Below, one piece after another: positions 1-64,000 of a stretch of DNA of 64,000 bases. How positions within the stretch are numbered: the stretch's first letter is position 1; each line of letters begins with the position of its first letter. The DNA lies in contig NZ_JAMXOD010000012.1 in assembly GCF_024721305.1 (NCBI RefSeq), positions 47,912 through 111,911 of the forward strand, given 5' to 3'. The DNA comes from Aequitasia blattaphilus. GTDB lineage: Bacteria > Bacillota > Clostridia > Lachnospirales > Lachnospiraceae. The notes beneath the pieces were generated by a model. It was not told where the DNA came from. It worked only from the letters and a program-made list of their open reading frames with translations, and did not search any database. The translations under genes were made by a program, and so were the position numbers.

Positions 1-61
1 AGAAAATACTGAAAATTCGAATACAGCAAAGAAAAAACATGCTCTAAATTGGGCAAATTGA
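1..61 (+). CDS. C-terminal end of an upstream gene (partial)
   Basis: An open frame enters from the left edge in frame 2 and stops with TGA at 59-61. It encodes a short Lys/Asn-rich tail ending in HALNWAN. A strong terminator hairpin begins nine bases later, which is what makes this frame the likely end of a real gene. The other two frames stop earlier. Too little is present to name the product. Confidence 0.35.
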   Translation, partial: ENTENSNTAKKKHALNWAN

Positions 62-69
62 TAAGTGCG

Positions 70-114
70 AAAGAGGAAATCAACAAAAAAAAATGATTTC
101 CTCTTTATTTATTT
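70..114 (+). terminator. Rho-independent terminator of the upstream gene
   Basis: A perfect 13-bp stem (AAAGAGGAAATCA at 70-82 with TGATTTCCTCTTT at 94-106) closes an A-rich loop and is followed by a T-rich tail. Confidence 0.8.
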
Positions 115-216
115 GTTAATATGTATTAAGATATATGTGTACGCTATAAGAAATGAACTAGAAGGAATGAGAAAAATTGTGAAAAATGTATATGTTAAGA
201 TGTGGAGGATACTAGT

Positions 217-1305
217 ATGATATCTAATCAGATACTTCAAAATACGATAGAAGGTTTGAAGTCAATTACCAGAATTGATATTTTGATTTTAGATTTGGAT
301 GGAAAAAGTGTGGTGAGCACAAATGCTACCCACGAAAGCTATGAGGAACAAATCAGACCATTCGTAAATTCTCCGGCGGACAGTCAGGAGATTAAAGGGA
401 AACAGTTTTTTAAGATTTTTGACGATCATCAATTAGAGTATGTATTGGTTGTCAGTGGTAGTAGTGAAGATATCTACATGATTGGAAAGATAGCAGCTTT
501 TCAGATTCAAAATCTACTAGTGGCCTACAAAGAAAGATTTGATAAGGATAATTTCATCAAAAATCTTCTTTTGGACAATTTATTGTTAGTGGATATTTAT
601 AACCGCGCAAAGAAATTAAGAATCGACACGGAAGTAAGAAGAGTTATTTTTATCATTGAAACAAAAAAAGAAAAAGAAGGAAATACTCTTGATATTATTA
701 GACGAATCGTAGGAAGTCCTACAAAAGATTTCGTAACAGCAGTTGACGAGAAGAGTACAATTGTGGTAAAAGAATTAGAGGCGAAGGATGGAATTGAGGA
801 ATTGAACAGAATTGCTCAAAGCTATTATGATTTTCTGAAAGATGAAGGAGAAGATCAGATTTTAATTGCCTATGGAACTATTGTAGATGATATTCGTGAA
901 GTGTCAAAATCATACAAAGAAGCAAAGCTGGCTCTAGATGTAGGGAAGATTTTCTTTGATGAGAAGAATATTGTTGCATACAGCACACTTGGAATTGGGA
1001 GATTGATTTACCAGCTTCCCATACCATTATGTAAGATGTTTATACGTGAGATTTTCGAAGGAAAGTCTCCGGATGATTTCGATGAAGAGACATTAACAAC
1101 TATTAATAAATTCTTTGAAAACAATCTAAACGTATCGGAAACATCCAGACAACTATATATTCATCGAAATACTCTTGTATATCGATTGGATAAACTTCAA
1201 AAAGGTACCGGACTTGATTTGCGTGTATTTGAAGATGCTATCACATTTAAAATTGCGTTGATGGTAGTAAAATACATGAAATATATGGAATCTTTGGAGT
1301 ATTAG
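217..1305 (+). CDS. PucR/CdaR-type transcriptional regulator
   Basis: A 362-residue regulator. The last ~60 residues form a PucR-type helix-turn-helix (NLNVSETSRQLYIHRNTLVYR), as in the sugar-diacid regulator CdaR. The N-terminal part resembles a diacid/ligand-recognition domain and the middle a GGDEF-like CdaR domain, judged by layout only. The ATG at 217 is chosen because GGAGG at 204-208 sits 8 nt upstream; an in-frame GTG at 202 has no such site. It is followed 15 nt later by ftsE, so co-transcription is likely, but its ligand and targets cannot be read from the sequence. It is not evidence for sugar-diacid use here. Confidence 0.75.
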   Translation: MISNQILQNTIEGLKSITRIDILILDLDGKSVVSTNATHESYEEQIRPFVNSPADSQEIKGKQFFKIFDDHQLEYVLVVSGSSEDIYMIGKIAAFQIQNLLVAYKERFDKDNFIKNLLLDNLLLVDIYNRAKKLRIDTEVRRVIFIIETKKEKEGNTLDIIRRIVGSPTKDFVTAVDEKSTIVVKELEAKDGIEELNRIAQSYYDFLKDEGEDQILIAYGTIVDDIREVSKSYKEAKLALDVGKIFFDEKNIVAYSTLGIGRLIYQLPIPLCKMFIREIFEGKSPDDFDEETLTTINKFFENNLNVSETSRQLYIHRNTLVYRLDKLQKGTGLDLRVFEDAITFKIALMVVKYMKYMESLEY

Positions 1306-1320
1306 TAACAGGAGGTCAAT

Positions 1321-2007
1321 ATGATTGAATTAAAAGATGTGAAGAAGGAGTATTCCAAAGGAATAGCAGCCTTAAATGGAGTGAATTTGAAAATTGAGCA
1401 AGGCGAATTTGTCTTCATAGTAGGTGACAGTGGTTCTGGGAAGTCTACTCTAATCCGACTGATTTTAAAAGAGTTGGAGCCAACATCAGGAACCATTATC
1501 GTAAACGGTCAAAATTTGAGTCGAATGAAGCATAGAAAGATACCGATGTACCGAAGAGGTATTGGAGTTGTATTTCAGGACTTCAGACTGTTAATGGATC
1601 GAAATATTTATGACAACATTGCATTTGCACAGCGTGTCACAGAAAAAAGTACAAGAATTATTAAGCAAAAAGTACCTGCGGCATTGTCTTTAGTAGGACT
1701 TGCACAGAAGTATAAAGCATTTCCGAAAGAGCTATCCGGTGGAGAGCAGCAAAGAGTTGCAATCGCAAGAGCAATTGTAAATGAGCCGGCGATTCTTTTG
1801 GCAGATGAGCCAACCGGAAACTTGGACCCGACAAACTCATGGGAAATCATGAAACTATTGGAAGAGGCTAACGAAAGAGGGACAACAGTCCTTGTTGTAA
1901 CCCACAACCAGGAAATCGTGAACGAAATGAAAAAGCGAGTTATTACAATGAAAAAAGGTGTCATTGTAAGTGACGAGAAAAAAGGTGGTTATAAGCATGA
2001 AAATTAG
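1321..2007 (+). CDS. ftsE: Cell-division ATP-binding protein FtsE
   Basis: A 228-residue ABC ATPase. Walker A is GDSGSGKST near residue 37, the signature LSGGEQQR lies near residue 139, and Walker B is ILLADEPTGNLD just after it. Size and order match FtsE. With FtsX it forms an ATP-driven membrane complex that activates peptidoglycan hydrolysis at the septum. AGGAGG precedes the start. ftsX overlaps its 3' end, and the likely hydrolase partner (PcsB-like) follows directly, as is usual for Firmicutes. Confidence 0.95.
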   Translation: MIELKDVKKEYSKGIAALNGVNLKIEQGEFVFIVGDSGSGKSTLIRLILKELEPTSGTIIVNGQNLSRMKHRKIPMYRRGIGVVFQDFRLLMDRNIYDNIAFAQRVTEKSTRIIKQKVPAALSLVGLAQKYKAFPKELSGGEQQRVAIARAIVNEPAILLADEPTGNLDPTNSWEIMKLLEEANERGTTVLVVTHNQEIVNEMKKRVITMKKGVIVSDEKKGGYKHEN

Positions 2008-2905
2008 TACAATGGGATATTGCTTGAGGCAGGGCTTTAAGAATATCAGACGTAATAAGATGTTCTCAATAGCATCTATCGCAACCATGGCGGCCTGCAT
2101 CTTTTTGTTTGGTATCTTTTATTCGTTGGTAGTCAATTTCAATTATATCGTTGAAAAGGCTGAAGAGGGAGTGGCCATCACGGTATTCTTTGAAGATGAT
2201 ATAACACAATCTAAGAAGGATAGCATTGGAAAAGAGCTGGAAAAGCAAAGCGGAGTAAAAGAAATAAAGTATATCAGTGCAGATGAAGCATGGGAGAATT
2301 TCAAGGAACAATACTTCCAGGGAAACCCTGATTTGGCAGAAGGCTTCAAACAAGACAATCCACTTGCAAATTCGGATCATTACGAAGTCTATATGGAGGA
2401 TGTGTCTCAGCAAAAAGCTGTTGTAGATGCAGCAGAGAAGCTGGATGGAGTACGTAAGGTAAACAAATCAGATGTCGTTGCAAAAACCTTAACAAGTGTG
2501 AATAGGCTTGTAGGATATGTATCCATTGCGATTATCGTAATACTACTTGCAGTTTCCATTTTCTTGATTAGTAACACCGTTACAATGGGTATTACGGTCA
2601 GAAGAGAAGAAATCGCAATTATGAAGTACATTGGAGCGAAAGATGGATTTGTACGAGCGCCTTTCGTAATTGAAGGTTTATTGATTGGTTTCATTGGTGC
2701 TATAATACCTTTAGCGTTACTTTACTTTGCATATGATAGAGTCATCCAATATGTAATGGCTAAATTTAGTTTATTGAATAATATTATTGCATTTTTACCT
2801 GTAACAGAGGTCTACAAAACGTTATTGCCGGTAGGACTGATACTGGGAGTTGGTATCGGGTTCTTAGGTAGTTCCTTTACAATTCGGAAACATTTAAAGG
2901 TTTAA
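1997..2905 (+). CDS. ftsX: Cell-division membrane protein FtsX
   Basis: A 302-residue permease-like protein with an N-terminal membrane segment (about residues 24-45), a large extracellular domain, and three membrane segments in the C-terminal half, the FtsX topology. It couples FtsE ATP hydrolysis to an extracellular hydrolase. The start at 1997 is preferred because AAAGGTGG sits 8 nt upstream and it gives the usual N-terminus (MKISTMGYCLRQGFKNIRRN); an upstream in-frame start at 1970 lies deep inside ftsE. It overlaps ftsE by 11 nt. Confidence 0.93.
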   Translation: MKISTMGYCLRQGFKNIRRNKMFSIASIATMAACIFLFGIFYSLVVNFNYIVEKAEEGVAITVFFEDDITQSKKDSIGKELEKQSGVKEIKYISADEAWENFKEQYFQGNPDLAEGFKQDNPLANSDHYEVYMEDVSQQKAVVDAAEKLDGVRKVNKSDVVAKTLTSVNRLVGYVSIAIIVILLAVSIFLISNTVTMGITVRREEIAIMKYIGAKDGFVRAPFVIEGLLIGFIGAIIPLALLYFAYDRVIQYVMAKFSLLNNIIAFLPVTEVYKTLLPVGLILGVGIGFLGSSFTIRKHLKV

Positions 2906-2919
2906 TAAGGGGGACATTT

Positions 2920-4053
2920 ATGAAAACAGGGAGTAAGAAAATAGCATCAATAATTTTATCACTGATATTATGTTTCTCATTGGGAATCACGGCAAACGCC
3001 GATGAGATTTCCGAGGCAGAGCAAAAAGCAAAAGAGATAGAAAACCAAAAAAATGCAGCGGAGGAAGAGGCAGCAAGCCTTTCCGCAAATCTGCAGTCGA
3101 TTATTGGGGAGATGGAAGCGACGCAGAAAAAAGTGCATGTTAAGCTAGAAGAAATTACACAGAAAGAATCAGAGCTTGGTGTGGCAAGAGCAAATGCAAA
3201 TGAGCAGTATGAAGCAATGAAATTGCGAATCCGTTTCATGTATGAGTCTGGAAATGCACAGTTTGTAGAAGTTCTGGTAAACTCAAAAAATATTGGAGAG
3301 TTCTTAAATAACGCAGAATATATTAAGACTGTTTCAGAGTATGACAGAGACATGCTGACCCAGTATGAAAAAACTGTAAATGAAATGGAAAAACAGGAAG
3401 CAGACTTAAAAGCAGAGTATCAAGAACTGGAATCTTTACAGAGTTCCCTTGTTGAAAAGCAAGACAATGTTGAGAGTATGTTGAGTCAAAAGAACCAGGA
3501 AATAGGTTCTTTGGATACACAGCTAAAAGAGCAAAGTGATAAGCTTGCAAGCTTAAAGGAAGCAGCAGCGCAAGCGGCTCGAATGCAGCAGGAAAGAGAA
3601 AATGCAGCTTCGTCATCTGGAGGAGGCTCGGTGTATACACCTGGTGGTGGTACGGTTGTTTCAGGGAATGGACAATTTGCCCATCCTTTACCGGGAGCGC
3701 CTATTACGTGTCCTTTTGGATACCGGACAGATCCTATTGCAGGAGGAGGTCAAATGCATTTGGGAACAGACTTTGGAGCGTCTATGGGAACCCCTATATA
3801 CGCCGCAGAAGCAGGTACCGTGACTTTGGCTGGCTATGATCCTTCCGCAGGAAACTGGATTATTATAAATCATGGAAATGGTTTGTTGACTTATTACATG
3901 CATGCAAGCGCGTTACATGTACAAGCAGGAGAAACCGTAGAAAGAGGACAGAATATTGCAGCAGTAGGAACGACTGGATATTCGACAGGGCCACATCTAC
4001 ATTTCCAGGTTATGGTAAATGGTTCAGCTGTTGATGCAACAAGTTATTTGTAG
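2920..4053 (+). CDS. PcsB/EnvC-like M23 peptidoglycan hydrolase
   Basis: A 377-residue secreted protein: signal peptide (cleavage near ITANA-DE, residue 27), a long coiled coil (about 28-225), a Gly/Ser linker, and a C-terminal M23/LytM domain. Zinc-ligand motifs are visible as MHLGTDFG and GPHLHFQ. In the family, the coiled coil docks on FtsX, which triggers endopeptidase cleavage of wall peptides. Its position directly after ftsEX supports this partnership. An intact HxxxD/HxH set suggests an active enzyme rather than an EnvC-type activator only. Confidence 0.88.
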   Translation: MKTGSKKIASIILSLILCFSLGITANADEISEAEQKAKEIENQKNAAEEEAASLSANLQSIIGEMEATQKKVHVKLEEITQKESELGVARANANEQYEAMKLRIRFMYESGNAQFVEVLVNSKNIGEFLNNAEYIKTVSEYDRDMLTQYEKTVNEMEKQEADLKAEYQELESLQSSLVEKQDNVESMLSQKNQEIGSLDTQLKEQSDKLASLKEAAAQAARMQQERENAASSSGGGSVYTPGGGTVVSGNGQFAHPLPGAPITCPFGYRTDPIAGGGQMHLGTDFGASMGTPIYAAEAGTVTLAGYDPSAGNWIIINHGNGLLTYYMHASALHVQAGETVERGQNIAAVGTTGYSTGPHLHFQVMVNGSAVDATSYL

Positions 4054-4065
4054 AAGGATGAAACG

Positions 4066-5274
4066 ATGAAGAAAAATGAATTTTTAAAAGGGGCGCTTTG
4101 TGGCGCCCTTGTTATATTATTAGTATTGGGAGTTGTTTCCTGTGCGCCAATTTCAAACTTGATTAATAGACAAACAAAGAATGAGACTCTGGATGATGAG
4201 ACAGAGAATACGGAAGTGTCTCAAGACGAAATTGATGAAAAATTGGATGTTTTAAAGGAGTATATTGATCGTTCTTATATTGGGGAAGTAGATGAAGAAG
4301 CTCTAAGAGATGGGATATATAAAGGATATATCAGTGGATTGAATGATCCCTACTCAGAATATTATAATGAGGAAGACACCAAGCAGATGTCTGAAAGTAC
4401 ATCGGGAGAGTATAGTGGAGTTGGAGCCGTTCTGACCCAGGATAAAAAGGATGGAAGAATTACAATTCTACGTGTTTATGATGATTCACCGGCTCAGGAA
4501 TCTGGGATAAAGGATGGTGACATTCTTTTAACGGTGGGAGACCGGGAGCTGAATAGTAAAGACGATTTGGCAGAAGTGGTAACTCATATCAAAGGGGAAG
4601 AAGGAACTCCGGTTGAGCTTACTCTCTACCGCGAAGGCGAAACAGAAGATGTGGTGGTAACCGTTACAAGAAGGAAGATTGAAGCCCAGACGGTGGATTT
4701 TGAGATGAAGAATGATGGCGTGGGATATCTTTCAATCTCAGAGTTTAGTGATGTTACCTTGGAGCAATACAAGCATGCCTTAGATGAGTTGGAAAAGCAA
4801 GGTATGAAGAGCCTGATTGTGGATTTGAGAAACAACCCGGGGGGTGGTCTTCAAACGGTAAGCAATATCTTGGATCTTATGCTTCCAGAAGGACTCACAG
4901 TCTACATGGAAGATAAGTCGGGGAAAAAATCAGAACTAACATCTGATGAGGCGAATAAGTTTGAAAAGCCTTTGGTTGTTCTGGTAAATGGAAACAGTGC
5001 ATCTGCGTCAGAGATTTATGCCGGAGCGATTCAGGACTATGGCAGTGGAACGATTATGGGGACGCAAACCTATGGAAAAGGTGTGGTACAGCAAATTTTT
5101 GATTTGAAAGACGGAACCAGCGTAAAACTGACCATTGCAGAATACTTTACACCTAAAGGAAGAAACATAGACGGTGAAGGGATTACGCCGGATAAAGTAG
5201 TTGAGTATGAAGCGGATGAAGAGAATCCGGATTACGACAATCAACTGGAGGAAGCAATCAATTATTTGAAGTAA
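4066..5274 (+). CDS. S41 carboxyl-terminal processing protease (CtpA/CtpB type)
   Basis: A 402-residue serine protease: N-terminal hydrophobic segment ending in a lipobox-like VVSC (possible lipoprotein), PDZ domain (about 115-205), and S41 catalytic domain. The nucleophile is in NGNSASASEIYAG and the general-base Lys in TYGKGVVQ. Family members trim C-termini of extracytoplasmic proteins and some control wall hydrolases. It lies 12 nt after the PcsB-like gene and ends the operon at a terminator. The substrate is unknown. Confidence 0.9.
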   Translation: MKKNEFLKGALCGALVILLVLGVVSCAPISNLINRQTKNETLDDETENTEVSQDEIDEKLDVLKEYIDRSYIGEVDEEALRDGIYKGYISGLNDPYSEYYNEEDTKQMSESTSGEYSGVGAVLTQDKKDGRITILRVYDDSPAQESGIKDGDILLTVGDRELNSKDDLAEVVTHIKGEEGTPVELTLYREGETEDVVVTVTRRKIEAQTVDFEMKNDGVGYLSISEFSDVTLEQYKHALDELEKQGMKSLIVDLRNNPGGGLQTVSNILDLMLPEGLTVYMEDKSGKKSELTSDEANKFEKPLVVLVNGNSASASEIYAGAIQDYGSGTIMGTQTYGKGVVQQIFDLKDGTSVKLTIAEYFTPKGRNIDGEGITPDKVVEYEADEENPDYDNQLEEAINYLK

Positions 5275-5276
5275 TT

Positions 5277-5319
5277 AAGAAAGGGGATGGATACAAATCT
5301 GTCGCCTTTCTTTTTTTTT
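5277..5319 (+). terminator. Terminator after the ftsEX-ctp operon
   Basis: AAGAAAGG (5277-5284) pairs with CCTTTCTT (5305-5312); the right arm runs into a continuous T tract to 5319. Confidence 0.75.
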
Positions 5320-5374
5320 GTGATTATGGTAAAATAAATCACAATGTGGCTTTTTAACAGAAAGGTGTGAAGGT

Positions 5375-6667
5375 ATGAAAATTCTGATAAAAAAAGGACG
5401 GGTGGTTGACCCGAAAACGGATAAGGACGAGATTTCAGATGTTTTAATTCAAGATGGTATCATACAAAAAGTAGAAAAAAATATCGAAGAAAAAGCAGAT
5501 CGAATCATAGATGCAGAAAATCGAATTGTTATGCCGGGATTTATTGATATGCATGTGCACTTACGAGATCCAGGACTTACTTACAAAGAAGATTTGAAAA
5601 GTGGTGGTTTGGCGGCTGCAAAAGGTGGAATTACAACGATGCTGGCTATGCCAAACACAAAACCGGTCATCGATACAAAAGACAAGGTGGAGGATGTTCA
5701 CAGAAGAGCAAAAGAAGAGACAAAGGTCAATGTTATTCAGCTTGGTGCTGTGACTTATGGACAAGAAGGAAAAGAAGTTGCAGATATAAAAGGGATGGCA
5801 CAAGCAGGCTGCAAAGGAATCAGCGAAGATGGGAAGTCTGTTATGGACTCTGCAGTATATCGTCAGGGAATGAAGCTTGCGAAAGAAAATGATTTATTGG
5901 TTCTTGCTCACTGTGAAGACATTAACCTCGTAGAAGGTGGCGTAATGAATGCCGATGAAACTGCGAAAAAAATGGGATTTAAGGGAATTACAAATGCTGT
6001 GGAAGATGTGATTGTGGCAAGAGATATTTTATTGGCAAAGGAAACAGGAGTAAGGCTGCATCTTTGCCATTGCTCCACGAAAGACAGTGTCCGCATGCTG
6101 GAAGAGGCAAAGAAGGATCATATTTGTGTAACTGCAGAAGTTTGCCCCCATCATTTTGTTTTGACGACAGAAGATATTAAAAGAGATGATGGGAACTTCA
6201 AAATGAATCCACCTCTTAGGACAAGGGAGGATGTGGATGCGCTGATAGAAGGATTGAAAAATGGAGCCATTGATGTGATTGCAACAGATCATGCTCCCCA
6301 TAGCCAGGAAGAAAAGGAAAAATCCATTCAGGATGCCGCTTTTGGAATTGTAGGATTAGAAACCTGTGCAGCACTAACGTATACATATTTGGTACAGACA
6401 GGGAAGCTAACTCTTATGGAAATGGCAGACAAAATGAGTTATGCACCGGCCAAGATTCTAAATCTTGAAGGAAAAGGGTCTGTTTCGGAAGGAATGATTG
6501 GTGATTTGGTGATTTTCGATATTGAAAACACATATAAAATTGATAAAAGTACCTTTCAATCAAAGGGACACAACACGCCCTTTGATGGATATGAGGTGAA
6601 GGGTATGGTAACCCATACCATAATAGATGGAAATATTGTATACGAAGCAGGAGGAAGTAAAGCGTGA
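5375..6667 (+). CDS. pyrC: Dihydroorotase
   Basis: A 430-residue amidohydrolase that cyclises N-carbamoyl-aspartate to dihydroorotate in pyrimidine synthesis. The metal-binding DMHVHLRDPG is at about residues 58-67, a further catalytic segment is IATDHAPHS near residue 305, and the C-terminal amidohydrolase strand domain is present. Length matches type I bacterial dihydroorotase. First gene of pyrC-F-K-D-E; AGAAAGGTG precedes it. No PyrR attenuator was recognised upstream. Confidence 0.95.
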   Translation: MKILIKKGRVVDPKTDKDEISDVLIQDGIIQKVEKNIEEKADRIIDAENRIVMPGFIDMHVHLRDPGLTYKEDLKSGGLAAAKGGITTMLAMPNTKPVIDTKDKVEDVHRRAKEETKVNVIQLGAVTYGQEGKEVADIKGMAQAGCKGISEDGKSVMDSAVYRQGMKLAKENDLLVLAHCEDINLVEGGVMNADETAKKMGFKGITNAVEDVIVARDILLAKETGVRLHLCHCSTKDSVRMLEEAKKDHICVTAEVCPHHFVLTTEDIKRDDGNFKMNPPLRTREDVDALIEGLKNGAIDVIATDHAPHSQEEKEKSIQDAAFGIVGLETCAALTYTYLVQTGKLTLMEMADKMSYAPAKILNLEGKGSVSEGMIGDLVIFDIENTYKIDKSTFQSKGHNTPFDGYEVKGMVTHTIIDGNIVYEAGGSKA

Positions 6668-7593
6668 TTAATCAGTTAGTGAAAAAAATTAAAGAGACAA
6701 AGGCTCCTATTGTGGTAGGATTAGACCCAATGATTTCCTTTATTCCAAAGCATATATTGGAGGAGGCAAAAGAGGTGTCAGAAGATCCCCTTGAGCAAAT
6801 TGCCCATGGAATTTATGAGTATAATAAAGGGATTGTAGATCGGGTTTGGGATTTGATTCCGGCAGTAAAACCTCAGATTGCAATGTATGAACAATTTGGA
6901 GTACCAGGATTAGTAGCATTTAAAAAGACAGTAGATTATTGCAAGAAAAAAGGGTTGGTCGTAATTGGAGACATTAAAAGAGGAGATATTGGCTCGACCT
7001 CGGCAGCATATGCAGTGGGACATTTAGGAAAAATAGAATGGAACGGGAAAAAGATTGCACCTTTTGATGAAGATTTTGCAACGGTGAATCCTTATTTGGG
7101 ATCAGATGGAATCAATCCCTTTATTGATATTTGCAAAGAGGAAAAGAAAGGAATCTTTGTGTTGGTTAAAACATCAAATCCATCCAGTGGAGAATTCCAG
7201 GACCAGCTCATAGACGGCAAACCATTGTATGAATTAGTGGGTGAAAAAGTTGCTGAATGGGGAGATGGTGCTATGGGAGATGATTATAGCTACGTAGGCG
7301 CAGTGGTAGGTGCTACTTATCCAGAGATGGGAAAAGTGTTAAGAAAAATTATGCCCAAAACATATATTTTAGTTCCTGGTTACGGAGCACAAGGAGGAAA
7401 GGGAAAAGATTTGGTTCACTTCTTTAATGAGGATGGATTAGGTGCAATTGTGAATTCTTCCAGAGGAATCATCGCGGCATATCAACAAGATGCTTATAAG
7501 CAGTTTGGCGAAAAAAATTATGCAGAGGCATCAAGGGCAGCAGTAGAAGATATGATTTTAGATATTAATCAGGCGCTAGAAGGAAGAAATTAA
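6664..7593 (+). CDS. pyrF: Orotidine 5'-phosphate decarboxylase (type 2)
   Basis: A 309-residue enzyme converting OMP to UMP. The catalytic GDIKRGDIGSTS motif (Asp-Lys-Asp array) is at about residue 101. The length, with long insertions, marks the type 2 subfamily rather than the ~230-residue type 1. The GTG start shares GTGA with the pyrC stop, so translation is coupled. Confidence 0.94.
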   Translation: MINQLVKKIKETKAPIVVGLDPMISFIPKHILEEAKEVSEDPLEQIAHGIYEYNKGIVDRVWDLIPAVKPQIAMYEQFGVPGLVAFKKTVDYCKKKGLVVIGDIKRGDIGSTSAAYAVGHLGKIEWNGKKIAPFDEDFATVNPYLGSDGINPFIDICKEEKKGIFVLVKTSNPSSGEFQDQLIDGKPLYELVGEKVAEWGDGAMGDDYSYVGAVVGATYPEMGKVLRKIMPKTYILVPGYGAQGGKGKDLVHFFNEDGLGAIVNSSRGIIAAYQQDAYKQFGEKNYAEASRAAVEDMILDINQALEGRN

Positions 7594-7594
7594 G

Positions 7595-8371
7595 ATGAAA
7601 AGAAAAAAGGAAATCGCAAAAGTTCTCTCACAAAAAGAAATTGCAAAAGATATTTTTGACTTATGGATCGAATCACAGTCTGTTACAGCAGATGGGAAGG
7701 CAGGACAGTTTGTATCCCTTTATACCGGAGACGAAAGCAGACTTCTTCCAAGGCCAATTAGCATATGCGAAATTGATTCCGACAGAAACGCACTGCGTCT
7801 CGTATACCGGGTGACAGGAGAGCATACTGGGACAAAGATCTTCAGCAAAATGACAGAAGGGGACGAAATAGAGATACTAGGGCCATTGGGCAATGGATTC
7901 GACACCTCAATTCCGGAAGATGCAATTCTAATTGGAGGTGGTATTGGTATCCCTCCTATGCTGGAGCTTGCAAAGGAAAGAAGTGGTAAGAGCTATATTG
8001 TTACAGGGTTTAAAGACTCTACTTTCCTGATGGAAGATTTGCAAAGATGGGGAGAGGTTGCTATTGCTACAGAGGACGGCAGTGCAGGCACCAAAGGAAC
8101 TGTTTTAGATGCAATCAGAGACAATGGTATTAAAGCGGATGTCCTCTATGCCTGCGGTCCAACACCTATGTTAAAAGCCGTAAAAGAGTACGCGAAAGAA
8201 GAAGGAATCGAAAAGGTTTATTTGTCTTTGGAAGAAAAAATGGCATGTGGAGTTGGGGCTTGCTTAGCATGTGTATGCAAGTCAAAGGAAGTAGATAGCC
8301 ACACTCATGTAAAGAACAAAAGGGTCTGTAAAGAAGGACCTGTATTTTCGGCGTGGGAGGTGGAATTTTGA
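7595..8371 (+). CDS. pyrK: Dihydroorotate dehydrogenase electron-transfer subunit
   Basis: A 258-residue FAD/[2Fe-2S] protein that passes electrons from PyrD to NAD+. It has a ferredoxin-reductase fold with the FAD motif RPISICE, an NAD-binding GGGIGIPPM segment near residue 109, and a C-terminal cluster motif CGVGACLACVC plus a later Cys in KRVCKEGP. It sits one base after pyrF and overlaps the pyrD start. Confidence 0.95.
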   Translation: MKRKKEIAKVLSQKEIAKDIFDLWIESQSVTADGKAGQFVSLYTGDESRLLPRPISICEIDSDRNALRLVYRVTGEHTGTKIFSKMTEGDEIEILGPLGNGFDTSIPEDAILIGGGIGIPPMLELAKERSGKSYIVTGFKDSTFLMEDLQRWGEVAIATEDGSAGTKGTVLDAIRDNGIKADVLYACGPTPMLKAVKEYAKEEGIEKVYLSLEEKMACGVGACLACVCKSKEVDSHTHVKNKRVCKEGPVFSAWEVEF

Positions 8372-9273
8372 TGAATACGAAAGTAAGTATAGCAGGCGTG
8401 GAGCTTAAAAATCCAGTGATGAGTGCTTCCGGAACCTTCGGGTCGGGAGAAGAATATTCGGAGTTTGTTGATTTAAACCAACTGGGAGCCGTTGTAACTA
8501 AAGGGGTGGCAAACGTGCCATGGGAAGGGAATCCTACCCCAAGAATTGCAGAAACAAGAAGCGGCATGCTCAATGCGATTGGATTACAGAATCCTGGAAT
8601 CGATGTGTTTTGTAAAAGGGACTTACCCTTTTTAAAGCAATTTGATACAAAAATAATTGTGAATGTATGTGGAAGAACAACAAAGGACTATATGGAAGTG
8701 GTAGAACGCTTAGGTGATGAGGCCGTTGATTTGTTAGAGATAAATGTCTCTTGTCCCAATGTAAAGCACGGAGGAATTGCTTTTGGTCAGGATCCAAAAT
8801 GCTTATTGGAAGTGACCCGGGAGATTAAACGGGTTGCCAAGCAGCCAATCATCATTAAATTAAGTCCCAATGTAACCGATATTGCAGAGATGGCAAAAAC
8901 AGCAGAGGCTGGAGGTGCAGATTGTGTCTCGTTGATTAACACTTTGCTGGGAATGAAAATTGATATTTACAAACAAAGCTTTAGTCTTGCAAATCGAACG
9001 GGAGGATTATCAGGTCCAGGAATTAAACCCGTGGCTTTGCGTATGGTTCACCAGGTTGCAAATGCTGTTACGATACCGGTTATTGGAATGGGGGGCATTA
9101 CATCTTGGGAAGATGGTGTGGAATTTTTGCTGGCAGGAGCAACGGGTATTGCAGTTGGGACGGCAAATTTTAACGATCCAACATCGATGATAAAAATAAA
9201 AAATGGAATAGAAGAATATCTAAAGACAATGAATTTCGACAATGTAGCAGATATCATTGGATTAGTGAAATAG
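8371..9273 (+). CDS. pyrD: Dihydroorotate dehydrogenase, class 1B catalytic subunit
   Basis: A 300-residue FMN barrel oxidising dihydroorotate to orotate. The class 1 catalytic Cys is in EINVSCPN, and phosphate-binding GMGGI and VGTANF segments follow. Pairing with pyrK marks the NAD-linked 1B form. The ATG at 8371 overlaps the pyrK stop as TGATG and has GGGAGGTGG upstream; an in-frame GTG at 8353 would remove that site. Confidence 0.95.
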   Translation: MNTKVSIAGVELKNPVMSASGTFGSGEEYSEFVDLNQLGAVVTKGVANVPWEGNPTPRIAETRSGMLNAIGLQNPGIDVFCKRDLPFLKQFDTKIIVNVCGRTTKDYMEVVERLGDEAVDLLEINVSCPNVKHGGIAFGQDPKCLLEVTREIKRVAKQPIIIKLSPNVTDIAEMAKTAEAGGADCVSLINTLLGMKIDIYKQSFSLANRTGGLSGPGIKPVALRMVHQVANAVTIPVIGMGGITSWEDGVEFLLAGATGIAVGTANFNDPTSMIKIKNGIEEYLKTMNFDNVADIIGLVK

Positions 9274-9282
9274 GAGATTAGA

Positions 9283-9957
9283 ATGGAACAGTACAAAAAA
9301 GAGTTTATTGAGTTTATGATTGATTGTGAAGTTTTAAAATTTGGAGACTTTGTGACGAAAAGCGGAAGAAACACACCATTTTTTGTTAATACAGGTTTCT
9401 ATCGTACCGGAAGTCAGCTGAGGAAGCTGGGTGAATTTTATGCAAAGGCAATTGAAGGCAAATTTGGATTTGAATTTGATATTCTGTTTGGACCAGCTTA
9501 CAAAGGTATTCCCCTAAGTGTTGCAGCTACGATGGCAATTAGTGAACAGTATAACAAAGACATTGGATATTGCTCAAATAGAAAAGAAGTAAAAGACCAT
9601 GGTGATACAGGAATTTTACTTGGAAGTCCGATTCAGGCAGGAGATAAGGTGGTCATCATAGAAGATGTTACAACAGCAGGAACTTCTATTGGTGAAACAT
9701 TACCGATTATTAACCAGACAAAGGATGTATCGGTTCTTGGGCTTGTAGTATCGGTGGATCGCATGGAAAGAGGACAAGGAGAAAAAAGTGCTCTGTCAGA
9801 AATTGAAGAAAAATACGGTTTAAAAACAACGGCTATTGTCACCATGGAAGAGGTCGTAGAGCATCTATACAATAAACCTTACAAAGGAAACGTAATTATT
9901 GATGACCAGCTAAAAGAAGCAATTGATGCTTATTATGAAATTTACGGTGTGAAATAA
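9283..9957 (+). CDS. pyrE: Orotate phosphoribosyltransferase
   Basis: A 224-residue type I phosphoribosyltransferase joining orotate and PRPP to make OMP. The PRPP-binding motif VVIIEDVTTAGTS is near residue 123 and the substrate loop contains SNRKEVKDHG. It lies 9 nt after pyrD and completes the five-gene pyrimidine operon; pyrB/pyrI and carAB are not in the window. Confidence 0.95.
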   Translation: MEQYKKEFIEFMIDCEVLKFGDFVTKSGRNTPFFVNTGFYRTGSQLRKLGEFYAKAIEGKFGFEFDILFGPAYKGIPLSVAATMAISEQYNKDIGYCSNRKEVKDHGDTGILLGSPIQAGDKVVIIEDVTTAGTSIGETLPIINQTKDVSVLGLVVSVDRMERGQGEKSALSEIEEKYGLKTTAIVTMEEVVEHLYNKPYKGNVIIDDQLKEAIDAYYEIYGVK

Positions 9958-9970
9958 AGAAGGTGTAAAA

Positions 9971-10435
9971 TTGAAATCAAAGAAAAATACTTGGATTCGG
10001 GCGCTTGGAAAAGTACTCTTTATTCTGTATGTGTCTTTTATTATATATTTTCTCCTTTTTTCAGATCTTTATGGACGAGTACATACAGACGGATATAGCT
10101 ATAATTTTATTCCTTTAAAAGAGATAAAACGATTCTGGATTTATCGTAACGAATTAGGGTTTTATGCTACGTTTACGAATCTTGCAGGTAACATTTTGAT
10201 TTTTTTACCTTTTGGTTTTTTTCTTCCAATGGCAAGCAGATACAGAAGTTTTTTGATAACGTTGCTTTATAGCTTTTTGCTGAGTCTTTGCATTGAAACT
10301 TTGCAATTATTAACGATGATTGGAAGCTTTGATGTAGATGATTTGATGCTAAACACCCTTGGAGGCATGCTGGGATATTTGATCTATGCTGTAATATCTT
10401 TTTTTAGGAGGAACCATGTTTACAAGAAAAAGTAA
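9971..10435 (+). CDS. VanZ-like membrane protein
   Basis: A 154-residue protein with about four hydrophobic segments and the VanZ-family signature region (NLAGNILIFLPFGFFLP, then SLCIETLQLL and FDVDDLMLNTLGGMLGY). The family is named for a teicoplanin-resistance accessory protein, but most members have no known role and nothing here points to glycopeptide resistance. The TTG start at 9971 follows AAGGTG. Only 13 nt separates it from pyrE, so it may be read with the pyr operon. Confidence 0.8.
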   Translation: MKSKKNTWIRALGKVLFILYVSFIIYFLLFSDLYGRVHTDGYSYNFIPLKEIKRFWIYRNELGFYATFTNLAGNILIFLPFGFFLPMASRYRSFLITLLYSFLLSLCIETLQLLTMIGSFDVDDLMLNTLGGMLGYLIYAVISFFRRNHVYKKK

Positions 10436-10763
10436 AAAAGAGAAAAAATTAGTCCGTACCAAATTTGGGCAGGAAAAAATAGGACACGCCAGAGGAGGGC
10501 TGAAATCAATGATTTTGGCCGTCCTTGTTCTTGTTATGCTCTTGCTTCTTTTGCTGGCTGCTTTCATGAACGAGGGAAGAATCAGTCTTTATGCAGGACT
10601 TTTATGTATTGTTATGGGATATATGGATATAAAAGGTATTTATTATGGTGTTCTGGGATTTAAAGAAAGAAATAAGAGATATTTTTGGTGCAAGGCAGGT
10701 ATTGGAGCGAACAGCGGTATACTCCTTTGCCTGGTACTTCTCTTTATAAGGGGGTTGATATAA
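10416..10763 (+). CDS. Small membrane protein of unknown function (DUF6142-like)
   Basis: A 115-residue protein: basic N-terminus (~28 residues) and three hydrophobic segments (about 30-48, 56-75, 92-113). It resembles the DUF6142 group of Clostridia from memory. AGGAGG precedes the ATG, which lies 20 nt inside the VanZ-like gene, and the M29-like gene starts one base after its stop, so the three are probably co-translated. No catalytic motif is visible. Confidence 0.65.
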   Translation: MFTRKSKKEKKLVRTKFGQEKIGHARGGLKSMILAVLVLVMLLLLLLAAFMNEGRISLYAGLLCIVMGYMDIKGIYYGVLGFKERNKRYFWCKAGIGANSGILLCLVLLFIRGLI

Positions 10764-10764
10764 G

Positions 10765-12750
10765 ATGTACGAAGAACGTTATCGAATCGCAAAAGAAAGA
10801 TTACTTGAAATAAAAGAACATTCAGAGACAAGAGAACAATACAAAGAGTATTTCTCGAAGCTGTGCAGCTTTTTGCTGAAACTGGATGAGATTTGTGTGC
10901 TGGTTATAAAGAATCAATATAAAAATCTGAGTCAGGAAGCAAAGGTGGCTGACAATGATATGCTTTATAGAGACCTTTTAAAAGAAAATTATGAGAAGTG
11001 CTATGGAAATCCATCTTATAGCAAGGCGTGTTTTGGAGAAGAATTACAGAAAGCAATGACTTTTTTATATCATGAAGTCAGACGAGGCATTTCATGTGCA
11101 TTTCATGGGAAAAATGAAGAGCTGTTGATTAGAATGGAGCTTTTTTTAGAGATATACTCCTTGTTTTCCTGGCATGAAGAAGATTATGAAAAACTAAAAG
11201 ATATTCTTTACTGGTACGAAAAGGATTACTGTGAAATTTTTGTTCGGGAAAGAGTTGAGAATCAGCTGCTGCCTGACAAAGGGAAGGCAATGGAGATTGT
11301 AGAAGGGGTAGCGTCGGGAGAATTAGAAGCCTTATATTTATATGGAGAGTATATAGGAGAAAATGAAAGAAAGGTTGCCGAATTTTTACAGCAGCAAGAT
11401 GAAGAAGTCATTAGCAGAATGGCTGAGAGCTATGTGGAAGGATTCCGGAAGGGATTTGAGTTGGGAAGGAAGGATTTATCCATCAAAGACCGGGTGAATA
11501 TTCGCTATCCGATTGGTTTTGAACGAGTGGTTTCAAGGGCAGTGGATAAATTTAAGAAAATGGGATTAAAATCTATCCTGTTATACAGCGGAAGCCGGAC
11601 AAATCCTCAGTACGATTTTGATCACAAGGAGGACGGAGCCCTTGTTATGGACAGAGCCTATAAGAATCGTGAGCTAGAGGTACTAGAGGGAAGCTATGGG
11701 GCTTTAAAGGAAGAAGCGAGGCTCTTAGCCGGTCCAGCTGTTATTGAAACCTTTGGTGAGGAACCCTTTGAACCAAGTCAAAAAGAGAGTGCTATCCGAT
11801 ATACAAAAGAGCAGGAAATGCTGAAAATCGAATACGATATGAAGGCAAGACAGGTGGTCAATCGATTTGTTCCAGGAGAAGAAAGAAGCTTTACAATTGT
11901 TGCTTATCCAATACCAGAAATTGGAAAAGACTTTCAGGAAATATTTTCAGAGATTATTAAAATAAACACTTTGGATTACGATGTATATCTGGAACTACAG
12001 CAAAGAATTATTGATGTATTGGATTTGGGAGACTACGTTCATGTTTTGGGGTGCGGAGAGAATCAGACAGATATTAAAATTAAGTTATACGAGCTGGAAA
12101 ACGAGGAGCAAACAAGCTTTGAAAATTGTGTTGCTGATGTGAATATCCCGGTGGGAGAGGTCTTTACCAGTCCGGTTTTGGAAGGAACCCAAGGAAAGCT
12201 TCATGTTAAAAAAGCGTATTTAAACGGTTTATTGTTTAAAGAATTAATCCTAAGCTTTGAAGATGGAAAAGTAGTGGATTATAGCTGTGAAAATTTTGAG
12301 ACTAAGGAAGATAACCAGAAGTTTATTGAAAGCAATTTGTTCCACTATAAAGAACATCTCCCTATGGGGGAGTTTGCTATTGGAACAAACACATTGGCCT
12401 ATAAGATGGCACGAAAATATGAAATAGAAGATAAGCTTCCAGTTCTTATTGCAGAAAAAACAGGGACACATTTTGCAATTGGTGATACGTGTTATAGCTG
12501 GAGCGAGGACGTAAGGGTCTTTAATCCAAATGGAAAAGAAATCGTGGCAAAGGAGAACAGCATCTCAAAAAATCGAAAGGATGATGTGAAAAATGCGTAC
12601 TACAATCTCCACACAGATATCACGATTCCCTACGATGAACTAGGTGGAATTAAAGTTTATAAAAAGAATCAAGAAAGTGTTGATATATTCAGAGAAGGTG
12701 AATTTGTGCTGCCAAATATGGAGATTCTAAATACTCCATTGAAAAAGTAG
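10765..12750 (+). CDS. M29-like aminopeptidase with a long N-terminal extension
   Basis: A 661-residue soluble protein. The C-terminal ~400 residues carry the M29 (AmpS/thermophilic aminopeptidase) metal-ligand pattern: Glu in VGEVFTSPV, Glu in MGEFAIGTN, His in KTGTHFAIGD followed by Tyr, and a His-x-Asp pair in LHTDITI. M29 enzymes are two-metal aminopeptidases of ~410 residues, so ~200-250 N-terminal residues here are extra; they are acidic, helical-looking and unrecognised. It follows the small membrane protein by one base. Peptidase activity is inferred from motifs only. Confidence 0.7.
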   Translation: MYEERYRIAKERLLEIKEHSETREQYKEYFSKLCSFLLKLDEICVLVIKNQYKNLSQEAKVADNDMLYRDLLKENYEKCYGNPSYSKACFGEELQKAMTFLYHEVRRGISCAFHGKNEELLIRMELFLEIYSLFSWHEEDYEKLKDILYWYEKDYCEIFVRERVENQLLPDKGKAMEIVEGVASGELEALYLYGEYIGENERKVAEFLQQQDEEVISRMAESYVEGFRKGFELGRKDLSIKDRVNIRYPIGFERVVSRAVDKFKKMGLKSILLYSGSRTNPQYDFDHKEDGALVMDRAYKNRELEVLEGSYGALKEEARLLAGPAVIETFGEEPFEPSQKESAIRYTKEQEMLKIEYDMKARQVVNRFVPGEERSFTIVAYPIPEIGKDFQEIFSEIIKINTLDYDVYLELQQRIIDVLDLGDYVHVLGCGENQTDIKIKLYELENEEQTSFENCVADVNIPVGEVFTSPVLEGTQGKLHVKKAYLNGLLFKELILSFEDGKVVDYSCENFETKEDNQKFIESNLFHYKEHLPMGEFAIGTNTLAYKMARKYEIEDKLPVLIAEKTGTHFAIGDTCYSWSEDVRVFNPNGKEIVAKENSISKNRKDDVKNAYYNLHTDITIPYDELGGIKVYKKNQESVDIFREGEFVLPNMEILNTPLKK

Positions 12751-12813
12751 GGCAAATAAGATATTATTTATTAGATGGTAAAGAAAAGTTTTACAGGAAA
12801 AAGGAGATAAAAA

Positions 12814-13326
12814 ATGCCAAAAGTAGGAATAGTCATGGGCAGCGATTCAGACATGAAGACAATGTCAAAGGCTGCAGATATGTTGGAAAAGCTAGGTGTA
12901 GAATATGAAATGACCGTAATTTCCGCGCACCGTATGCCGGATGTGTTTTTTGATTATGCAAAATCTGCTGAAGAGAAAGATTTTAAAGTTATTATTGCCG
13001 GAGCGGGAATGGCAGCTCATTTACCGGGGATGTGTGCAGCAATTTTTCCGTTGCCGGTTATAGGAGTACCTTTATCTTCAAAGAATTTGGATGGAGTCGA
13101 TGCTCTGTATTCGATCGTACAGATGCCACCGGGAATTCCAGTTGCCACAGTAGCAATTGATGGAGCGGCAAATGCAGGGATTTTGGCGGCGAAAATTTTA
13201 TCTGTTTCTAATCCAGAGCTTTTAGAGCGTTTAAAAGAGTACTCCAAAGAAATGAAAGATGCTGTTTCTAAGAAAGCGGAGAAGTTGGATCAAGTAGGTT
13301 ATAAAAGATACATAGAGGAAATGTAA
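12814..13326 (+). CDS. purE: N5-carboxyaminoimidazole ribonucleotide mutase
   Basis: A 170-residue class I PurE, converting N5-CAIR to CAIR in purine synthesis. The signatures are GIVMGSDSDMKTM at the N-terminus, SAHRMPD near residue 40 (catalytic His) and AGMAAHLPG near residue 68. It starts purE-M-N-D. The 63-nt gap after the M29-like gene has no recognisable PurR box or riboswitch. Confidence 0.95.
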   Translation: MPKVGIVMGSDSDMKTMSKAADMLEKLGVEYEMTVISAHRMPDVFFDYAKSAEEKDFKVIIAGAGMAAHLPGMCAAIFPLPVIGVPLSSKNLDGVDALYSIVQMPPGIPVATVAIDGAANAGILAAKILSVSNPELLERLKEYSKEMKDAVSKKAEKLDQVGYKRYIEEM

Positions 13327-13337
13327 AAGGAGAAGTT

Positions 13338-14363
13338 ATGGATTATAAAAAGGCAGGAGTCGACATAGAAGCAGGATATCAATCGGTAGAACTTATGAAG
13401 AAGCATGTAAAGGAAACCATGCGTAAAGAAGTGCTCACAAATATCGGAGGGTTCTCAGGTGCATTTTCAATGGAAGCATTCAAGAACATGGAAAAACCAA
13501 CATTGGTATCTGGTACAGACGGCGTGGGTACAAAGTTAAAATTGGCATTTTTGATGGATAAGCATGACACCATTGGTGTTGATTGTGTTGCAATGTGCGT
13601 GAATGATATAGCGTGTGCTGGAGGAGAACCATTATTCTTCTTGGATTACATTGCATGCGGGAAAAACTTCCCGGAAAAAATTGCAACAATCGTTAGTGGT
13701 GTTGCTGATGGATGTAAACAATCAAATGCAGCCTTAATCGGTGGAGAAACTGCTGAAATGCCTGGGTTTTATCCAGAGGATGAATATGATTTAGCTGGTT
13801 TTGCAGTTGGTGTGGTAGATGAAAAAGATTTGATTACAGGAAAAACAATAGCAGAAGGTGATGTGTTAATTGGAATTGCTTCATCTGGTGTCCACAGTAA
13901 TGGTTTTTCTCTTGTGAGAAGTATTTTTGATATGACAAAAGAGTCTTTGAATACTTACTATGACCAGTTGGGATCTACTTTAGGAGAAGCGTTGATAGCG
14001 CCAACAAAGATTTATGTAAAAGCATTGCGCGCAGTAAAAGAGGCGGGCGTAACAATTAAAGGATGCAGCCACATTACAGGTGGTGGCTTTTACGAAAATA
14101 TTCCCCGGATGCTGCCGGAAGGAGTTCACGCTGTTGTTGAAAAGAATAGTTATGAAATTCCGGCTATTTTTAAACTTCTTATGGAAAAAGGCCAAGTAAA
14201 GGAAGAGGATATGTATAACACCTTTAACATGGGTATCGGTATGATGCTGGCAATTTCCCCAGAAGATAAAGAAAAAACAATTGCAGCATTAAAGGCTTCT
14301 GGTGAAGAGGTATTTGTAGTTGGAAAAGTGCAAAACGGAGACAAAGGGGTTACGCTATGCTAA
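13338..14363 (+). CDS. purM: Phosphoribosylformylglycinamidine cyclo-ligase (AIR synthetase)
   Basis: A 341-residue ATP-dependent enzyme closing the imidazole ring. The family motifs are SGTDGVGTKLKLA near residue 58, GGETAEMPGFY near residue 135 and HITGGGFYENIPR near residue 245. It follows purE by 11 nt and overlaps the start of purN by 7 nt. Confidence 0.95.
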   Translation: MDYKKAGVDIEAGYQSVELMKKHVKETMRKEVLTNIGGFSGAFSMEAFKNMEKPTLVSGTDGVGTKLKLAFLMDKHDTIGVDCVAMCVNDIACAGGEPLFFLDYIACGKNFPEKIATIVSGVADGCKQSNAALIGGETAEMPGFYPEDEYDLAGFAVGVVDEKDLITGKTIAEGDVLIGIASSGVHSNGFSLVRSIFDMTKESLNTYYDQLGSTLGEALIAPTKIYVKALRAVKEAGVTIKGCSHITGGGFYENIPRMLPEGVHAVVEKNSYEIPAIFKLLMEKGQVKEEDMYNTFNMGIGMMLAISPEDKEKTIAALKASGEEVFVVGKVQNGDKGVTLC

Positions 14364-14983
14364 AAATAGTAGTATTGGTTTCTGGTGGAGGAACGAATCT
14401 ACAGGCGATTATTGATCAAATTGATGAAGGAAAAATTACAAACACAGAGATAGCAGGAGTTATCAGCAACAATAAAAATGCTTATGCATTGACCCGTGCT
14501 AAAAATCATGGGATTAATCATGTATGTGTTTCTCCAAAGGATTATGCAACACGGGATGAATTCAATCAGGAATTTTTGAAAACTATGGATGATATGAATC
14601 CGGATTTGGTTATATTGGCTGGTTTTTTAGTGGTGATTCCTCCTCAAATGATTCAGAAGTACGAGAATCGTATTATCAATATTCACCCATCTTTGATTCC
14701 ATCCTTTGCAGGAAAAGGCTTTTATGGTTTAAAAGTGCATGAAAAAGCGTTGGAGCGAGGAGTTAAAGTAGTAGGTGCGACGGTCCATTTTGTGGATGAA
14801 GGAACGGATACAGGGCCAATTATTTTGCAGAAGGCTGTGGAAGTAAAGCAAGGTGACACTCCGGAAGTCCTTCAGCAAAGGGTAATGGAAGAGGCAGAGT
14901 GGGTTATTTTACCAAGAGCCATTGATTTGATTGCAAATGGGAAAGTGAAGATAAAAGACGGCAAAGTGTGGATTCAGGAGTAA
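14357..14983 (+). CDS. purN: Phosphoribosylglycinamide formyltransferase
   Basis: A 208-residue 10-formyl-THF-dependent enzyme formylating GAR. The catalytic Asn-His pair is in NIHPSLIPSF near residue 110 and the Asp in VDEGTDTGPII near residue 145. It begins inside purM, indicating coupled translation. Confidence 0.95.
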   Translation: MLKIVVLVSGGGTNLQAIIDQIDEGKITNTEIAGVISNNKNAYALTRAKNHGINHVCVSPKDYATRDEFNQEFLKTMDDMNPDLVILAGFLVVIPPQMIQKYENRIINIHPSLIPSFAGKGFYGLKVHEKALERGVKVVGATVHFVDEGTDTGPIILQKAVEVKQGDTPEVLQQRVMEEAEWVILPRAIDLIANGKVKIKDGKVWIQE

Positions 14984-14994
14984 AGGAGATTGGG

Positions 14995-16266
14995 ATGAAA
15001 GTATTAATTGTAGGCGGCGGAGGCAGAGAACATGCAATCGCTTATTGTGTCAATAAAAGTAGTCAGGTAGATAAATTATACTGTGTTCCGGGAAATGCAG
15101 GAATTGCCGAATATGCAATATGTGAGCCAATTGGTGCGATGGAATTTGATAAGATACTTGCTTTTGCAAAAGAGAAAGAAATTGATCTTGTGATTGTAGG
15201 AATGGATGACCCATTGGTAGGTGGTTTAGTAGACGTATTGGAAGATGCAGGAATTAAGACATTCGGTCCAAGAAGAAACGCTGCAATCTTAGAGGGGTCA
15301 AAGGCCTTTTCAAAAGATTTGATGAAAAAGTACAATATTCCTACAGCTGGATACGAAAACTTTACAGATGCAAAAAAAGCATATGCGTATCTGGAAACAG
15401 CGAAATTCCCTATCGTATTAAAGGCAGACGGTCTTGCCCTTGGGAAAGGGGTTTTGATTTGCCAGACATTGGAAGAAGCAAAAGCTGGTGTAAAGGAAAT
15501 TATGGAGGATAAAAAATTCGGAGATGCCGGAAATGAAATGGTTATTGAAGAGTTTATGACTGGAAGAGAAGTTTCAGTCTTGTCCTTTGTGGATGGAAAT
15601 ACAATTAAAACCATGAGTTCGGCTCAGGATCATAAGAGAGCAGGAGATGGGGATACAGGATTGAATACAGGAGGAATGGGAACATTTTGTCCAAGTCCGT
15701 TCTATACCAAAGAAGTAGAAGAGTTCTGCAACCAGTACGTCTATCAGGCAACTGTGGATGCTATGAAGGCAGAAGGGAGACCTTTTAAAGGAGTTATTTT
15801 CTTTGGTTTGATGCTGACTCCAGAAGGGGTAAAAGTTTTAGAGTATAATGCAAGATTTGGAGATCCGGAAGCCCAGGTTGTTCTGCCACGAATGAAAAAT
15901 GATATTGTTGATGTAATGATGGCTTGCATTAACGGAACATTAGATCAAATTGATTTGGAGTTTGAAGACAATGCTGCCGTATGCGTTGTGCTGGCATCAG
16001 ACGGATATCCGGTTTCCTACGAAAAAGGCTTTGAGATTACAGGGCTGGATGAATTCAAAAAACAGGAAGGATATTACTGTTTCCATGCAGGAACTTCCTT
16101 TGACAATGGAAAAATTGTCACAAATGGTGGAAGGGTTCTTGGTGTTACTGCAAAAGGTGCAAACCTGAAAGAAGCCCGGGAGAATGCCTATAAAGCAACA
16201 GAGTGGGTGAAATTTGAGAATAAATATATGCGGAAGGATATTGGAAAAGCAATCGATGAAGCATAA
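14995..16266 (+). CDS. purD: Phosphoribosylamine-glycine ligase
   Basis: A 423-residue ATP-grasp enzyme joining phosphoribosylamine and glycine. The N-terminus MKVLIVGGGGREHA is diagnostic; KADGLALGKGV and EYNARFGDPEAQ mark the ATP-grasp core. The ATG at 14995 has AAGGAG nearby and gives the canonical start; an in-frame ATG at 14968 lies within purN. Last gene of the operon before a strong terminator. Confidence 0.95.
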   Translation: MKVLIVGGGGREHAIAYCVNKSSQVDKLYCVPGNAGIAEYAICEPIGAMEFDKILAFAKEKEIDLVIVGMDDPLVGGLVDVLEDAGIKTFGPRRNAAILEGSKAFSKDLMKKYNIPTAGYENFTDAKKAYAYLETAKFPIVLKADGLALGKGVLICQTLEEAKAGVKEIMEDKKFGDAGNEMVIEEFMTGREVSVLSFVDGNTIKTMSSAQDHKRAGDGDTGLNTGGMGTFCPSPFYTKEVEEFCNQYVYQATVDAMKAEGRPFKGVIFFGLMLTPEGVKVLEYNARFGDPEAQVVLPRMKNDIVDVMMACINGTLDQIDLEFEDNAAVCVVLASDGYPVSYEKGFEITGLDEFKKQEGYYCFHAGTSFDNGKIVTNGGRVLGVTAKGANLKEARENAYKATEWVKFENKYMRKDIGKAIDEA

Positions 16267-16274
16267 AAAATAGC

Positions 16275-16329
16275 AAAGATGTCATAAAACCTCCTATTTA
16301 AAATAGAAAAGTTTTGTGACATCTTTTTT
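16275..16329. terminator. Bidirectional terminator between purD and the RpiR-type gene
   Basis: A 16-bp stem (AAAGATGTCATAAAAC with GTTTTGTGACATCTTT, one G-T pair) closes a ~20-nt loop and ends in T6 on the + strand. It stands between convergent genes, and the left arm is A-rich enough to serve the - strand too. Confidence 0.88.
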
Positions 16330-16338
16330 GAATGAGGT

Positions 16339-17196
16339 TTAGAAATTACCGGTTTCTTCCATGTAGCGGTCTATGAGCTCGAGGCGTTTTTCGATACCTT
16401 CTACTTTACGGCTGATGGCGTCCAATAGAATTTCTGTGACAAACTGAGCACCAACTAGAGAATTGAAAAAAGTGTCACCATCACAAGGAGCACGTAATAA
16501 ATGGGTTGCATAACTTGCAAGGGAGGCACTGGGTTTGTCGGTGATAACAATGATTTTTGCACCAATATCATAAGCCATTTGTACCGCTAATTTGTCCGTT
16601 AATGAATAACGGGGAAAGCTAAAGGCAATTACACAGTCCTCTTTTGAAATATTACTTAAACAGTCCAAAGAACCTGCAGAAGGAGACATTGTCCCTTCGA
16701 CACCGGGCAGCATATGTTTTAAGTAAAGAAGAGAAAAGTCACCCAGGCCAGTATTTCCTCGGGAGGCAACGATGTATTTTCTATTGCATGCAATGATATC
16801 ATCAGCAGCTTTTTCAATAATGGCAGCTGTATTTTCGGCAAAAACATTTTCCAAATTACGTAAAGTGTTTTTAAAGTGATTCGGAATATAGGCCGTATCA
16901 GCACCGTGTTTTGATCTTTCAATAATTCTTTGAGCCGGATTCGTAATCGAGTTGGAAATACTGGACACTCTCTTTTGGTAGTCCGTTCTTAAAAACTTTT
17001 GGAAATCGCTGTATCCGGCGAAACCAAGAGAGCGGCTAAAACGAATAACCGAGGACTCGCTGACGCCTAATTTTAAAGCAATTTCCGTAGAGGTCATAAA
17101 GCAGGCTTTTCCAGAATGATCTAAAATAAATTCGGAAATCACATTTTGTGTTTTGGTTAGATTAGCTTTGTTAATTAATTCTCTTAATGCACTCAT
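16339..17196 (-). CDS. RpiR/MurR-family transcriptional regulator
   Basis: A 285-residue regulator: N-terminal HTH_6 domain (about 1-77, with LGVSESSVIRFSRSLGFAGY) and a C-terminal SIS sugar-phosphate-binding domain (about 120-260, containing ASRGNTGLGDFS and AFSFPRYS). Such proteins sense phosphosugars and repress or activate nearby genes. AGGAG sits upstream of the ATG. It is divergent from alanine dehydrogenase across 212 bp that includes a palindrome next to its own start, so control of ald and itself is plausible but unproved. Confidence 0.85.
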   Translation of the reverse strand: MSALRELINKANLTKTQNVISEFILDHSGKACFMTSTEIALKLGVSESSVIRFSRSLGFAGYSDFQKFLRTDYQKRVSSISNSITNPAQRIIERSKHGADTAYIPNHFKNTLRNLENVFAENTAAIIEKAADDIIACNRKYIVASRGNTGLGDFSLLYLKHMLPGVEGTMSPSAGSLDCLSNISKEDCVIAFSFPRYSLTDKLAVQMAYDIGAKIIVITDKPSASLASYATHLLRAPCDGDTFFNSLVGAQFVTEILLDAISRKVEGIEKRLELIDRYMEETGNF

Positions 17197-17213
17197 AATT
17201 CATACTCCTATAA

Positions 17214-17231
17214 TAAACCGGTTTCGGTTTA
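17214..17231. promoter_or_regulatory. Palindrome upstream of the RpiR-type gene, candidate operator
   Basis: TAAACCG-GTTT-CGGTTTA is a perfect 7-bp inverted repeat with a 4-nt spacer, 17 bp upstream of the regulator's ATG in the divergent region. Candidate self-operator. Confidence 0.5.
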
Positions 17232-17262
17232 TGATTGTTAGAAAAACATCAAATTGTCAGAT

Positions 17263-17280
17263 TTGTTAATTTTGTAACTA
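17263..17280. promoter_or_regulatory. Weak Rex-like operator upstream of ald
   Basis: TTGTTAA-TTTT-GTAACTA matches the clostridial Rex pattern TTGTTAA-N4-TTAACAA with one perfect half and 5/7 in the other. AT-rich context makes chance matches likely; weakest of the four sites in the window. Confidence 0.3.
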
Positions 17281-17408
17281 TCATTGATAAATATAATGAT
17301 TTGTGATAGTCTAATTATACAACAAATGAATGTTATTATTCAAGAGGAAACGGAAAAGAATAATAATCGTCATCAATAATGAAACTTTATCATTAGGAGG
17401 GAAAAAAA

Positions 17409-18524
17409 GTGAAAGTTGGATGCGTAAAAGAAATTAAAAACAAAGAATTTCGAGTAGGTTTAACACCAGATGCAGTGAAGGGCTATGTAAATGCCGGTCA
17501 TGATGTGCTTGTTGAAAAAAGTCTTGGTTTAGGTTCAGGATTTACAGATGATGAGTATGTTGCAGCAGGTGCGAAGCTTGCAGATACCGCAAAAGAAGTA
17601 TGGGATAGTGTCGATATGATGGTAAAGGTTAAAGAGCCATTACCAGAGGAATATCAATTCTTTAGAGAAGACTTAATACTTTATACTTATTTACATCTTG
17701 CAGCAGATAAAGCTCAAACAGATGCACTTTTACAGTCAAAGGTCAAGGGAGTTGCATATGAGACTTTAATTGACCGGGCGGGAACCATTCCACTTTTAGC
17801 ACCAATGAGTCAGATAGCAGGAAGATTGAGTGTACAGGAAGGTGCAAAATATCTTGAAAAAATATTTGGTGGTGCAGGAGTACTTCTATCGGGTGTTCCA
17901 GGAACGAAAAAAGGAAAAGTCGTAATCCTTGGCGGTGGAGCAGTAGGAACAAATGCATGTAAGATTGCAGTAGGAATGGGAGCAGATGTAACTATTCTTG
18001 ATATTAATCTTCATAGACTATCCTATCTGGATGATATTTTTGGAGCAAGAATTCAGACGATGGTGTCTACAGATGCAAATATTGAGAATGAGGTAAAGGA
18101 TGCAGACGTTGTTATTGGTGCAGTACTGATACCAGGAAAAGCAGCTCCTAAGATTTTCAAAAAGAAATATTTGAAAGAGATGAAGCCGGGAGCAGTCTTT
18201 GTAGATGTTGCAGTTGACCAGGGTGGTTGTGGTGAGACGACAAGAGTAACCTATCATGATGATCCGATTTTTGAAGTAGATGGAATCGTTCATTACTGTG
18301 TTGGAAATATGCCTGGTGCAGTTCCACGAACATCTACAATAGCATTGAACAATGCAACACTTTCTTATGGACTTAAGATTGCGAACTTGGGTCTGGAGGG
18401 TGCATGTGCTCAGGATGATACAATTTATTCTGCAATTAATACTTACAAAGGAAAACTTACTCACAAAGGCGTGGCAGAAAGCTTTGGCGATTATGAGTAT
18501 GTCGATATTAAAACATTGGTATAG
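17409..18524 (+). CDS. ald: Alanine dehydrogenase
   Basis: A 371-residue NAD-dependent enzyme interconverting L-alanine and pyruvate plus ammonia. N-terminal MKVGCVKEIKNKEFRVGLTP is typical; the dinucleotide fold GGGAVGTNACKIAVGMGADV is near residue 176, and the catalytic region VDVAVDQGGC near residue 265. The GTG start has AGGAGGG 6 nt upstream. It is monocistronic, between the RpiR-type regulator and a terminator. It could dispose of NADH by making alanine or degrade alanine. Confidence 0.94.
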   Translation: MKVGCVKEIKNKEFRVGLTPDAVKGYVNAGHDVLVEKSLGLGSGFTDDEYVAAGAKLADTAKEVWDSVDMMVKVKEPLPEEYQFFREDLILYTYLHLAADKAQTDALLQSKVKGVAYETLIDRAGTIPLLAPMSQIAGRLSVQEGAKYLEKIFGGAGVLLSGVPGTKKGKVVILGGGAVGTNACKIAVGMGADVTILDINLHRLSYLDDIFGARIQTMVSTDANIENEVKDADVVIGAVLIPGKAAPKIFKKKYLKEMKPGAVFVDVAVDQGGCGETTRVTYHDDPIFEVDGIVHYCVGNMPGAVPRTSTIALNNATLSYGLKIANLGLEGACAQDDTIYSAINTYKGKLTHKGVAESFGDYEYVDIKTLV

Positions 18525-18536
18525 TGTATAATGAGG

Positions 18537-18567
18537 AAAACTGTCACAAGATTTGTGGCAGTTTTTT
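18537..18567 (+). terminator. Terminator of ald
   Basis: AAAACTGTCACAA (18537-18549) pairs with TTGTGGCAGTTTT (18553-18565; one G-T) around a 3-nt loop, then Ts. Confidence 0.85.
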
Positions 18568-18609
18568 ATTGCAATTATCTAAAACTTTTCTAAAGAGGTA
18601 AGGGAATTC

Positions 18610-18639
18610 TTGAAACAAGATGGGAAGGTGTGTTATATT
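18610..18639 (+). promoter_or_regulatory. Promoter of the gntR-clpC operon
   Basis: TTGAAA at 18610-18615 and TTATAT/TATATT at 18633-18639 with 17-18 nt spacing, a sigma-A type promoter ~32 bp before the regulator. Confidence 0.6.
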
Positions 18640-18651
18640 ATCACTATAACA
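18631..18651. promoter_or_regulatory. Inverted repeat over the -10, candidate GntR operator
   Basis: TGTTATA (18631-18637) and TATAACA (18645-18651) form a perfect 7-bp inverted repeat with a 7-nt spacer. It overlaps the -10 element, a position suited to repression of the downstream gntR-clpC pair by the encoded regulator. Confidence 0.55.
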
Positions 18652-18670
18652 AAAGAAAGAGGGTGTTTTT

Positions 18671-19039
18671 GTGATTCTTAAGATAGATTTTGATAGTGAG
18701 GAAGCCATCTATATACAGTTGCGTAATCAGATTATCATTGGAATAGCATATCAGTCCGTTAAGGAAGGAGACTCCCTTCCCTCTGTTCGTCAACTTGCGA
18801 ATACCCTTGGAATTAATATGCACACGGTAAATAAGGCTTATTCCGTTCTTCGGGAAGAAGGTTATATTGGGTTGGACCGACGGAAAGGAGCCTATGTAAG
18901 GGTGAATGAAGATAAGGAGAAGATACTTTCGGAAATCAAAAATAATATGCGTATTTTGATTGCAAAGAGCAGATGTAAAAATGTTTCGAAGGAAGATATC
19001 TATCAGTTGATTGATGAAGTATTTCAGGAATTTCAATAG
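18671..19039 (+). CDS. GntR-family regulator, YtrA-like
   Basis: A 122-residue protein with an N-terminal GntR winged helix (YIQLRNQIIIGIAYQSVKEG, then LPSVRQLANTLGINMHTVNK) and only a short helical tail (~45 residues), the YtrA subtype arrangement. The GTG start at 18671 follows AGAAAGAGGG. It precedes clpC by 13 nt, the place usually held by CtsR (or CtsR-McsA-McsB) in Firmicutes. A palindrome over its promoter suggests autoregulation. Confidence 0.85.
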   Translation: MILKIDFDSEEAIYIQLRNQIIIGIAYQSVKEGDSLPSVRQLANTLGINMHTVNKAYSVLREEGYIGLDRRKGAYVRVNEDKEKILSEIKNNMRILIAKSRCKNVSKEDIYQLIDEVFQEFQ

Positions 19040-19052
19040 GAGGAATTAGGAT

Positions 19053-21491
19053 ATGGACTATACAAAACAGGCAGAAGAAACCTTTAAAATAGCTGAAAAA
19101 TCAGCAGTGGAACTGAATCATTCCTATGTAGGAACGGAGCATTTGCTAATAGGGCTTTGCAAAGCGTATTCAGGAGTGGCAGGCCAGGTTTTAGCAATGA
19201 ATGATGTGGCTGAGGCAAGTGTACTACGCATTATTAATGAGTTAGTGGCACCGGTTGGAAAATTGGCAACGAAAGGAAGACCGAAGGCGAGTCCAAAGCT
19301 GGAAGGAATTATTGAAGCAAGTAAAGATGTAGCAAGCCAATTTCGTTCGGAAAAGGTTGGGACAGAGCATTTGTTGGTTGCTTTGATACAGGAAGGTGAT
19401 AGTGTTGCTGCCAGAATATTGAAAACACTAAACGTCAATTTAAAGAAGATTTATATTGATATATTAAATGCAGCGGGAATGGACGTCAAAGAATTTGCAG
19501 AAGAAAATTTTCAGGATCCGGGAAGACAGAAAGAGGACGTATTTCAACAATTTGGAACAGACTTAACCCAGCTTGCCGAAGAAGGAAAGCTGGATCCTGT
19601 TATTGGTCGTAAAGATGAAATTAACCGCTTGATGCAGATACTAAGCAGAAGGACAAAGAATAATCCTTGTCTCGTAGGAGAGCCAGGGGTTGGTAAAACG
19701 GCTGTAATTGAAGGCCTTGCACTTCAAATAGCTTCCGGAATTGTACCGGAGGGAATGCAGGATAAAAGAATCCTATCCATGGATTTGGCAGGCATGATTG
19801 CAGGGTCTAAGTATCGTGGTGAATTTGAAGAGCGCATGAAAAAACTGATCTCTGAAGTGAAAAATGCTGGAAATATTATCTTGTTTCTTGATGAGGTTCA
19901 CACGATTATTGGAGCAGGAGGGGCAGAAGGTGCAATAGATGCTTCCAATATTTTAAAACCATCTCTCGCAAGAGGTGAAATCCAGTTGATTGGTGCAACG
20001 ACTCTTACGGAATACCGCAAGCATATTGAAAAAGATGCTGCATTGGAGAGAAGATTCCAGCCTGTAACCATTGAAGAACCAACGGAAGAGCAGTGTGAAC
20101 AAATACTTCTGGGGTTACAGTCCAGGTATGAGCAGCATCATCAGGTGTCTCTTAGCGAGGAGGCGGTACACGCAGCCGTTTATCTTGCCAGCCGTTATAT
20201 TAATGATCGGTTTCTGCCGGATAAGGCAATTGATGTATTGGATGAAGCGTGCTCGAAGGTGAGCTTGCGGGGATTTAAAGTTCCGAAAAACATTTATCAG
20301 CTGGAAGATGAAGTTCGAGACTTAACAGCTGGTGTTGAGGAAGCAATAAAAGAAGGTGACATGAAAAAAGCCAGTGAGCTCAGACAAGAGCAGGGCAAAC
20401 AAAGAAAGAAGCTGGAACAAACGAAAAAACGCTTTCATAAGCAAAATGAAAATAAAACAGTAATCGTAGAGGAATCAGATATTGCAGATGTGGTTTCTCA
20501 ATGGACCTCGATTCCGGTCAACCGTTTAACGGAGTCGGAAAGCATGCGTTTATCCAACCTTGAAAAAGTACTTCATAAAAGGGTTATTGGGCAAGACGAA
20601 GGGGTGCAGGCTGTTGCGAAAGCAATTAAAAGAGGCAGGGTTGGATTAAAAGATCCAGGAAGACCCATTGGATCCTTTTTATTCCTTGGGCCAACAGGAG
20701 TTGGAAAGACAGAACTCTCAAAAGCCTTGGCAGAAGCTGTATTTGGTAATGAAAATGCTATGATTCGCGTCGATATGTCCGAGTATATGGAAAAACATTC
20801 TGTCTCGAAGCTGATTGGATCTCCTCCGGGATATGTAGGTTACGATGATGGGGGACAGTTCAGCGAGCAGGTAAGAAGGAAACCTTATTCCGTTGTGCTT
20901 TTAGACGAAATCGAGAAGGCTCATCCAGATGTATTTAACATTTTGCTGCAGGTATTGGATGATGGGCGCATTACGGATTCTCAAGGACGCAAGGTGGATT
21001 TTAGTAATACGATTATTATCATGACTTCTAATGCAGGAGCTATGAGCATTGTAGATCCAAAGAAATTAGGTTTTAGTATTCAAGAGGATACAAAACAAGA
21101 TTATGAGAGAATGAAGACGAAGGTAATGGGTGAAGTCAAATTACTTTTCCGTCCGGAATTCCTTAATAGAATCGATGAAATTATAGTCTTCCATCCGCTG
21201 GATATGGAGCATATGAAGAAGATTGTCGGCTTGATGTGTAAAGAGCTTGTGGACAGAGCAAAAGAACAATTAGGTATTCAGCTGATTATCCGAGATTCTG
21301 TAAAGAAGTTTATTGTCGAATCGAAAACCGATATGAAATATGGTGCGAGACCCCTTCGGAGAGGGATACAAAACCTCCTAGAAGATTCTCTTTCTGAGGA
21401 AATATTAAGTGGAAGAATTAAGAGAGATTCCGTTGTTTATGCGGGAGTATCAAAAAAAGAAATTAAATTTACCACAAAAGCTACAAAATAA
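19053..21491 (+). CDS. clpC: ClpC-type AAA+ unfoldase of the Clp protease
   Basis: An 812-residue Hsp100 ATPase. Order: double Clp-N repeat (about 1-145), first AAA module with Walker A GEPGVGKT near residue 211, a middle coiled coil with a UVR-like motif (~415-450), second AAA module with Walker A GPTGVGKT near residue 550, and the C-terminal domain containing [10 protein letters not shown]. It feeds substrates to ClpP, which is not in the window. AGGAGG precedes it. The adaptor/kinase genes mcsA and mcsB are absent beside it. Confidence 0.95.
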
Positions 21492-21543
21492 CTTGAATAT
21501 AAGATATAATAAATCTATTAAACCTATTAGGAGGATGGGCAAC

Positions 21544-21957
21544 ATGGAATTAACAAATGAATTGTTGAAAGTTGAAACGGATGAAACGTTGACTTTTGGG
21601 GATTATACATTGGATAAGAAGTCAAAAGTGGAAAATTTTCAGTTTAAGGGAGATGTTTATAAGGTAAAGACTTTCTCAGAAATCACAAAATTGGAAAAAA
21701 ATGGAATGATGGTGTATGAGTCTGTACCCGGAACTAGAGTGGAACACTTCCAGGCGAATGATCAAGTAGTATCGTTTCAGGTACAGGGAGATAAGGATAT
21801 TCAATTTACCTTGGAGCTGGAAGCAAATAGTGAATACGTTGTTTATCTGGATCAAGCAAACATTGGAGATATGAATACAAATGTAAGCGGTAAATTAGTG
21901 GTAAGCACAGAACTTGAACCTGGACAAAAAATTATGGTAGAAGTAGTGAAAAAATAA
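21544..21957 (+). CDS. Conserved protein of unknown function between clpC and radA
   Basis: A 137-residue acidic protein without signal peptide or membrane segment. The pattern suggests mostly beta structure (short strands such as FGDYTLD, VVSFQVQGD, EYVVYLD). Relatives in Lachnospiraceae are sometimes labelled 'endosialidase' from memory, but no glycosidase motif is visible, so that name is not supported. The ATG at 21544 follows AGGAGG with 9-nt spacing; an upstream in-frame extension overlapping clpC is rejected. A hairpin follows its stop. Confidence 0.75.
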   Translation: MELTNELLKVETDETLTFGDYTLDKKSKVENFQFKGDVYKVKTFSEITKLEKNGMMVYESVPGTRVEHFQANDQVVSFQVQGDKDIQFTLELEANSEYVVYLDQANIGDMNTNVSGKLVVSTELEPGQKIMVEVVKK

Positions 21958-21966
21958 TGAAAAAGA

Positions 21967-21998
21967 AAGGGTTGGAATGAAATTTTCCGACCCTTTTG
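21967..21998 (+). terminator. Hairpin between the unknown gene and radA
   Basis: AAAGGGTTGGAA (21967-21978) pairs with TTCCGACCCTTT (21986-21997; one G-T), then only four Ts, so it may be a partial terminator. Confidence 0.6.
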
Positions 21999-22024
21999 TT
22001 ATCGAAATAGTCAGGAGGAAGTAC

Positions 22025-23383
22025 ATGGCAAAGCCAAAAAAAACAGTTTTCTTTTGTCAGAACTGTGGTCATGAAGAAATGAAATGGCTGGGACAGTGTC
22101 CTATGTGTAAGGAATGGAGCACATTTGTGGAGGAGAGTGTATCCACAGCAGGAAAAAGTCCGAAAAGTAGTGGGAAAAGTGATGTTCGACCTGTGAGTCT
22201 TTCAGCAATTAGCACAGATCAGGAAGAAAGAATAAAAGTAAAAATCGACGAGCTGGATCGAGTTTTAGGTGGGGGGATTGTACCGGGATCTATGGTTTTA
22301 GTGGGAGGTGATCCTGGGATTGGTAAATCCACATTATTGCTTCAGGTATGTCAGAGCTTGTCAATGAATGAGAAAAAAGTCCTCTATGTATCAGGGGAGG
22401 AATCTCTGAGTCAGATCAAGCTTAGGGCAAACCGAATTGGTAAGTTCAATGAAAACCTCCTTCTATTTTGTGAGACGAATCTGGAGATTATTACGGATGC
22501 AATTGAGAAGGAAAAGCCTCAGGTAGTAGTAATTGACTCGATTCAGACTATGTATAATGAGGAGGTTTCCTCTGCTCCAGGGAGCGTGTCTCAGGTAAGA
22601 GAATCAACGAATGTACTTATGCAGATTGCAAAAGGCAGGAATATTTCGATTTTCATTGTTGGACACGTGACAAAAGAGGGGACGGTTGCGGGGCCTCGTG
22701 TGTTAGAGCATATGGTGGACACGGTTTTATACTTTGAAGGAGACCGCCATGGAACTTATCGAATATTGCGAGGAGTAAAAAATCGGTTTGGTTCTACAAA
22801 TGAAATAGGTGTTTTCGAGATGCAAAAGGAAGGGCTGAAAGAAGTAAAAAATCCTTCTGAGTTTATGCTGAGTGGAAGACCGAAGAATGCTTCCGGGTCG
22901 GTTGTTGTATGTGCTATGGAAGGAACGAGACCAGTTTTAATGGAGGTACAAGCTCTGGTAACTTATACGAATTTTAATATGCCTAGAAGAACAGCGGCAG
23001 GAATGGACTATAATCGTGTGAATTTGTTGATGGCTGTGCTGGAAAAGAGGTTGAAGTTTCAGTTTTCAAACTATGATGCTTATGTCAATATTGCCGGAGG
23101 GATAAAATTGAATGAGCCGGCAGCAGATTTAGGTGTGGTTATTGCGCTTATATCAAGCTATAAGAATAAGATTATACCGGAAGATATGGTTGTGTTTGGA
23201 GAAGTAGGTTTAAGTGGAGAAATCAGAGCGGTGGCAATGCCGGACCAACGTGTTAATGAGGCGAAAAAACTAGGGTTTACTACTTGTATTATGCCAAAGA
23301 GTTCTATGAAAGGACTTGAAGTAGAAGGAATTAAAGTAGTTGGAGTGGATTCTGTAGCGGAATTGATGCATTATATTGATTAA
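22025..23383 (+). CDS. radA: DNA repair protein RadA
   Basis: A 452-residue RecA-like ATPase that promotes branch migration during recombination. A four-Cys zinc finger (CQNCGHEEMKWLGQCPMC) begins near residue 10, Walker A GGDPGIGKST near residue 95, the RadA-specific KNRFG motif near residue 254, and a Lon-like C-terminal domain. The ATG at 22025 has AGGAGG upstream and yields the canonical MAKPKK start; a start at 21977 would lie inside the preceding hairpin. Confidence 0.94.
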   Translation: MAKPKKTVFFCQNCGHEEMKWLGQCPMCKEWSTFVEESVSTAGKSPKSSGKSDVRPVSLSAISTDQEERIKVKIDELDRVLGGGIVPGSMVLVGGDPGIGKSTLLLQVCQSLSMNEKKVLYVSGEESLSQIKLRANRIGKFNENLLLFCETNLEIITDAIEKEKPQVVVIDSIQTMYNEEVSSAPGSVSQVRESTNVLMQIAKGRNISIFIVGHVTKEGTVAGPRVLEHMVDTVLYFEGDRHGTYRILRGVKNRFGSTNEIGVFEMQKEGLKEVKNPSEFMLSGRPKNASGSVVVCAMEGTRPVLMEVQALVTYTNFNMPRRTAAGMDYNRVNLLMAVLEKRLKFQFSNYDAYVNIAGGIKLNEPAADLGVVIALISSYKNKIIPEDMVVFGEVGLSGEIRAVAMPDQRVNEAKKLGFTTCIMPKSSMKGLEVEGIKVVGVDSVAELMHYID

Positions 23384-23400
23384 GAAAGGATGAATATGAC

Positions 23401-23688
23401 ATGAAGATAGAACACAAAGAAAATTTGGATCGTTTTTTATTAAAGACAGATGAGGGAGAGAAAATAGGAGAGATTGAATATCGAGTTGCGAATGACAGTC
23501 TGATTTATGTTACCCGTACAGAGGTGTCGCCGGAACATGGTGGAAAGGGTTATGCTGGGCTTCTGCTAGATGCATTAGTGGAGTGGGCAAGAAAAAACAA
23601 CATAAAAGCAGTGCCGATTTGCTCTTATGTTGTTCGGGCATTTGAAAAAAATCCAGATAAGTATGGAGATATTGCAATATTAAAATAG
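23401..23688 (+). CDS. Small GNAT-like N-acetyltransferase
   Basis: A 95-residue protein of the short YjdJ-like GNAT group: the acetyl-CoA loop is in VSPEHGGKGYAGLLLDALVEWA and a C-terminal PICSYVVRAFEKNPD segment is typical of this subfamily. Substrate unknown. It follows radA by 17 nt and its last 9 bases overlap the convergent ROK gene. Confidence 0.8.
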   Translation: MKIEHKENLDRFLLKTDEGEKIGEIEYRVANDSLIYVTRTEVSPEHGGKGYAGLLLDALVEWARKNNIKAVPICSYVVRAFEKNPDKYGDIAILK

Positions 23689-24807
23689 AAGCTTTAAGTA
23701 TTTTTTGACCAGTGGAATCGCTGCGCCTACACAGAGTGGGAGGCTTGTGGTTTTACTGGTTTTTATATACCTCTCTTCACTTGGAAAAGCACTTCTTTTG
23801 TGAACCTTTCTATGTAGAGTGTCAATGTCTTTCTGGGTAAGATAATTGGAAATTTTTCCACCTAAAATCACATCGCTTGTGATAATCATGTGTAGATTGT
23901 CAATGGTAGAGGCTAAATGTGTTAAATACTCTTCCCAACGTTCTTTTGTTTCCTTATCATCGGTTCGTAATGCAGAGAAAAACGAATCGATATCCTCTTC
24001 AGGGTGTAAAAGGGCGGAAAACGAGCAATAGGCATTAACACAACCTTTCTTTCCACAATAGCATTGCTTGCCATCGGGGATTAAAGTCATATGCTCAAAA
24101 ACACCGCTTTTCAATTCGCCTCCCCGAAAGAAATCTCGATTAATGATCACTGTACCGCTGACATTATCGCGGATGTTAAAGAAGATTGCATTGGATAGAG
24201 ATGAATCAAACCAAAGCTCGGAGTTTGCCAAGGATTCAGCATCGTGATTGAAGGTACAAGGGTATGGGATTCGTGAGGTAAATTCTGAAATGGACAGTCC
24301 GGTGCAATCCAAAAGCTTTCCGTAGATAATTGTTTTTCCATCAGAAGAAATTAGAGCTTGCAATCCGATTCCGACACCTAATATCTTGTCCGATGAAACA
24401 TTGAGTGCGTTGATAAAGGCATTGATGGAAGATGAGAGTGTATCAAAATACACTGGTTCATTACGGAAAGGTATATAAAAAGTCTCGAACTTTAACATTT
24501 GAGCAGATAAATTAATTGCAGTAACCTCATAACGATCATGTCTGATCTCTACACCAATGGCAATCTTTTTGGACATATTAAAGGAGAAGATATTTGCCTT
24601 TCGACCTCCGGTAGAATTGGCAAAGCCCTCCTGGTAAATTGTATCCTCCTCTACTAATTCCTTAAGTATATTTGCAACTGTGGGTCTGCTTAGCTCAAGG
24701 TATTCTGCAACCTTGTGAGGAGTGGATTTTCTTTGGTTGTAAATATAGCGGATAGCATTTTTTTTGTTGTTCTTTTTTAAAGTTGTTACAGAGTAATGTT
24801 TTGACAT
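23680..24807 (-). CDS. ROK-family transcriptional repressor (NagC/XylR type)
   Basis: A 375-residue regulator: N-terminal winged helix (about 8-70, with KVAEYLELSRPTVANILKEL) and a C-terminal ROK sugar-binding domain. The ROK zinc motif is CYCGKKGCVNAYCS near residue 243. Such repressors leave DNA when a sugar or derivative binds. It is the last gene downstream of the ABC importer genes on the - strand, so it is the best candidate to bind the paired 17-bp boxes at 28463 and 28826. Confidence 0.88.
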   Translation of the reverse strand: MSKHYSVTTLKKNNKKNAIRYIYNQRKSTPHKVAEYLELSRPTVANILKELVEEDTIYQEGFANSTGGRKANIFSFNMSKKIAIGVEIRHDRYEVTAINLSAQMLKFETFYIPFRNEPVYFDTLSSSINAFINALNVSSDKILGVGIGLQALISSDGKTIIYGKLLDCTGLSISEFTSRIPYPCTFNHDAESLANSELWFDSSLSNAIFFNIRDNVSGTVIINRDFFRGGELKSGVFEHMTLIPDGKQCYCGKKGCVNAYCSFSALLHPEEDIDSFFSALRTDDKETKERWEEYLTHLASTIDNLHMIITSDVILGGKISNYLTQKDIDTLHRKVHKRSAFPSEERYIKTSKTTSLPLCVGAAIPLVKKYLKLLF

Positions 24808-24861
24808 GGGTCGCCTCTTTTCGTTTATAAAATCATTGTATTAAAGAACGGATTTCTTGTC

Positions 24862-24898
24862 AAATAATAGCTGCCAAGATTTTGACGTCTTAGCAGCC
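24862..24898 (-). terminator. Hairpin between the binding-protein gene and the ROK gene
   Basis: On the - strand GCTGCTAAGA pairs with TCTTGGCAGC (one G-T), followed by a moderately T-rich tail. Likely partial termination, separating high importer expression from low regulator expression. Confidence 0.55.
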
Positions 24899-24907
24899 GA
24901 AGAAAAA

Positions 24908-25915
24908 TTATTTTACCATGGTTGCAAAATCCAAATCTTTATCCGCATATTCTGCAACGTTTTCTGTATCGATTACAACGGTTCCGGCATCGATGAATTC
25001 GTCTAAGGTCTCACCGGCCATATATTGAATTGCTGCATCTACAGCAGTCTGTCCAAGGAGGACAGGATCGTTTGAAGACGTAATGTGATATTCTCCTGTC
25101 TCGATTTTGAGAACTGCTTCCATAAGTCCGTCTACACCGCATACTAGAACATCTTCCATTTTTTGTTCCTTACAAACTTGTGCGGCGCCAATTGCCATAT
25201 CATCATTGTGTCCAAAGATTGCTACTACATCTTTGTTTGCTTGTAATAAATCCTGAGTTGCTGGAATGGCTTTTGAACGGTCGTAGTCACAATAGGAAGA
25301 CTGGACAATTTTAAGCCCCGGTGCATTTTCTAACGCTGCGTGGAAGCCATCTCGACGATTCATCATCGTGGTAGAACCGGCAGTTCCTTGGATTTCTAAT
25401 ACAGTACCGGTAGCATCTTCTCCACCTAATAATTCGATTAGTCTCTCACCTACCAATTTTCCCATAACCTCATTGTCTCGTCCAACCCAGGCGGTATTGC
25501 CTTTGGTAACATTCTTATCTACGGTAATAACGGGGATATCATTCTTGTTACATGCTTCAATACCAGCGGTAGGACCATCCTCATTTACAGGGTTGATAAT
25601 GAGTACGTCAATGCCTTGAGAAATTAAATCCTGGATATCTTTGTTTTGTTTTGTGGTATCGTTATCGGCATTAAGTGACACTACTTCAAGTCCTTTCGAC
25701 TTGGCATAATCCTCAATGATTGGGGTCATGTTTGCAAAAAATGGAGTGTCCTGAGAGCAGTTTGAAAATCCGATTTTAAAAGAGTCCCCACTCTTTGTAT
25801 CTGTGTCTTCAGAGCTGCTCGATGAGGAGGTATCTCCTCCCTTGTTACCGCAGGCTGCTAATGATAAGGTCAAAGCTGCTACGGCGAAAATTGCTGTTAG
25901 TTTTCTTAGTTTCAT
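24908..25915 (-). CDS. Sugar ABC transporter substrate-binding lipoprotein
   Basis: A 335-residue periplasmic-binding-type protein anchored by a lipobox (LSLAAC, Cys22) followed by a Ser/Asp-rich linker. The fold is RbsB-like: FSNCSQDTPFFANM, the DLISQGIDVLIINPVNEDG hinge-region pattern, and DGLMEAVLKIETGEY. It delivers a sugar or polyol to the permease. Together with the divergent catabolic genes the ligand is more likely a tetritol or related polyol than ribose; this is inference. Confidence 0.9.
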   Translation of the reverse strand: MKLRKLTAIFAVAALTLSLAACGNKGGDTSSSSSSEDTDTKSGDSFKIGFSNCSQDTPFFANMTPIIEDYAKSKGLEVVSLNADNDTTKQNKDIQDLISQGIDVLIINPVNEDGPTAGIEACNKNDIPVITVDKNVTKGNTAWVGRDNEVMGKLVGERLIELLGGEDATGTVLEIQGTAGSTTMMNRRDGFHAALENAPGLKIVQSSYCDYDRSKAIPATQDLLQANKDVVAIFGHNDDMAIGAAQVCKEQKMEDVLVCGVDGLMEAVLKIETGEYHITSSNDPVLLGQTAVDAAIQYMAGETLDEFIDAGTVVIDTENVAEYADKDLDFATMVK

Positions 25916-25963
25916 ATACGTGTTCTCCTTTCGTTTTATATAAAAGGCTTTTGCCTCTTATTT

Positions 25964-26926
25964 TTATTTTTTCTTTTGTTCAGAGGATACGAAGTTGTTT
26001 AATAAAAGTGCAAGAATAATGATGATTCCTTTTGCAATTCGCTGGTAGTAGGAAGGCAATCCAACCAAATTGAAGATATTGGTTATGATTTGTAAAAGGA
26101 ATACACCGCCAAAGGTGCCGATTACGGAACCCTTTCCGCCGCTTAAGCTGGCACCACCAATTACGCTGGCAGCGATTGCGTCCAGCTCATATCCATTCCC
26201 GGCAGTAGGTTGTCCTGTGGACATCCATGAAGCGGTTAAGATACCTGCAAAACCAGATAATAATCCAGAGAGTATGTATGCGATGGTATAATTTCTTTTT
26301 GTCTTAATACCGGAGAGCATAGCAGCTTCATAATTTCCGCCGATTGCAAAAAGGCTTCTGCCAAATATGGTATATTTGAAAAGCAGTGCAAAAACTACGG
26401 TTAAAATAATCCAGATAATTGCTGTATAGGCTAGTTTGTCAAGAAGAAAACCACCTCCAATTTCGTGAAACTCTTCGCTTAATCCGAAGACAGGGTTCCC
26501 GCTGGTGGTTAAAAGTGCCGCACCTCTCCCTATTTCCATCATTGCCAAAGAAGCAATAAAATCAGGTAGTTTAAAGCGGGAAATCAAAAGACCAGTGATT
26601 AATCCCATTACTCCGCTCACACACAAACCTGCAAGAAAAGCTAAGAGAAGTCCGCCGATTCCTCCAATATTCATAGCCACCATTGAAGATACCATCCCCG
26701 CGAAGGCCAGTACAGAGCCGACAGACAAATCAATTCCGCCAAGGAGTACAACTGTGGTCATACCGATTGCCACAATTCCTGGTATGGAGGCTTGCTGCAA
26801 CAGATTCAAAAAGTTGTCGATGGTTAGAAAGTTTGGAGATAGTATCGTGGATATTATCATAAAAACAAGTAGAAGTAATATTAAATTGTATTTTCTAAGT
26901 AGTTCTCTCATATTAAGTTTTTTCAT
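25964..26926 (-). CDS. Sugar ABC transporter permease (RbsC type)
   Basis: A 320-residue integral membrane protein with about nine or ten hydrophobic segments and the RbsC-family signature VLLGGIDLSVGSVLAFAG near residue 62 and a late cytoplasmic loop ASVIGGASLSGGKGSVIGT near residue 250. The start overlaps the ATPase stop (TAATG), so translation is coupled. Confidence 0.93.
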   Translation of the reverse strand: MKKLNMRELLRKYNLILLLLVFMIISTILSPNFLTIDNFLNLLQQASIPGIVAIGMTTVVLLGGIDLSVGSVLAFAGMVSSMVAMNIGGIGGLLLAFLAGLCVSGVMGLITGLLISRFKLPDFIASLAMMEIGRGAALLTTSGNPVFGLSEEFHEIGGGFLLDKLAYTAIIWIILTVVFALLFKYTIFGRSLFAIGGNYEAAMLSGIKTKRNYTIAYILSGLLSGFAGILTASWMSTGQPTAGNGYELDAIAASVIGGASLSGGKGSVIGTFGGVFLLQIITNIFNLVGLPSYYQRIAKGIIIILALLLNNFVSSEQKKK

Positions 26927-28434
26927 TAAATTGCCCTCCCGATTACGGAAGCGTGTAAGATTTGTTCTTGGTTAAAGCTTCCTTTATTTGACTCGAAAAT
27001 TTGTTTTCCATCATACATTACATGGATATTGTCGCAAATTCTTAAAAGCTCCTGTAATTCAGAAGATACGACAATCACACTTTTTCCTTGTGTGGTTATC
27101 TCGTGGATAAGTTTATAAATTTCTTCCTTCGCCATAACATCGATTCCTTGGGTAGGTTCATCCAGGAGTAAGATGTCACAGTCCTGCATCAGCCATTTCG
27201 CTAGTATAACCTTTTGCTGATTACCCCCAGACAAGTTCTGGGTGACGGTATTGATAGATGGTGTTTTTACGTTTAATTTGTCCTTGTGAGATTCGCATAT
27301 TGTGGTGATGCTTTTGTAGTCGATTTTTCCTTTTTTTAAAAACTTAGGCAGGGATACCATACTCATGTTTTCCCAAACGGGTAGAGGAAGAACAAGTCCC
27401 TGGGCTTTTCTGTTTTCTGGAGCTAAACCAATTTTGTTGCGGATTGCGTGGCCGGTATCCTTGATTACAATCTCTTTGCCGTTGAGGAGTATTTTTCCAT
27501 TTGTAGTGCTGCGTACACCGAAGATGGATTGGAGAATTTCAGTTCTTCCGGAGCCAACCAAACCGTAGAGCCCAAGAACTTCTCCTTTGTGTAATTTTAA
27601 GTTGATATCCTTTACCACGTCATTGGACAAATCTTTTAGTTCCAAAACCACTTCGTCAGATACAGGGTGAATAGTCTTTTCTTCGGATTCGATTTGAGAT
27701 AAATCAATACCGGTCATATACTCAACCAGACGGTCTTCGTCTAAGTCACAAGTTTTTTTACAGGCTACAAATTTTCCATCTCGCAGCACGGTTATGTGAT
27801 CTCCTACAATAAAAAGTTCTTCAAGATGATGAGAGATATAGATGATGGTAATACCGTGGTTTTTAAGATCCTCGATTACCTTTACTAAAATCTCGAATTC
27901 AGACTGTGAAAGGGTGGAAGAGGGTTCGTCCATCACGATTAATTTTGCATTACAGGCGAGAGCTTTCATGATTTCTGTCAACTGTCTCTGTCCTATATTT
28001 AAAGAATGGACTGGCGCTTTGGCATCGATTTTTATATTGAGCTTATCGGCAAGATCTTGCGTGTCCCGATAAACTTTCTTCCAGTCGATTCCTCCGGTCT
28101 TTGTTTTGGGGTAATTGTTGATGTAAACATTTTCACCAACGGTTAATTCATTAAATAACGAGAGTTCTTGGTAAATAACAGCAATTCCTTCCTCCCGTCT
28201 TTTTTGTGTTCCATGAGCTTTTAACAATTTAGAATCAAAGTATATTTCTCCAGAATCCTCCGTGTATGCACTGGATAAAATTTTCATTAATGTGGATTTT
28301 CCGGCACCGTTAGCACCAATGAGACAGTGCACTTCTCCTTTTTCTACTTTGAAAGTGACGTTATCAAGAGCTATGACGCCGGGAAATGATTTGCATATAT
28401 TATTCATTTCAAGAATATAGTCTGAGTTGCTCAT
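26926..28434 (-). CDS. Sugar ABC transporter ATPase (RbsA type, double domain)
   Basis: A 502-residue protein with two fused ABC domains: Walker A GANGAGKST near residue 42 and signature-like LNIGQRQLTEI in the first; degenerate GLVGSGRTE near residue 292 and NLSGGNQQKVILAKWL in the second, as in RbsA/XylG/MglA. It energises uptake by the adjacent permease. First gene of the - strand operon, preceded by AAGGAGG. Confidence 0.94.
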   Translation of the reverse strand: MSNSDYILEMNNICKSFPGVIALDNVTFKVEKGEVHCLIGANGAGKSTLMKILSSAYTEDSGEIYFDSKLLKAHGTQKRREEGIAVIYQELSLFNELTVGENVYINNYPKTKTGGIDWKKVYRDTQDLADKLNIKIDAKAPVHSLNIGQRQLTEIMKALACNAKLIVMDEPSSTLSQSEFEILVKVIEDLKNHGITIIYISHHLEELFIVGDHITVLRDGKFVACKKTCDLDEDRLVEYMTGIDLSQIESEEKTIHPVSDEVVLELKDLSNDVVKDINLKLHKGEVLGLYGLVGSGRTEILQSIFGVRSTTNGKILLNGKEIVIKDTGHAIRNKIGLAPENRKAQGLVLPLPVWENMSMVSLPKFLKKGKIDYKSITTICESHKDKLNVKTPSINTVTQNLSGGNQQKVILAKWLMQDCDILLLDEPTQGIDVMAKEEIYKLIHEITTQGKSVIVVSSELQELLRICDNIHVMYDGKQIFESNKGSFNQEQILHASVIGRAI

Positions 28435-28462
28435 ATTTATACCTCCTTATCCTCGGATGTTT

Positions 28463-28479
28463 TGTAAACTTACTTTACA
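28463..28479. promoter_or_regulatory. 17-bp operator box at the importer promoter
   Basis: TGTAAACTTACTTTACA holds a 6-bp inverted repeat (TGTAAA/TTTACA). Read on the - strand it starts 2 nt after the -10 hexamer. It matches the box at 28826-28842 in 14 of 17 positions. Candidate site for the ROK repressor. Confidence 0.6.
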
Positions 28480-28481
28480 CA

Positions 28482-28510
28482 AGAATACATGATAGATTCG
28501 ATTGTGTCAA
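28482..28510 (-). promoter_or_regulatory. Promoter of the ABC importer operon
   Basis: On the - strand TTGACA (28510-28505), 17-nt spacer, TATTCT (28487-28482). Good sigma-A match upstream of the ATPase gene. Confidence 0.65.
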
Positions 28511-28794
28511 TTGATAGATAACAACAGAAAAAGCATGTTAAAATTGTGCAAAATGTATATTTTCATTGATAAAACGTTAAAAAAGTAACGGTATTCATGC
28601 AATGCACCAAAGGAATAGAATGAAAATTGGATAAAAAGCACAAAAACCTATATAAAATAAATTTACAAAAAGAAAGAATGGAAAATGAGATGGAGTTTTA
28701 GGAGGTACCTTTAATATGTAAGAAAAGCACAAGTATAGTGGGCGTTTGGAAAGAATGTATAAGAAAACTGAAAAAATTTATTAAGAATTCACAA
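28511..28794. other. AT-rich divergent intergenic region
   Basis: No convincing gene lies between the two divergent promoters. At 28700-28721 AGGAGG is followed 10 nt later by ATG and immediately TAA, a start-stop arrangement with no product; downstream in the same frame is a short open stretch to a TAA near 28780. It may be a relic of a small gene. Confidence 0.4.
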
Positions 28795-28823
28795 TTGACA
28801 GAAGAAAGATTAAAATATAGACT
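28795..28823 (+). promoter_or_regulatory. Promoter of the polyol catabolic operon
   Basis: Perfect -35 TTGACA (28795-28800), 17-nt spacer, -10 TAGACT (28818-28823). Confidence 0.65.
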
Positions 28824-28825
28824 TA

Positions 28826-28842
28826 AGTAAAGAAAGTTAACA
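28826..28842. promoter_or_regulatory. 17-bp operator box at the catabolic promoter
   Basis: AGTAAAGAAAGTTAACA, 14/17 identical to the importer box read on its coding strand, and likewise starting exactly 2 nt after the -10 hexamer. The equal geometry argues for one shared repressor. Confidence 0.6.
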
Positions 28843-28879
28843 TAAGTATGACGATATAAAACGAAAGGAAGGTAGACAA

Positions 28880-29965
28880 ATGAGTAATTTACCAGAGAAA
28901 ATGAAAGCAGTAGTAGCGTATGCACCGGGAGACTATCGGTTTGAAATTGTGGACACTCCAAGAGCGGGAGAAGGAGAAATGATTTTAAAGGTGGAAGCGT
29001 GTGGAGTGTGCGCGGGAGATACAAAGGCGTATGCAGGTGCAGAAAGTTTTTGGGGAGGGAATGGCCAACCCGCTTATATAAAAGCACCTATGATTCCCGG
29101 ACACGAGTTTGTGGGACGCGTGGTAGAGATGGGTCCGAATGTAAAGGGAGATTGGAAAATAGGTGATCGCATTTGTCCAGAGCAGATAGTACCTTGTGGT
29201 GAATGCATGTTTTGCAAAACAGGACGTCACTGGATGTGTGAAAAGCATGACTTGTTTGGATTTCAGAATAATGTCAATGGTGGAATGGCGGAATATGTAA
29301 AATTAACGAAAGAAGCTCTTCCTTATCGTGTTCCAGAGGGCATGCCGATTGAAAAGGCAGCGCTTATCGAACCTTATGGATGTTCTTTTCACTGCGTTGA
29401 GAGAGCACAAGTTACAACTTCGGACGTCGTAGTGCTGTCAGGAGTGGGGACTTTAGGTCTGGGAATGGTTGGAGCAATCCGAAGAGGAAATCCGAAGGCT
29501 TTAATTGTTTTGGACATGAGCGATGAGAGACTGGCAAAGGCGAAGGAGTTTGGAGCAGATGTGGTTATGAATCCTGGGAAAGAGGATGTTGTTGCGAAAA
29601 TCAAAGAAATGACAGGTGGATATGGATGTGACATCTATATAGAAGCAACAGGACACCCTTCAAGTGTAACGCAAGGGTTGGCGGCCATCAGAAAAATGGG
29701 ACGTTTTGTGGAATTTTCTGTTTTTGCACAAGATGTGACTTGTGACTGGTCGATTATTTCGGATCGAAAAGAGCTTGATCTTTTGGGCGCACATCTGAGT
29801 CCTTTCTGTTACGATACTGTAATTGACTGGATTGACAAGGGGATTTTGCCAACAGACGGCGTGGTTACAAATCAATTTGCTATTGAAGATTGGGAAGAGG
29901 CCTTCCGAATTGCAAAGACAGGTGAAGATGGTGCCCTTAAAGTTGTATTGGTGCCAGGATTATAG
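28880..29965 (+). CDS. Zn-dependent polyol dehydrogenase, erythritol/L-threitol dehydrogenase-like
   Basis: A 361-residue medium-chain dehydrogenase: catalytic Zn ligands in ACGVCAGD and GHEFVGR, structural-zinc Cys cluster CGECMFCKTGRHWMC, and NAD fold GVGTLGLGM near residue 193. Its start (LPEKMKAVV) and the segment WSIISDRKELDLLGAHLSP closely resemble, from memory, the erythritol/L-threitol dehydrogenase EltD of Mycobacterium. It would oxidise a tetritol to erythrulose with NAD+. The neighbouring DhaK/DhaL and RpiB fit that route. A related polyol remains possible. Confidence 0.75.
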   Translation: MSNLPEKMKAVVAYAPGDYRFEIVDTPRAGEGEMILKVEACGVCAGDTKAYAGAESFWGGNGQPAYIKAPMIPGHEFVGRVVEMGPNVKGDWKIGDRICPEQIVPCGECMFCKTGRHWMCEKHDLFGFQNNVNGGMAEYVKLTKEALPYRVPEGMPIEKAALIEPYGCSFHCVERAQVTTSDVVVLSGVGTLGLGMVGAIRRGNPKALIVLDMSDERLAKAKEFGADVVMNPGKEDVVAKIKEMTGGYGCDIYIEATGHPSSVTQGLAAIRKMGRFVEFSVFAQDVTCDWSIISDRKELDLLGAHLSPFCYDTVIDWIDKGILPTDGVVTNQFAIEDWEEAFRIAKTGEDGALKVVLVPGL

Positions 29966-29976
29966 GAGGAATAGTT

Positions 29977-30972
29977 ATGCAGAGAATATTAAACAATCCA
30001 GATAATATCGTAGATGAAATGTTGGAAGGTTTTTTAAAGACTCACAAAGATATTGTGTCTAAGACAGACAACAAGAGAGTGGTAAAAGCAAGAAAAATCA
30101 GAGATAACAAAGTGGGAGTTGTAACGGGAGGAGGTTCGGGACACAAGCCTGCATTTATTGGTTATGTGGGAGAGAATATGTGTGATACTGCGGCAGTAGG
30201 TGAGATTTGTTCCTCTCCCACAGCAGCAGCTTTCCTGGATGCATTCAAAGAAGCAGATCAAGGACAAGGAGTGGCTTGCCTTTATGGAAATTATTCTGGT
30301 GACAATATGAATGTAAAGATGGCTGTGAAGATGGCGAAGCGAGAAGGGATCACAGTGAAGACTGTGGTGGCAAATGATGATGTTGCCTCTGCTCCGAAGG
30401 ATCAGCTTGAAAAAAGAAGAGGTGTGGCAGGCGAGATATTTATGTGGAAAGCTGGAGGTGCAAAGGCAGCACTTGGCGGAACGTTGGATGAAGTGATTGG
30501 AGCTGCACAAAAAGCGATTGATAATACAAGAAGCGTGGGAATTGGACTGACCCCTTGTACGCTTCCGGCAGTAGGACATCCGAATTTTCAAATAAAAGAA
30601 GGCACGATGGAAGTGGGGATTGGGCATCACGGTGAACCGGGAATAGAAGTATGTGAGCTGGAGACGGCCAAAGAAATGGCAAAGAGAATGGTGGATTTGG
30701 TGGCGGCTGATAAACCATTTGAAAAAGGTGACGAGGTGGCAGTGCTGGTATCGGGATTGGGAGCGACACCGGTTATGGAGCTTTATGTTTTGTATGATGA
30801 AATCGACCAGTTGTTAGAGAAACGAGGAATTGTAACACATAGAAGTTATGTGGGGAATTATTTCACATCATTAGAAATGATGGGAGCTACTCTGACAATT
30901 ATGAAGCTGGATGATGAATTGAAAGAGTTAGTGGATCTGCCAGTGGAGACAATGGGACTCACCCAGAAATAG
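29977..30972 (+). CDS. dhaK: DhaK-type ketose kinase subunit (dihydroxyacetone/erythrulose kinase)
   Basis: A 331-residue DhaK family protein that binds the keto-substrate covalently. The substrate motif VTGGGSGHKPAF is near residue 49 and the hemiaminal-forming His is in GIGHHGEPGIEV near residue 220. Paired with DhaL 12 nt downstream. DhaK enzymes classically use dihydroxyacetone, but relatives (DerK/LerK types) phosphorylate erythrulose; the dehydrogenase before it and RpiB after it favour erythrulose. DhaM is absent here, so the phosphate donor (ATP or PTS) is open. Confidence 0.88.
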   Translation: MQRILNNPDNIVDEMLEGFLKTHKDIVSKTDNKRVVKARKIRDNKVGVVTGGGSGHKPAFIGYVGENMCDTAAVGEICSSPTAAAFLDAFKEADQGQGVACLYGNYSGDNMNVKMAVKMAKREGITVKTVVANDDVASAPKDQLEKRRGVAGEIFMWKAGGAKAALGGTLDEVIGAAQKAIDNTRSVGIGLTPCTLPAVGHPNFQIKEGTMEVGIGHHGEPGIEVCELETAKEMAKRMVDLVAADKPFEKGDEVAVLVSGLGATPVMELYVLYDEIDQLLEKRGIVTHRSYVGNYFTSLEMMGATLTIMKLDDELKELVDLPVETMGLTQK

Positions 30973-30984
30973 TAGGAGGAAAAC

Positions 30985-31611
30985 GTGGCGATGTTTAAAA
31001 ATGAAAATGGTAAAAGCGTGCTATTAAAAATGGTAAAAGGGATTCAAGAGAATAAAGCTTATTTAGGAGAAGTGGATGGTCTGATTGGCGATGGAGACCA
31101 TGGAATGAATATGAATAAAGGGTTTTCGGTATTTGAGGAACGGTTTAAGGATAAAGAATTTAGCTTTGCAGATGGTTTATATGAGCTTGGGAATATTTTG
31201 TTTTCGGAAATTGGAGGTTCTATGGGACCGATTTACGGAACGATTTTTATGGATGCAGCAGAAGCAGGTGAAGACTTTGATGAAATTGGAAGAGCGGAAT
31301 TGATGACAATGCTGGAGGCAGGATTATCAGGTCTGCAGGAGATTGTGGAGGCAAAAGTGGGAGATAAGACCCTTGTGGATACACTTTCACCGGCAGTTGA
31401 TGCTTTGAGAGAAGAGAGGGATTTTAAAAGCTCCTTGTTGGAAATGAAAAAAGCAGCAGAAGATGGCAGGGACAAAACCAAAGATATGATGGCAAAGTTT
31501 GGACGTTCTGCCAGACTTGGTGAACGTTCCCGCGGAGTGTTGGATGCTGGAGCCACTTCTTGTTGTATTATTTTAACAACAATGGCAGATGGTATTATGG
31601 AATACTTATAG
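30985..31611 (+). CDS. dhaL: DhaL-type nucleotide-binding kinase subunit
   Basis: A 208-residue helical-barrel subunit holding the ADP/ATP and Mg. The Asp-rich Mg motif GLIGDGDHGMNMNKGF is near residue 34, and the nucleotide loop GGSMGPIYGT near residue 77. It acts with DhaK. The GTG start at 30985 follows AGGAGG; an ATG six bases later is an alternative. Confidence 0.88.
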   Translation: MAMFKNENGKSVLLKMVKGIQENKAYLGEVDGLIGDGDHGMNMNKGFSVFEERFKDKEFSFADGLYELGNILFSEIGGSMGPIYGTIFMDAAEAGEDFDEIGRAELMTMLEAGLSGLQEIVEAKVGDKTLVDTLSPAVDALREERDFKSSLLEMKKAAEDGRDKTKDMMAKFGRSARLGERSRGVLDAGATSCCIILTTMADGIMEYL

Positions 31612-31641
31612 AAAATTAATAAAGAAAAAGGCACGCGGTTC

Positions 31642-31670
31642 TTGATTCAAAGGTTGAATTAGAGTATACT
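31642..31670 (+). promoter_or_regulatory. Candidate internal promoter for the transaldolase-transketolase genes
   Basis: TTGATT (31642-31647), 17-nt spacer, TATACT (31665-31670), ~215 bp before the transaldolase gene. Confidence 0.45.
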
Positions 31671-31821
31671 ATTGAATGGTGCCAAAGCAAATGAAGTTAT
31701 TCTATATCCTACTGTTGCTATGATTGAAAATGAACACGGAGTGATTAGGGATGGTCACATAAGTGAACAGAGGAAGTCAAAGGAGCAACATACTCATTTA
31801 TGTGTATGGGGGAACGAGTAA
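31669..31821 (+). pseudogene. Possible remnant of a deleted gene
   Basis: The 273-bp gap after dhaL holds an open stretch of 50 codons with protein-like composition (AKANEVILYPTVAMIENEHG and onward) but no ribosome site and an in-frame TAG just upstream. The phrase looks like a real C-terminal fragment, but I do not recognise the family. It may be the relic of an additional catabolic enzyme removed between dhaL and the transaldolase gene. Confidence 0.3.
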
Positions 31822-31884
31822 TCGGATCGAATGAACGAATTGGAAGAAGCCCACAACAAAGAAAGAGAATAAAGGAGAAAAGCG

Positions 31885-32538
31885 ATGAAATTTTTTATTG
31901 ACACTGCAAACGTGGAGGATATCAAAAAGGCAAACGACATGGGTGTGATTTGTGGAGTTACTACAAACCCATCATTGATTGCAAAAGAAGGCCGTAATTT
32001 TGAAGAAGTAATAGCAGAAATCGCTTCTATTGTGGATGGACCAATAAGTGGTGAGGTTAAAGCGACTACCGTTGATGCAGAAGGAATGATTGCAGAAGGT
32101 AGAGAGATTGCAAAGATTCACCCAAACATGGTAGTTAAAATCCCGATGACAGTAGAAGGATTAAAAGCTTGTAAGGTACTTACCGAAGAAGGAATTAAAA
32201 CAAATGTAACCCTTATTTTTACAGCAGCACAGGCGTTACTCGCAGCAAGAGCTGGAGCAACATACGTATCACCTTTCCTTGGTAGATTAGATGATATTTC
32301 TGTAAGAGGCGTTGATCTGATTTCTGAGATTTCTGAAATTTTCAATGTCGCAGGTTTGGATACAGAGATTATTTGTGCAAGTGTAAGAAACCCAATTCAT
32401 GTAACCGACTGTGCATTAGCAGGTGCAGACATTGCAACGGTTCCATACGGTGTAATTGAACAAATGACAAAGCATCCTCTTACAACAGAAGGAATTGCGA
32501 AGTTTCAGGCAGATTACAAAGCAGTGTTTGGTGAATAA
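31885..32538 (+). CDS. Transaldolase, TalC/FSA-type short form
   Basis: A 217-residue TIM-barrel aldolase. Motifs: [10 protein letters not shown] at the start, GVTTNPSLI near residue 25, and the Schiff-base Lys in VVKIPMT near residue 84. The short form includes true transaldolases and fructose-6-phosphate aldolases, which motifs alone do not separate. Next to transketolase it most likely moves dihydroxyacetone units between sugar phosphates, using erythrose-4-phosphate. AAGGAG precedes it. Confidence 0.88.
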
Positions 32539-32551
32539 GAGGAGGAAATAA

Positions 32552-33388
32552 ATGAACGAGTTGGAACTAAAAAAGATTGCTTGTGAAGTTCGTAAAGGAA
32601 TCGTAACGGCAGTTCATAGTGCAAAAGCGGGACATCCAGGCGGATCTCTATCTGCTGCGGATATTTATACATATTTATACTTTGAAGAAATGAATATTGA
32701 TCCAAAGAATCCGAAAAATCCAGAGAGAGACCGATTTGTCTTGTCAAAAGGTCATACATCTCCAGGATACTATTCTACTTTAGCCCAAAGAGGATTTTTC
32801 CCGGTTGAAGATTTGAAAACTTTTCGTCATCTAGGATCTTACCTTCAAGGACATCCGGATATGAAGCATATACCAGGTGTGGATATGAGTAGTGGTTCTC
32901 TGGGTCAGGGAATCTCTGCGGCAGTTGGAATGGCAATTGCAGGTAAAATGAAGAAAAAGGATTACAGAGTTTATACATTATTAGGAGATGGAGAAATTCA
33001 AGAAGGTCAGGTATGGGAGGCTTCTATGTTAGCAGCTCACAGAAAACTGGACAACTTGGTTGTAATTGTAGACAACAATGATTTGCAAATTGATGGATCA
33101 ATCAAAGATGTAAACTCTCCCTATCCAATTGATAAAAAGTTTGAAGCTTTCAATTTCCACGTGATTAATATCTGTGGACATAACTTTGATGAACTGAAGG
33201 CAGCCTTTGACGAAGCAAAAACCGTGAAAGGAAAACCAACTGCAATCATTGCCAAGACAGTAAAAGGAAAATGCGTATCTTTTATGGAAAACAAAGCAGA
33301 GTGGCATGGTGCTGCACCAAATGATGAACAGTATGCAGTTGCAATGGCAGATTTAGAAAAGGTAGGTGAAGAACTATGTCAGAAGTAA
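32552..33388 (+). CDS. Transketolase, N-terminal (ThDP-binding) subunit
   Basis: A 278-residue half transketolase. It holds the ThDP diphosphate/Mg motif LGDGEIQEGQVWEA near residue 148 and the substrate-contact GHPGGSLSAADIY segment near residue 28. The split form is common in Clostridia. The C-terminal half starts inside its 3' end (13-nt overlap), ensuring balanced synthesis. Confidence 0.93.
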   Translation: MNELELKKIACEVRKGIVTAVHSAKAGHPGGSLSAADIYTYLYFEEMNIDPKNPKNPERDRFVLSKGHTSPGYYSTLAQRGFFPVEDLKTFRHLGSYLQGHPDMKHIPGVDMSSGSLGQGISAAVGMAIAGKMKKKDYRVYTLLGDGEIQEGQVWEASMLAAHRKLDNLVVIVDNNDLQIDGSIKDVNSPYPIDKKFEAFNFHVINICGHNFDELKAAFDEAKTVKGKPTAIIAKTVKGKCVSFMENKAEWHGAAPNDEQYAVAMADLEKVGEELCQK

Positions 33389-34314
33389 AGAAAATAGCAA
33401 CGAGAGATAGTTACGGTAATGCCCTTGTTGAGCTTGCCGAAAAATATGATGACTTAGTAGTTCTTGACGCAGACCTTGCAGCAGCGACAAAGACGGGTGT
33501 TTTGAAAAAAGCATATCCAGATCTTCACATTGACTGTGGTATTGCAGAGTGTAATATGATGGTGGTAGCGGCAGGAATGTCAACCTGTGGATTTGTACCT
33601 TTTGCAAGTACCTTTGCAATGTTTGCAGCGGGAAGAGCATTTGAGCAAGTGAGAAACTCCATAGGATATCCACATATGAATGTGAAAATTGGAGCAACTC
33701 ATGCAGGAATCTCTGTAGGAGAAGACGGGGCATCTCATCAGTGTAATGAGGATATCGCTCTTATGCGTACCATTCCTGGAATGGTGATTTTAAACCCCGC
33801 AGATGATGTGGAAGCAAAGGCAGCTGTTCACGCAGCGTATAAGCACGACGGACCTGTGTATCTGCGATTCGGAAGACTTGCAGTGCCAGTTATTAATGAT
33901 CATGCAGATTATAAGTTTGAAATCGGAAAAGCAGTTACTTTAAGAGAAGGAACAGATGTTACTTTAATTGCAACAGGGCTGCCGGTATCAAACACTTTGG
34001 AAGCGGCAGAAATGCTTGCGGCAGAAGGAATCAGTGCGGAAGTAATTAACATGCATACAATTAAACCAATTGATAAGGATGCAATTCTTGCTTCTGCAAA
34101 GAAGACAAAGAAGATTATTACAATTGAAGAACATTCTGTGCTTGGTGGACTTGGTGGAGCAGTCAGTGAAGTGGTTGCAGAGACAAACGCAGCAAGCGTA
34201 CACCGGATTGGAATCGAAGATGTATTTGGAGAATCTGGACCGGCAGTGGAATTATTAAAGAAGTATGGCTTAGATGCAGAAGGCATCTACAAAAAAGTAA
34301 AGAGTTTTATTTAA
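33376..34314 (+). CDS. Transketolase, C-terminal subunit
   Basis: A 312-residue subunit with the pyrimidine-binding domain (GIAECNMMVVAAGMSTCG near residue 55, with the catalytic Glu) and C-terminal transketolase domain (TIEEHSVLGGLGG near residue 250). With the upstream half it interconverts pentose, tetrose and hexose phosphates. It ends at a strong hairpin. Confidence 0.93.
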   Translation: MSEVKKIATRDSYGNALVELAEKYDDLVVLDADLAAATKTGVLKKAYPDLHIDCGIAECNMMVVAAGMSTCGFVPFASTFAMFAAGRAFEQVRNSIGYPHMNVKIGATHAGISVGEDGASHQCNEDIALMRTIPGMVILNPADDVEAKAAVHAAYKHDGPVYLRFGRLAVPVINDHADYKFEIGKAVTLREGTDVTLIATGLPVSNTLEAAEMLAAEGISAEVINMHTIKPIDKDAILASAKKTKKIITIEEHSVLGGLGGAVSEVVAETNAASVHRIGIEDVFGESGPAVELLKKYGLDAEGIYKKVKSFI

Positions 34315-34317
34315 AGC

Positions 34318-34353
34318 TTGGCCAGAGGCACAAATTATGGGCCTCTGGCTTTT
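34318..34353 (+). terminator. Terminator between transketolase and rpiB
   Basis: GCCAGAGGC (34321-34329) pairs with GCCTCTGGC (34341-34349), extended by AGC/GCT, then TTTT. Separates the catabolic operon from rpiB-mdh, at least partly. Confidence 0.82.
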
Positions 34354-34379
34354 AAAGTTTATAAGGAGGATTTAAGAAT

Positions 34380-34817
34380 ATGAAATTAGGAATTGCAAGC
34401 GATCACGCTGGATATGAATTGAAATGTGAAATAATTAACTATTTATCCCAAAAAGGTCTTGACATTCTGGACTATGGAACAGATAATGTAGAGAGTGTTT
34501 CTTATGTGAATTACGGTAAAGTCCTTGGAGAAGCAGTTGCAAAAGGCGAGGTGGAAAAAGGAATTGCCATATGTGGTACAGGTGTTGGTATTTCTATTGC
34601 AGCGAACAAAGTAAAAGGAGTTCGGGCAGCAGTATGTAGTGAGCCGACGACAGCAAGATTAGTAAAACAACACAACAATGCAAATGTAATCGCATTTGGA
34701 GCAAGAATAGTAGGAACAGAAGTTGCTAAGTTTATTGTAGACGAGTGGCTGGATGCTGAATTTCAAGGTGGGAGACACGCAGAGAGAATCAGTGAAATAC
34801 ATTCGATAGAAGACTAA
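34380..34817 (+). CDS. rpiB: RpiB/LacAB-family sugar-phosphate isomerase
   Basis: A 145-residue isomerase: start IASDHAGYELK, catalytic loop AICGTGVGISIAANK near residue 63 (Cys as base), and HNNANVIAFGAR near residue 97. RpiB interconverts ribose-5- and ribulose-5-phosphate. In erythritol/threitol pathways (EryI/DerI) an RpiB paralogue converts D-erythrulose-4-phosphate to D-erythrose-4-phosphate, which suits this neighbourhood. Motifs do not separate the two roles. Confidence 0.9.
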   Translation: MKLGIASDHAGYELKCEIINYLSQKGLDILDYGTDNVESVSYVNYGKVLGEAVAKGEVEKGIAICGTGVGISIAANKVKGVRAAVCSEPTTARLVKQHNNANVIAFGARIVGTEVAKFIVDEWLDAEFQGGRHAERISEIHSIED

Positions 34818-34818
34818 T

Positions 34819-34851
34819 TTTTTTAACTATCGATTGTTAAAAAATAAACGA
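34819..34851. promoter_or_regulatory. Inverted repeat and Rex-like half site before mdh
   Basis: TTTTTTAAC and GTTAAAAAA form a 9-bp inverted repeat (34819-34844). Overlapping it, TTGTTAA-AAAA-TAAACGA (34834-34851) matches the Rex pattern with one perfect half and 5/7 in the other. A candidate redox switch for the mdh-hdr-frd operon. Confidence 0.4.
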
Positions 34852-34873
34852 AATCCAAGGAGGAAAAGTTATT

Positions 34874-35821
34874 ATGAGCAGGAAAATTACGGTTATCGGA
34901 GCGGGAAGTGTAGGGGCAACAATTGCTTATACATTATCATTGGAGAGTCTGGCATCAGAGATCGTGTTGATTGATATCAACAAAGAAAAAGTAGAAGGCG
35001 AGGTTATGGACATCGCTCAAGGCATGAGTTTCAGGGATCCTATTTCAATTATAGCAGGAGAATATGAAGATGCAGCAAACTCAGATATCGTTGTAATTAC
35101 ATCAGGAATTGCTCGAAAACCTGGTCAGACAAGAATTGAATTGACACAAACGAATGTAAATATTATGAAAAAAATTGCTCCAGAGATTGTTAAAGTTGCG
35201 CCAAAGGCTCTTTACGTAATCGTAAGCAATCCAGTGGACATTATGACATATGTATTCGCTAAAACTTCAGGATTGCCAGAAAATCAGGTTATTGGATCTG
35301 GAACTACCTTGGATACAGCACGGCTGAAAACTGGTTTATCGGAACACTTTGACGTGGCGCAAAAAAATATTCACGCATACGTATTTGGTGAACACGGTGA
35401 TACCTCGTTTATTCCATGGTCTTGTGCAGCAATCGGTGGAGCGAAGATGGATGAATATACAAAAATTGCTCAGTCCTTTGATAAAGAGACAAAGCCAGTA
35501 GACAAAGAGGCGATGATTGAGTATGTACGCAAATCAGGAGGAAAAATTATTGCCAATAAAGGTGCTACATTCTATGCAATTGCCGTTTCAGTGGTTAAGC
35601 TTTGTGCAAAGCTTTTAGCTTCTTCTGATTCAATTGCCACAGTTTCAACCCTTATGCATGGTGAGTATGGAGTGGATGATGTTTGTCTCAGTGTGCTTAC
35701 TCTGGTAGGACCAAATGGAGTTCAGGGAAAAATACCAGTAGAGCTTAATGATGAAGAAATGGAAAAACTGCATGCCAGTGCAAATGCATTAAAAGAAGTA
35801 ATCAGAGGAATCGAAATCTAA
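34874..35821 (+). CDS. mdh: Malate dehydrogenase of the LDH-like family
   Basis: A 315-residue NAD-dependent 2-hydroxyacid dehydrogenase. NAD fold GAGSVGATIAYTL near residue 9 with Asp34 favouring NAD. The specificity position reads Arg81 (SGIARKPGQTR), where lactate dehydrogenases carry Gln, so oxaloacetate/malate is expected. Catalytic His is in GEHGDTSF near residue 176. Next to fumarase and fumarate reductase genes it supplies malate from oxaloacetate. AGGAGG precedes the start. Confidence 0.85.
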   Translation: MSRKITVIGAGSVGATIAYTLSLESLASEIVLIDINKEKVEGEVMDIAQGMSFRDPISIIAGEYEDAANSDIVVITSGIARKPGQTRIELTQTNVNIMKKIAPEIVKVAPKALYVIVSNPVDIMTYVFAKTSGLPENQVIGSGTTLDTARLKTGLSEHFDVAQKNIHAYVFGEHGDTSFIPWSCAAIGGAKMDEYTKIAQSFDKETKPVDKEAMIEYVRKSGGKIIANKGATFYAIAVSVVKLCAKLLASSDSIATVSTLMHGEYGVDDVCLSVLTLVGPNGVQGKIPVELNDEEMEKLHASANALKEVIRGIEI

Positions 35822-35843
35822 GCAGGAATAAGTAGGAGGAGTT

Positions 35844-36641
35844 ATGACATACAGTTATTACCCGGGATGTACACTTAAAACAAAAGCGAAAGACTTGGAT
35901 ATCTATGCAAGACGTTCGGCAAAGGCTCTTGGAATCGAATTGGAAGAAATAGAAGAATGGCAGTGTTGTGGAGGAGTATATCCTTTGGCAACCGATGAAA
36001 TTGCTTCCAAGCTTTCTTCGGTTCGTGCATTGAATGAGGCAAAAGAAAAGGAGCAGGATTTAGTAACGATGTGTTCCGCCTGTCATCACGTGATTAAACG
36101 TGTGAATGATGATATGGCAAACGTGGAAGATATTCAAACAAGAGCAAACAACTACATGGAGTTGGATACTCCTTATAAGGGAGAGACGAAGGTATATCAT
36201 TTCCTGGAAGTCTTAAGAGATAAGGTAGGGTTTGACAAAATAAAGGAAAAAGTAGTAAATCCCTTAAAAGGAAGAAAAATAGGAGCATATTACGGTTGCC
36301 TGTTGTTGCGGCCAAGTAAGGTTATGGGTTTTGATAATGCTGAAAATCCATCCATTATGGAAGACTTTATTCGAGCATTAGGAGCAACCCCAGTAGTGTA
36401 TCCGTTTCGCAATGAATGTTGTGGTGGATACATATCCTTGAAGGAAGAAAAAAGAACAGTAGAGATGGTGACAAAGATTGTGGAATCTGCAAAAGGCGCA
36501 GAGGCGGAAGGATTGATTACAGCCTGTCCACTTTGTTTGTATAACTTAAATAAAAACAATAGTAAAGCAGATATGCCGGTGTACTATTTTACAGAATTGT
36601 TGGCAGAAGCATTGGGAGTAAAAGAGGAGGTAGAGGCATGA
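35844..36641 (+). CDS. hdrB: HdrB-like heterodisulfide reductase subunit B
   Basis: A 265-residue protein with two CCG domains: YYPGCTLKT, then WQCCGG (near residue 40) and CSACHHV; and YYGCLLLRP, then ECCGGY (near residue 193) and CPLCLYN. This is the full Cys pattern for the two noncubane [4Fe-4S] clusters that reduce disulfides in HdrB. It partners HdrC (4-nt ATGA overlap) and HdrA. The natural acceptor here is unknown: a thiol/disulfide, or the FrdBA pair downstream. Confidence 0.9.
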   Translation: MTYSYYPGCTLKTKAKDLDIYARRSAKALGIELEEIEEWQCCGGVYPLATDEIASKLSSVRALNEAKEKEQDLVTMCSACHHVIKRVNDDMANVEDIQTRANNYMELDTPYKGETKVYHFLEVLRDKVGFDKIKEKVVNPLKGRKIGAYYGCLLLRPSKVMGFDNAENPSIMEDFIRALGATPVVYPFRNECCGGYISLKEEKRTVEMVTKIVESAKGAEAEGLITACPLCLYNLNKNNSKADMPVYYFTELLAEALGVKEEVEA

Positions 36642-37012
36642 TACAGGATGATATTAAGAAAATCAGCGGCGTGAATCCATACAAATGTATGAAGTGTGGA
36701 AAATGCTCAGCCTCATGTCCCTCATTTAATGAGATGGACATAAAGCCTCATCAATTTGTATCCTATGTACTAAATGATGATATTGATGCATTGTTAAAAT
36801 CAGAGTCCATCAAACAATGCTTAAGCTGCTTTGCATGTGTGGAACGTTGTCCAAGAGATGTAAAGCCAGGAAATCTTATCGATACAGTCAGACAAATGGT
36901 GGTAAGAAAGAGGGGAGCAGAGTTGTTAAGCCCCGAAGAAGTGACACAGTTGTTAGATCCGGAATTACCCCAACAACTACTGGTTAGCGCATTTAGAAGA
37001 TATCGGAGGTGA
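36638..37012 (+). CDS. hdrC: HdrC-like ferredoxin subunit
   Basis: A 124-residue two-cluster protein. Cys17/20/23/27 followed by Pro, and Cys61/64/67/71 followed by Pro, are complete [4Fe-4S] motifs. HdrC relays electrons between HdrA and HdrB. Coupled to hdrB upstream and abutting hdrA downstream. Confidence 0.92.
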   Translation: MIQDDIKKISGVNPYKCMKCGKCSASCPSFNEMDIKPHQFVSYVLNDDIDALLKSESIKQCLSCFACVERCPRDVKPGNLIDTVRQMVVRKRGAELLSPEEVTQLLDPELPQQLLVSAFRRYRR

Positions 37013-37017
37013 TAAAG

Positions 37018-39006
37018 GTGCAGAGAATAGGAGTTTTTGTCTGTCATTGTGGAAGTAATATTGCTGCAACGGTAGACGTTGAAAGAGTAGCTCAGTACGC
37101 GTTGTTAGAACCAGGTGTGGTTCATGCGGAAGACTACCAATATATGTGTTCCGAAGCGGGACAAATGAAGATTATTGAAGCGGTAAAAGAAAAGAATTTA
37201 ACAGGTATTGTAGTATGTTCCTGTTCGCCTCGTATGCACGAGACGACTTTTAGAAATGCAGCAAAGCGGGCTGGAATCAATCCTTATATGGTTGAAATCG
37301 CAAATATCCGTGAGCATTGTTCATGGATTCATAAGGATAAAGAGGAAGGAACAGAAAAGGCAGTTATTCTTGCAAGAGCAGCAATTGCAAAGGTGAATTT
37401 AAATACACCTTTAGTTCCAGGAGAAAGCCGTGTAACAAAAAGAGCATTGATTATTGGAGGCGGAATCGCCGGTATTCAAACGGCGCTGGATATTGCAGAT
37501 GCAGGATATGAAGTAGATATCGTTGAAAAGACACCAAGTATCGGTGGAAGAATGTCACAGTTAGATAAGACCTTTCCAACCCTGGACTGTTCTGCATGTA
37601 TTTTAACACCGAAAATGGTGGATGCGGCAGCCCATGAAAAGATTAATATATATACCTACAGTGAAGTAGACAAGGTAAGTGGATTTGTAGGTGATTTTAC
37701 TGTTGATATTCGGAAAAAAGCCAGAAGTATCGATATGGACAAATGTACGGGATGCGGTGTATGTTCTGAAAAATGTCCAATGAAGAAGATTCCCAGTGAA
37801 TTTAATAGAGGTCTAGGAAACAGAAGCGCGATTTACACACCTTTTGCACAGGCAATTCCAAATGTTCCTGTTATTGATCGTGAAAACTGTATTAAGTTTA
37901 AAACCGGAAAATGTGGACTTTGTTCGACGGTTTGTCAGGCAGGGGCGATTGATTATGAGCAAGAGGATGAAATCATTTCAGAAAAGTATGGAGCAATTGT
38001 AGTTGCAACGGGATTTGACACCATTAAGCTGGATGATTTTGACGAGTATGCATACAACCAGAGTAAGGATGTCATTACATCTCTTGAATTAGAGCGTGTA
38101 ATGAATGCGGCAGGTCCTACAAAAGGACATTTAGAGAGATTGTCAGACGGTAAGCATCCAGAGGAAATTGTATTTATCCAATGTGTGGGTTCAAGAGATG
38201 TAACCTGTAGAGGAAAAGAATACTGCTCAAAGGTTTGCTGCATGTATACAGCAAAGCATGCAATGCTGATTCGTGATAAATACCCAGATGTTAATGTAAC
38301 AGTATTCTATATCGATGTACGTACACCCGGTAAGAACTTCGATGAATTCTACCGTCGTGCAGTGGAAGAATACAATGTAAATTACGTAAAAGGTCAAGTA
38401 GGAAAAGTTGCACCAATGGAGAACGGAAAGCTCTTGGTTCAAGGAGTGGACTTACTGGACAATCGACAGATTCTTAAAGAAGCAGATATGGTCGTTCTTG
38501 CAACAGCAATTGAGCCAGAAGCAGGGGTTCGTAAAATTGCAACGATGTTAACAGCAAGTATTGATACCAATGATTTCCTGACCGAAGCGCATCCGAAGCT
38601 TCGTCCCGTAGAATCTCCAACTGCAGGGGTATTCTTGTCTGGTGTTTGTCAGGGACCAAAAGATATTCCGGAGACGGTGGCACAAGCTGGAGCAGCAGCG
38701 GTAAAAGCCATTGGTCTGCTTGCAAAAGATAAGCTCTTGACCAATCCATGTACGGCACAAGCTGATGAGCTTTTATGTAATGGGTGTTCAACCTGTGCAA
38801 ATGTGTGTCCTTATGGAGCAATTGCTTATGAAGAAAAGGAAATCAATGATCATGGGATTCGTGAGACCAGAAGAGTTGCTGCGGTAAATACAGCCCTTTG
38901 CCAGGGATGTGGAGCTTGTACCGTTACTTGTCCATCAGGAGCTATGGACTTACAAGGATTCTCCAACAGACAGATTTTAGCGGAGGTAGATGCGATATGT
39001 CGATAG
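37018..39006 (+). CDS. hdrA: HdrA-like flavin-bifurcating subunit
   Basis: A 662-residue FAD/iron-sulfur protein. N-terminal VFVCHCGSN domain, FAD-binding GGGIAGIQTALDIADAG near residue 147 with the HdrA-specific LDCSACILTPKM near residue 189, an inserted ferredoxin segment (CTGCGVCSEKCP) and a C-terminal pair (CNGCSTCANVCP, CQGCGACTVTCP). In methanogens HdrA splits electron pairs at its FAD between ferredoxin and HdrBC. The GTG at 37018 is chosen because CGGAGG lies 8 nt upstream; another GTG at 37009 overlaps that site. Confidence 0.92.
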   Translation: MQRIGVFVCHCGSNIAATVDVERVAQYALLEPGVVHAEDYQYMCSEAGQMKIIEAVKEKNLTGIVVCSCSPRMHETTFRNAAKRAGINPYMVEIANIREHCSWIHKDKEEGTEKAVILARAAIAKVNLNTPLVPGESRVTKRALIIGGGIAGIQTALDIADAGYEVDIVEKTPSIGGRMSQLDKTFPTLDCSACILTPKMVDAAAHEKINIYTYSEVDKVSGFVGDFTVDIRKKARSIDMDKCTGCGVCSEKCPMKKIPSEFNRGLGNRSAIYTPFAQAIPNVPVIDRENCIKFKTGKCGLCSTVCQAGAIDYEQEDEIISEKYGAIVVATGFDTIKLDDFDEYAYNQSKDVITSLELERVMNAAGPTKGHLERLSDGKHPEEIVFIQCVGSRDVTCRGKEYCSKVCCMYTAKHAMLIRDKYPDVNVTVFYIDVRTPGKNFDEFYRRAVEEYNVNYVKGQVGKVAPMENGKLLVQGVDLLDNRQILKEADMVVLATAIEPEAGVRKIATMLTASIDTNDFLTEAHPKLRPVESPTAGVFLSGVCQGPKDIPETVAQAGAAAVKAIGLLAKDKLLTNPCTAQADELLCNGCSTCANVCPYGAIAYEEKEINDHGIRETRRVAAVNTALCQGCGACTVTCPSGAMDLQGFSNRQILAEVDAICR

Positions 39007-39437
39007 AAAATAAAGAATTCAAGCCGAAAATAGTTGCCTTTTGCTGTAACTGGTGCAGCTATGCTGGAGCCGATTTGGCAGGCAGCAGCCGACTGGCTTA
39101 CCCGGCAGACGTAAAGATTATTCGAGTGCCTTGTTCCTGTCGTGTGAATCCGATGTTTATTCTAAGAGCCTTTGAAAAAGGTGCAGATGGAGTGATTTTA
39201 TGTGGATGTCATCCAGGTGATTGCCACTATAGTACAGGAAATTATTACACAAGAAGACGTATGAGTTTGTTATTCTCAATGCTTGATTATATTGGGGTGG
39301 AAAATGGACGTACCCGAGTGGAATGGGTTTCAGCAGCAGAGGGAGTTAAGTTTTCGACTACTATGAATGATTTTGCAAAGACAATTCATTCTCTTGGAGA
39401 AAATGTTAGATTGGGGGATATCAGATGCAAGAATTAA
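38997..39437 (+). CDS. flxD: MvhD/FlxD-like [2Fe-2S] linker subunit
   Basis: A 146-residue MvhD-family protein: FCCNWCSYAGADLAG near residue 13, VPCSCRVNP near residue 42, and CGCHPGDCHY near residue 62 hold the cluster. MvhD connects the electron-input module to HdrA. It overlaps hdrA by 10 nt, with GGAGG before the ATG at 38997; a longer start inside hdrA is rejected. Its association with NAD-type subunits downstream, rather than MvhA/MvhG hydrogenase, marks the Flx arrangement. Confidence 0.9.
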   Translation: MSIENKEFKPKIVAFCCNWCSYAGADLAGSSRLAYPADVKIIRVPCSCRVNPMFILRAFEKGADGVILCGCHPGDCHYSTGNYYTRRRMSLLFSMLDYIGVENGRTRVEWVSAAEGVKFSTTMNDFAKTIHSLGENVRLGDIRCKN

Positions 39438-40384
39438 TTACACGTGGAAAAGAACTGTTGGCAGATGGAAGCGTTGTGGGAATTCTTGGATGGAAAGAAG
39501 GAGATTTCTCCTACAATCCAGAGCCTGCATTCTTCCAGAACGAAGAGGAATTAGATAAATTTATATACGATGGATTTTGTGGAGCAAATCTGAGTAAATT
39601 TATGATAGAAGCTTCCAAAAAAGAAGGGAAAACATTGGTGTTTTTAAAACCATGTGATACCTACAGCTTTAATCAGCTTTTAAAGGAGCACCGTATTGAT
39701 CGTGAAAAAGCATACATCATTGGTGTTGGATGTAGTGGAAAGCTTAGCCTTGATAAGATAAAAGAGGCAGGAGTAAAAGGAATCCAAAAGATTACAGAAG
39801 AGGAAGACAAGATTCATGTGGAAACACTTTACGGTGATAAAACCCTGAACCGCAGTGACGTTCTTCTGGATAGATGCCATGTATGCAAAGGAAAAGAACA
39901 CCGTATTTTCGATGAAATCATTGGTGAGTCTAAAGAGACAAATGATAAAGATAAGTTTAGTGAAGTAGAAGCAATTGAAAAGATGTCTTCAGAAGAAAAG
40001 TTTTTATTCTTTCAGAAAGAGCTTAGTAAGTGCATTCGCTGTAATGCCTGTCGAAATGTCTGCCCTGCATGCTCTTGCAGGAAATGTGTTTTTGACAGTA
40101 ATAAGTTTGACAGTGCACAAAAAGTGAATACAAACTCATTTGAAGAAAAAATGTTTCACATTATCCGTGCTTTTCATGTGGCTGGCCGCTGTACAGACTG
40201 TGGTGAATGCTCGCGAGTTTGTCCAGAGGGAATACCACTTCACCTATTCAATCGGAAGTTTATCAAAGATATTGATGAGCTGTACGGAGAATTCAGAGCC
40301 GGAGAGGATGCGGAAACAGTTGGTCCCCTTACGGAGTTTACCTTTGATGATGCAGAACCACAAGAAGCGGTAGAAAGGGGATAA
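39425..40384 (+). CDS. Flx-like iron-sulfur subunit (FlxC position)
   Basis: A 319-residue soluble protein. The first ~170 residues resemble the FrhB/FdhB-like hydrogenase-beta fold (KPCDTYSFNQLL, VGCSGKL, LDRCHVCKGKEH with extra conserved Cys). Two [4Fe-4S] motifs follow: Cys203/206/209/213 and Cys256/259/262/266. It overlaps mvhD by 13 nt. By order and composition it fits FlxC of the HdrABC-FlxABCD complex described in Desulfovibrio; the exact letter is tentative. Confidence 0.75.
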   Translation: MQELITRGKELLADGSVVGILGWKEGDFSYNPEPAFFQNEEELDKFIYDGFCGANLSKFMIEASKKEGKTLVFLKPCDTYSFNQLLKEHRIDREKAYIIGVGCSGKLSLDKIKEAGVKGIQKITEEEDKIHVETLYGDKTLNRSDVLLDRCHVCKGKEHRIFDEIIGESKETNDKDKFSEVEAIEKMSSEEKFLFFQKELSKCIRCNACRNVCPACSCRKCVFDSNKFDSAQKVNTNSFEEKMFHIIRAFHVAGRCTDCGECSRVCPEGIPLHLFNRKFIKDIDELYGEFRAGEDAETVGPLTEFTFDDAEPQEAVERG

Positions 40385-40387
40385 TGT

Positions 40388-41422
40388 ATGTATAAGATAG
40401 CAAAAGAAAAGTTACCGGCATTATTCCAGTTATTAGCAAATGAACAAGAACTGATTTTGCCAATCAAAAATAGTGGACAAGTGAATTTTGGACTTTGGGA
40501 TGAAGAGGTAGAAGTAGATTTAACAGCATTAAATTCGGTGAAATCACCGAAAGACGCATTTTTCCCCCAAGGTGAAAGCTTATATACCTGTAAAAAGGAT
40601 GGGAAGAAAATAGAGATTCAGCAGGAAGAGCTGAGGGACAAAGACTTTGTAATTTTTGGTATGCGTCCTTGTGATTATCGCGGCGTGGAAGTTTTGGATA
40701 AGGTGTTTTTAGTGGATCCTGTAGACAGCTATTATCAAGCAAGAAGAGAGCACGGTATTATTGTGACAATGGCGTGCAGTGAGCCAGAGGAAACTTGCTT
40801 CTGTAAAGTTTTTGATATTGATTGTGCAGATCCAAAGGGAGACGTGGCTGCATGGCTTGACAAGGATTTTCTTTATTGGAAGCCAGTCACTGACAAGGGA
40901 AAAGCGATAACAGAAAAAGTAAGCAGTTTGTTTGCAGAAAGTGATGATAAGGCAGTTGAGACGATTCAAGAGGATATCCGAAGTATTGTAGAAAAGCTTC
41001 CTTACTCCAATCTTTCCTTAGAAGGATGGGGCGCTGGAAAAACAGATGAAAAGTTTGACTCTCCAATATGGGAAAGTTTTGCAAATTCCTGTCTTGCCTG
41101 TGGTACGTGTACTTTTATCTGCCCTACTTGTCAGTGCTATGATATAAAGGATTATAATACAGGCAATAGCGTAGAGAGATATCGTTGTTGGGATTCTTGC
41201 ATGTATTCTGATTTTACAATGATGGCTCATGGAAATAACCGAACCACTCAAATGCAAAGATTCCGTCAGAGATTTATGCATAAACTGGTATACTTTCCAA
41301 CGAATAATGATGGAATGTATTCCTGTGTAGGCTGTGGAAGATGTGTTTCAAAATGTCCATCATCTTTAAATATTGTGAAAGTAATAAAGAGATTTCAGGA
41401 GGAAGGAGGAAAAGCAAATTGA
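40388..41422 (+). CDS. Flx-like iron-sulfur subunit (FlxB position; AsrA/HydB-like)
   Basis: A 344-residue protein of the sulfhydrogenase-beta/AsrA type. It has FGMRPCDYRGVEVLD near residue 90, FCKVFDIDCAD near residue 138, and two C-terminal [4Fe-4S] motifs: Cys235/238/241/245 and Cys313/316/319/323. In hydrogenases and anaerobic sulfite reductases this subunit passes electrons to or from an FAD/NAD subunit, which is the next gene. Three bases separate it from the previous stop. Confidence 0.78.
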   Translation: MYKIAKEKLPALFQLLANEQELILPIKNSGQVNFGLWDEEVEVDLTALNSVKSPKDAFFPQGESLYTCKKDGKKIEIQQEELRDKDFVIFGMRPCDYRGVEVLDKVFLVDPVDSYYQARREHGIIVTMACSEPEETCFCKVFDIDCADPKGDVAAWLDKDFLYWKPVTDKGKAITEKVSSLFAESDDKAVETIQEDIRSIVEKLPYSNLSLEGWGAGKTDEKFDSPIWESFANSCLACGTCTFICPTCQCYDIKDYNTGNSVERYRCWDSCMYSDFTMMAHGNNRTTQMQRFRQRFMHKLVYFPTNNDGMYSCVGCGRCVSKCPSSLNIVKVIKRFQEEGGKAN

Positions 41423-42273
41423 GCGAATGTACTTGTAAAAAAGACTATACTTTAGATACTTTAGTTCCTCAAGTAGGTGTGATTACGGATATCCGCCAGG
41501 AGACGCCGGATGTTAAAACATTTCGTGTAAATGCACCGGAAGGCGGAAAGTTATTTGAGCATATGCCGGGACAGTGTGCAATGGTATGTGCACCGGGAAT
41601 CAGCGAAGGAATGTTTTCGATTACTTCTTCCCCTACAAATAAAGAATTTCAAGAATTCAGTATAAAGAAATGTGGTGTTTTAACGGATTATCTTCACGGT
41701 TTAGAGGTGGGAGATGAAATTTTGGTACGTGGACCCTACGGTAATAATTTTCCGGTAGAGACGGAATTACGAGGAAAAGACTTACTCTTTATTGCTGGAG
41801 GCATTGGGCTTGCACCTCTGCGGTCTGTTATTAACTACGTAATGGATAACAGGGAGAACTATGGAAAAGTAGATATCTTATATGGTTCAAGATCTGCTGA
41901 TGACTTGGTTCAGTTGAAAGAGATTCAAGAAGTATGGATGAAGACCGAAGGAGTTAATGTATACCTTACCATTGACCGTGAGCAGGAAGGCTGGGATGGA
42001 AATGTAGGCTTTGTTCCTACGTATTTAAAAGAAATTGGTTTTTCCTCTGATAAAACAGCTCTTGTATGTGGTCCTCCGATTATGATTAAATTCGTCCTTC
42101 AGGCCTTGGAAGAAATTGGTTTTAGCAAAGACCAGGTTTATACAACTCTTGAACTTAGAATGAAGTGCGGAGTAGGAAAATGTGGACGTTGTAACATTGG
42201 TGATAAGTATGTATGTAAGGACGGTCCCGTTTTTCGTTGTGATGAAGTGGACAGTATGCCTGATGAATATTAG
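41419..42273 (+). CDS. flxA: FlxA-like FAD/NAD(P)H-binding subunit
   Basis: A 284-residue ferredoxin-NADP reductase-type subunit: FAD segment MFSITSSP near residue 65, NAD(P) segment FIAGGIGLAPLRS near residue 124, CGPPIM near residue 218, and a C-terminal [2Fe-2S] motif from Cys250/255/258/266. It is the likely NADH entry point. The TTG at 41419 overlaps the preceding stop as TTGA and has GGAGGAAGGAGG upstream; a longer start at 41341 is rejected. Confidence 0.85.
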   Translation: MSECTCKKDYTLDTLVPQVGVITDIRQETPDVKTFRVNAPEGGKLFEHMPGQCAMVCAPGISEGMFSITSSPTNKEFQEFSIKKCGVLTDYLHGLEVGDEILVRGPYGNNFPVETELRGKDLLFIAGGIGLAPLRSVINYVMDNRENYGKVDILYGSRSADDLVQLKEIQEVWMKTEGVNVYLTIDREQEGWDGNVGFVPTYLKEIGFSSDKTALVCGPPIMIKFVLQALEEIGFSKDQVYTTLELRMKCGVGKCGRCNIGDKYVCKDGPVFRCDEVDSMPDEY

Positions 42274-42291
42274 AAAGGATTGGAAAAGCAA

Positions 42292-42966
42292 ATGCAAGAG
42301 ATGGTAAACGTTTATTTTTATGGAAAAAAGTATAGTGTACCTGCAGATCTAACCATAATGACAGCAATGGAGTACTCAGGATATACCCTGAATAGAGGCT
42401 GTGGATGCCGTCACGGTTTCTGTGGAGCTTGTGCTACGATTTATAGAGTGAAGGGAAAGAATGAGCTCAAAACTTGTCTTGCCTGTCAAACACAGGTAGT
42501 GGAAGGAATGTATGTTGCAAGTATTCCATTTTTTCCGACGGATAAGAGAACTTATGATATAAAGAAAATTAAACCAACGGAACAAATCATGATGGAGCTG
42601 TATCCTGAAATTTACAGCTGTATCGGATGTAATGCTTGTACAAAGGCTTGTACTCAGGACTTAGATGTTATGCAGTACATCGCATATGCTCAAAGAGGAG
42701 AGTACGAGAAGTGTGCAGAAGCTTCTTTTGATTGTGTGGGCTGCGGATGCTGTTCTACAAGATGTCCTGCTGGAATCTCCCACCCAATGGTTGGTGTGTT
42801 AGCAAGACGTCTGACCGGGAAGTACATTGCTCCTGAAACAGAGCATTTAAAGAAGAGAGTGGAAGAGGTTATACATGGCGAGTTTGATAGTTTAATTGAA
42901 CAAATCATGGAAAAACCAATTACAGAAATGAAAGAACTTTACAATAACAGAGAGATTGAAAAGTAG
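42292..42966 (+). CDS. Soluble FrdB/TfrB-like iron-sulfur subunit
   Basis: A 224-residue protein with an N-terminal [2Fe-2S] domain (RGCGCRHGFCGACA, then CLAC; Cys37-65) and two C-terminal motifs, Cys110/113/116/120 and Cys148/151/154/158, both of the four-Cys [4Fe-4S] type. Quinone-linked FrdB normally ends with a [3Fe-4S] site, so this version looks adapted to a soluble partner. No membrane anchor genes follow. It would relay electrons to the flavoprotein encoded 11 nt downstream. A TTG 12 nt upstream is an alternative start. Confidence 0.8.
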   Translation: MQEMVNVYFYGKKYSVPADLTIMTAMEYSGYTLNRGCGCRHGFCGACATIYRVKGKNELKTCLACQTQVVEGMYVASIPFFPTDKRTYDIKKIKPTEQIMMELYPEIYSCIGCNACTKACTQDLDVMQYIAYAQRGEYEKCAEASFDCVGCGCCSTRCPAGISHPMVGVLARRLTGKYIAPETEHLKKRVEEVIHGEFDSLIEQIMEKPITEMKELYNNREIEK

Positions 42967-42977
42967 GGAGGCCCGGG

Positions 42978-44579
42978 ATGTTTACAGAAGAAATGCAAAA
43001 GTCAATCAAAAAGGTTGAAGAGACCCGCGCAAAACGTATGGAGAATGAACCACAACGTATGAGTGCGGAAGAAAAAGAGAAGCTTTTAAAAGAATTTCAT
43101 CCGGACTACCGAGAAGAAGGCTTTGTTGAAATAAAAGTGGGTCCAAATAAGGGACAAAAGATTCCGGTAGAACTAGGAAATCTTATTCATTCCAATAGTC
43201 GTATTCTGAATGAAAAAATCGATTTAAGCAAAATAGATTATGATGTGGATGTATTGGTAATTGGTGGCGGCGGAGCCGGTTCATCAGCAGCAATCGAAGC
43301 AAAAGAGGCCGGAGCGAATGTAATGATGGTGACAAAGCTTCGTATTGGAGATGCAAATACCATGATGGCAGAAGGTGGAATTCAAGCGGCAGATAAAGAA
43401 AACGATTCTCCGGTACAGCATTACTTAGATGCTTTCGGAGGAGGTCATTTTGCAGCAAGGCCTGAGCTCTTAAAAAGGCTTGTTATGGAAGCGCCAGATG
43501 CAATTGAATGGTTGAATGAGCTTGGGGTTATGTTCGATAAGGACGAAAAGGGAAATATGGTTACTACCCATGGTGGTGGAACATCAAGAAAGAGAATGCA
43601 CGCTTGTAAGGATTATTCCGGAGCGGAAATTATGCGTACATTAAGAGATGAAGTGTTAAACCTGGGAATACCTGTTGTTGAATTTACCTCAGCAGTAGAG
43701 CTTCTTAAAGATGATCACGGTCAAGTGGCGGGAGCAATTCTTTTAAATATGGAGACAGGAGACTATGCTGTAGCAAGAGCAAAAACTGTTATCATTGCCA
43801 CAGGTGGAGCGGGACGCCTTCATTACCAGGATTTCCCTACGTCCAATCATTATGGAGCAACGGCAGATGGACTTGTTATGGGATATCGTGCAGGTGCACC
43901 ACTACTCTACCAGGATACGATTCAATACCATCCTACAGGTGCAGCTTATCCAGCCCAAATATTTGGTGCATTGGTAACAGAAAAAGTGCGGTCCTTAGGA
44001 GCAATGCTTGTGAACGTAGATGGAGAGGCATTTATGCATCCTCTTGAAACGAGAGATGTGTCAGCGGCATCGATTATTCGTGAATGTACAGCAAGAGAAA
44101 AGGGAATCGACACTCCAATTGGAAAAGGAATCTGGCTGGATACACCAATGATTGAGATTCTTGGTGGAGAAGGAACAATTGAAAAGAGAATTCCTGCTAT
44201 GCTTCGTATGTTTTTAAACTATGATATTGATATGAGAAAAGAACCAATTCTTATTTACCCAACACTCCATTATCAGAATGGTGGTCTTGAAATTAATGGA
44301 GATGGATACGTTTCTGAGCTTGGAAACCTTCTGGTTGCAGGAGAAGCAGTTGGAGGAATCCATGGAAGAAATAGATTGATGGGAAATTCTTTATTAGATA
44401 TAATAGTATTTGGTAGAAATGCTGGAAAGGCGGCAGCGAAAAAGGCACAGGAGACAAAGATTGGAAACTTAAATCTTGATCATGTGAAAGCTTATGAAGA
44501 AGCTTTAAAAACTGCTGACGTACAGACAGATGATGTGTCACCACTGTTACTGCCAAAATATGCTCGTCATGAAAGATAA
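42978..44579 (+). CDS. Fumarate reductase-type flavoprotein (FrdA/TfrA-like)
   Basis: A 533-residue flavoprotein. After an ~88-residue extension comes the FAD fold VLVIGGGGAGSSAAIEA. Active-site motifs of fumarate reductase/succinate dehydrogenase are present: QYHPTG (His319), Arg360 in ETRDVSA, LHYQNGG (His432) and GRNRLMGNSLL (~464-474). The position of the covalent-FAD His is Asn127 (DANTMMAEGG), so FAD should be noncovalent, as in TfrA and NadB. Fumarase follows directly. L-aspartate oxidase is less likely because of the FrdB and Hdr partners. Confidence 0.85.
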   Translation: MFTEEMQKSIKKVEETRAKRMENEPQRMSAEEKEKLLKEFHPDYREEGFVEIKVGPNKGQKIPVELGNLIHSNSRILNEKIDLSKIDYDVDVLVIGGGGAGSSAAIEAKEAGANVMMVTKLRIGDANTMMAEGGIQAADKENDSPVQHYLDAFGGGHFAARPELLKRLVMEAPDAIEWLNELGVMFDKDEKGNMVTTHGGGTSRKRMHACKDYSGAEIMRTLRDEVLNLGIPVVEFTSAVELLKDDHGQVAGAILLNMETGDYAVARAKTVIIATGGAGRLHYQDFPTSNHYGATADGLVMGYRAGAPLLYQDTIQYHPTGAAYPAQIFGALVTEKVRSLGAMLVNVDGEAFMHPLETRDVSAASIIRECTAREKGIDTPIGKGIWLDTPMIEILGGEGTIEKRIPAMLRMFLNYDIDMRKEPILIYPTLHYQNGGLEINGDGYVSELGNLLVAGEAVGGIHGRNRLMGNSLLDIIVFGRNAGKAAAKKAQETKIGNLNLDHVKAYEEALKTADVQTDDVSPLLLPKYARHER

Positions 44580-44591
44580 GAGGAATCGAAT

Positions 44592-45434
44592 ATGCGTGAA
44601 ATTAATGCGAATCAGATAACGGATGTTGTTGAAAGACTGTGTATCAAAGCAAATGAGCATCTGCCTACAGATGTAAAAAATGCAATTGAAAGCTGCCGTG
44701 CCTGTGAGGATTGGGATATTGCAAAGGGTGTGTTGGATCAGATTGTAGAAAATTATGAAATCGCAGATGCACAAAATGTACCAATTTGCCAGGACACCGG
44801 GATGGCCTGTGTGTTTTTGGAAATAGGACAGGAGGTCCATGTAAGTGGCGGAGACTTAAGTGAAGCAATTCATGAAGGTGTTCGAAGAGGGTATGAAAAT
44901 GGATACTTAAGAAAGTCTGTTGTAAAAGACCCGGTACGACGGGGAAATACAGGAGATAATACTCCAGCTATGATTTATACAGAAATTGTACCAGGAGACC
45001 AGATTCATATCACAGTAGGACCAAAAGGTTTCGGAAGTGAAAATATGAGTATGATCCGTATGTTTAAGCCTTCAGCTGGATTACAAGGAATCAAAGATTT
45101 TATCCTTGAGGTTGTGGAAACAGCAGGTCCGAATCCATGTCCACCTATGGTGGTAGGAGTCGGAATCGGAGGAACCTTCGACAAAGCGGCGCTTCTTGCT
45201 AAAAAAGCTCTGATGCGGCCAATTGATACCAAGAATGAAGACCCTTATTATGCAGATTTGGAAGTTGAAATGCTGGAGAAGGTAAATGCCCTTGGAATAG
45301 GACCTCAAGGTTTTGGCGGAAAGACAACGGCAATTGGTTTAAATATTGAAACAATGCCAACTCATATTGCAGGAATGCCTTGTGCGGTTAATATTAACTG
45401 TCATGTGACGCGTCATGCATCGGAGGTGATATAA
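44592..45434 (+). CDS. Class I fumarase, alpha subunit
   Basis: A 280-residue iron-sulfur hydro-lyase subunit (FumA N-terminal/TtdA type). Cluster Cys residues lie in [12 protein letters not shown] near residue 59 and elsewhere (GPNPCPP, near residue 180); [12 protein letters not shown] near residue 121 is typical. It interconverts malate and fumarate with the beta subunit, with which it shares one base (ATAATGG). Tartrate dehydratase is the alternative; mdh and frdA in the operon favour fumarase. Confidence 0.88.
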
Positions 45435-45991
45435 TGGAAAAACACATTCAACTGCCTCTTACAGAGGAAAAAGCAAAAGGATTAAGAGCTGGTGATACAG
45501 TCTACTTAACAGGAACGATTTATACATCCAGAGATGCAGGACATAAGCGTATGTGTGAAGCGCTGGAAAGAGGAGAAGAGCTTCCCTTTAATCCTCAAGA
45601 TGCTACCATTTATTACGTGGGACCAACTCCTGCAAAACCAGGACAGGTGATAGGTTCGGCAGGACCAACTACCAGCGGCCGCATGGATGCCTATGCACCT
45701 ACAATGATGAGTGTTGGTGCAAGAGGTATGATTGGAAAAGGAGCCAGATTACCAGAAGTAATTGATGCAATGAAAAAGTATAAAGGTGTGTATTTTGGTG
45801 CGATCGGTGGAGCGGGAGCTTTACTTGCGAAATCCATTAAGAAAGCAGAACTAATTGCCTTTGAAGATCTTGGAGCGGAAGCGTTAAGGGAGCTCTATGT
45901 AGAGGAAATGCCCTTAGTTGTAATTATTGACACAGAAGGCAATAACCTTTATGAAGAAGGAAGAGCTGCATATTTGGAGCAAAAAAAGTAA
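45434..45991 (+). CDS. Class I fumarase, beta subunit
   Basis: A 185-residue C-terminal/TtdB-type subunit: GDTVYLTGTIYTSRDAGHKR near residue 20, GPTTSGRMD near residue 76, and GARGMIGKGA near residue 95. It completes the oxygen-sensitive hydro-lyase made with the alpha subunit. Confidence 0.9.
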   Translation: MEKHIQLPLTEEKAKGLRAGDTVYLTGTIYTSRDAGHKRMCEALERGEELPFNPQDATIYYVGPTPAKPGQVIGSAGPTTSGRMDAYAPTMMSVGARGMIGKGARLPEVIDAMKKYKGVYFGAIGGAGALLAKSIKKAELIAFEDLGAEALRELYVEEMPLVVIIDTEGNNLYEEGRAAYLEQKK

Positions 45992-46040
45992 AACTATGAT
46001 ATAATATCCCCAAGAAAATATAAAATCCTTGGAGGACGAA

Positions 46041-46697
46041 ATGAAAAACATATTATCACCATCAATTTTATCAGCAGATTTTGGATATTTAAAAGATGAA
46101 ATTGAAAAGACAGAAAAAGCAGGAGCCGAATATCTTCACTTTGATGTGATGGATGGACTCTTTGTTCCCAGTATTTCCTTTGGAATGCCTGTATTGGAGG
46201 CTGTATCAAAGTATACAAAACAGGTTTTGGATGTTCATTTGATGATTCAGGAACCAATCCGTTACATTGAAACCTTCCAGAAGGCAGGAGCAGACATTAT
46301 TACAGTGCATTATGAAGCCTGCGAAGATTTAAAAGCAACCATACAAAAGATTAAAGATTGTGGCGCAAAGGTTGGGGTATCCATTAAACCAAAAACTGAT
46401 GTATCTGTAATCGAAGAGTTTTTAGATGATATGGATATGCTTTTGATTATGACTGTGGAGCCTGGATTTGGCGGACAATCCTTTATACCGGAAAGTATTG
46501 GACGTATAAAAGAGGCCAGAGCAATTATGGAAAAACGAGGTCGTCAGATTGATATACAAGTAGACGGCGGAATTTATCTTCATAACATTGAGGAAGTTTT
46601 AGCGGCTGGAGCTAACGTGATTGTAGCTGGGTCAGCAGTTTTCAAAGGTGATGCTTCGAAAAATGTAGAAGATTTTATGAAAGTATTAGACAAATAA
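46041..46697 (+). CDS. rpe: Ribulose-phosphate 3-epimerase
   Basis: A 218-residue TIM barrel: ILSPSILSADFGYL start, HFDVMDGLFVPSISFG near residue 34 with metal ligands, DVHLMI near residue 66, and TVEPGFGGQSFI near residue 138. It interconverts ribulose-5- and xylulose-5-phosphate. The ATG at 46041 follows GGAGG. It is the last gene of the mdh-hdr-frd-fum run, so pentose-phosphate genes (rpiB, rpe) flank the redox genes. Confidence 0.93.
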   Translation: MKNILSPSILSADFGYLKDEIEKTEKAGAEYLHFDVMDGLFVPSISFGMPVLEAVSKYTKQVLDVHLMIQEPIRYIETFQKAGADIITVHYEACEDLKATIQKIKDCGAKVGVSIKPKTDVSVIEEFLDDMDMLLIMTVEPGFGGQSFIPESIGRIKEARAIMEKRGRQIDIQVDGGIYLHNIEEVLAAGANVIVAGSAVFKGDASKNVEDFMKVLDK

Positions 46698-46710
46698 TCA
46701 AACAGACAAA

Positions 46711-46755
46711 GAAGGGCTATTCTGAAAGCATATGTTTTCGGGATGGCTCTTTTTA
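46711..46755 (+). terminator. Terminator after rpe
   Basis: GGGCTATTCTGAAA pairs (with G-T pairs) with TTTTCGGGATGGCTC, then TTTTT. It closes the long mdh-to-rpe run. Confidence 0.75.
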
Positions 46756-46828
46756 TGGATTTCAAGTAAAAACTATTGAAAATGAGAAGGTTTTTGGTTA
46801 ATATGAGTAATATAAGGAAGGTGATACA

Positions 46829-48028
46829 ATGATTATCAGATTGAAATATGTAGAAGCTCTAAAAACTTATCGAGATGTGCCTGTTGTAAAAATATTAGCA
46901 GGAATTCGCCGCTGTGGGAAATCAACTATTTTAAAGATGCTGCGAGAGGACTTATTAAAAAGTGGTATTGATTCAGAACATATTATAGAGATGCGGTATA
47001 CCTCGGAAGATTTTGCTGATGGTATGACAGATAAAGAGATGTATAATGGCATTAAAGAAAAAATTCTTGACGGGGATCGCTATTACATTTTACTTGATGA
47101 AGTGCAAGAAATAGAGAGTTGGGAGAAGGTTGTTAATAGTCTGTTGGAAAATGGGAATACAGATATATATGTAACCGGATCGAATTCCAAATTGATGTCA
47201 AGTGAAATATCTACCTATCTGACTGGCAGATATATTTCGATTCCGGTTTTTACGCTATCCTTTGCTGAATACATGGAATTTAAAAAAGCAGAGAATTTGT
47301 CTCGTAAAGATTTGTTGTATGAGTATATCCGTGTGGGTGGTTTTCCCATTGTTGCTCAGTATAATTTTGACGAACTTTCGTCTCATCAAATTGTGGAGGG
47401 GATCTATAATTCGGTTATCACAAATGACATTACGAGACGTCACCGAATAACCAATTACGATTTGTTCAACCGTGTTGTAAGATATATTGTTGAGAATGTA
47501 GGGAAGACGTTTTCGGCAAACGCAATTGTAAAATTTCTAAAAAGTGAAGGGCGTTCTCTCTCCGTGGAAGCCATATATAACTATCTGGAATGGCTTGAAA
47601 AAGCTTTTGTTATTTATCGTTGCAGGAGGTATGATTTACAAGGGAAGTCGGTGTTGAAAACCCAGGAAAAATTTTATCTTGCTGACGCTTCGCTAAAATA
47701 TTGTATCATGGGTTTTGATCCTAAGTCGATTGCGGCTATGATGGAAAATATTGTCTATCTTGAATTGTGTCGAAAGGGCTATGAGGTCTATATCGGTAAA
47801 AATGAAGCAAAAGAAATCGATTTTGTAGCGGTGCATCGTGATGAGCGGATTTATGTTCAGGTATGCCGCAGATTGCCGGAGGGGTCGGATAGAGAGATTG
47901 CAAACCTACTTGAAATTAGAGACCATTATCCGAAGTATGTTGTGACCCTTGAAGAACTTGACGTGGGGAATGTTAATGGAATTAAGATTGTGCATCTAAA
48001 AGATTTTTTACTCCAGGAGAATTATTAA
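46829..48028 (+). CDS. AAA ATPase with DUF4143-type C-terminal domain
   Basis: A 399-residue protein: Walker A AGIRRCGKST near residue 24, Walker B YYILLDEVQEI near residue 88, sensor GSNSKLMS, then a DUF4143 region with a PD-(D/E)xK-like core (EIDFVAVHRDERIYVQV near residue 340). This family is widespread in anaerobes, often in accessory DNA, and its role is unknown. Its codon use (many TCG/CGT/TTG) looks somewhat different from the metabolic genes around it. It appears as a lone insert between terminators. Confidence 0.85.
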   Translation: MIIRLKYVEALKTYRDVPVVKILAGIRRCGKSTILKMLREDLLKSGIDSEHIIEMRYTSEDFADGMTDKEMYNGIKEKILDGDRYYILLDEVQEIESWEKVVNSLLENGNTDIYVTGSNSKLMSSEISTYLTGRYISIPVFTLSFAEYMEFKKAENLSRKDLLYEYIRVGGFPIVAQYNFDELSSHQIVEGIYNSVITNDITRRHRITNYDLFNRVVRYIVENVGKTFSANAIVKFLKSEGRSLSVEAIYNYLEWLEKAFVIYRCRRYDLQGKSVLKTQEKFYLADASLKYCIMGFDPKSIAAMMENIVYLELCRKGYEVYIGKNEAKEIDFVAVHRDERIYVQVCRRLPEGSDREIANLLEIRDHYPKYVVTLEELDVGNVNGIKIVHLKDFLLQENY

Positions 48029-48123
48029 CCCGATAGAGCATCAGCTAAATAAATATTTATTCATTTTGTCATTTCAGCCGACAATCCTATTAGAAACATA
48101 TGGATTTAAGGGGGGATGGCAGA

Positions 48124-50529
48124 ATGAAAAGAAGAATAACAAGATTTTTGATTGTACCATTATTGTTTGTATTCATACTATCAAATGTCTCTGAGGCTGC
48201 GGAGGGACAAGCTTTTACAGGGATTGAAATAGCCTTTGATAGTGTGGAGTATTTATCTTATGACAATGACATGGCAGATTATAGACAGATTCGGGAATTA
48301 TACACTGCAGGAGTTGCAACTTTTTTTGTAGGTACAGCCAGTGAGTTAGCAGCAATTGCTGATCTTGTCCGGGAAGGAAATGATTTTGCGGGAAAAACTG
48401 TTATACTAACTTCAGATATTGATTTAGAAGGAGCGGGGCTGGAAGAAAATAGAATTGAGGAAAATGATACATATTTTCTTCAATATAGTGGAACAGTAAC
48501 CAATGCGTGGAAAGGCATTGGAACAAAAGAGAATCCATTTAGAGGAAATTTTGATGGAGCTGGACATAGAATTAAAAGAATGATTGCAATTGATTTAGGA
48601 GATGAAACACATGCCTATGCAGGCTTATTTGGTTCTATAGAAGGAGGAAATATTTCTAATATTGGGATTGATTCTGATAGCTGCACTGTAGCCTACGCAT
48701 CAGGTTTTGCCAATGGAGGCGGAATCGTTGGATACAGTACGAATAGTCGAATTAGCAGCAGCTACAATAGTGGTGTAGTTATAGCATCATCAGAAAACAA
48801 CTCCAAAGGGGGAGGAATCGTTGGATACTGTTTTGTGGACACCTACATAGAAAATTGCTATAATACCGGAAAAATTTTATCATCATTTAAAACCACAAGT
48901 ACGGCTTCTTATGGGGGAGGAATAGCGGGGGATAGTCTCGGTATTATTGAAAATTGTTATAATACAGGAGAGATTCAAACGGCTTCATCCAGCACGTTTC
49001 TTTCCAACTCTTATGGAGGAGGGATAGTGGGACACAATTATGGTTTTGAGCAAGGAGATATTCAGAACAGTTACAATACAGGAGCAGTATCCGCTGCCCT
49101 AACCCAAAAAGCAACATATGGAGGGGCTTACGGGGGAGGAATAGCAGGATATAATCAAGAAGTTATTGGACATTGTTATAACACGGGGGAAGTATTGTCG
49201 ATGCATATACCGAAATTGCAAACAGCAACGAGTGTATATGGGGGTGGAGTAGCCGGCAACAATTCGAAGTTAGTCTACAGTAGTTATAATACAGAATCAA
49301 TTACATCTATATTTTCATCTCCATTAAATCCTCCATCTTATGGCGGGGGAATCATAGGATTACAACAAACAGGCGAAGCAGAGTGTGTGGATTGTTATTA
49401 TGATGAGAGAGGAACCATTACTGCTGATGCTGTAGATGAAAATGGGAAAATATCTGGACTCAGGGATTCTCTTGAGGGCTCCAATTATCAAAGAGCACAG
49501 GTGCCAGATGGATTAGGAAACGTCACTGAAAAGAATGTGTTCAATGGGGCAGAATCTTCTTGGTATTATGCACCGTTAGAAGCAGGAGCGGGAATTCATC
49601 CGGAGTTAAAGCTTGTCTATAAAAAAGAAAACTTAAGCCTAGGGTATGAGGATGGAAAGGCAAGAGCAGATTTGGGAGAAAGCTCATTTCTTCCGGAAAT
49701 AGAGATGGGTTCTCTTTCCTATCAATGGTTTGTGGGTAATGAAATGATGGGTGACGCTGAAAATGATACATACACCCTTACGGAGAAGGAACTAAATCAG
49801 CTGATATGTGTAGCTGTTGAGGCTGATAACTACGTTGGCAGGATGTATTCCAAAAGAGAGTGGGTGCGCCAGATAGAATGGATGGAAAATGGAGGAGAGG
49901 AGGATGCTGTTTTAGGAAAAACATTTTTTCTCGAGGGAAATTTTATAACGCCTCCTACAGAGCCTATTAGAGAAGGGTATGTATTTGGTGGCTGGTACCA
50001 AGAACCAGGGAGTGAAAATGAGTGGAACTTTGAAGAAGATGTTGCAACACAAAACACAAAACTTTATGCAAAATGGAAACCTCTCTATGATGTTACAATC
50101 CAAAAAGGAATTGGAAAAGGGAACGTAAGTGTAGACAAGAACCAAGCATTGGAGGGAGAGATTATTGTGGTGAGCCCACAGCCAGAAGAGGGGTATCGCC
50201 TTGTGGCGGACTCTGTGAGAGCAAATGATGTTGTAATACCTTTGGTAGATGGTCAATATCAATTTACTATGCCGGGACAAGCTGTAGAAGTTGCAGCCTC
50301 CTTTGAAGCGATACCAAAGAATCCTGAGATTCCAAGTAATGAAAATAAGGAATCGGAAAAAGAGATGAAACCGGTAAGTAAACCAGTAGATAAACCAGTA
50401 AATAAGCCATTAAAGGTACCAACAGCAGTAAAGACGGGACAGTCTCAGAGAATAATTGTGTATTTTCTTCTTATGGTGTTAGCAGGTGGTGCTATTGCTA
50501 CGTGTTTCTATTACAAAAAGAAGTATTAA
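48124..50529 (+). CDS. GLUG-repeat cell-surface protein with sortase-type tail
   Basis: An 801-residue secreted protein: signal peptide (~1-27), a region with seven GLUG-type units (GGGIVGY, GGGIAGD, GGGVAGN and so on) alternating with CYNTGEI-like strings (~residues 190-410), a probable Ig-like stretch, a Listeria-Bacteroides (InlB B-type) repeat (GYVFGGWYQEPG ... LYAKW), a Lys/Pro linker, and a C-terminal VKTGQ followed by a membrane helix and KKKY, a sortase-like signal variant. Probably an adhesin; the ligand is unknown. The ATG at 48124 follows GGGGGG; an upstream ATG at 48100 is rejected. Confidence 0.82.
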   Translation: MKRRITRFLIVPLLFVFILSNVSEAAEGQAFTGIEIAFDSVEYLSYDNDMADYRQIRELYTAGVATFFVGTASELAAIADLVREGNDFAGKTVILTSDIDLEGAGLEENRIEENDTYFLQYSGTVTNAWKGIGTKENPFRGNFDGAGHRIKRMIAIDLGDETHAYAGLFGSIEGGNISNIGIDSDSCTVAYASGFANGGGIVGYSTNSRISSSYNSGVVIASSENNSKGGGIVGYCFVDTYIENCYNTGKILSSFKTTSTASYGGGIAGDSLGIIENCYNTGEIQTASSSTFLSNSYGGGIVGHNYGFEQGDIQNSYNTGAVSAALTQKATYGGAYGGGIAGYNQEVIGHCYNTGEVLSMHIPKLQTATSVYGGGVAGNNSKLVYSSYNTESITSIFSSPLNPPSYGGGIIGLQQTGEAECVDCYYDERGTITADAVDENGKISGLRDSLEGSNYQRAQVPDGLGNVTEKNVFNGAESSWYYAPLEAGAGIHPELKLVYKKENLSLGYEDGKARADLGESSFLPEIEMGSLSYQWFVGNEMMGDAENDTYTLTEKELNQLICVAVEADNYVGRMYSKREWVRQIEWMENGGEEDAVLGKTFFLEGNFITPPTEPIREGYVFGGWYQEPGSENEWNFEEDVATQNTKLYAKWKPLYDVTIQKGIGKGNVSVDKNQALEGEIIVVSPQPEEGYRLVADSVRANDVVIPLVDGQYQFTMPGQAVEVAASFEAIPKNPEIPSNENKESEKEMKPVSKPVDKPVNKPLKVPTAVKTGQSQRIIVYFLLMVLAGGAIATCFYYKKKY

Positions 50530-50562
50530 AAAATGGGAGAATCTAAAAATAGATTCTCCCAT
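50527..50562. terminator. Bidirectional terminator between the surface protein and sucD
   Basis: A perfect 13-bp stem (ATGGGAGAATCTA with TAGATTCTCCCAT) around four As. On the - strand it is followed by T6, so it serves sucD best. Confidence 0.85.
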
Positions 50563-50575
50563 AAATTGTATTCTC

Positions 50576-51949
50576 TTATCCCCAGATTTCCTCATCTGTT
50601 GGAACTTTTGCATCTGCATTGAAAAGACCAATCTGAGAGATATTAATTAAGTGTGTAAAATTTAAGTTTTCTGAAATACTGTTATTTCCCCAAGAACCAC
50701 AACCAAGAGTGGTGGTTGGAGAAAATCCATTATAAAGACTTCCGCCTGCTCCCGTAGAAGATGTTTGGTTGACTACCAGACGGCTAATGGATAAATGTTC
50801 TCCTGCGTATTTAATATGATCCATGCTATTGCTATGAAGAGATGCTGAGTGACCGATTCCTTCCCATTCAAGGTTTGCCTGTGCATAAGCAACGGCATCT
50901 TCAAAGGTATCATAAGCAGCGCTAATCATTACTGGGCACATCTTTTCCTTGCAAAGAGGTTCGTTGTGGTCTAAGCTTCTTGCTTTTAAGAGAATCATCT
51001 GTGTATCCTCTGGAACATCCACACCTGCAATCTTGGCAACAGTTTGAACGCTTTGTCCAATGACATCACGATTCATTCCACCGCCACCTGGGAAGATGGC
51101 TTCTGCAAATTTGCCAACCTCTTCCGGAGTCTCTGCATAGTAAACTTTATTCTTCTTGAATACGTCTATTACTTCGTCATATTTTTCTTTTGGAATGAAA
51201 ATACTTTGTTCACCGGAACAGATAATACCATTGTCGAAGATACGTCCAGCAATAATTTTTGGAATGGCTTCTTCATAATTGATATCACGATCCACAATTG
51301 TTTGAACATTACCAGGTCCAACGCCGTAAGCAGGTTTTCCGCTGGAATAAGCTGCCTTTACCATGGAAGAACCACCGGTTGCTACTACTACATCAGCATT
51401 CTTTAAAAGAGCTGCAGTTGCTTCTCTGGTAGGTTCGATAATCTGGAAGAGATCCTCTGGTGCACCGTGTTCTTTTAAAACCTGACGGAAAATGCGAACC
51501 ACATATTTGTTCAGGTTACCGACACGGCTGGAAGGAGAGATTACAATTGCATTTTGTCCCTTTAATGCAAACATACCATTACACATAGGTGTAACAACAG
51601 GGTTTGTTGCAGGAATAATTGCGGCAATAACTCCTTTCGGTTTTGCAACCTTAAGGATACCGGTTTCTTTATTTTCTTCGATGACACCGATAGATTTTTT
51701 GCCTTTTAAGCTATTCCAGATAATTTTAGCTTTCCCACGATTTTTGGCAACCTTGTCCTCATAAACACCCATTTTACTGTCTTCAACTGCCATCTTAGCA
51801 AGCTCTTCTGCATTGTCATATACCACTTTACCTATGGCACGAACGATTTCGTCAACTTGCTCCTGGGAGAAGTTTGCTTCAAATTCCTTTTGAGCAACTC
51901 TTGCTTTTGCTACGATTTCTTCAATCATTTTGTTTACGTCTTGTTCCAT
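50576..51949 (-). CDS. sucD: CoA-acylating succinate-semialdehyde dehydrogenase
   Basis: A 457-residue aldehyde dehydrogenase of the CoA-acylating type. The catalytic Cys is in FDNGIICSGEQS near residue 243 and the NAD region TGGSSMVKAAYSSGKP is near residue 190. It reduces succinyl-CoA to succinate semialdehyde, as in Clostridium kluyveri SucD. Acetaldehyde or other acylating enzymes share the motifs; the assignment rests on its partners, a Cat1-like CoA-transferase in the same operon and 4-hydroxybutyrate genes opposite. Confidence 0.85.
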   Translation of the reverse strand: MEQDVNKMIEEIVAKARVAQKEFEANFSQEQVDEIVRAIGKVVYDNAEELAKMAVEDSKMGVYEDKVAKNRGKAKIIWNSLKGKKSIGVIEENKETGILKVAKPKGVIAAIIPATNPVVTPMCNGMFALKGQNAIVISPSSRVGNLNKYVVRIFRQVLKEHGAPEDLFQIIEPTREATAALLKNADVVVATGGSSMVKAAYSSGKPAYGVGPGNVQTIVDRDINYEEAIPKIIAGRIFDNGIICSGEQSIFIPKEKYDEVIDVFKKNKVYYAETPEEVGKFAEAIFPGGGGMNRDVIGQSVQTVAKIAGVDVPEDTQMILLKARSLDHNEPLCKEKMCPVMISAAYDTFEDAVAYAQANLEWEGIGHSASLHSNSMDHIKYAGEHLSISRLVVNQTSSTGAGGSLYNGFSPTTTLGCGSWGNNSISENLNFTHLINISQIGLFNADAKVPTDEEIWG

Positions 51950-51975
51950 TCTATTGCCTCCTATAGAATCATTAA

Positions 51976-53460
51976 TTATTTGGTTTTATTAAATTCAACA
52001 GCAGCCTTTAAATTGACTGGCTTGTGTTTGTTGCAACAACTTTCCTGTGCTTCCTCAAGATAAGCATGAAGTGCAGGACGGAAATCAGGATGTGCACAAT
52101 TGTCAATAATTGTATTTGCACGGTCAATAGGATCAAGACCTCGTAAATCAGCAACCCCTTGTTCCGTAATGATGACATGTGTTTCATGAATGGTATGGTC
52201 AATATGGCTGACAAGAGGAACGATAGAAGATAAGTTCCCGTTTTTGGCTGTGGATTTTGTGATGAAAATTGCTAATCCAGCATTCTGGCAGTAATCACCA
52301 GAACCACCAACGCCATTCATTAAACGGTGACCGTCAATATAGGTTGAGTTTGTGTTTCCATATATGTCTGCTTCGATAACGGTGTTAATTGCAATGATTC
52401 CCAATCTTCGGATTACCTCTGGAGAGTTGCTGATTTCCTGAGGGCGAAGCATAATTTTATCTTTGTATTTTTCAAAGTTTTCAAAAAATTTATCTCTTAC
52501 ATCAGCAGATAAAGTCAAGGATGTAGCACAGGCGAAATCAATTTTACCACTGTCCATCAACTCAAAGATAGAGTTTTGCAGTACTTCTGAGTAAACAGTC
52601 ATGTGTTGGAAATCAGATGCCTGAAGTCCGTCTAACACAGCATTCGTCACACTACCAATTCCTGCTTGAAGAGGAGGAAGAGGATTGCATAAGCGTCCTG
52701 CATCTACTTCGCTTTTCAGAAAACCAATTAAGTTGTTTGCCATCTGTCTGAACTCATCATCAGGTGCTGCAACAGAGCGCCCATTATCCGGAATGTCACT
52801 TTCTATAATTGCAACAATCTTTGAAGGATCACACTTTATATATGTTGTACCGATGCGATCGCTTGGCTTTGTAATCATAATCGGTTCTGTGTTTGGCACT
52901 TTTTTAGGAGAAAAAACATCATGAATTCCTTCAATTGCTTCTGGAACATAGGTGTTTAATTCGATAATCACCTTGTCGGCGTATTCAACATAAGTATTTG
53001 ATACACCAATTGAAGTGGTTGGAATAATGTTTCCTTCTTCATCGATAGCTGCAGCTTCTACTATGGCTACATCAATTGGGTTAAGAACGCCATTTTTTAC
53101 CCAGAGTGGGAGCTCGCTAAGAGCCATATCGAAATAGCCGACTTTTCCTGCATTAATTGCGTTACGAAGATCGGTATTTGTTTGGTAAGGAATTCTTTTT
53201 TTGAAAACACCCTTACGAGTAAGTTCTCCATCAAACTCGTCTCCAAGGGAAGCACCGGAATAAACAGTTAAATCAAGCTTTTCTCCGGCATCTGCTCTTT
53301 TGGCAAGAGAGGCACCAATCTTTTTAGGGTAACCTGCAATTGTGAAACCACTCACCCCAAGAGTCATCCCGGGATTGATGAATTTAGCAGCCTCATCAGC
53401 AGACATTACCTTATCCAGTAAGTCTTTGTTACGTATTCTTTTTGTAAAATTTTCATTCAT
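51976..53460 (-). CDS. cat1: Succinyl-CoA:CoA transferase (Cat1-like)
   Basis: A 494-residue acetyl-CoA hydrolase/transferase family protein. GVSGFTIAGYPKKIG is near residue 36, the putative catalytic-Glu region VIIELNTYVPEA near residue 170, and GVGGSGDYCQNAG near residue 385. It would activate succinate with CoA from acetyl- or butyryl-CoA, like C. kluyveri Cat1. The ATG at 53460 has GGAGG upstream; a start at 53499 would read through a Rex-like site. 26 nt separates it from sucD. Confidence 0.84.
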   Translation of the reverse strand: MNENFTKRIRNKDLLDKVMSADEAAKFINPGMTLGVSGFTIAGYPKKIGASLAKRADAGEKLDLTVYSGASLGDEFDGELTRKGVFKKRIPYQTNTDLRNAINAGKVGYFDMALSELPLWVKNGVLNPIDVAIVEAAAIDEEGNIIPTTSIGVSNTYVEYADKVIIELNTYVPEAIEGIHDVFSPKKVPNTEPIMITKPSDRIGTTYIKCDPSKIVAIIESDIPDNGRSVAAPDDEFRQMANNLIGFLKSEVDAGRLCNPLPPLQAGIGSVTNAVLDGLQASDFQHMTVYSEVLQNSIFELMDSGKIDFACATSLTLSADVRDKFFENFEKYKDKIMLRPQEISNSPEVIRRLGIIAINTVIEADIYGNTNSTYIDGHRLMNGVGGSGDYCQNAGLAIFITKSTAKNGNLSSIVPLVSHIDHTIHETHVIITEQGVADLRGLDPIDRANTIIDNCAHPDFRPALHAYLEEAQESCCNKHKPVNLKAAVEFNKTK

Positions 53461-53477
53461 GACATTTCCTCCGCATA

Positions 53478-53495
53478 TTGTTAAAGTAATAACAA
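53478..53495. promoter_or_regulatory. Rex-like operator upstream of cat1-sucD
   Basis: TTGTTAA-AGTA-ATAACAA matches the Rex pattern TTGTTAA-N4-TTAACAA at 13 of 14 defined positions. It lies in the leader 17 bp before the cat1 ATG, where a bound repressor would block transcription. Confidence 0.6.
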
Positions 53496-53528
53496 TCAAT
53501 AAGTGAAAAACTTCGCTTCATAGATGTG

Positions 53529-53557
53529 AGTATATAACAAGGGGCAGTATATGTAAA
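53529..53557 (-). promoter_or_regulatory. Promoter of cat1-sucD
   Basis: On the - strand TTTACA (53557-53552), 17-nt spacer, TATACT (53534-53529). Confidence 0.65.
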
Positions 53558-53564
53558 AAGTATT

Positions 53565-53582
53565 TATAATATATCAATTATA
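53565..53582. promoter_or_regulatory. Candidate LysR box
   Basis: TATAAT-ATATCA-ATTATA is an inverted repeat with T-N11-A spacing character in the divergent region between cat1 and the LysR gene. AT-rich, so weak evidence. Confidence 0.35.
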
Positions 53583-53652
53583 TAGATTATGTATGACAGA
53601 TGTGGTATGATACAAGAGTTGAAATCGAATTAAGATTTGAGAGGAAAACAGG

Positions 53653-54549
53653 ATGGAAATTACCTATGATTATTACCGCATCTTTTATTATGTGGCAAAA
53701 TACCAGAGCTTTACACAAGCAGCAAATGTACTGAATAGTAATCAGCCGAATCTTACCAAATATATAAACAACCTTGAAAATCAATTGAGTTGTAAGTTGT
53801 TTATACGAACAAACCGTGGTGTAACATTGACTCCAGAGGGAGAAAAGCTCTATTCCCATGTGGCAGTTGCATACGAGCAATTTAAAGCGGCAGAGCTGGA
53901 GCTTGCCAATGATAAGAATCTGAAAAGCGGAGTGGTAACCATTGGTGTAAGCAACACAGCTCTTCATGGAATTCTTCTGCCGGTTTTAAGTCATTTTAGA
54001 GAGGCCTATCCAGGAATTCAATTAAAGCTGTCCAATCAGACAACGCCTCAATCCTTACAGGCATTAAAAAATGGAACAGTAGATTTTTCTTTGGTTACGA
54101 CGCCAGTGCAGATTCAAAAGCCCTTTGTGGAAACGGATTTGAAAAATTTTCAAGAAATTTTAATTGGAAGCAGTCAATATAAAGAACTGACGGATCGGCC
54201 ACTTGACCTAAAAGATACAGTTCAATATCCTATGATTTTCTTGGGAAAGGGAACAACCACACGAGAGTTTTATAATACATTTTATTCACACCATGGACTG
54301 GTATTAACGCCAGATACCGAAACAGCCACTACAGATCAGCTGCTCCCACTTGTAAAGAACAATATAGGTCTTGCCTTTATTCCAGAGGAGTTTGCCATTG
54401 AAGCAATCAATAAGAAAGAAGTAATCGCAATTCCTCTTGTACAAGAGGTGCCGCCTCGGAGGATCTGTCTGGTAGAAGACAGCAGCCGTCATTTGAATAT
54501 TGCGGCAAATAAGCTGAAGCAAATGATCGTAGAAACTTCAAAGAAATAG
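53653..54549 (+). CDS. LysR-family transcriptional regulator
   Basis: A 298-residue regulator: N-terminal winged helix (about 5-64, ARYQSFTQAANVLNSNQPNL-like with TKYINNLENQL) and a C-terminal periplasmic-binding-like effector domain (about 90-290). It is divergent from cat1-sucD and upstream of the 4-hydroxybutyrate operon, so it probably controls one or both in response to a pathway metabolite. GAGAGGAAAA precedes the ATG. Confidence 0.88.
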   Translation: MEITYDYYRIFYYVAKYQSFTQAANVLNSNQPNLTKYINNLENQLSCKLFIRTNRGVTLTPEGEKLYSHVAVAYEQFKAAELELANDKNLKSGVVTIGVSNTALHGILLPVLSHFREAYPGIQLKLSNQTTPQSLQALKNGTVDFSLVTTPVQIQKPFVETDLKNFQEILIGSSQYKELTDRPLDLKDTVQYPMIFLGKGTTTREFYNTFYSHHGLVLTPDTETATTDQLLPLVKNNIGLAFIPEEFAIEAINKKEVIAIPLVQEVPPRRICLVEDSSRHLNIAANKLKQMIVETSKK

Positions 54550-54589
54550 CCATACAAATATAACATATTTAACATACCTTAAATGCATT

Positions 54590-54617
54590 TTACATATAAC
54601 TACTGATGAACTATACT
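54590..54617 (+). promoter_or_regulatory. Candidate promoter of the 4-hydroxybutyrate operon
   Basis: TTACAT (54590-54595), 16-nt spacer, TATACT (54612-54617), ~90 bp before the first gene. Confidence 0.45.
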
Positions 54618-54653
54618 ATTTTTAATGAGTGTAAGGATATTTATAAGCAAACA

Positions 54654-54671
54654 GAGTTAAATAATTAACAA
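54654..54671. promoter_or_regulatory. Rex-like operator upstream of the 4-hydroxybutyrate operon
   Basis: GAGTTAA-ATAA-TTAACAA: right half perfect, left half 5/7. It lies downstream of the candidate promoter and 36 bp before the first ATG. Confidence 0.5.
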
Positions 54672-54707
54672 AGATAGAAAGAGTTTAAAGAAGAAAAGGA
54701 GGAAGCT

Positions 54708-55817
54708 ATGAGTTTTTCAATCAAACCAACAATTGCTGTCTATGATTCTTTAAAAGGTTTTATGGAAGAAAAACAAGTGGGAGAAGGCGATCTTATTGTT
54801 ACCAATGAGTATGTGCTGTCACCACAGTTAGGCGAAGCAAAAGCACCTTGTGCAGTATTGTATCAGGAAAAGTACGGACAAGGGGAGCCATCCGATGAGA
54901 TGGTGGATGCCATTCTTAAAGACATCAAAGGAAAGAACTACAAGAGAATCATTGCAATCGGCGGAGGTACAATTATTGATATATCGAAGCTGTTACGTTT
55001 TAATGATGATTATAATGTAGAAGAAATTTATGCCAAGGGAGTTGATTTGGTAAAAGAAAGGGAACTTATTGTAATTCCAACAACTTGCGGAACTGGAAGT
55101 GAAGTTACAAATATCTCCATCTTGGAATTCAAGAAGAAAAAGACAAAAATGGGATTGGCAGTACCTCAGCTTTTTGCTGACGAAGCAGCTTTAGTGCCAA
55201 AGATGTTATCCACTTTGCCTTATGGTGTTTTCGCCACCAGTTCAATTGATGCTTTGGTACATGCAATGGAGTCTTACGTATCACCGAAAGCGACAGCATT
55301 TTCCAGAATGTTTGGAAAAGCAGCAATGGAAAAAATTCTGAATGGTTACCAAAAAATGCAGAAAGAGCAGGAAGCAAAACTTCCAGCAGATATGGAAGAT
55401 TTTCTAATTGCCAGCACAATGGCAGGAGTTGCTTTTGGAAATGCAGGATGTGCAGCAGTACATGCCTTGGCTTATCCAATTGGTGCAATTTATCATGTGC
55501 CTCATGGAAAAGCAAACCATATGGTTTTTGAAGCAACCTTCAATATGTACAAAGAATTGGGCGCGGATCTAAGCCCTGTAGAAGAAGTTTTGGCAGAAAT
55601 TTTCAACTGCTCGAAAGAGGAATCTTGGAAGCAGATGTTTGACTTACTTGATTTTGTGTTAAAGAGAGAAAGCTTGGGAAGCATTGGAGTGGATGAAAAA
55701 ATAGCGGAAGAAATGGCGGCTTCTGTTATTGAAAATCAGCAGAGACTGCTGGCAAATAACCCAATTGAATTATCTCAGGAGCAGATAAAAATAATTTATG
55801 AAAGATGTATAAAATAA
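54708..55817 (+). CDS. 4hbD: 4-Hydroxybutyrate dehydrogenase (iron-dependent)
   Basis: A 369-residue iron-containing alcohol dehydrogenase. NAD-binding IAIGGGTIIDISK near residue 85, TTCGTGSEVT near residue 126, and metal ligands in DALVHAMESYVS (~183-194) and HVPHGKANHM (~264-273). It reduces succinate semialdehyde to 4-hydroxybutyrate. The family covers many alcohols; the assignment rests on the dehydratase and CoA-transferase genes immediately after it. AGGAGG precedes the start. Confidence 0.88.
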   Translation: MSFSIKPTIAVYDSLKGFMEEKQVGEGDLIVTNEYVLSPQLGEAKAPCAVLYQEKYGQGEPSDEMVDAILKDIKGKNYKRIIAIGGGTIIDISKLLRFNDDYNVEEIYAKGVDLVKERELIVIPTTCGTGSEVTNISILEFKKKKTKMGLAVPQLFADEAALVPKMLSTLPYGVFATSSIDALVHAMESYVSPKATAFSRMFGKAAMEKILNGYQKMQKEQEAKLPADMEDFLIASTMAGVAFGNAGCAAVHALAYPIGAIYHVPHGKANHMVFEATFNMYKELGADLSPVEEVLAEIFNCSKEESWKQMFDLLDFVLKRESLGSIGVDEKIAEEMAASVIENQQRLLANNPIELSQEQIKIIYERCIK

Positions 55818-55832
55818 AAAAGGAGAAAACAA

Positions 55833-57284
55833 ATGAAAACAAGAGAAGAGTATATCGAAAGTCTAAAAAAGCTTAACCTGGAAGTGTATCTTATGGGTGA
55901 AAAAGTAGATGTTCCAACAGAGCATCCAATCATTAAGCCTTCAATGAACTCAGTGGCTATGACCTATGAATTGGCTCAACAACCTGAATACGAAGAATTA
56001 ATGACTGCAACCTCCAACTTAACAGGAGAAAAAGTGAATCGTTTTGCACATCTTCACCAAAGCACAGATGACTTAATCAAGAAAGTGAAAATGCAAAGAC
56101 TTCTTGGACAGAAAACTGCCTCCTGCTTCCAGAGATGTGTGGGAATGGATGCTGCAAATGCAGTATATTCAACTACTTATGAGTGTGACGAAGCTCATGG
56201 AACAAACTACCATGAAAACTTCAAAAAATACTGGGAAAGAATTCAAAGAGAAGACCTTGTTGTGGATGGTGCCATGACGGATCCAAAAGGAGACCGTGCA
56301 CTTTCACCTTCGCAGCAAAAAGATCCAGATATGTATCTAAGAGTAGTAGAGACAAGGGAAGATGGAATCGTTGTACGTGGTTCTAAAGCCCATCAAACAG
56401 GAATTGTAAACTCACATGAAGTTATTGTAATGCCAACAATAGCAATGAGACCGGAAGATAAAGATTACGCAGTTGCTTTTGCCCTTCCATCTGATGCAGA
56501 AGGTATTTTCATGATTTACGGTCGTCAAAGCTGTGATACAAGAAAAATGGAACCAAATGCTGATATCGATGTTGGAAATAAGAACTTTGGAGGACATGAA
56601 GCATTAATGATTTTTGATAATGTTTTCGTTCCGAATGACCGCATCTTTATGAATGGTGAGACAGACTTTGCTGGTATGATGGTTGAAAGATTTGCATCTT
56701 ATCACCGTCAAAGCTATGGTGGATGTAAAGTTGGTGTTGGTGATGTTTTAATCGGAGCAACGGCATTGGCAGCAGATTATAACGGAGTACCAAAAGCAAG
56801 CCATATCAAAGACAAAATTATTGAAATGAATCACTTAAATGAAACCTTGTATTCTTGTGGTATTGCATGCTCTTGTGAAGGTTCAAAAATGAAGGCTGGA
56901 AACTACTATGTAGATACTTTACTTGCAAATGTCTGTAAACAGAACATTACTCGTATGCCTTATGAAATCACACGTCTTGCAGAGGATATTGCAGGTGGTT
57001 TGATGGTAACAATGCCAAGCCAGCAAGATTATGATAATGAAAAGCTAAGACCATACATTGATAAATATTTACAGGGTAATGCAGATGTTTCCACTGAGGA
57101 TCGCATGAGAATATTAAGATTAATTGAGAACATCACTCTAGGAACAGCAGCTGTTGGATATCGAACAGAATCTATGCATGGAGCGGGCTCACCTCAGGCT
57201 CAGAGAATTATGATTGGAAGACAGGCCAACGTTGAGCATAAAAAAGAGCTTGCAAAAAACATTGCAGGGATTAAGAAAAAATAG
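55833..57284 (+). CDS. abfD: 4-Hydroxybutyryl-CoA dehydratase / vinylacetyl-CoA isomerase
   Basis: A 483-residue flavoprotein with a [4Fe-4S] cluster that dehydrates 4-hydroxybutyryl-CoA to crotonyl-CoA by a ketyl-radical route. The cluster ligands can be placed: Cys98 and Cys102 (SCFQRC), His291 and Cys298 (HRQSYGGC), matching the known Cys/Cys/His/Cys set of the Clostridium aminobutyricum enzyme within one residue. Length also matches. This is the marker gene of the 4-hydroxybutyrate route. Confidence 0.95.
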   Translation: MKTREEYIESLKKLNLEVYLMGEKVDVPTEHPIIKPSMNSVAMTYELAQQPEYEELMTATSNLTGEKVNRFAHLHQSTDDLIKKVKMQRLLGQKTASCFQRCVGMDAANAVYSTTYECDEAHGTNYHENFKKYWERIQREDLVVDGAMTDPKGDRALSPSQQKDPDMYLRVVETREDGIVVRGSKAHQTGIVNSHEVIVMPTIAMRPEDKDYAVAFALPSDAEGIFMIYGRQSCDTRKMEPNADIDVGNKNFGGHEALMIFDNVFVPNDRIFMNGETDFAGMMVERFASYHRQSYGGCKVGVGDVLIGATALAADYNGVPKASHIKDKIIEMNHLNETLYSCGIACSCEGSKMKAGNYYVDTLLANVCKQNITRMPYEITRLAEDIAGGLMVTMPSQQDYDNEKLRPYIDKYLQGNADVSTEDRMRILRLIENITLGTAAVGYRTESMHGAGSPQAQRIMIGRQANVEHKKELAKNIAGIKKK

Positions 57285-57287
57285 TAT

Positions 57288-58850
57288 ATGAATATCTATG
57301 TAAAATTTTGTGGTGGGTGTAACCCTAGGTATGACCGGATGAAAGCGGTCAAAGAGATAGGGGGGCACCTGTCTGCAAAGATACAATTTACAAATCCGTC
57401 AGATGCTGACATTCATCTGCTGGTTGCAGGATGTGAAAGGAATTGTCCAAAAGGAACGGGACAGAAACCAGAAGTATTTATGAACCATCAGATTAGTGGG
57501 AAAGAAGTGATGAAACAAATTCTTGGATGGGGTGAAAAGATGCAGGATTACAAGGAAAAGTATAAGGACAAAATTGTCACTGCTGCAGAAGCAGTAAAGT
57601 GTATTAAGGACAATGACAGAGTTGCTATTGGACATGCATGTGGTGAACCAATTGCTCTGACAAAAGCTCTCTGTGACAGAATGGATGAGCTGAAAAATGT
57701 AGAAACAACAACAATGGTTGGTATGGGTGAAAGCGGATATTGTTCCGAGAAGGCCGAAGGTCATATCAGACACAATTCACTTTTTGTTGGAAAAAATGAG
57801 AGGGCTGCAATTAAAGAAGGTCGTGGAGACTACACGCCTCAGTACTTCTCAAGAATTCCTTCGTTATTTACAGATGGATTCATGCCTTTGGATGTTGCAC
57901 TGGTACAGGTCAGTACGCCAGACAAACATGGCTATGTAAGCTTGGGAGTTTCGGTGGACTATAGTTATACCGCTGCTAAGGTTGCGAAGATGAAAGTGGC
58001 TCAAATCAATAAAAACATGCCAAGATGTCATGGAGAATGCTTTATGCATTTAAGTGAGTTTGATTATTTGGTAGAAGAAGATATTCCGATGATTGAACTT
58101 CCACGAAGCGAACTTTCCGAAGTGGAAAAGAAAATCGGTGAAAATTGTGCAAGTCTGATTAAAGACGGAGATACCTTACAATTAGGGATTGGTGCACTTC
58201 CAGATGCAGTGTTGCTATCTTTAAAAGATAAAAAGGACTTGGGAATTCATTCTGAAATGTTTTCCGACGGTGTGGTGGAGCTGATTGAAGCAGGTGTTAT
58301 TACGAATAAGAAGAAGAATTTCAATCCGGGAAGATTGGTAGCAACCTTCCTTATGGGAAGTCAAAAACTTTATGATTTCGTTGATGATAATCCAACTGTT
58401 TACATGGCTTCTGCAAACTATACCAATGACCCTTATGTGATTGCAAAGAATGATAATCTGATTTCCATCAACTCTTGTGTGGCAGTGGACTTTATGGGAC
58501 AAGTCAGCTCAGAGAGTGTGGGAACGATGCAGATTTCTGGTGTAGGCGGACAGGTTGATTTCGTAAGAGGCGCGAACATGTCAAAAGGTGGTAAATCCAT
58601 TATTGCAATGAGTTCAACGGCAAAGGGTGGAAGTATTTCAAAGATTGTTCCTATGTTGGAACCAGGTGTGGCCGTTACAACAGGAAGAAATGATGTGGGT
58701 TACATTGTAACAGAGTATGGAATAGCAGATCTTAGAGGAAAATCTCTAAAAGAACGTGCCAAAGCACTGATTCAGATTGCTCATCCAAACTTCAGAGAAG
58801 AGCTCATTAGTCAATGGGAAGATAGATTTAAAATTAAATGGCAGGATTAA
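57288..58850 (+). CDS. abfT: 4-Hydroxybutyrate CoA-transferase with extra Cys-rich N-terminal domain
   Basis: A 520-residue protein. Residues ~85-520 match AbfT/Cat2 (start KIVTAAEAVKCIKDNDRVAI, then IHSEMFSDGVVELIEAG and GVGGQVDFVRGA), which transfers CoA to 4-hydroxybutyrate. AbfT is normally ~435 residues; the first 84 are additional and contain CGGCNPRYDR and AGCERNCPKGTG. The 57288 start has no clear ribosome site, whereas an internal ATG at 57540 is preceded by GGGGTG and begins exactly where AbfT should, so both a fusion and a separately initiated enzyme are possible. Confidence 0.85.
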   Translation: MNIYVKFCGGCNPRYDRMKAVKEIGGHLSAKIQFTNPSDADIHLLVAGCERNCPKGTGQKPEVFMNHQISGKEVMKQILGWGEKMQDYKEKYKDKIVTAAEAVKCIKDNDRVAIGHACGEPIALTKALCDRMDELKNVETTTMVGMGESGYCSEKAEGHIRHNSLFVGKNERAAIKEGRGDYTPQYFSRIPSLFTDGFMPLDVALVQVSTPDKHGYVSLGVSVDYSYTAAKVAKMKVAQINKNMPRCHGECFMHLSEFDYLVEEDIPMIELPRSELSEVEKKIGENCASLIKDGDTLQLGIGALPDAVLLSLKDKKDLGIHSEMFSDGVVELIEAGVITNKKKNFNPGRLVATFLMGSQKLYDFVDDNPTVYMASANYTNDPYVIAKNDNLISINSCVAVDFMGQVSSESVGTMQISGVGGQVDFVRGANMSKGGKSIIAMSSTAKGGSISKIVPMLEPGVAVTTGRNDVGYIVTEYGIADLRGKSLKERAKALIQIAHPNFREELISQWEDRFKIKWQD

Positions 58851-58863
58851 CGGAGGAGTAAAG

Positions 58864-60015
58864 ATGGATTTTAATTTAAGCAGTAAACACGAGATGGCAA
58901 GAACGTTATTTAGAGATTTTGCTGAAACAGAAGTAAAACCCCTTGCACAAGAGGTGGATGAGACCGAATGCTTCCCGGAAGAAACGGTAAAGAAAATGGC
59001 GAAATACGGATTCTTAGGAATTCCAGTACCCAAAGAATATGGTGGACAAGGTTGTGATATTTTGACCTACGCAATGTGTGTAGAAGAGCTGGCGAAGGTA
59101 TGTGGAACCACAGCTGTTATTGTATCGGCTCATACATCTTTGTGCGTGGATCCTATAATGACTTATGGAACAGAGGAACAAAAGCAGAAATACTTACCAG
59201 CACTTGCAAAAGGTGAGAAGCTGGGAGCTTTTGGACTGACAGAGCCAGGAGCAGGTACAGATGCTCAAGGACAACAAACAAAAGCTGTTCTTGATGGAGA
59301 TGAATGGGTATTAAATGGAAGTAAAATCTTTATCACAAACGGTAAATATGCAGATGTGTACATTGTAATCGCTGTGACTGGAACCGTTGAAAAAAGAGGG
59401 CGTCAAGTAAAAGAAATCTCTGCATTCATCGTTGAAAAAGGAACTCCAGGTTTTTCTTTTGGAACAAAGGAAAAGAAAATGGGTATCAGAGGATCTGCTA
59501 CTTATGAGCTAATCTTCACAGATTGCCGTATTCCAAAAGAAAATATGCTAGGTGCAAAAGGCAAAGGCTTTGGCATCGCAATGCATACTTTAGATGGAGG
59601 ACGTATCGGAATTGCATCTCAGGCATTAGGTCTTGCAGAAGGCGCATTAGAAACAACCATTGAGTACGTAAAAGAAAGAAAGCAGTTTGGAAGATCGATT
59701 TCTAAATTCCAGAATACTCAGTTCCAGCTTGCAGATATGGCTACAAAAGTAAAGGCGGCACAGTTGATGGTTTACAGAGCAGCTGAAGCAAAGAAAAGAG
59801 GCGGTAACTATAGTGTAGAAGCTTCTATGGCGAAGCTATATGCTGCAGAAACTGCAATGGAAGTAACAACCAAGGCAGTCCAATTACACGGCGGTTACGG
59901 TTATATCAGGGAATATGATGTAGAGCGTATGATGAGAGATGCTAAGATAACAGAGATTTATGAAGGAACATCAGAAGTACAGCGTATGGTTATAGCTGCA
60001 GATCTTTTGAAGTAG
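58864..60015 (+). CDS. bcd: Butyryl-CoA dehydrogenase
   Basis: A 383-residue short-chain acyl-CoA dehydrogenase reducing crotonyl-CoA to butyryl-CoA. FAD/substrate segments LTEPGAGTDAQGQ near residue 126 and KIFITNGKYADVY near residue 151 are present; the catalytic Glu is in TEIYEGTSEVQR near residue 367. The gene order bcd-etfB-etfA is that of electron-bifurcating Bcd/Etf, which couples NADH oxidation to ferredoxin reduction. The ATG at 58864 has GGAGG upstream; a start at 58777 lies within abfT. Confidence 0.93.
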   Translation: MDFNLSSKHEMARTLFRDFAETEVKPLAQEVDETECFPEETVKKMAKYGFLGIPVPKEYGGQGCDILTYAMCVEELAKVCGTTAVIVSAHTSLCVDPIMTYGTEEQKQKYLPALAKGEKLGAFGLTEPGAGTDAQGQQTKAVLDGDEWVLNGSKIFITNGKYADVYIVIAVTGTVEKRGRQVKEISAFIVEKGTPGFSFGTKEKKMGIRGSATYELIFTDCRIPKENMLGAKGKGFGIAMHTLDGGRIGIASQALGLAEGALETTIEYVKERKQFGRSISKFQNTQFQLADMATKVKAAQLMVYRAAEAKKRGGNYSVEASMAKLYAAETAMEVTTKAVQLHGGYGYIREYDVERMMRDAKITEIYEGTSEVQRMVIAADLLK

Positions 60016-60026
60016 GAGGACGAAAA

Positions 60027-60809
60027 GTGAAAATAGTTGTTTGTATAAAGCAGGTGCCGGATACAAAAGGCGGCGTACAGTTTAATCCAGATGGAACATT
60101 AAATAGAGGAGCAATGTTGGCAATTATGAATCCTGATGATAAAGCGGGATTAGAAGCGGCACTCCGTTTAAAAGATCAATACGGTGCAGAAGTAACCGTT
60201 ATCACCATGGGACTGCCTAAAGCTTCTGACGTATTAGTAGAAGCTATGGCTATGGGTGCAGATAAAGCAGTTTTAGTAACAGACAGAGTACTTGGTGGAG
60301 CCGATACATGGGCAACATCTACAACTTTGGCAGGCGCAATCCGCAATCTGGAGTATGATTTAATCATTACCGGACGCCAGGCAATTGATGGAGATACAGC
60401 TCAAGTTGGTCCTCAAATTTCTGAACACCTAAATATTCCTGTAATTTCTTATACTCAAAAGCTTGAAATTGAAGGAGATTACGTAGTAGCACAGCGTCAA
60501 TATGAAGACAGATACCACGTTGTAAAAGCGAAGATGCCTTGTTTGATTACTGCTCTTGCTGAATTGAACGAACCAAGATATATGACTCCAGGTGGAATTT
60601 TTGATGCTTATGATGCTGAGATTGTAGAATTCAACCGTAAGGATCTAATTGATGTAGAGGATTCAAACCTTGGATTAAAGGGATCTCCTACAAAGATAGC
60701 AAAGGCCTCTGATAAAGTCAGAAAAGGTGCAGGTGAACAGGTAAACTTAGACCCTGAAGCATCAGTTGGATACATACTTGAGAAGCTAAAAGAAAAGCAT
60801 GTTATATAG
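60027..60809 (+). CDS. etfB: Electron transfer flavoprotein, beta subunit
   Basis: A 260-residue EtfB: start KIVVCIKQVPDTKGGVQF, the AMAMGADKAVLVTD region, and GRQAIDGDTAQVGPQ near residue 117. It carries the flavin close to the NADH site in bifurcating Etfs. GTG start after AGGAGG, 11 nt from bcd. Confidence 0.93.
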   Translation: MKIVVCIKQVPDTKGGVQFNPDGTLNRGAMLAIMNPDDKAGLEAALRLKDQYGAEVTVITMGLPKASDVLVEAMAMGADKAVLVTDRVLGGADTWATSTTLAGAIRNLEYDLIITGRQAIDGDTAQVGPQISEHLNIPVISYTQKLEIEGDYVVAQRQYEDRYHVVKAKMPCLITALAELNEPRYMTPGGIFDAYDAEIVEFNRKDLIDVEDSNLGLKGSPTKIAKASDKVRKGAGEQVNLDPEASVGYILEKLKEKHVI

Positions 60810-60829
60810 ATAAAGGAGACTGGGACATA

Positions 60830-61876
60830 ATGAATTTAAATGAATATAAAGGTGTATATGTCTATGTACAGCAAGTAGATAATAAGATAGACGGAGTTGC
60901 TCTTGAACTTTTAGGAAAAGCAAGAGATTTGGCAAAAGATTTGGATACAGATGTAACAGCAGTACTTTTGGGAAGTGATGTAAAAGGTCTGGTAAAGAAG
61001 CTGGCACAGTATGGTGCTGATAAGGTGATTCTTGTAGATGATCCAGCACTTAAGGATTATCGTACAGAGCCATACACACATGCCCTTGCATCGATTATTA
61101 ATGAGTTTAAACCGGAAATTGTTTTAGTAGGTGCAACAGCAATCGGAAGAGATTTAGGACCTTTAGTATCTGCACGAGTACAGACAGGCTTAACAGCTGA
61201 CTGTACGCAGCTTGATATTGGAGATTTTCCGATTAAGCCAATGATGGGAAAAGAACAACAGCACAATCAGCTGTTAATGACCAGACCGGCTTTTGGAGGA
61301 AACACAATTGCAACAATTGCTTGTCCGGATAACCGTCCTCAGATGGCGACAGTAAGACCTGGTGTCATGCAGAAAATTGAAAAAATTGCAGATGCTGAGG
61401 CAGAAGTGATTGCGTACAATCCTGGATTTGAAGAAAATAATAAATACGTTGAGATTGTAGATGTTGTGAAGAGTCTTTCTAATACAGTGGATATTATGGA
61501 TGCAAATATTTTGGTATCTGGTGGACGTGGAGTAGGTGGTCCAGAGAATTTCTATATTTTAGAAGAGCTTGCAAAAGCAATTGGTGGAGAAGTGAGTTGT
61601 TCAAGAGCCGTTGTAGATGCAGGATGGAAACCAAAAGATTTACAGGTAGGACAGACAGGAAAGACGGTTCGACCAAATGTATATTTTGCAATTGGTATCT
61701 CGGGAGCAATTCAGCATGTGGCAGGAATGGAAGAAGCAGATATTATTATTGCAATCAATAAAGATGAAACGGCACCTATTTTTGATGTGGCGGATTACGG
61801 AATTGTAGGAGATTACAAACAAATCGTTCCGACACTTGCAAAGAGCCTGGAAAGTATTGCGGCTACGGAGGCATAA
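60830..61876 (+). CDS. etfA: Electron transfer flavoprotein, alpha subunit
   Basis: A 348-residue EtfA: N-terminal domain, then the C-terminal FAD domain with VSGGRGVGGPENF near residue 225, RAVVDAGWKP near residue 260, VGQTGKTVRPNVY and GISGAIQHVAGM. It has no N-terminal ferredoxin domain. Works with EtfB and Bcd. Confidence 0.93.
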   Translation: MNLNEYKGVYVYVQQVDNKIDGVALELLGKARDLAKDLDTDVTAVLLGSDVKGLVKKLAQYGADKVILVDDPALKDYRTEPYTHALASIINEFKPEIVLVGATAIGRDLGPLVSARVQTGLTADCTQLDIGDFPIKPMMGKEQQHNQLLMTRPAFGGNTIATIACPDNRPQMATVRPGVMQKIEKIADAEAEVIAYNPGFEENNKYVEIVDVVKSLSNTVDIMDANILVSGGRGVGGPENFYILEELAKAIGGEVSCSRAVVDAGWKPKDLQVGQTGKTVRPNVYFAIGISGAIQHVAGMEEADIIIAINKDETAPIFDVADYGIVGDYKQIVPTLAKSLESIAATEA

Positions 61877-61878
61877 AG

Positions 61879-62541
61879 ATGGAGTATTTTGATTTAATAT
61901 CAAAAAGACAAAGCATTCGTAAATATAAAGAAGAAGGAATCCCTCGCAAGGACATTGAGAAAATTTTAGATGCAGCGAGGATTGCTCCTTCGGGAAAAAA
62001 TCTTCAAAACTGGCGTTTCTTTGTTTTGGACACAAAGGAAAATATTAATCTTTTGTGCCAAGTAATTGCAGACAAGAATGAAGAAATTTCAGCAAAACTT
62101 GAAAAAGATGATGAAGAAGCAGCGAATAGATTTCGTAAGTTCTGTAAGAATTTCACGTTATTTATTAAGAATGCTCCAGTTGTTATTCTTACTTTGGGAA
62201 AGGATTATCTACCCTCTGGCTACCATGAAATGAAAAAGAGCGGAGCCTCAGAAGAAGAACTGAATTATTTGGCGTATAAACCAAATCCGGGAATGCAGAA
62301 TATAGGAGCTGCGATGGAGCACATGACTCTTGCAGCAACGGATTTAGGCTACGGTTCTTGCTGGCTTACCAGTGCAAATTACGCAGGGGAAGAAATCGTA
62401 AATCTGATTAAGGAAAAAACAGGTTTTGATGAAGAAGGATTTTTCTTCACTTGTTTAATGAGTTTTGGTGTGCCTGCTGATGTAGAGCATAAAAGTCCAA
62501 AGAGAAAAGAATTAGAGGATATTTGTTATTTTGTAGATTAG
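61879..62541 (+). CDS. Nitroreductase-family flavoprotein
   Basis: A 220-residue FMN-dependent oxidoreductase: start RQSIRKYKEEGIPRKDIEKI, FMN contacts in AARIAPSGKNLQNW near residue 35, and a late GYGSCWLTSANYAGEE segment near residue 155. Substrate cannot be told. It begins 2 nt after etfA, so it is translated with the butyryl-CoA genes and may handle a related flavin redox step or detoxification. Confidence 0.85.
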   Translation: MEYFDLISKRQSIRKYKEEGIPRKDIEKILDAARIAPSGKNLQNWRFFVLDTKENINLLCQVIADKNEEISAKLEKDDEEAANRFRKFCKNFTLFIKNAPVVILTLGKDYLPSGYHEMKKSGASEEELNYLAYKPNPGMQNIGAAMEHMTLAATDLGYGSCWLTSANYAGEEIVNLIKEKTGFDEEGFFFTCLMSFGVPADVEHKSPKRKELEDICYFVD

Positions 62542-62545
62542 AATT

Positions 62546-62613
62546 AAAAAAGGAAGGGATCTTCAATCAACTTGGGTAAGAACGAGCTTGATTGTGGATG
62601 CCTTCTTTTTTCT
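62546..62613 (+). terminator. Terminator after the butyryl-CoA operon
   Basis: A long imperfect stem: AAAAAAGGAAGG with CCTTCTTTTTT and CAATCAA with TTGATTG, ending in a T-rich tract. Confidence 0.75.
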
Positions 62614-62670
62614 TCTTTGTAAATATGCTAGAGTAAGTACTAGAGAAAAAGGATGGAAGGGAGTCTGGGT

Positions 62671-63774
62671 ATGATTATTCGAAATGGTTTGGTTTTCGGT
62701 GAAGATGGATTGTATACTTCGAAAGATATTTTTATTGAGGGTGGGAGAATTGTTTCGGATAAAGAAGGCTTAAGTGACCGAACTTCCATTGATGCATCGG
62801 GATTAAAGGTGATTCCAGGATTGATTGATATTCATAGCCATGGGGCGGCAGGGTATGATTTTTCGGATGGTTCTAAGAAAGGCTTGGTGGAGATATTAAA
62901 ATATCAGAAGAGCCAGGGGATTACATCTTACTGTCCTACATCCATGTCTTTACCTGAACAGATGTTAATGAAGGCGTTTAAGACAGCTGCTGATTTAGAA
63001 AAGGATGAGAAGAATGCCAGAATTGTGGGAATTAACATGGAAGGCCCGTTTTTAGATGTTGTCAAAAAAGGGGCTCACCGGGCTGAGTATATTAAAAAGC
63101 CGGATATTGAAATGTTTAAAAAATGCAATGAAATCAGTGGGAACCAGATAAAAATTGTCACTTTAGCACCCGATATAAAGGGAGGAGAAAAATTTATTGA
63201 GGAGCTCCAAAATCAAGTCGTTATTGCTCTGGGACATACAGAAGCAGATTACGAAACCTGTATTCATGGGCTGAAAAAGGGGGCAAACCACATCACTCAC
63301 TTATATAATGCAATGCTTCCTTTGGGACATCGTGAGCCTGGTTTGGTTGGAGCAGCCTTTGATTGTGAAAATTGTACAGTGGAATTAATAGGAGATGGAG
63401 TTCATGTTCATCCATCAGTAGTGCGAATGACCTTTCAGCTATTTGGCAGTAAGCGAGTCATTCTAGTCAGTGATTCTATGAGAGCAACTGGGATGGAAAA
63501 TGGAAAATATGATTTGGGAGGGCAGACTGTAGTAGTTGAAAACGGAAAAGCGACACTGACAGATGGAACCATTGCGGGATCGGCTGTAAATCTGTTCACC
63601 TGTGTCAAACGTGTGATTAGTATGGGGGTTCCAGAGGGAATGGCGCTGCTGGCAGCGACCCGTAATCCTGCAAAACGAATTGGCATTTACCATGATACAG
63701 GGTCACTGACGGCAGGGAAGAGAGCAGACATTGTTTTGACAGACCAAAATCTAAATGTCCTAGAGGTTCTCTAA
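62671..63774 (+). CDS. nagA: N-acetylglucosamine-6-phosphate deacetylase
   Basis: A 367-residue amidohydrolase removing acetate from GlcNAc-6-phosphate. Motifs: GLIDIHSHGAAGYDF near residue 51, NMEGPFL near residue 123, HLYNAMLPLGHREPG near residue 212, GDGVHVHP near residue 242, and the catalytic Asp in LVSDSMRATGM near residue 266. The ATG at 62671 has GGAAGGGAG about 8 nt upstream; an in-frame ATG at 62653 is less well placed. nagB is not adjacent. Confidence 0.92.
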   Translation: MIIRNGLVFGEDGLYTSKDIFIEGGRIVSDKEGLSDRTSIDASGLKVIPGLIDIHSHGAAGYDFSDGSKKGLVEILKYQKSQGITSYCPTSMSLPEQMLMKAFKTAADLEKDEKNARIVGINMEGPFLDVVKKGAHRAEYIKKPDIEMFKKCNEISGNQIKIVTLAPDIKGGEKFIEELQNQVVIALGHTEADYETCIHGLKKGANHITHLYNAMLPLGHREPGLVGAAFDCENCTVELIGDGVHVHPSVVRMTFQLFGSKRVILVSDSMRATGMENGKYDLGGQTVVVENGKATLTDGTIAGSAVNLFTCVKRVISMGVPEGMALLAATRNPAKRIGIYHDTGSLTAGKRADIVLTDQNLNVLEVL

Positions 63775-63886
63775 GGAGGGGACAGCTATATCTCATAATA
63801 ATAGACAACAAAACGGGTAAAAGAAGAGGGGATATTGGACTATTTGTTCAAAAAGAGAAAGACAGTAAAAAAAGTGAAAATAGTTA

Positions 63887-63916
63887 TTGACTTTTGCTTG
63901 GATACCATGCTATTAT
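63887..63916 (+). promoter_or_regulatory. Probable rRNA operon promoter
   Basis: TTGACT (63887-63892), 18-nt spacer, TATTAT (63911-63916), followed by a leader of rRNA type. Confidence 0.6.
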
Positions 63917-64000
63917 ATCAAAGTTGCCTGTGACGAGCAGCCAATAAAAACACAACAGAACCTTGATAATTAAACAATAGACAACAACCCTGAAAGACCT
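63917..64000 (+). other. Probable leader of a 16S rRNA operon
   Basis: The phrase GAACCTTGATAATTAAACAA and the following GACAACAACCCTGAAAGA resemble the spacer/leader sequence placed before clostridial 16S rRNA. No mature rRNA sequence is reached, so this is inference from leader-like sequence. The 12-mer AATAGACAACAA occurs here (63976-63987) and also just after nagA (63800-63811). Confidence 0.5.

Follow-up and report, generated by a model that had tools for sequence, protein, structure and literature searches.

A conserved hdr-flx-frd gene cluster of Clostridia that probably links NADH-driven fumarate reduction to ferredoxin reduction

Gene content of the cluster

The window analyzed here is a stretch of 64,000 nt from Aequitasia blattaphilus (GCF_024721305.1, NZ_JAMXOD010000012.1, positions 47,912-111,911, forward strand), a bacterium whose near relatives are animal-gut dwellers. 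Between positions 35844 and 44579, the genes hdrBCA-flxDCBA-frdBA form one tight run flanked by an mdh-like gene and fumAB. All nine ORFs were found in the ORF list, collinear on the plus strand, and adjacent ORFs of the cluster overlap by 4-13 nt or are separated by gaps of 3-18 nt, while the mdh-like gene ends 22 nt ahead of hdrB. The original prediction of nine collinear hdr-flx-frd genes with overlaps or short gaps is thus borne out by ORF positions and by Pfam and NCBIfam domains. Promoter and terminator scans gave counts not above those of shuffled sequence (28 vs 30.1 and 8 vs 7.5), so that the operon claim depends on spacing and synteny. An Rfam search of the window returned zero matches, and gene fusions, sought as matching ORFs with two separate query matches, were found in 0/1247 and 0/106 cases.

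The flanking genes, also on the plus strand, had been predicted as malate dehydrogenase before the cluster and fumarase after it. The second part stands: fumA (44592..45434; fumarase alpha) and fumB (45434..45991; fumarase beta) score above the NCBIfam cut-offs of PRK06246 (423 bits) and PRK06842 (Fe-S-containing hydro-lyase, 293 bits). The mdh-like gene (34874..35821) encodes an NAD-dependent dehydrogenase with Pfam Ldh_1_N/C domains, for which NCBIfam L-lactate dehydrogenase models outscore malate dehydrogenase models (353.7 vs 292.7 bits, each above its cut-off). However, its R-K-P-G-x-T-R loop holds an Arg at what we take to be the malate dehydrogenase position, and the product is therefore likely a malate dehydrogenase.

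The first three genes of the cluster encode the Hdr subunits. The hdrB product (35844..36641) contains two complete CCG motifs (PF02754 twice), matches 5odc_B and 9sfi_C, and has ten cysteines that are invariant in 96/96 aligned homologues. HdrC (36638..37012) has two [4Fe-4S] motifs by Pfam and NCBIfam, and its eight cysteines are invariant in 101/101 homologues. HdrA (37009..39006; 665 aa) is a candidate bifurcating FAD subunit: its closest NCBIfam model is HdrA2 (797 bits, under the 1100 cut-off), its residues 5-663 align to methanogen HdrA 5odc_A with an E-value of 7e-209, and 26 of its 32 cysteines are invariant in 92/92 homologues.

Four genes encode Flx subunits. These are flxD (MvhD/FlpD; 38997..39437, with an ATG at 38997; PF02662, E 1.6e-53); flxC (39425..40384), for an Fe-S subunit akin to the formate dehydrogenase beta of Hdr-Fdh complexes (matches to 9t1s_M, 7bkb_E and 8rvu_E), the cysteines of which are kept in 95-96 of 96 homologues except C52 (89/96); flxB (40388..41422), for a sulfhydrogenase-beta-like Fe-S subunit (Fer4_22; 9nez_B, E 4e-48); and flxA (41419..42273), more likely starting at the TTG at 41419. 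FlxA would be the FAD- and NAD(H)-binding entry subunit, with NAD_binding_1, FAD_binding_6 and DHODB_Fe-S domains, a match to 9nez_C (E 6e-60), and C251, C256, C259 and C267 present in 97/97 homologues.

The run ends with the fumarate reductase pair. For frdB (42292..42966; ORF list and Pfam), the ATG at 42292 is the more likely start, a longer version from the TTG at 42280 being possible. FrdB carries one [2Fe-2S] and two [4Fe-4S] sets of ligand-type cysteines, invariant in 131/131 homologues except C41 (127/131), and is devoid of a CCG domain; its AlphaFold model was poor (mean pLDDT 54.8) and was set aside. FrdA (42978..44579) is a fumarate reductase flavoprotein (FAD_binding_2) with an N-terminal extension of about 85 aa, and its predicted fold has E. 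coli FrdA 1kf6 as top match (AlphaFold, mean pLDDT 71.5, a moderate value that we use for the overall fold only). H318, E335, R359, H431 and R466 are each invariant in 137/137 homologues and T334 in 136/137; these presumably serve fumarate binding and catalysis in the FrdA/SdhA fold, common to quinol:fumarate reductase and succinate dehydrogenase. In those enzymes a His provides covalent FAD attachment, whereas the window FrdA has Asn127 in its place, in 137/137 homologues and in the alignment to 1nek_A, and non-covalent FAD is expected. They also differ in having an anchor subunit. The predicted lack of a membrane anchor holds for the cluster, which has none, and for PF01127 (Sdh_cyt), the anchor type searched, which is absent from the 97.5% complete host genome and was found in 7/14 controls. 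L-aspartate oxidase was rejected as an identity for FrdA, which reaches 331 bits with the TfrA profile against 254 bits for the oxidase; its pairing with FrdB and its gene context also speak against such an enzyme.

Conservation and gene context

Gene order was kept in all loci that could be judged, 59/59 named and 13/13 same-family, a locus counting as judgeable if its DNA extended 7.3 kb or more upstream of FrdA; contig ends cut 21/80 named and 2/15 family loci. Such constancy places the nine-gene set far beyond chance. The 80 named loci kept are, by title, mostly from Lachnospiraceae, Oscillospiraceae and other Clostridia, many of them animal-gut. In a same-family sample of 150 genomes, FrdA occurs in 16 and HdrA in 18, and all 16 FrdA genomes also have HdrA. 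In a class sample of 391 genomes, with up to three candidates scored per genome, HdrA was found in 53/54 genomes with this FrdA, and 46/47 FrdA-HdrA pairs on the same contig lie about 4.0 kb apart. The neighbourhood of FrdA and HdrA holds within the class but only in part of the wider phylum: of 36 phylum loci read in addition to the window, 19 have FrdBA with no Hdr next to it, and among these 19 L225 is truncated by the end of its contig.

Rearranged versions hold the gene set together: one locus has all nine genes in the order FrdBA-HdrBC-HdrA-FlxDCBA, and four have FrdBA-HdrBC-HdrA-FlxD-FlxC, reaching the end of the DNA fetched. In four others, the DNA fetched contains an HdrC-HdrB-FrdB-FrdA module but neither HdrA nor Flx, which points to HdrCB as the link to FrdBA. 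This context reading left out three phylum genomes with FrdA; for unlinked Hdr loci it left out those of one genome and took the best HdrA locus only in the other genomes with unlinked FrdBA. In the FrdA tree, the label Hdr-Flx-Frd was given by default to three loci cut at contig ends, and the no-Hdr label to L225.

When all candidates were scored, no HdrA match was found in 4 of 22 FrdBA genomes searched, namely three in which FrdBA goes with pyruvate carboxylase (G904, G824 and G606) and G603, each 99% complete. FrdBA therefore has other electron donors too and can work without HdrA. These genomes, like the 19 phylum loci with no adjacent Hdr, favour a non-bifurcating explanation, in which FrdBA is fed by NADH or ferredoxin through another route while Hdr-Flx is a separate, co-expressed enzyme, or in which the whole is a plain NADH-to-fumarate wire that reduces no ferredoxin. 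An NADH-dependent fumarate reductase has been modelled for Blautia luti (PMC12773636). We nevertheless hold this explanation to be rather unlikely for the window, given the near-perfect co-occurrence and fixed order of FrdA and HdrA in the class, the full-length alignment of HdrA with its methanogen counterpart and its invariant cysteines, and an HdrB subtype that tracks adjacent FrdBA.

The HdrB subtype

Outside the class, HdrBs adjoining FrdBA are 43-48% identical to the window HdrB in 16 of 17 loci (34% in L211), against 32-36% for control HdrBs in 6/6 loci (two from Frd-free genomes, four from second Hdr copies of FrdBA genomes). Unlike those of HdrB, the identity ranges of HdrC and HdrA overlap between linked and control loci. 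As the subunit that differs by context, HdrB is likely the adapter to FrdBA. In the HdrB tree, in which the rows of L243 and L211 are long or odd, Frd-type sequences, among them that of the window, split from the others at 100/100, and four genomes carry both types. L211 is linked to FrdBA, yet its HdrB is of the other type. Twelve unlinked Hdr loci were read in FrdBA genomes: seven have a Frd-type HdrB, four the other type (L241, L242, L249 and L250), and L244 has no HdrB. T10, P47 and H119 are each present in 101/101 Frd-type HdrBs and different in 10/10 others, these positions having been picked after the fact for contrast and the ten others including the four unlinked loci just named but not L211 or L244. 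T10 and P47 lie near cluster cysteines, and the differences are consistent with a changed partner. A closer relation of Frd-type HdrB than of ordinary HdrB to SdhE of methylmenaquinol:fumarate reductase was tested and found no support, as both types score alike on SdhE and HdrB profiles.

HdrB might instead act through a thiol/disulfide link, reducing a small disulfide or thiol protein that in turn reduces FrdBA, as in the thiol:fumarate reductase of methanogens. The invariance of all ten CCG cysteines and the choice of TfrA as best named model for FrdA (330.7 bits, under the 718 equivalog cut-off) would fit such a scheme. However, the CCG domain of the window lies on HdrB and is not fused to FrdB (no PF02754 there), and the methanogen TfrB model is matched piecewise, by FrdB (17-86), HdrC (125-231) and HdrB (265-487), below equivalog cut-offs. 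Since, in addition, DsrC was not found in the host genome and Frd-type HdrB departs from other HdrBs near the cluster cysteines, this link is less favoured than direct transfer and appears improbable.

Tentatively, and with somewhat more doubt than confidence, FrdBA could be viewed as a modular soluble head with Frd-type HdrB as its dedicated adapter, whose two non-cubane clusters would wire or gate transfer from HdrC to FrdB with no disulfide reduction; the head would plug into bifurcating HdrA-Flx, double-HdrA or bare HdrCB modules. What this analysis adds is the occurrence of the FrdBA head in several contexts outside the class, with HdrB as the putative context-dependent subunit.

Proposed mechanism

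The cluster probably serves NADH-driven reduction of fumarate to succinate with part of the energy kept as reduced ferredoxin, and we assign a probability of about 0.6 to its encoding a cytoplasmic NADH:fumarate,ferredoxin oxidoreductase. In this putative complex, NADH would be oxidised at FlxA, and FlxB, FlxC and FlxD would relay the electrons to the HdrA FAD, where they would be split. The low-potential electron would leave through the HdrA ferredoxin domains to ferredoxin, and the high-potential one would travel through HdrC and Frd-type HdrB directly to FrdB, from which the non-covalently bound FrdA flavin would receive it to reduce fumarate. The predicted sum is 2 NADH + fumarate + oxidised ferredoxin -> 2 NAD+ + succinate + reduced ferredoxin, and Rnf would re-oxidise ferredoxin to build an ion gradient; the host genome has PEPCK and RnfC, both above cut-off in a profile search. 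The original prediction, with NADH entering at FlxA, a split at HdrA and a high-potential branch through HdrBC and FrdBA, remains the best reading, supported by synteny and co-occurrence, by the conservation of catalytic and cluster residues, and by the division of HdrB into subtypes; the coupling to ferredoxin in it we infer.

Published values of E0' are +33 mV for fumarate and -320 mV for NADH, and -400 to -500 mV is given for ferredoxin (PMC12773636). From these potentials, we calculated about -53 to -33 kJ/mol for the overall reaction. A complex that mainly oxidises succinate, or reduces fumarate for biosynthesis only, is very improbable: a phylum locus (L198) where FrdBA adjoins a 2-oxoacid:acceptor oxidoreductase alpha gene suggests TCA-cycle roles, but the window has an mdh-fum context, the genome has PEPCK and Rnf, succinate is an end product of B. 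luti (PMC12773636), and the published potentials make NAD+-dependent oxidation of succinate strongly endergonic.

Relation to known systems

The FlxABCD-HdrABC NADH dehydrogenase/heterodisulfide reductase of Desulfovibrio was reportedly described by Ramos in 2015. The window likewise encodes all seven subunits together; its FlxA has the FAD and NAD domains and a DHODB-type Fe-S site, and its HdrA the FAD domain and conserved cysteines. It differs by the addition of FrdBA, by a host genome without DsrC, and by an HdrB that falls in the separate Frd-type clade, in a tree that holds no Desulfovibrio HdrB. The methanogen HdrABC-MvhAGD and Hdr-Fdh complexes (5odc, 7bkb, 9t1s) are solved relatives of the window HdrA, HdrB and FlxC (FdhB-like), but here the donor is expected to be NADH through FlxA, and the acceptor fumarate rather than CoM-S-S-CoB.

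For the 'succinate operon' of Pseudoclostridium thermosuccinogenes, Koendjbiharie and van Kranenburg are cited with a preprint of 2019. According to a published description, this operon comprises fumarase, a seven-gene Flx-Hdr and a two-gene fumarate reductase, for which a ferredoxin-linked reductase was proposed (PMC7282089). By that description, the gene set and the proposed coupling are the same as here, the differences being the organism and the mdh-like gene that adjoins the A. blattaphilus cluster. In gammaproteobacterial symbionts of tubeworms, Hdr-Flx occurs with tfrAB and korABCD, and a direct flow from Hdr-Flx to thiol-fumarate reductase was suggested (PMC6315080, PMC11636981); there, the genes are interspersed with rTCA genes in a carbon fixation context. 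With the gene set and bifurcation hypothesis of P. thermosuccinogenes and the symbiont models in print, the earlier claim that no enzyme of this full composition had been described fails.

If the bifurcating reading is right, Clostridia of this kind would conserve energy when they reduce fumarate and would need neither quinones nor haem nor a membrane anchor to do so, and the HdrB subtype would be a concrete candidate site for re-wiring a bifurcating Hdr core to a new acceptor. The cluster is present in one genome of B. luti, strain MSK.16.34. This species is described as a succinate producer with methylviologen:fumarate reductase activity and highly transcribed frdAB; the activity was assayed with methylviologen, and the authors assume a plain NADH-dependent enzyme, 2 H+ per Rnf turnover and 3.6 H+ per ATP (PMC12773636). 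Its published ATP balance would then change, as these stoichiometries give about 0.56 ATP more per succinate for a bifurcating enzyme than for a plain NADH-dependent one.

Composition and proposed function of the cluster

The mdh-like, hdrB, hdrC, hdrA, flxD, flxC, flxB, flxA, frdB, frdA, fumA and fumB genes form a single run on the plus strand of the window (34874-45991), with overlaps or gaps of no more than 22 nt between neighbouring genes, and Pfam and NCBIfam profile matches bear out the gene names of the original prediction. In the best reading, NADH would enter at FlxA and electrons would be bifurcated at HdrA, one branch reducing ferredoxin and the other passing through HdrC, HdrB, FrdB and FrdA to fumarate; the complex, the HdrB-FrdB transfer and the coupling are putative. 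Calculated from published midpoint potentials, the coupled reaction would release about 33-53 kJ/mol in the standard state. FlxC resembles the beta subunit of formate dehydrogenase in Hdr-Fdh complexes; for FlxB and FlxA the resemblance is to sulfhydrogenase beta and gamma, respectively.

In the 533-aa FrdA, about 85 extra residues at the N-terminus precede the FAD domain. Among phylum matches, members of the window's FrdA family align from query residue 1-5 at 52-63% identity, and ordinary FrdA/SdhA only from residue 87 onward, at 35-40%. E. coli FrdA is the best structural match of the predicted FrdA model. Positions aligned with the SdhA/FrdA catalytic set are invariant in 137/137 homologues (T334 in 136/137), and Asn replaces the covalent-FAD His in all 137. 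Cysteines of ligand type that would hold three clusters, one 2Fe-2S and two 4Fe-4S, are kept in 131/131 FrdB homologues (C41 in 127/131), and domain profiles show no CCG domain in FrdB; HdrB retains its ten CCG cysteines in 96/96.

Metabolic and genomic setting

Soluble succinate formation would proceed by carboxylation of PEP, reduction to malate, dehydration and reduction to succinate. The A. blattaphilus genome (97.5% complete, 60 contigs) encodes PEP carboxykinase and RnfC, both above curated cut-offs; together with the mdh-like, fumarase and FrdBA genes, the former makes a soluble route from PEP through malate and fumarate to succinate possible, and Rnf is available for ferredoxin re-oxidation. 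A search of this genome returned neither DsrC nor an Sdh_cyt anchor, and its CCG matches are two in HdrB and one elsewhere. Genes for a transaldolase-like protein, a split transketolase, RpiB and ribulose-phosphate 3-epimerase lie on both flanks (31885-34817 and 46041-46697), so that the succinate cluster sits within a pentose-phosphate neighbourhood. Further 3' are an AAA_14/DUF4143 ATPase (46829-48028) and a Listeria-Bacteroides repeat protein of 809 aa (48100-50529).

Relation to earlier descriptions

The cluster is real, conserved and functionally coherent, and it belongs to a kind proposed earlier. The original prediction knew of no described enzyme with this full composition; in fact both gene set and coupling had already been put forward for Pseudoclostridium thermosuccinogenes, where the same genes are named the succinate operon, rise about fourfold under CO2 limitation (significance was not reached for all subunits) and the fumarate reductase is treated as ferredoxin-linked "as proposed previously" (PMC7282089, which refers for this to Ramos 2015 and to a preprint of 2019). 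For tubeworm symbionts, available passages describe Hdr-Flx with tfrAB and suggest direct electron flow (PMC6315080, PMC11636981). Blautia luti has 504-989 mU/mg of methylviologen:fumarate reductase activity and a high frdAB transcript level, and its enzyme is modelled as NADH-dependent in a paper whose main text, as available, has no word starting hdr or flx (PMC12773636). The B. luti locus compared here is from strain MSK.16.34, which may differ from the strain assayed; the next FrdA-like match in its genome is just 32% identical. The available portions of PMC5861303, PMC12578642, PMC8982180 and PMC8671834 yielded no such fumarate reductase, we recognised no further description of such a system in a literature search made up mostly of open-access titles and abstract openings, and the partial texts examined yielded no biochemical demonstration of ferredoxin coupling. 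What is new here is the survey, the modular FrdBA contexts and the HdrB subtype accompanying linked FrdBA.

Linkage among near relatives

FrdA has at least 582 candidate relatives; the 80 top-ranking ones, at 77-92% identity, make up the named loci. Among the matches listed, the closest named relative of this FrdA is in Ohessyouella blattaphilus (92%). The nine genes hdrB to frdA occur in the window's order in 59/59 named loci and 13/13 family-sample loci (of 15 fetched) having at least 7.3 kb upstream, the 21 named and 2 family loci ended by contig edges being left out. Where enough DNA was present, the mdh-like gene lies directly upstream in 40 of 53 named loci and fumA directly downstream in 54 of 62. 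In one locus (L021, genome G098) hdrA is divided between overlapping frames, one covering residues 3-189 and the other 198-665, through either an assembly frameshift or a real break.

All 16 FrdA genomes among the 150 of the family sample also have HdrA, which is found in 18. With at most three candidates scored per genome, the 391 class genomes gave FrdA in 54 and HdrA in 59, 53 having both. The two genes share a contig in 47, about 4.0 kb apart in 46; the exception (G419, locus L145) has the identical gene set in rearranged order. The sole FrdA genome without HdrA, G222, is 75% complete and a contig end breaks its cluster.

HdrA without FrdA occurs in two family genomes (G021, G050) and six class genomes. 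In the two family genomes the Hdr-Flx loci (L143, L144) lack FrdBA and lie near genes for UbiA, a molybdopterin oxidoreductase and an Fe-S subunit of the 4Fe-4S dicluster type (neighbours checked in L143). Among the six class genomes, G183 is contig-cut and 62% complete, G173 has HdrA-FlxD with the remaining Flx genes absent, and G188, G216, G221 and G306 have a long fused HdrA plus Flx, a group in which locus L149 also has methylenetetrahydrofolate reductase and formate-tetrahydrofolate ligase.

FrdBA contexts beyond the class

The phylum survey of 398 genomes gave 40 FrdA-family places, 36 of which were read besides the window; Hdr genes adjoin FrdBA in 17 of these and do not in the other 19. 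Among the 17, L213 has HdrCBA-FlxDCBA-FrdBA. Four loci have FrdBA-HdrBC-HdrA-FlxD-FlxC, and eight (L198, L201, L220, L222, L226, L228, L230, L211) have HdrCB-HdrA-second HdrA-MvhD-FlxC-like-FrdBA, the second HdrA being 1053-1489 aa long and the FlxC-like neighbour an Fe-S protein. A 2-oxoacid:acceptor oxidoreductase alpha gene follows this set in L198. The last four (L200, L206, L207, L229) have HdrCB-FrdBA with no further Hdr or Flx gene in the DNA fetched, and their genomes hold a second HdrCBA-Flx with an HdrB of another type; these HdrC-HdrB-FrdB-FrdA modules are possibly a split thiol:fumarate reductase.

Hdr-free contexts comprise malic enzyme-FrdBA (five loci; profile match in L202, L203 and L212, the other two assigned by N-termini), pyruvate carboxylase-FrdBA (L195 by profile, L196 and L197 by N-terminus and length; host genomes without an HdrA match), an upstream multihaem cytochrome gene (NrfH-like in L199, NapC/NirT-like in L214), an upstream FMN-binding Fe-S protein gene (L215) and eight others, one of them contig-cut. 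Hdr adjacency switches at least six times across the FrdA tree. An HdrA match was found in 18 of 22 FrdBA genomes searched and in none of G904, G824, G606 and G603; every candidate was scored save in G569, G615, G782 and G805 (54 scored). Six genomes with unlinked FrdBA, five of the malic-enzyme type plus G766, have HdrB-HdrC-HdrA-Flx as a cluster elsewhere in the genome, ordered as in the window (L235-L240; the L239 contig ends ahead of flxA).

An HdrB subtype accompanying linked FrdBA

HdrB is 43-48% identical to that of the window in 16 of 17 Frd-linked loci beyond the class (L211 has 34%) and 50% in the rearranged L145, against 32% in two Frd-free genomes. Second Hdr copies in four genomes, three of one family, have HdrB at 34-36%, against 43-45% for the FrdBA-linked HdrB of the same genomes. 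Identities overlap between linked and control groups for HdrC (31-40% and 31-38%) and HdrA (50-58% and 54-57%); in the L198/L201 group HdrA, at 52%, falls under the controls while HdrB nonetheless reaches 46%. The HdrB tree splits 44 Frd-type rows from 11 others with 100/100 support, L211 among the others, L211 and L243 being long rows. T10, P47 and H119, positions chosen post hoc, occur in 101/101 Frd-type and 0/10 other sequences. From these sequence comparisons we infer that, at linked loci such as that of the window, HdrB would be the contact feeding FrdB from the Hdr core. A profile test gave no support to Frd-type HdrB being closer to SdhE than to HdrB. In genomes with unlinked FrdBA the pattern is mixed: among 12 unlinked Hdr loci, one (L244) has no HdrB, four (L241, L242, L249, L250) have the other type at 34-36% identity to the window, and seven have the Frd type (L235-L240 at 48-56%, L243 at 41%).
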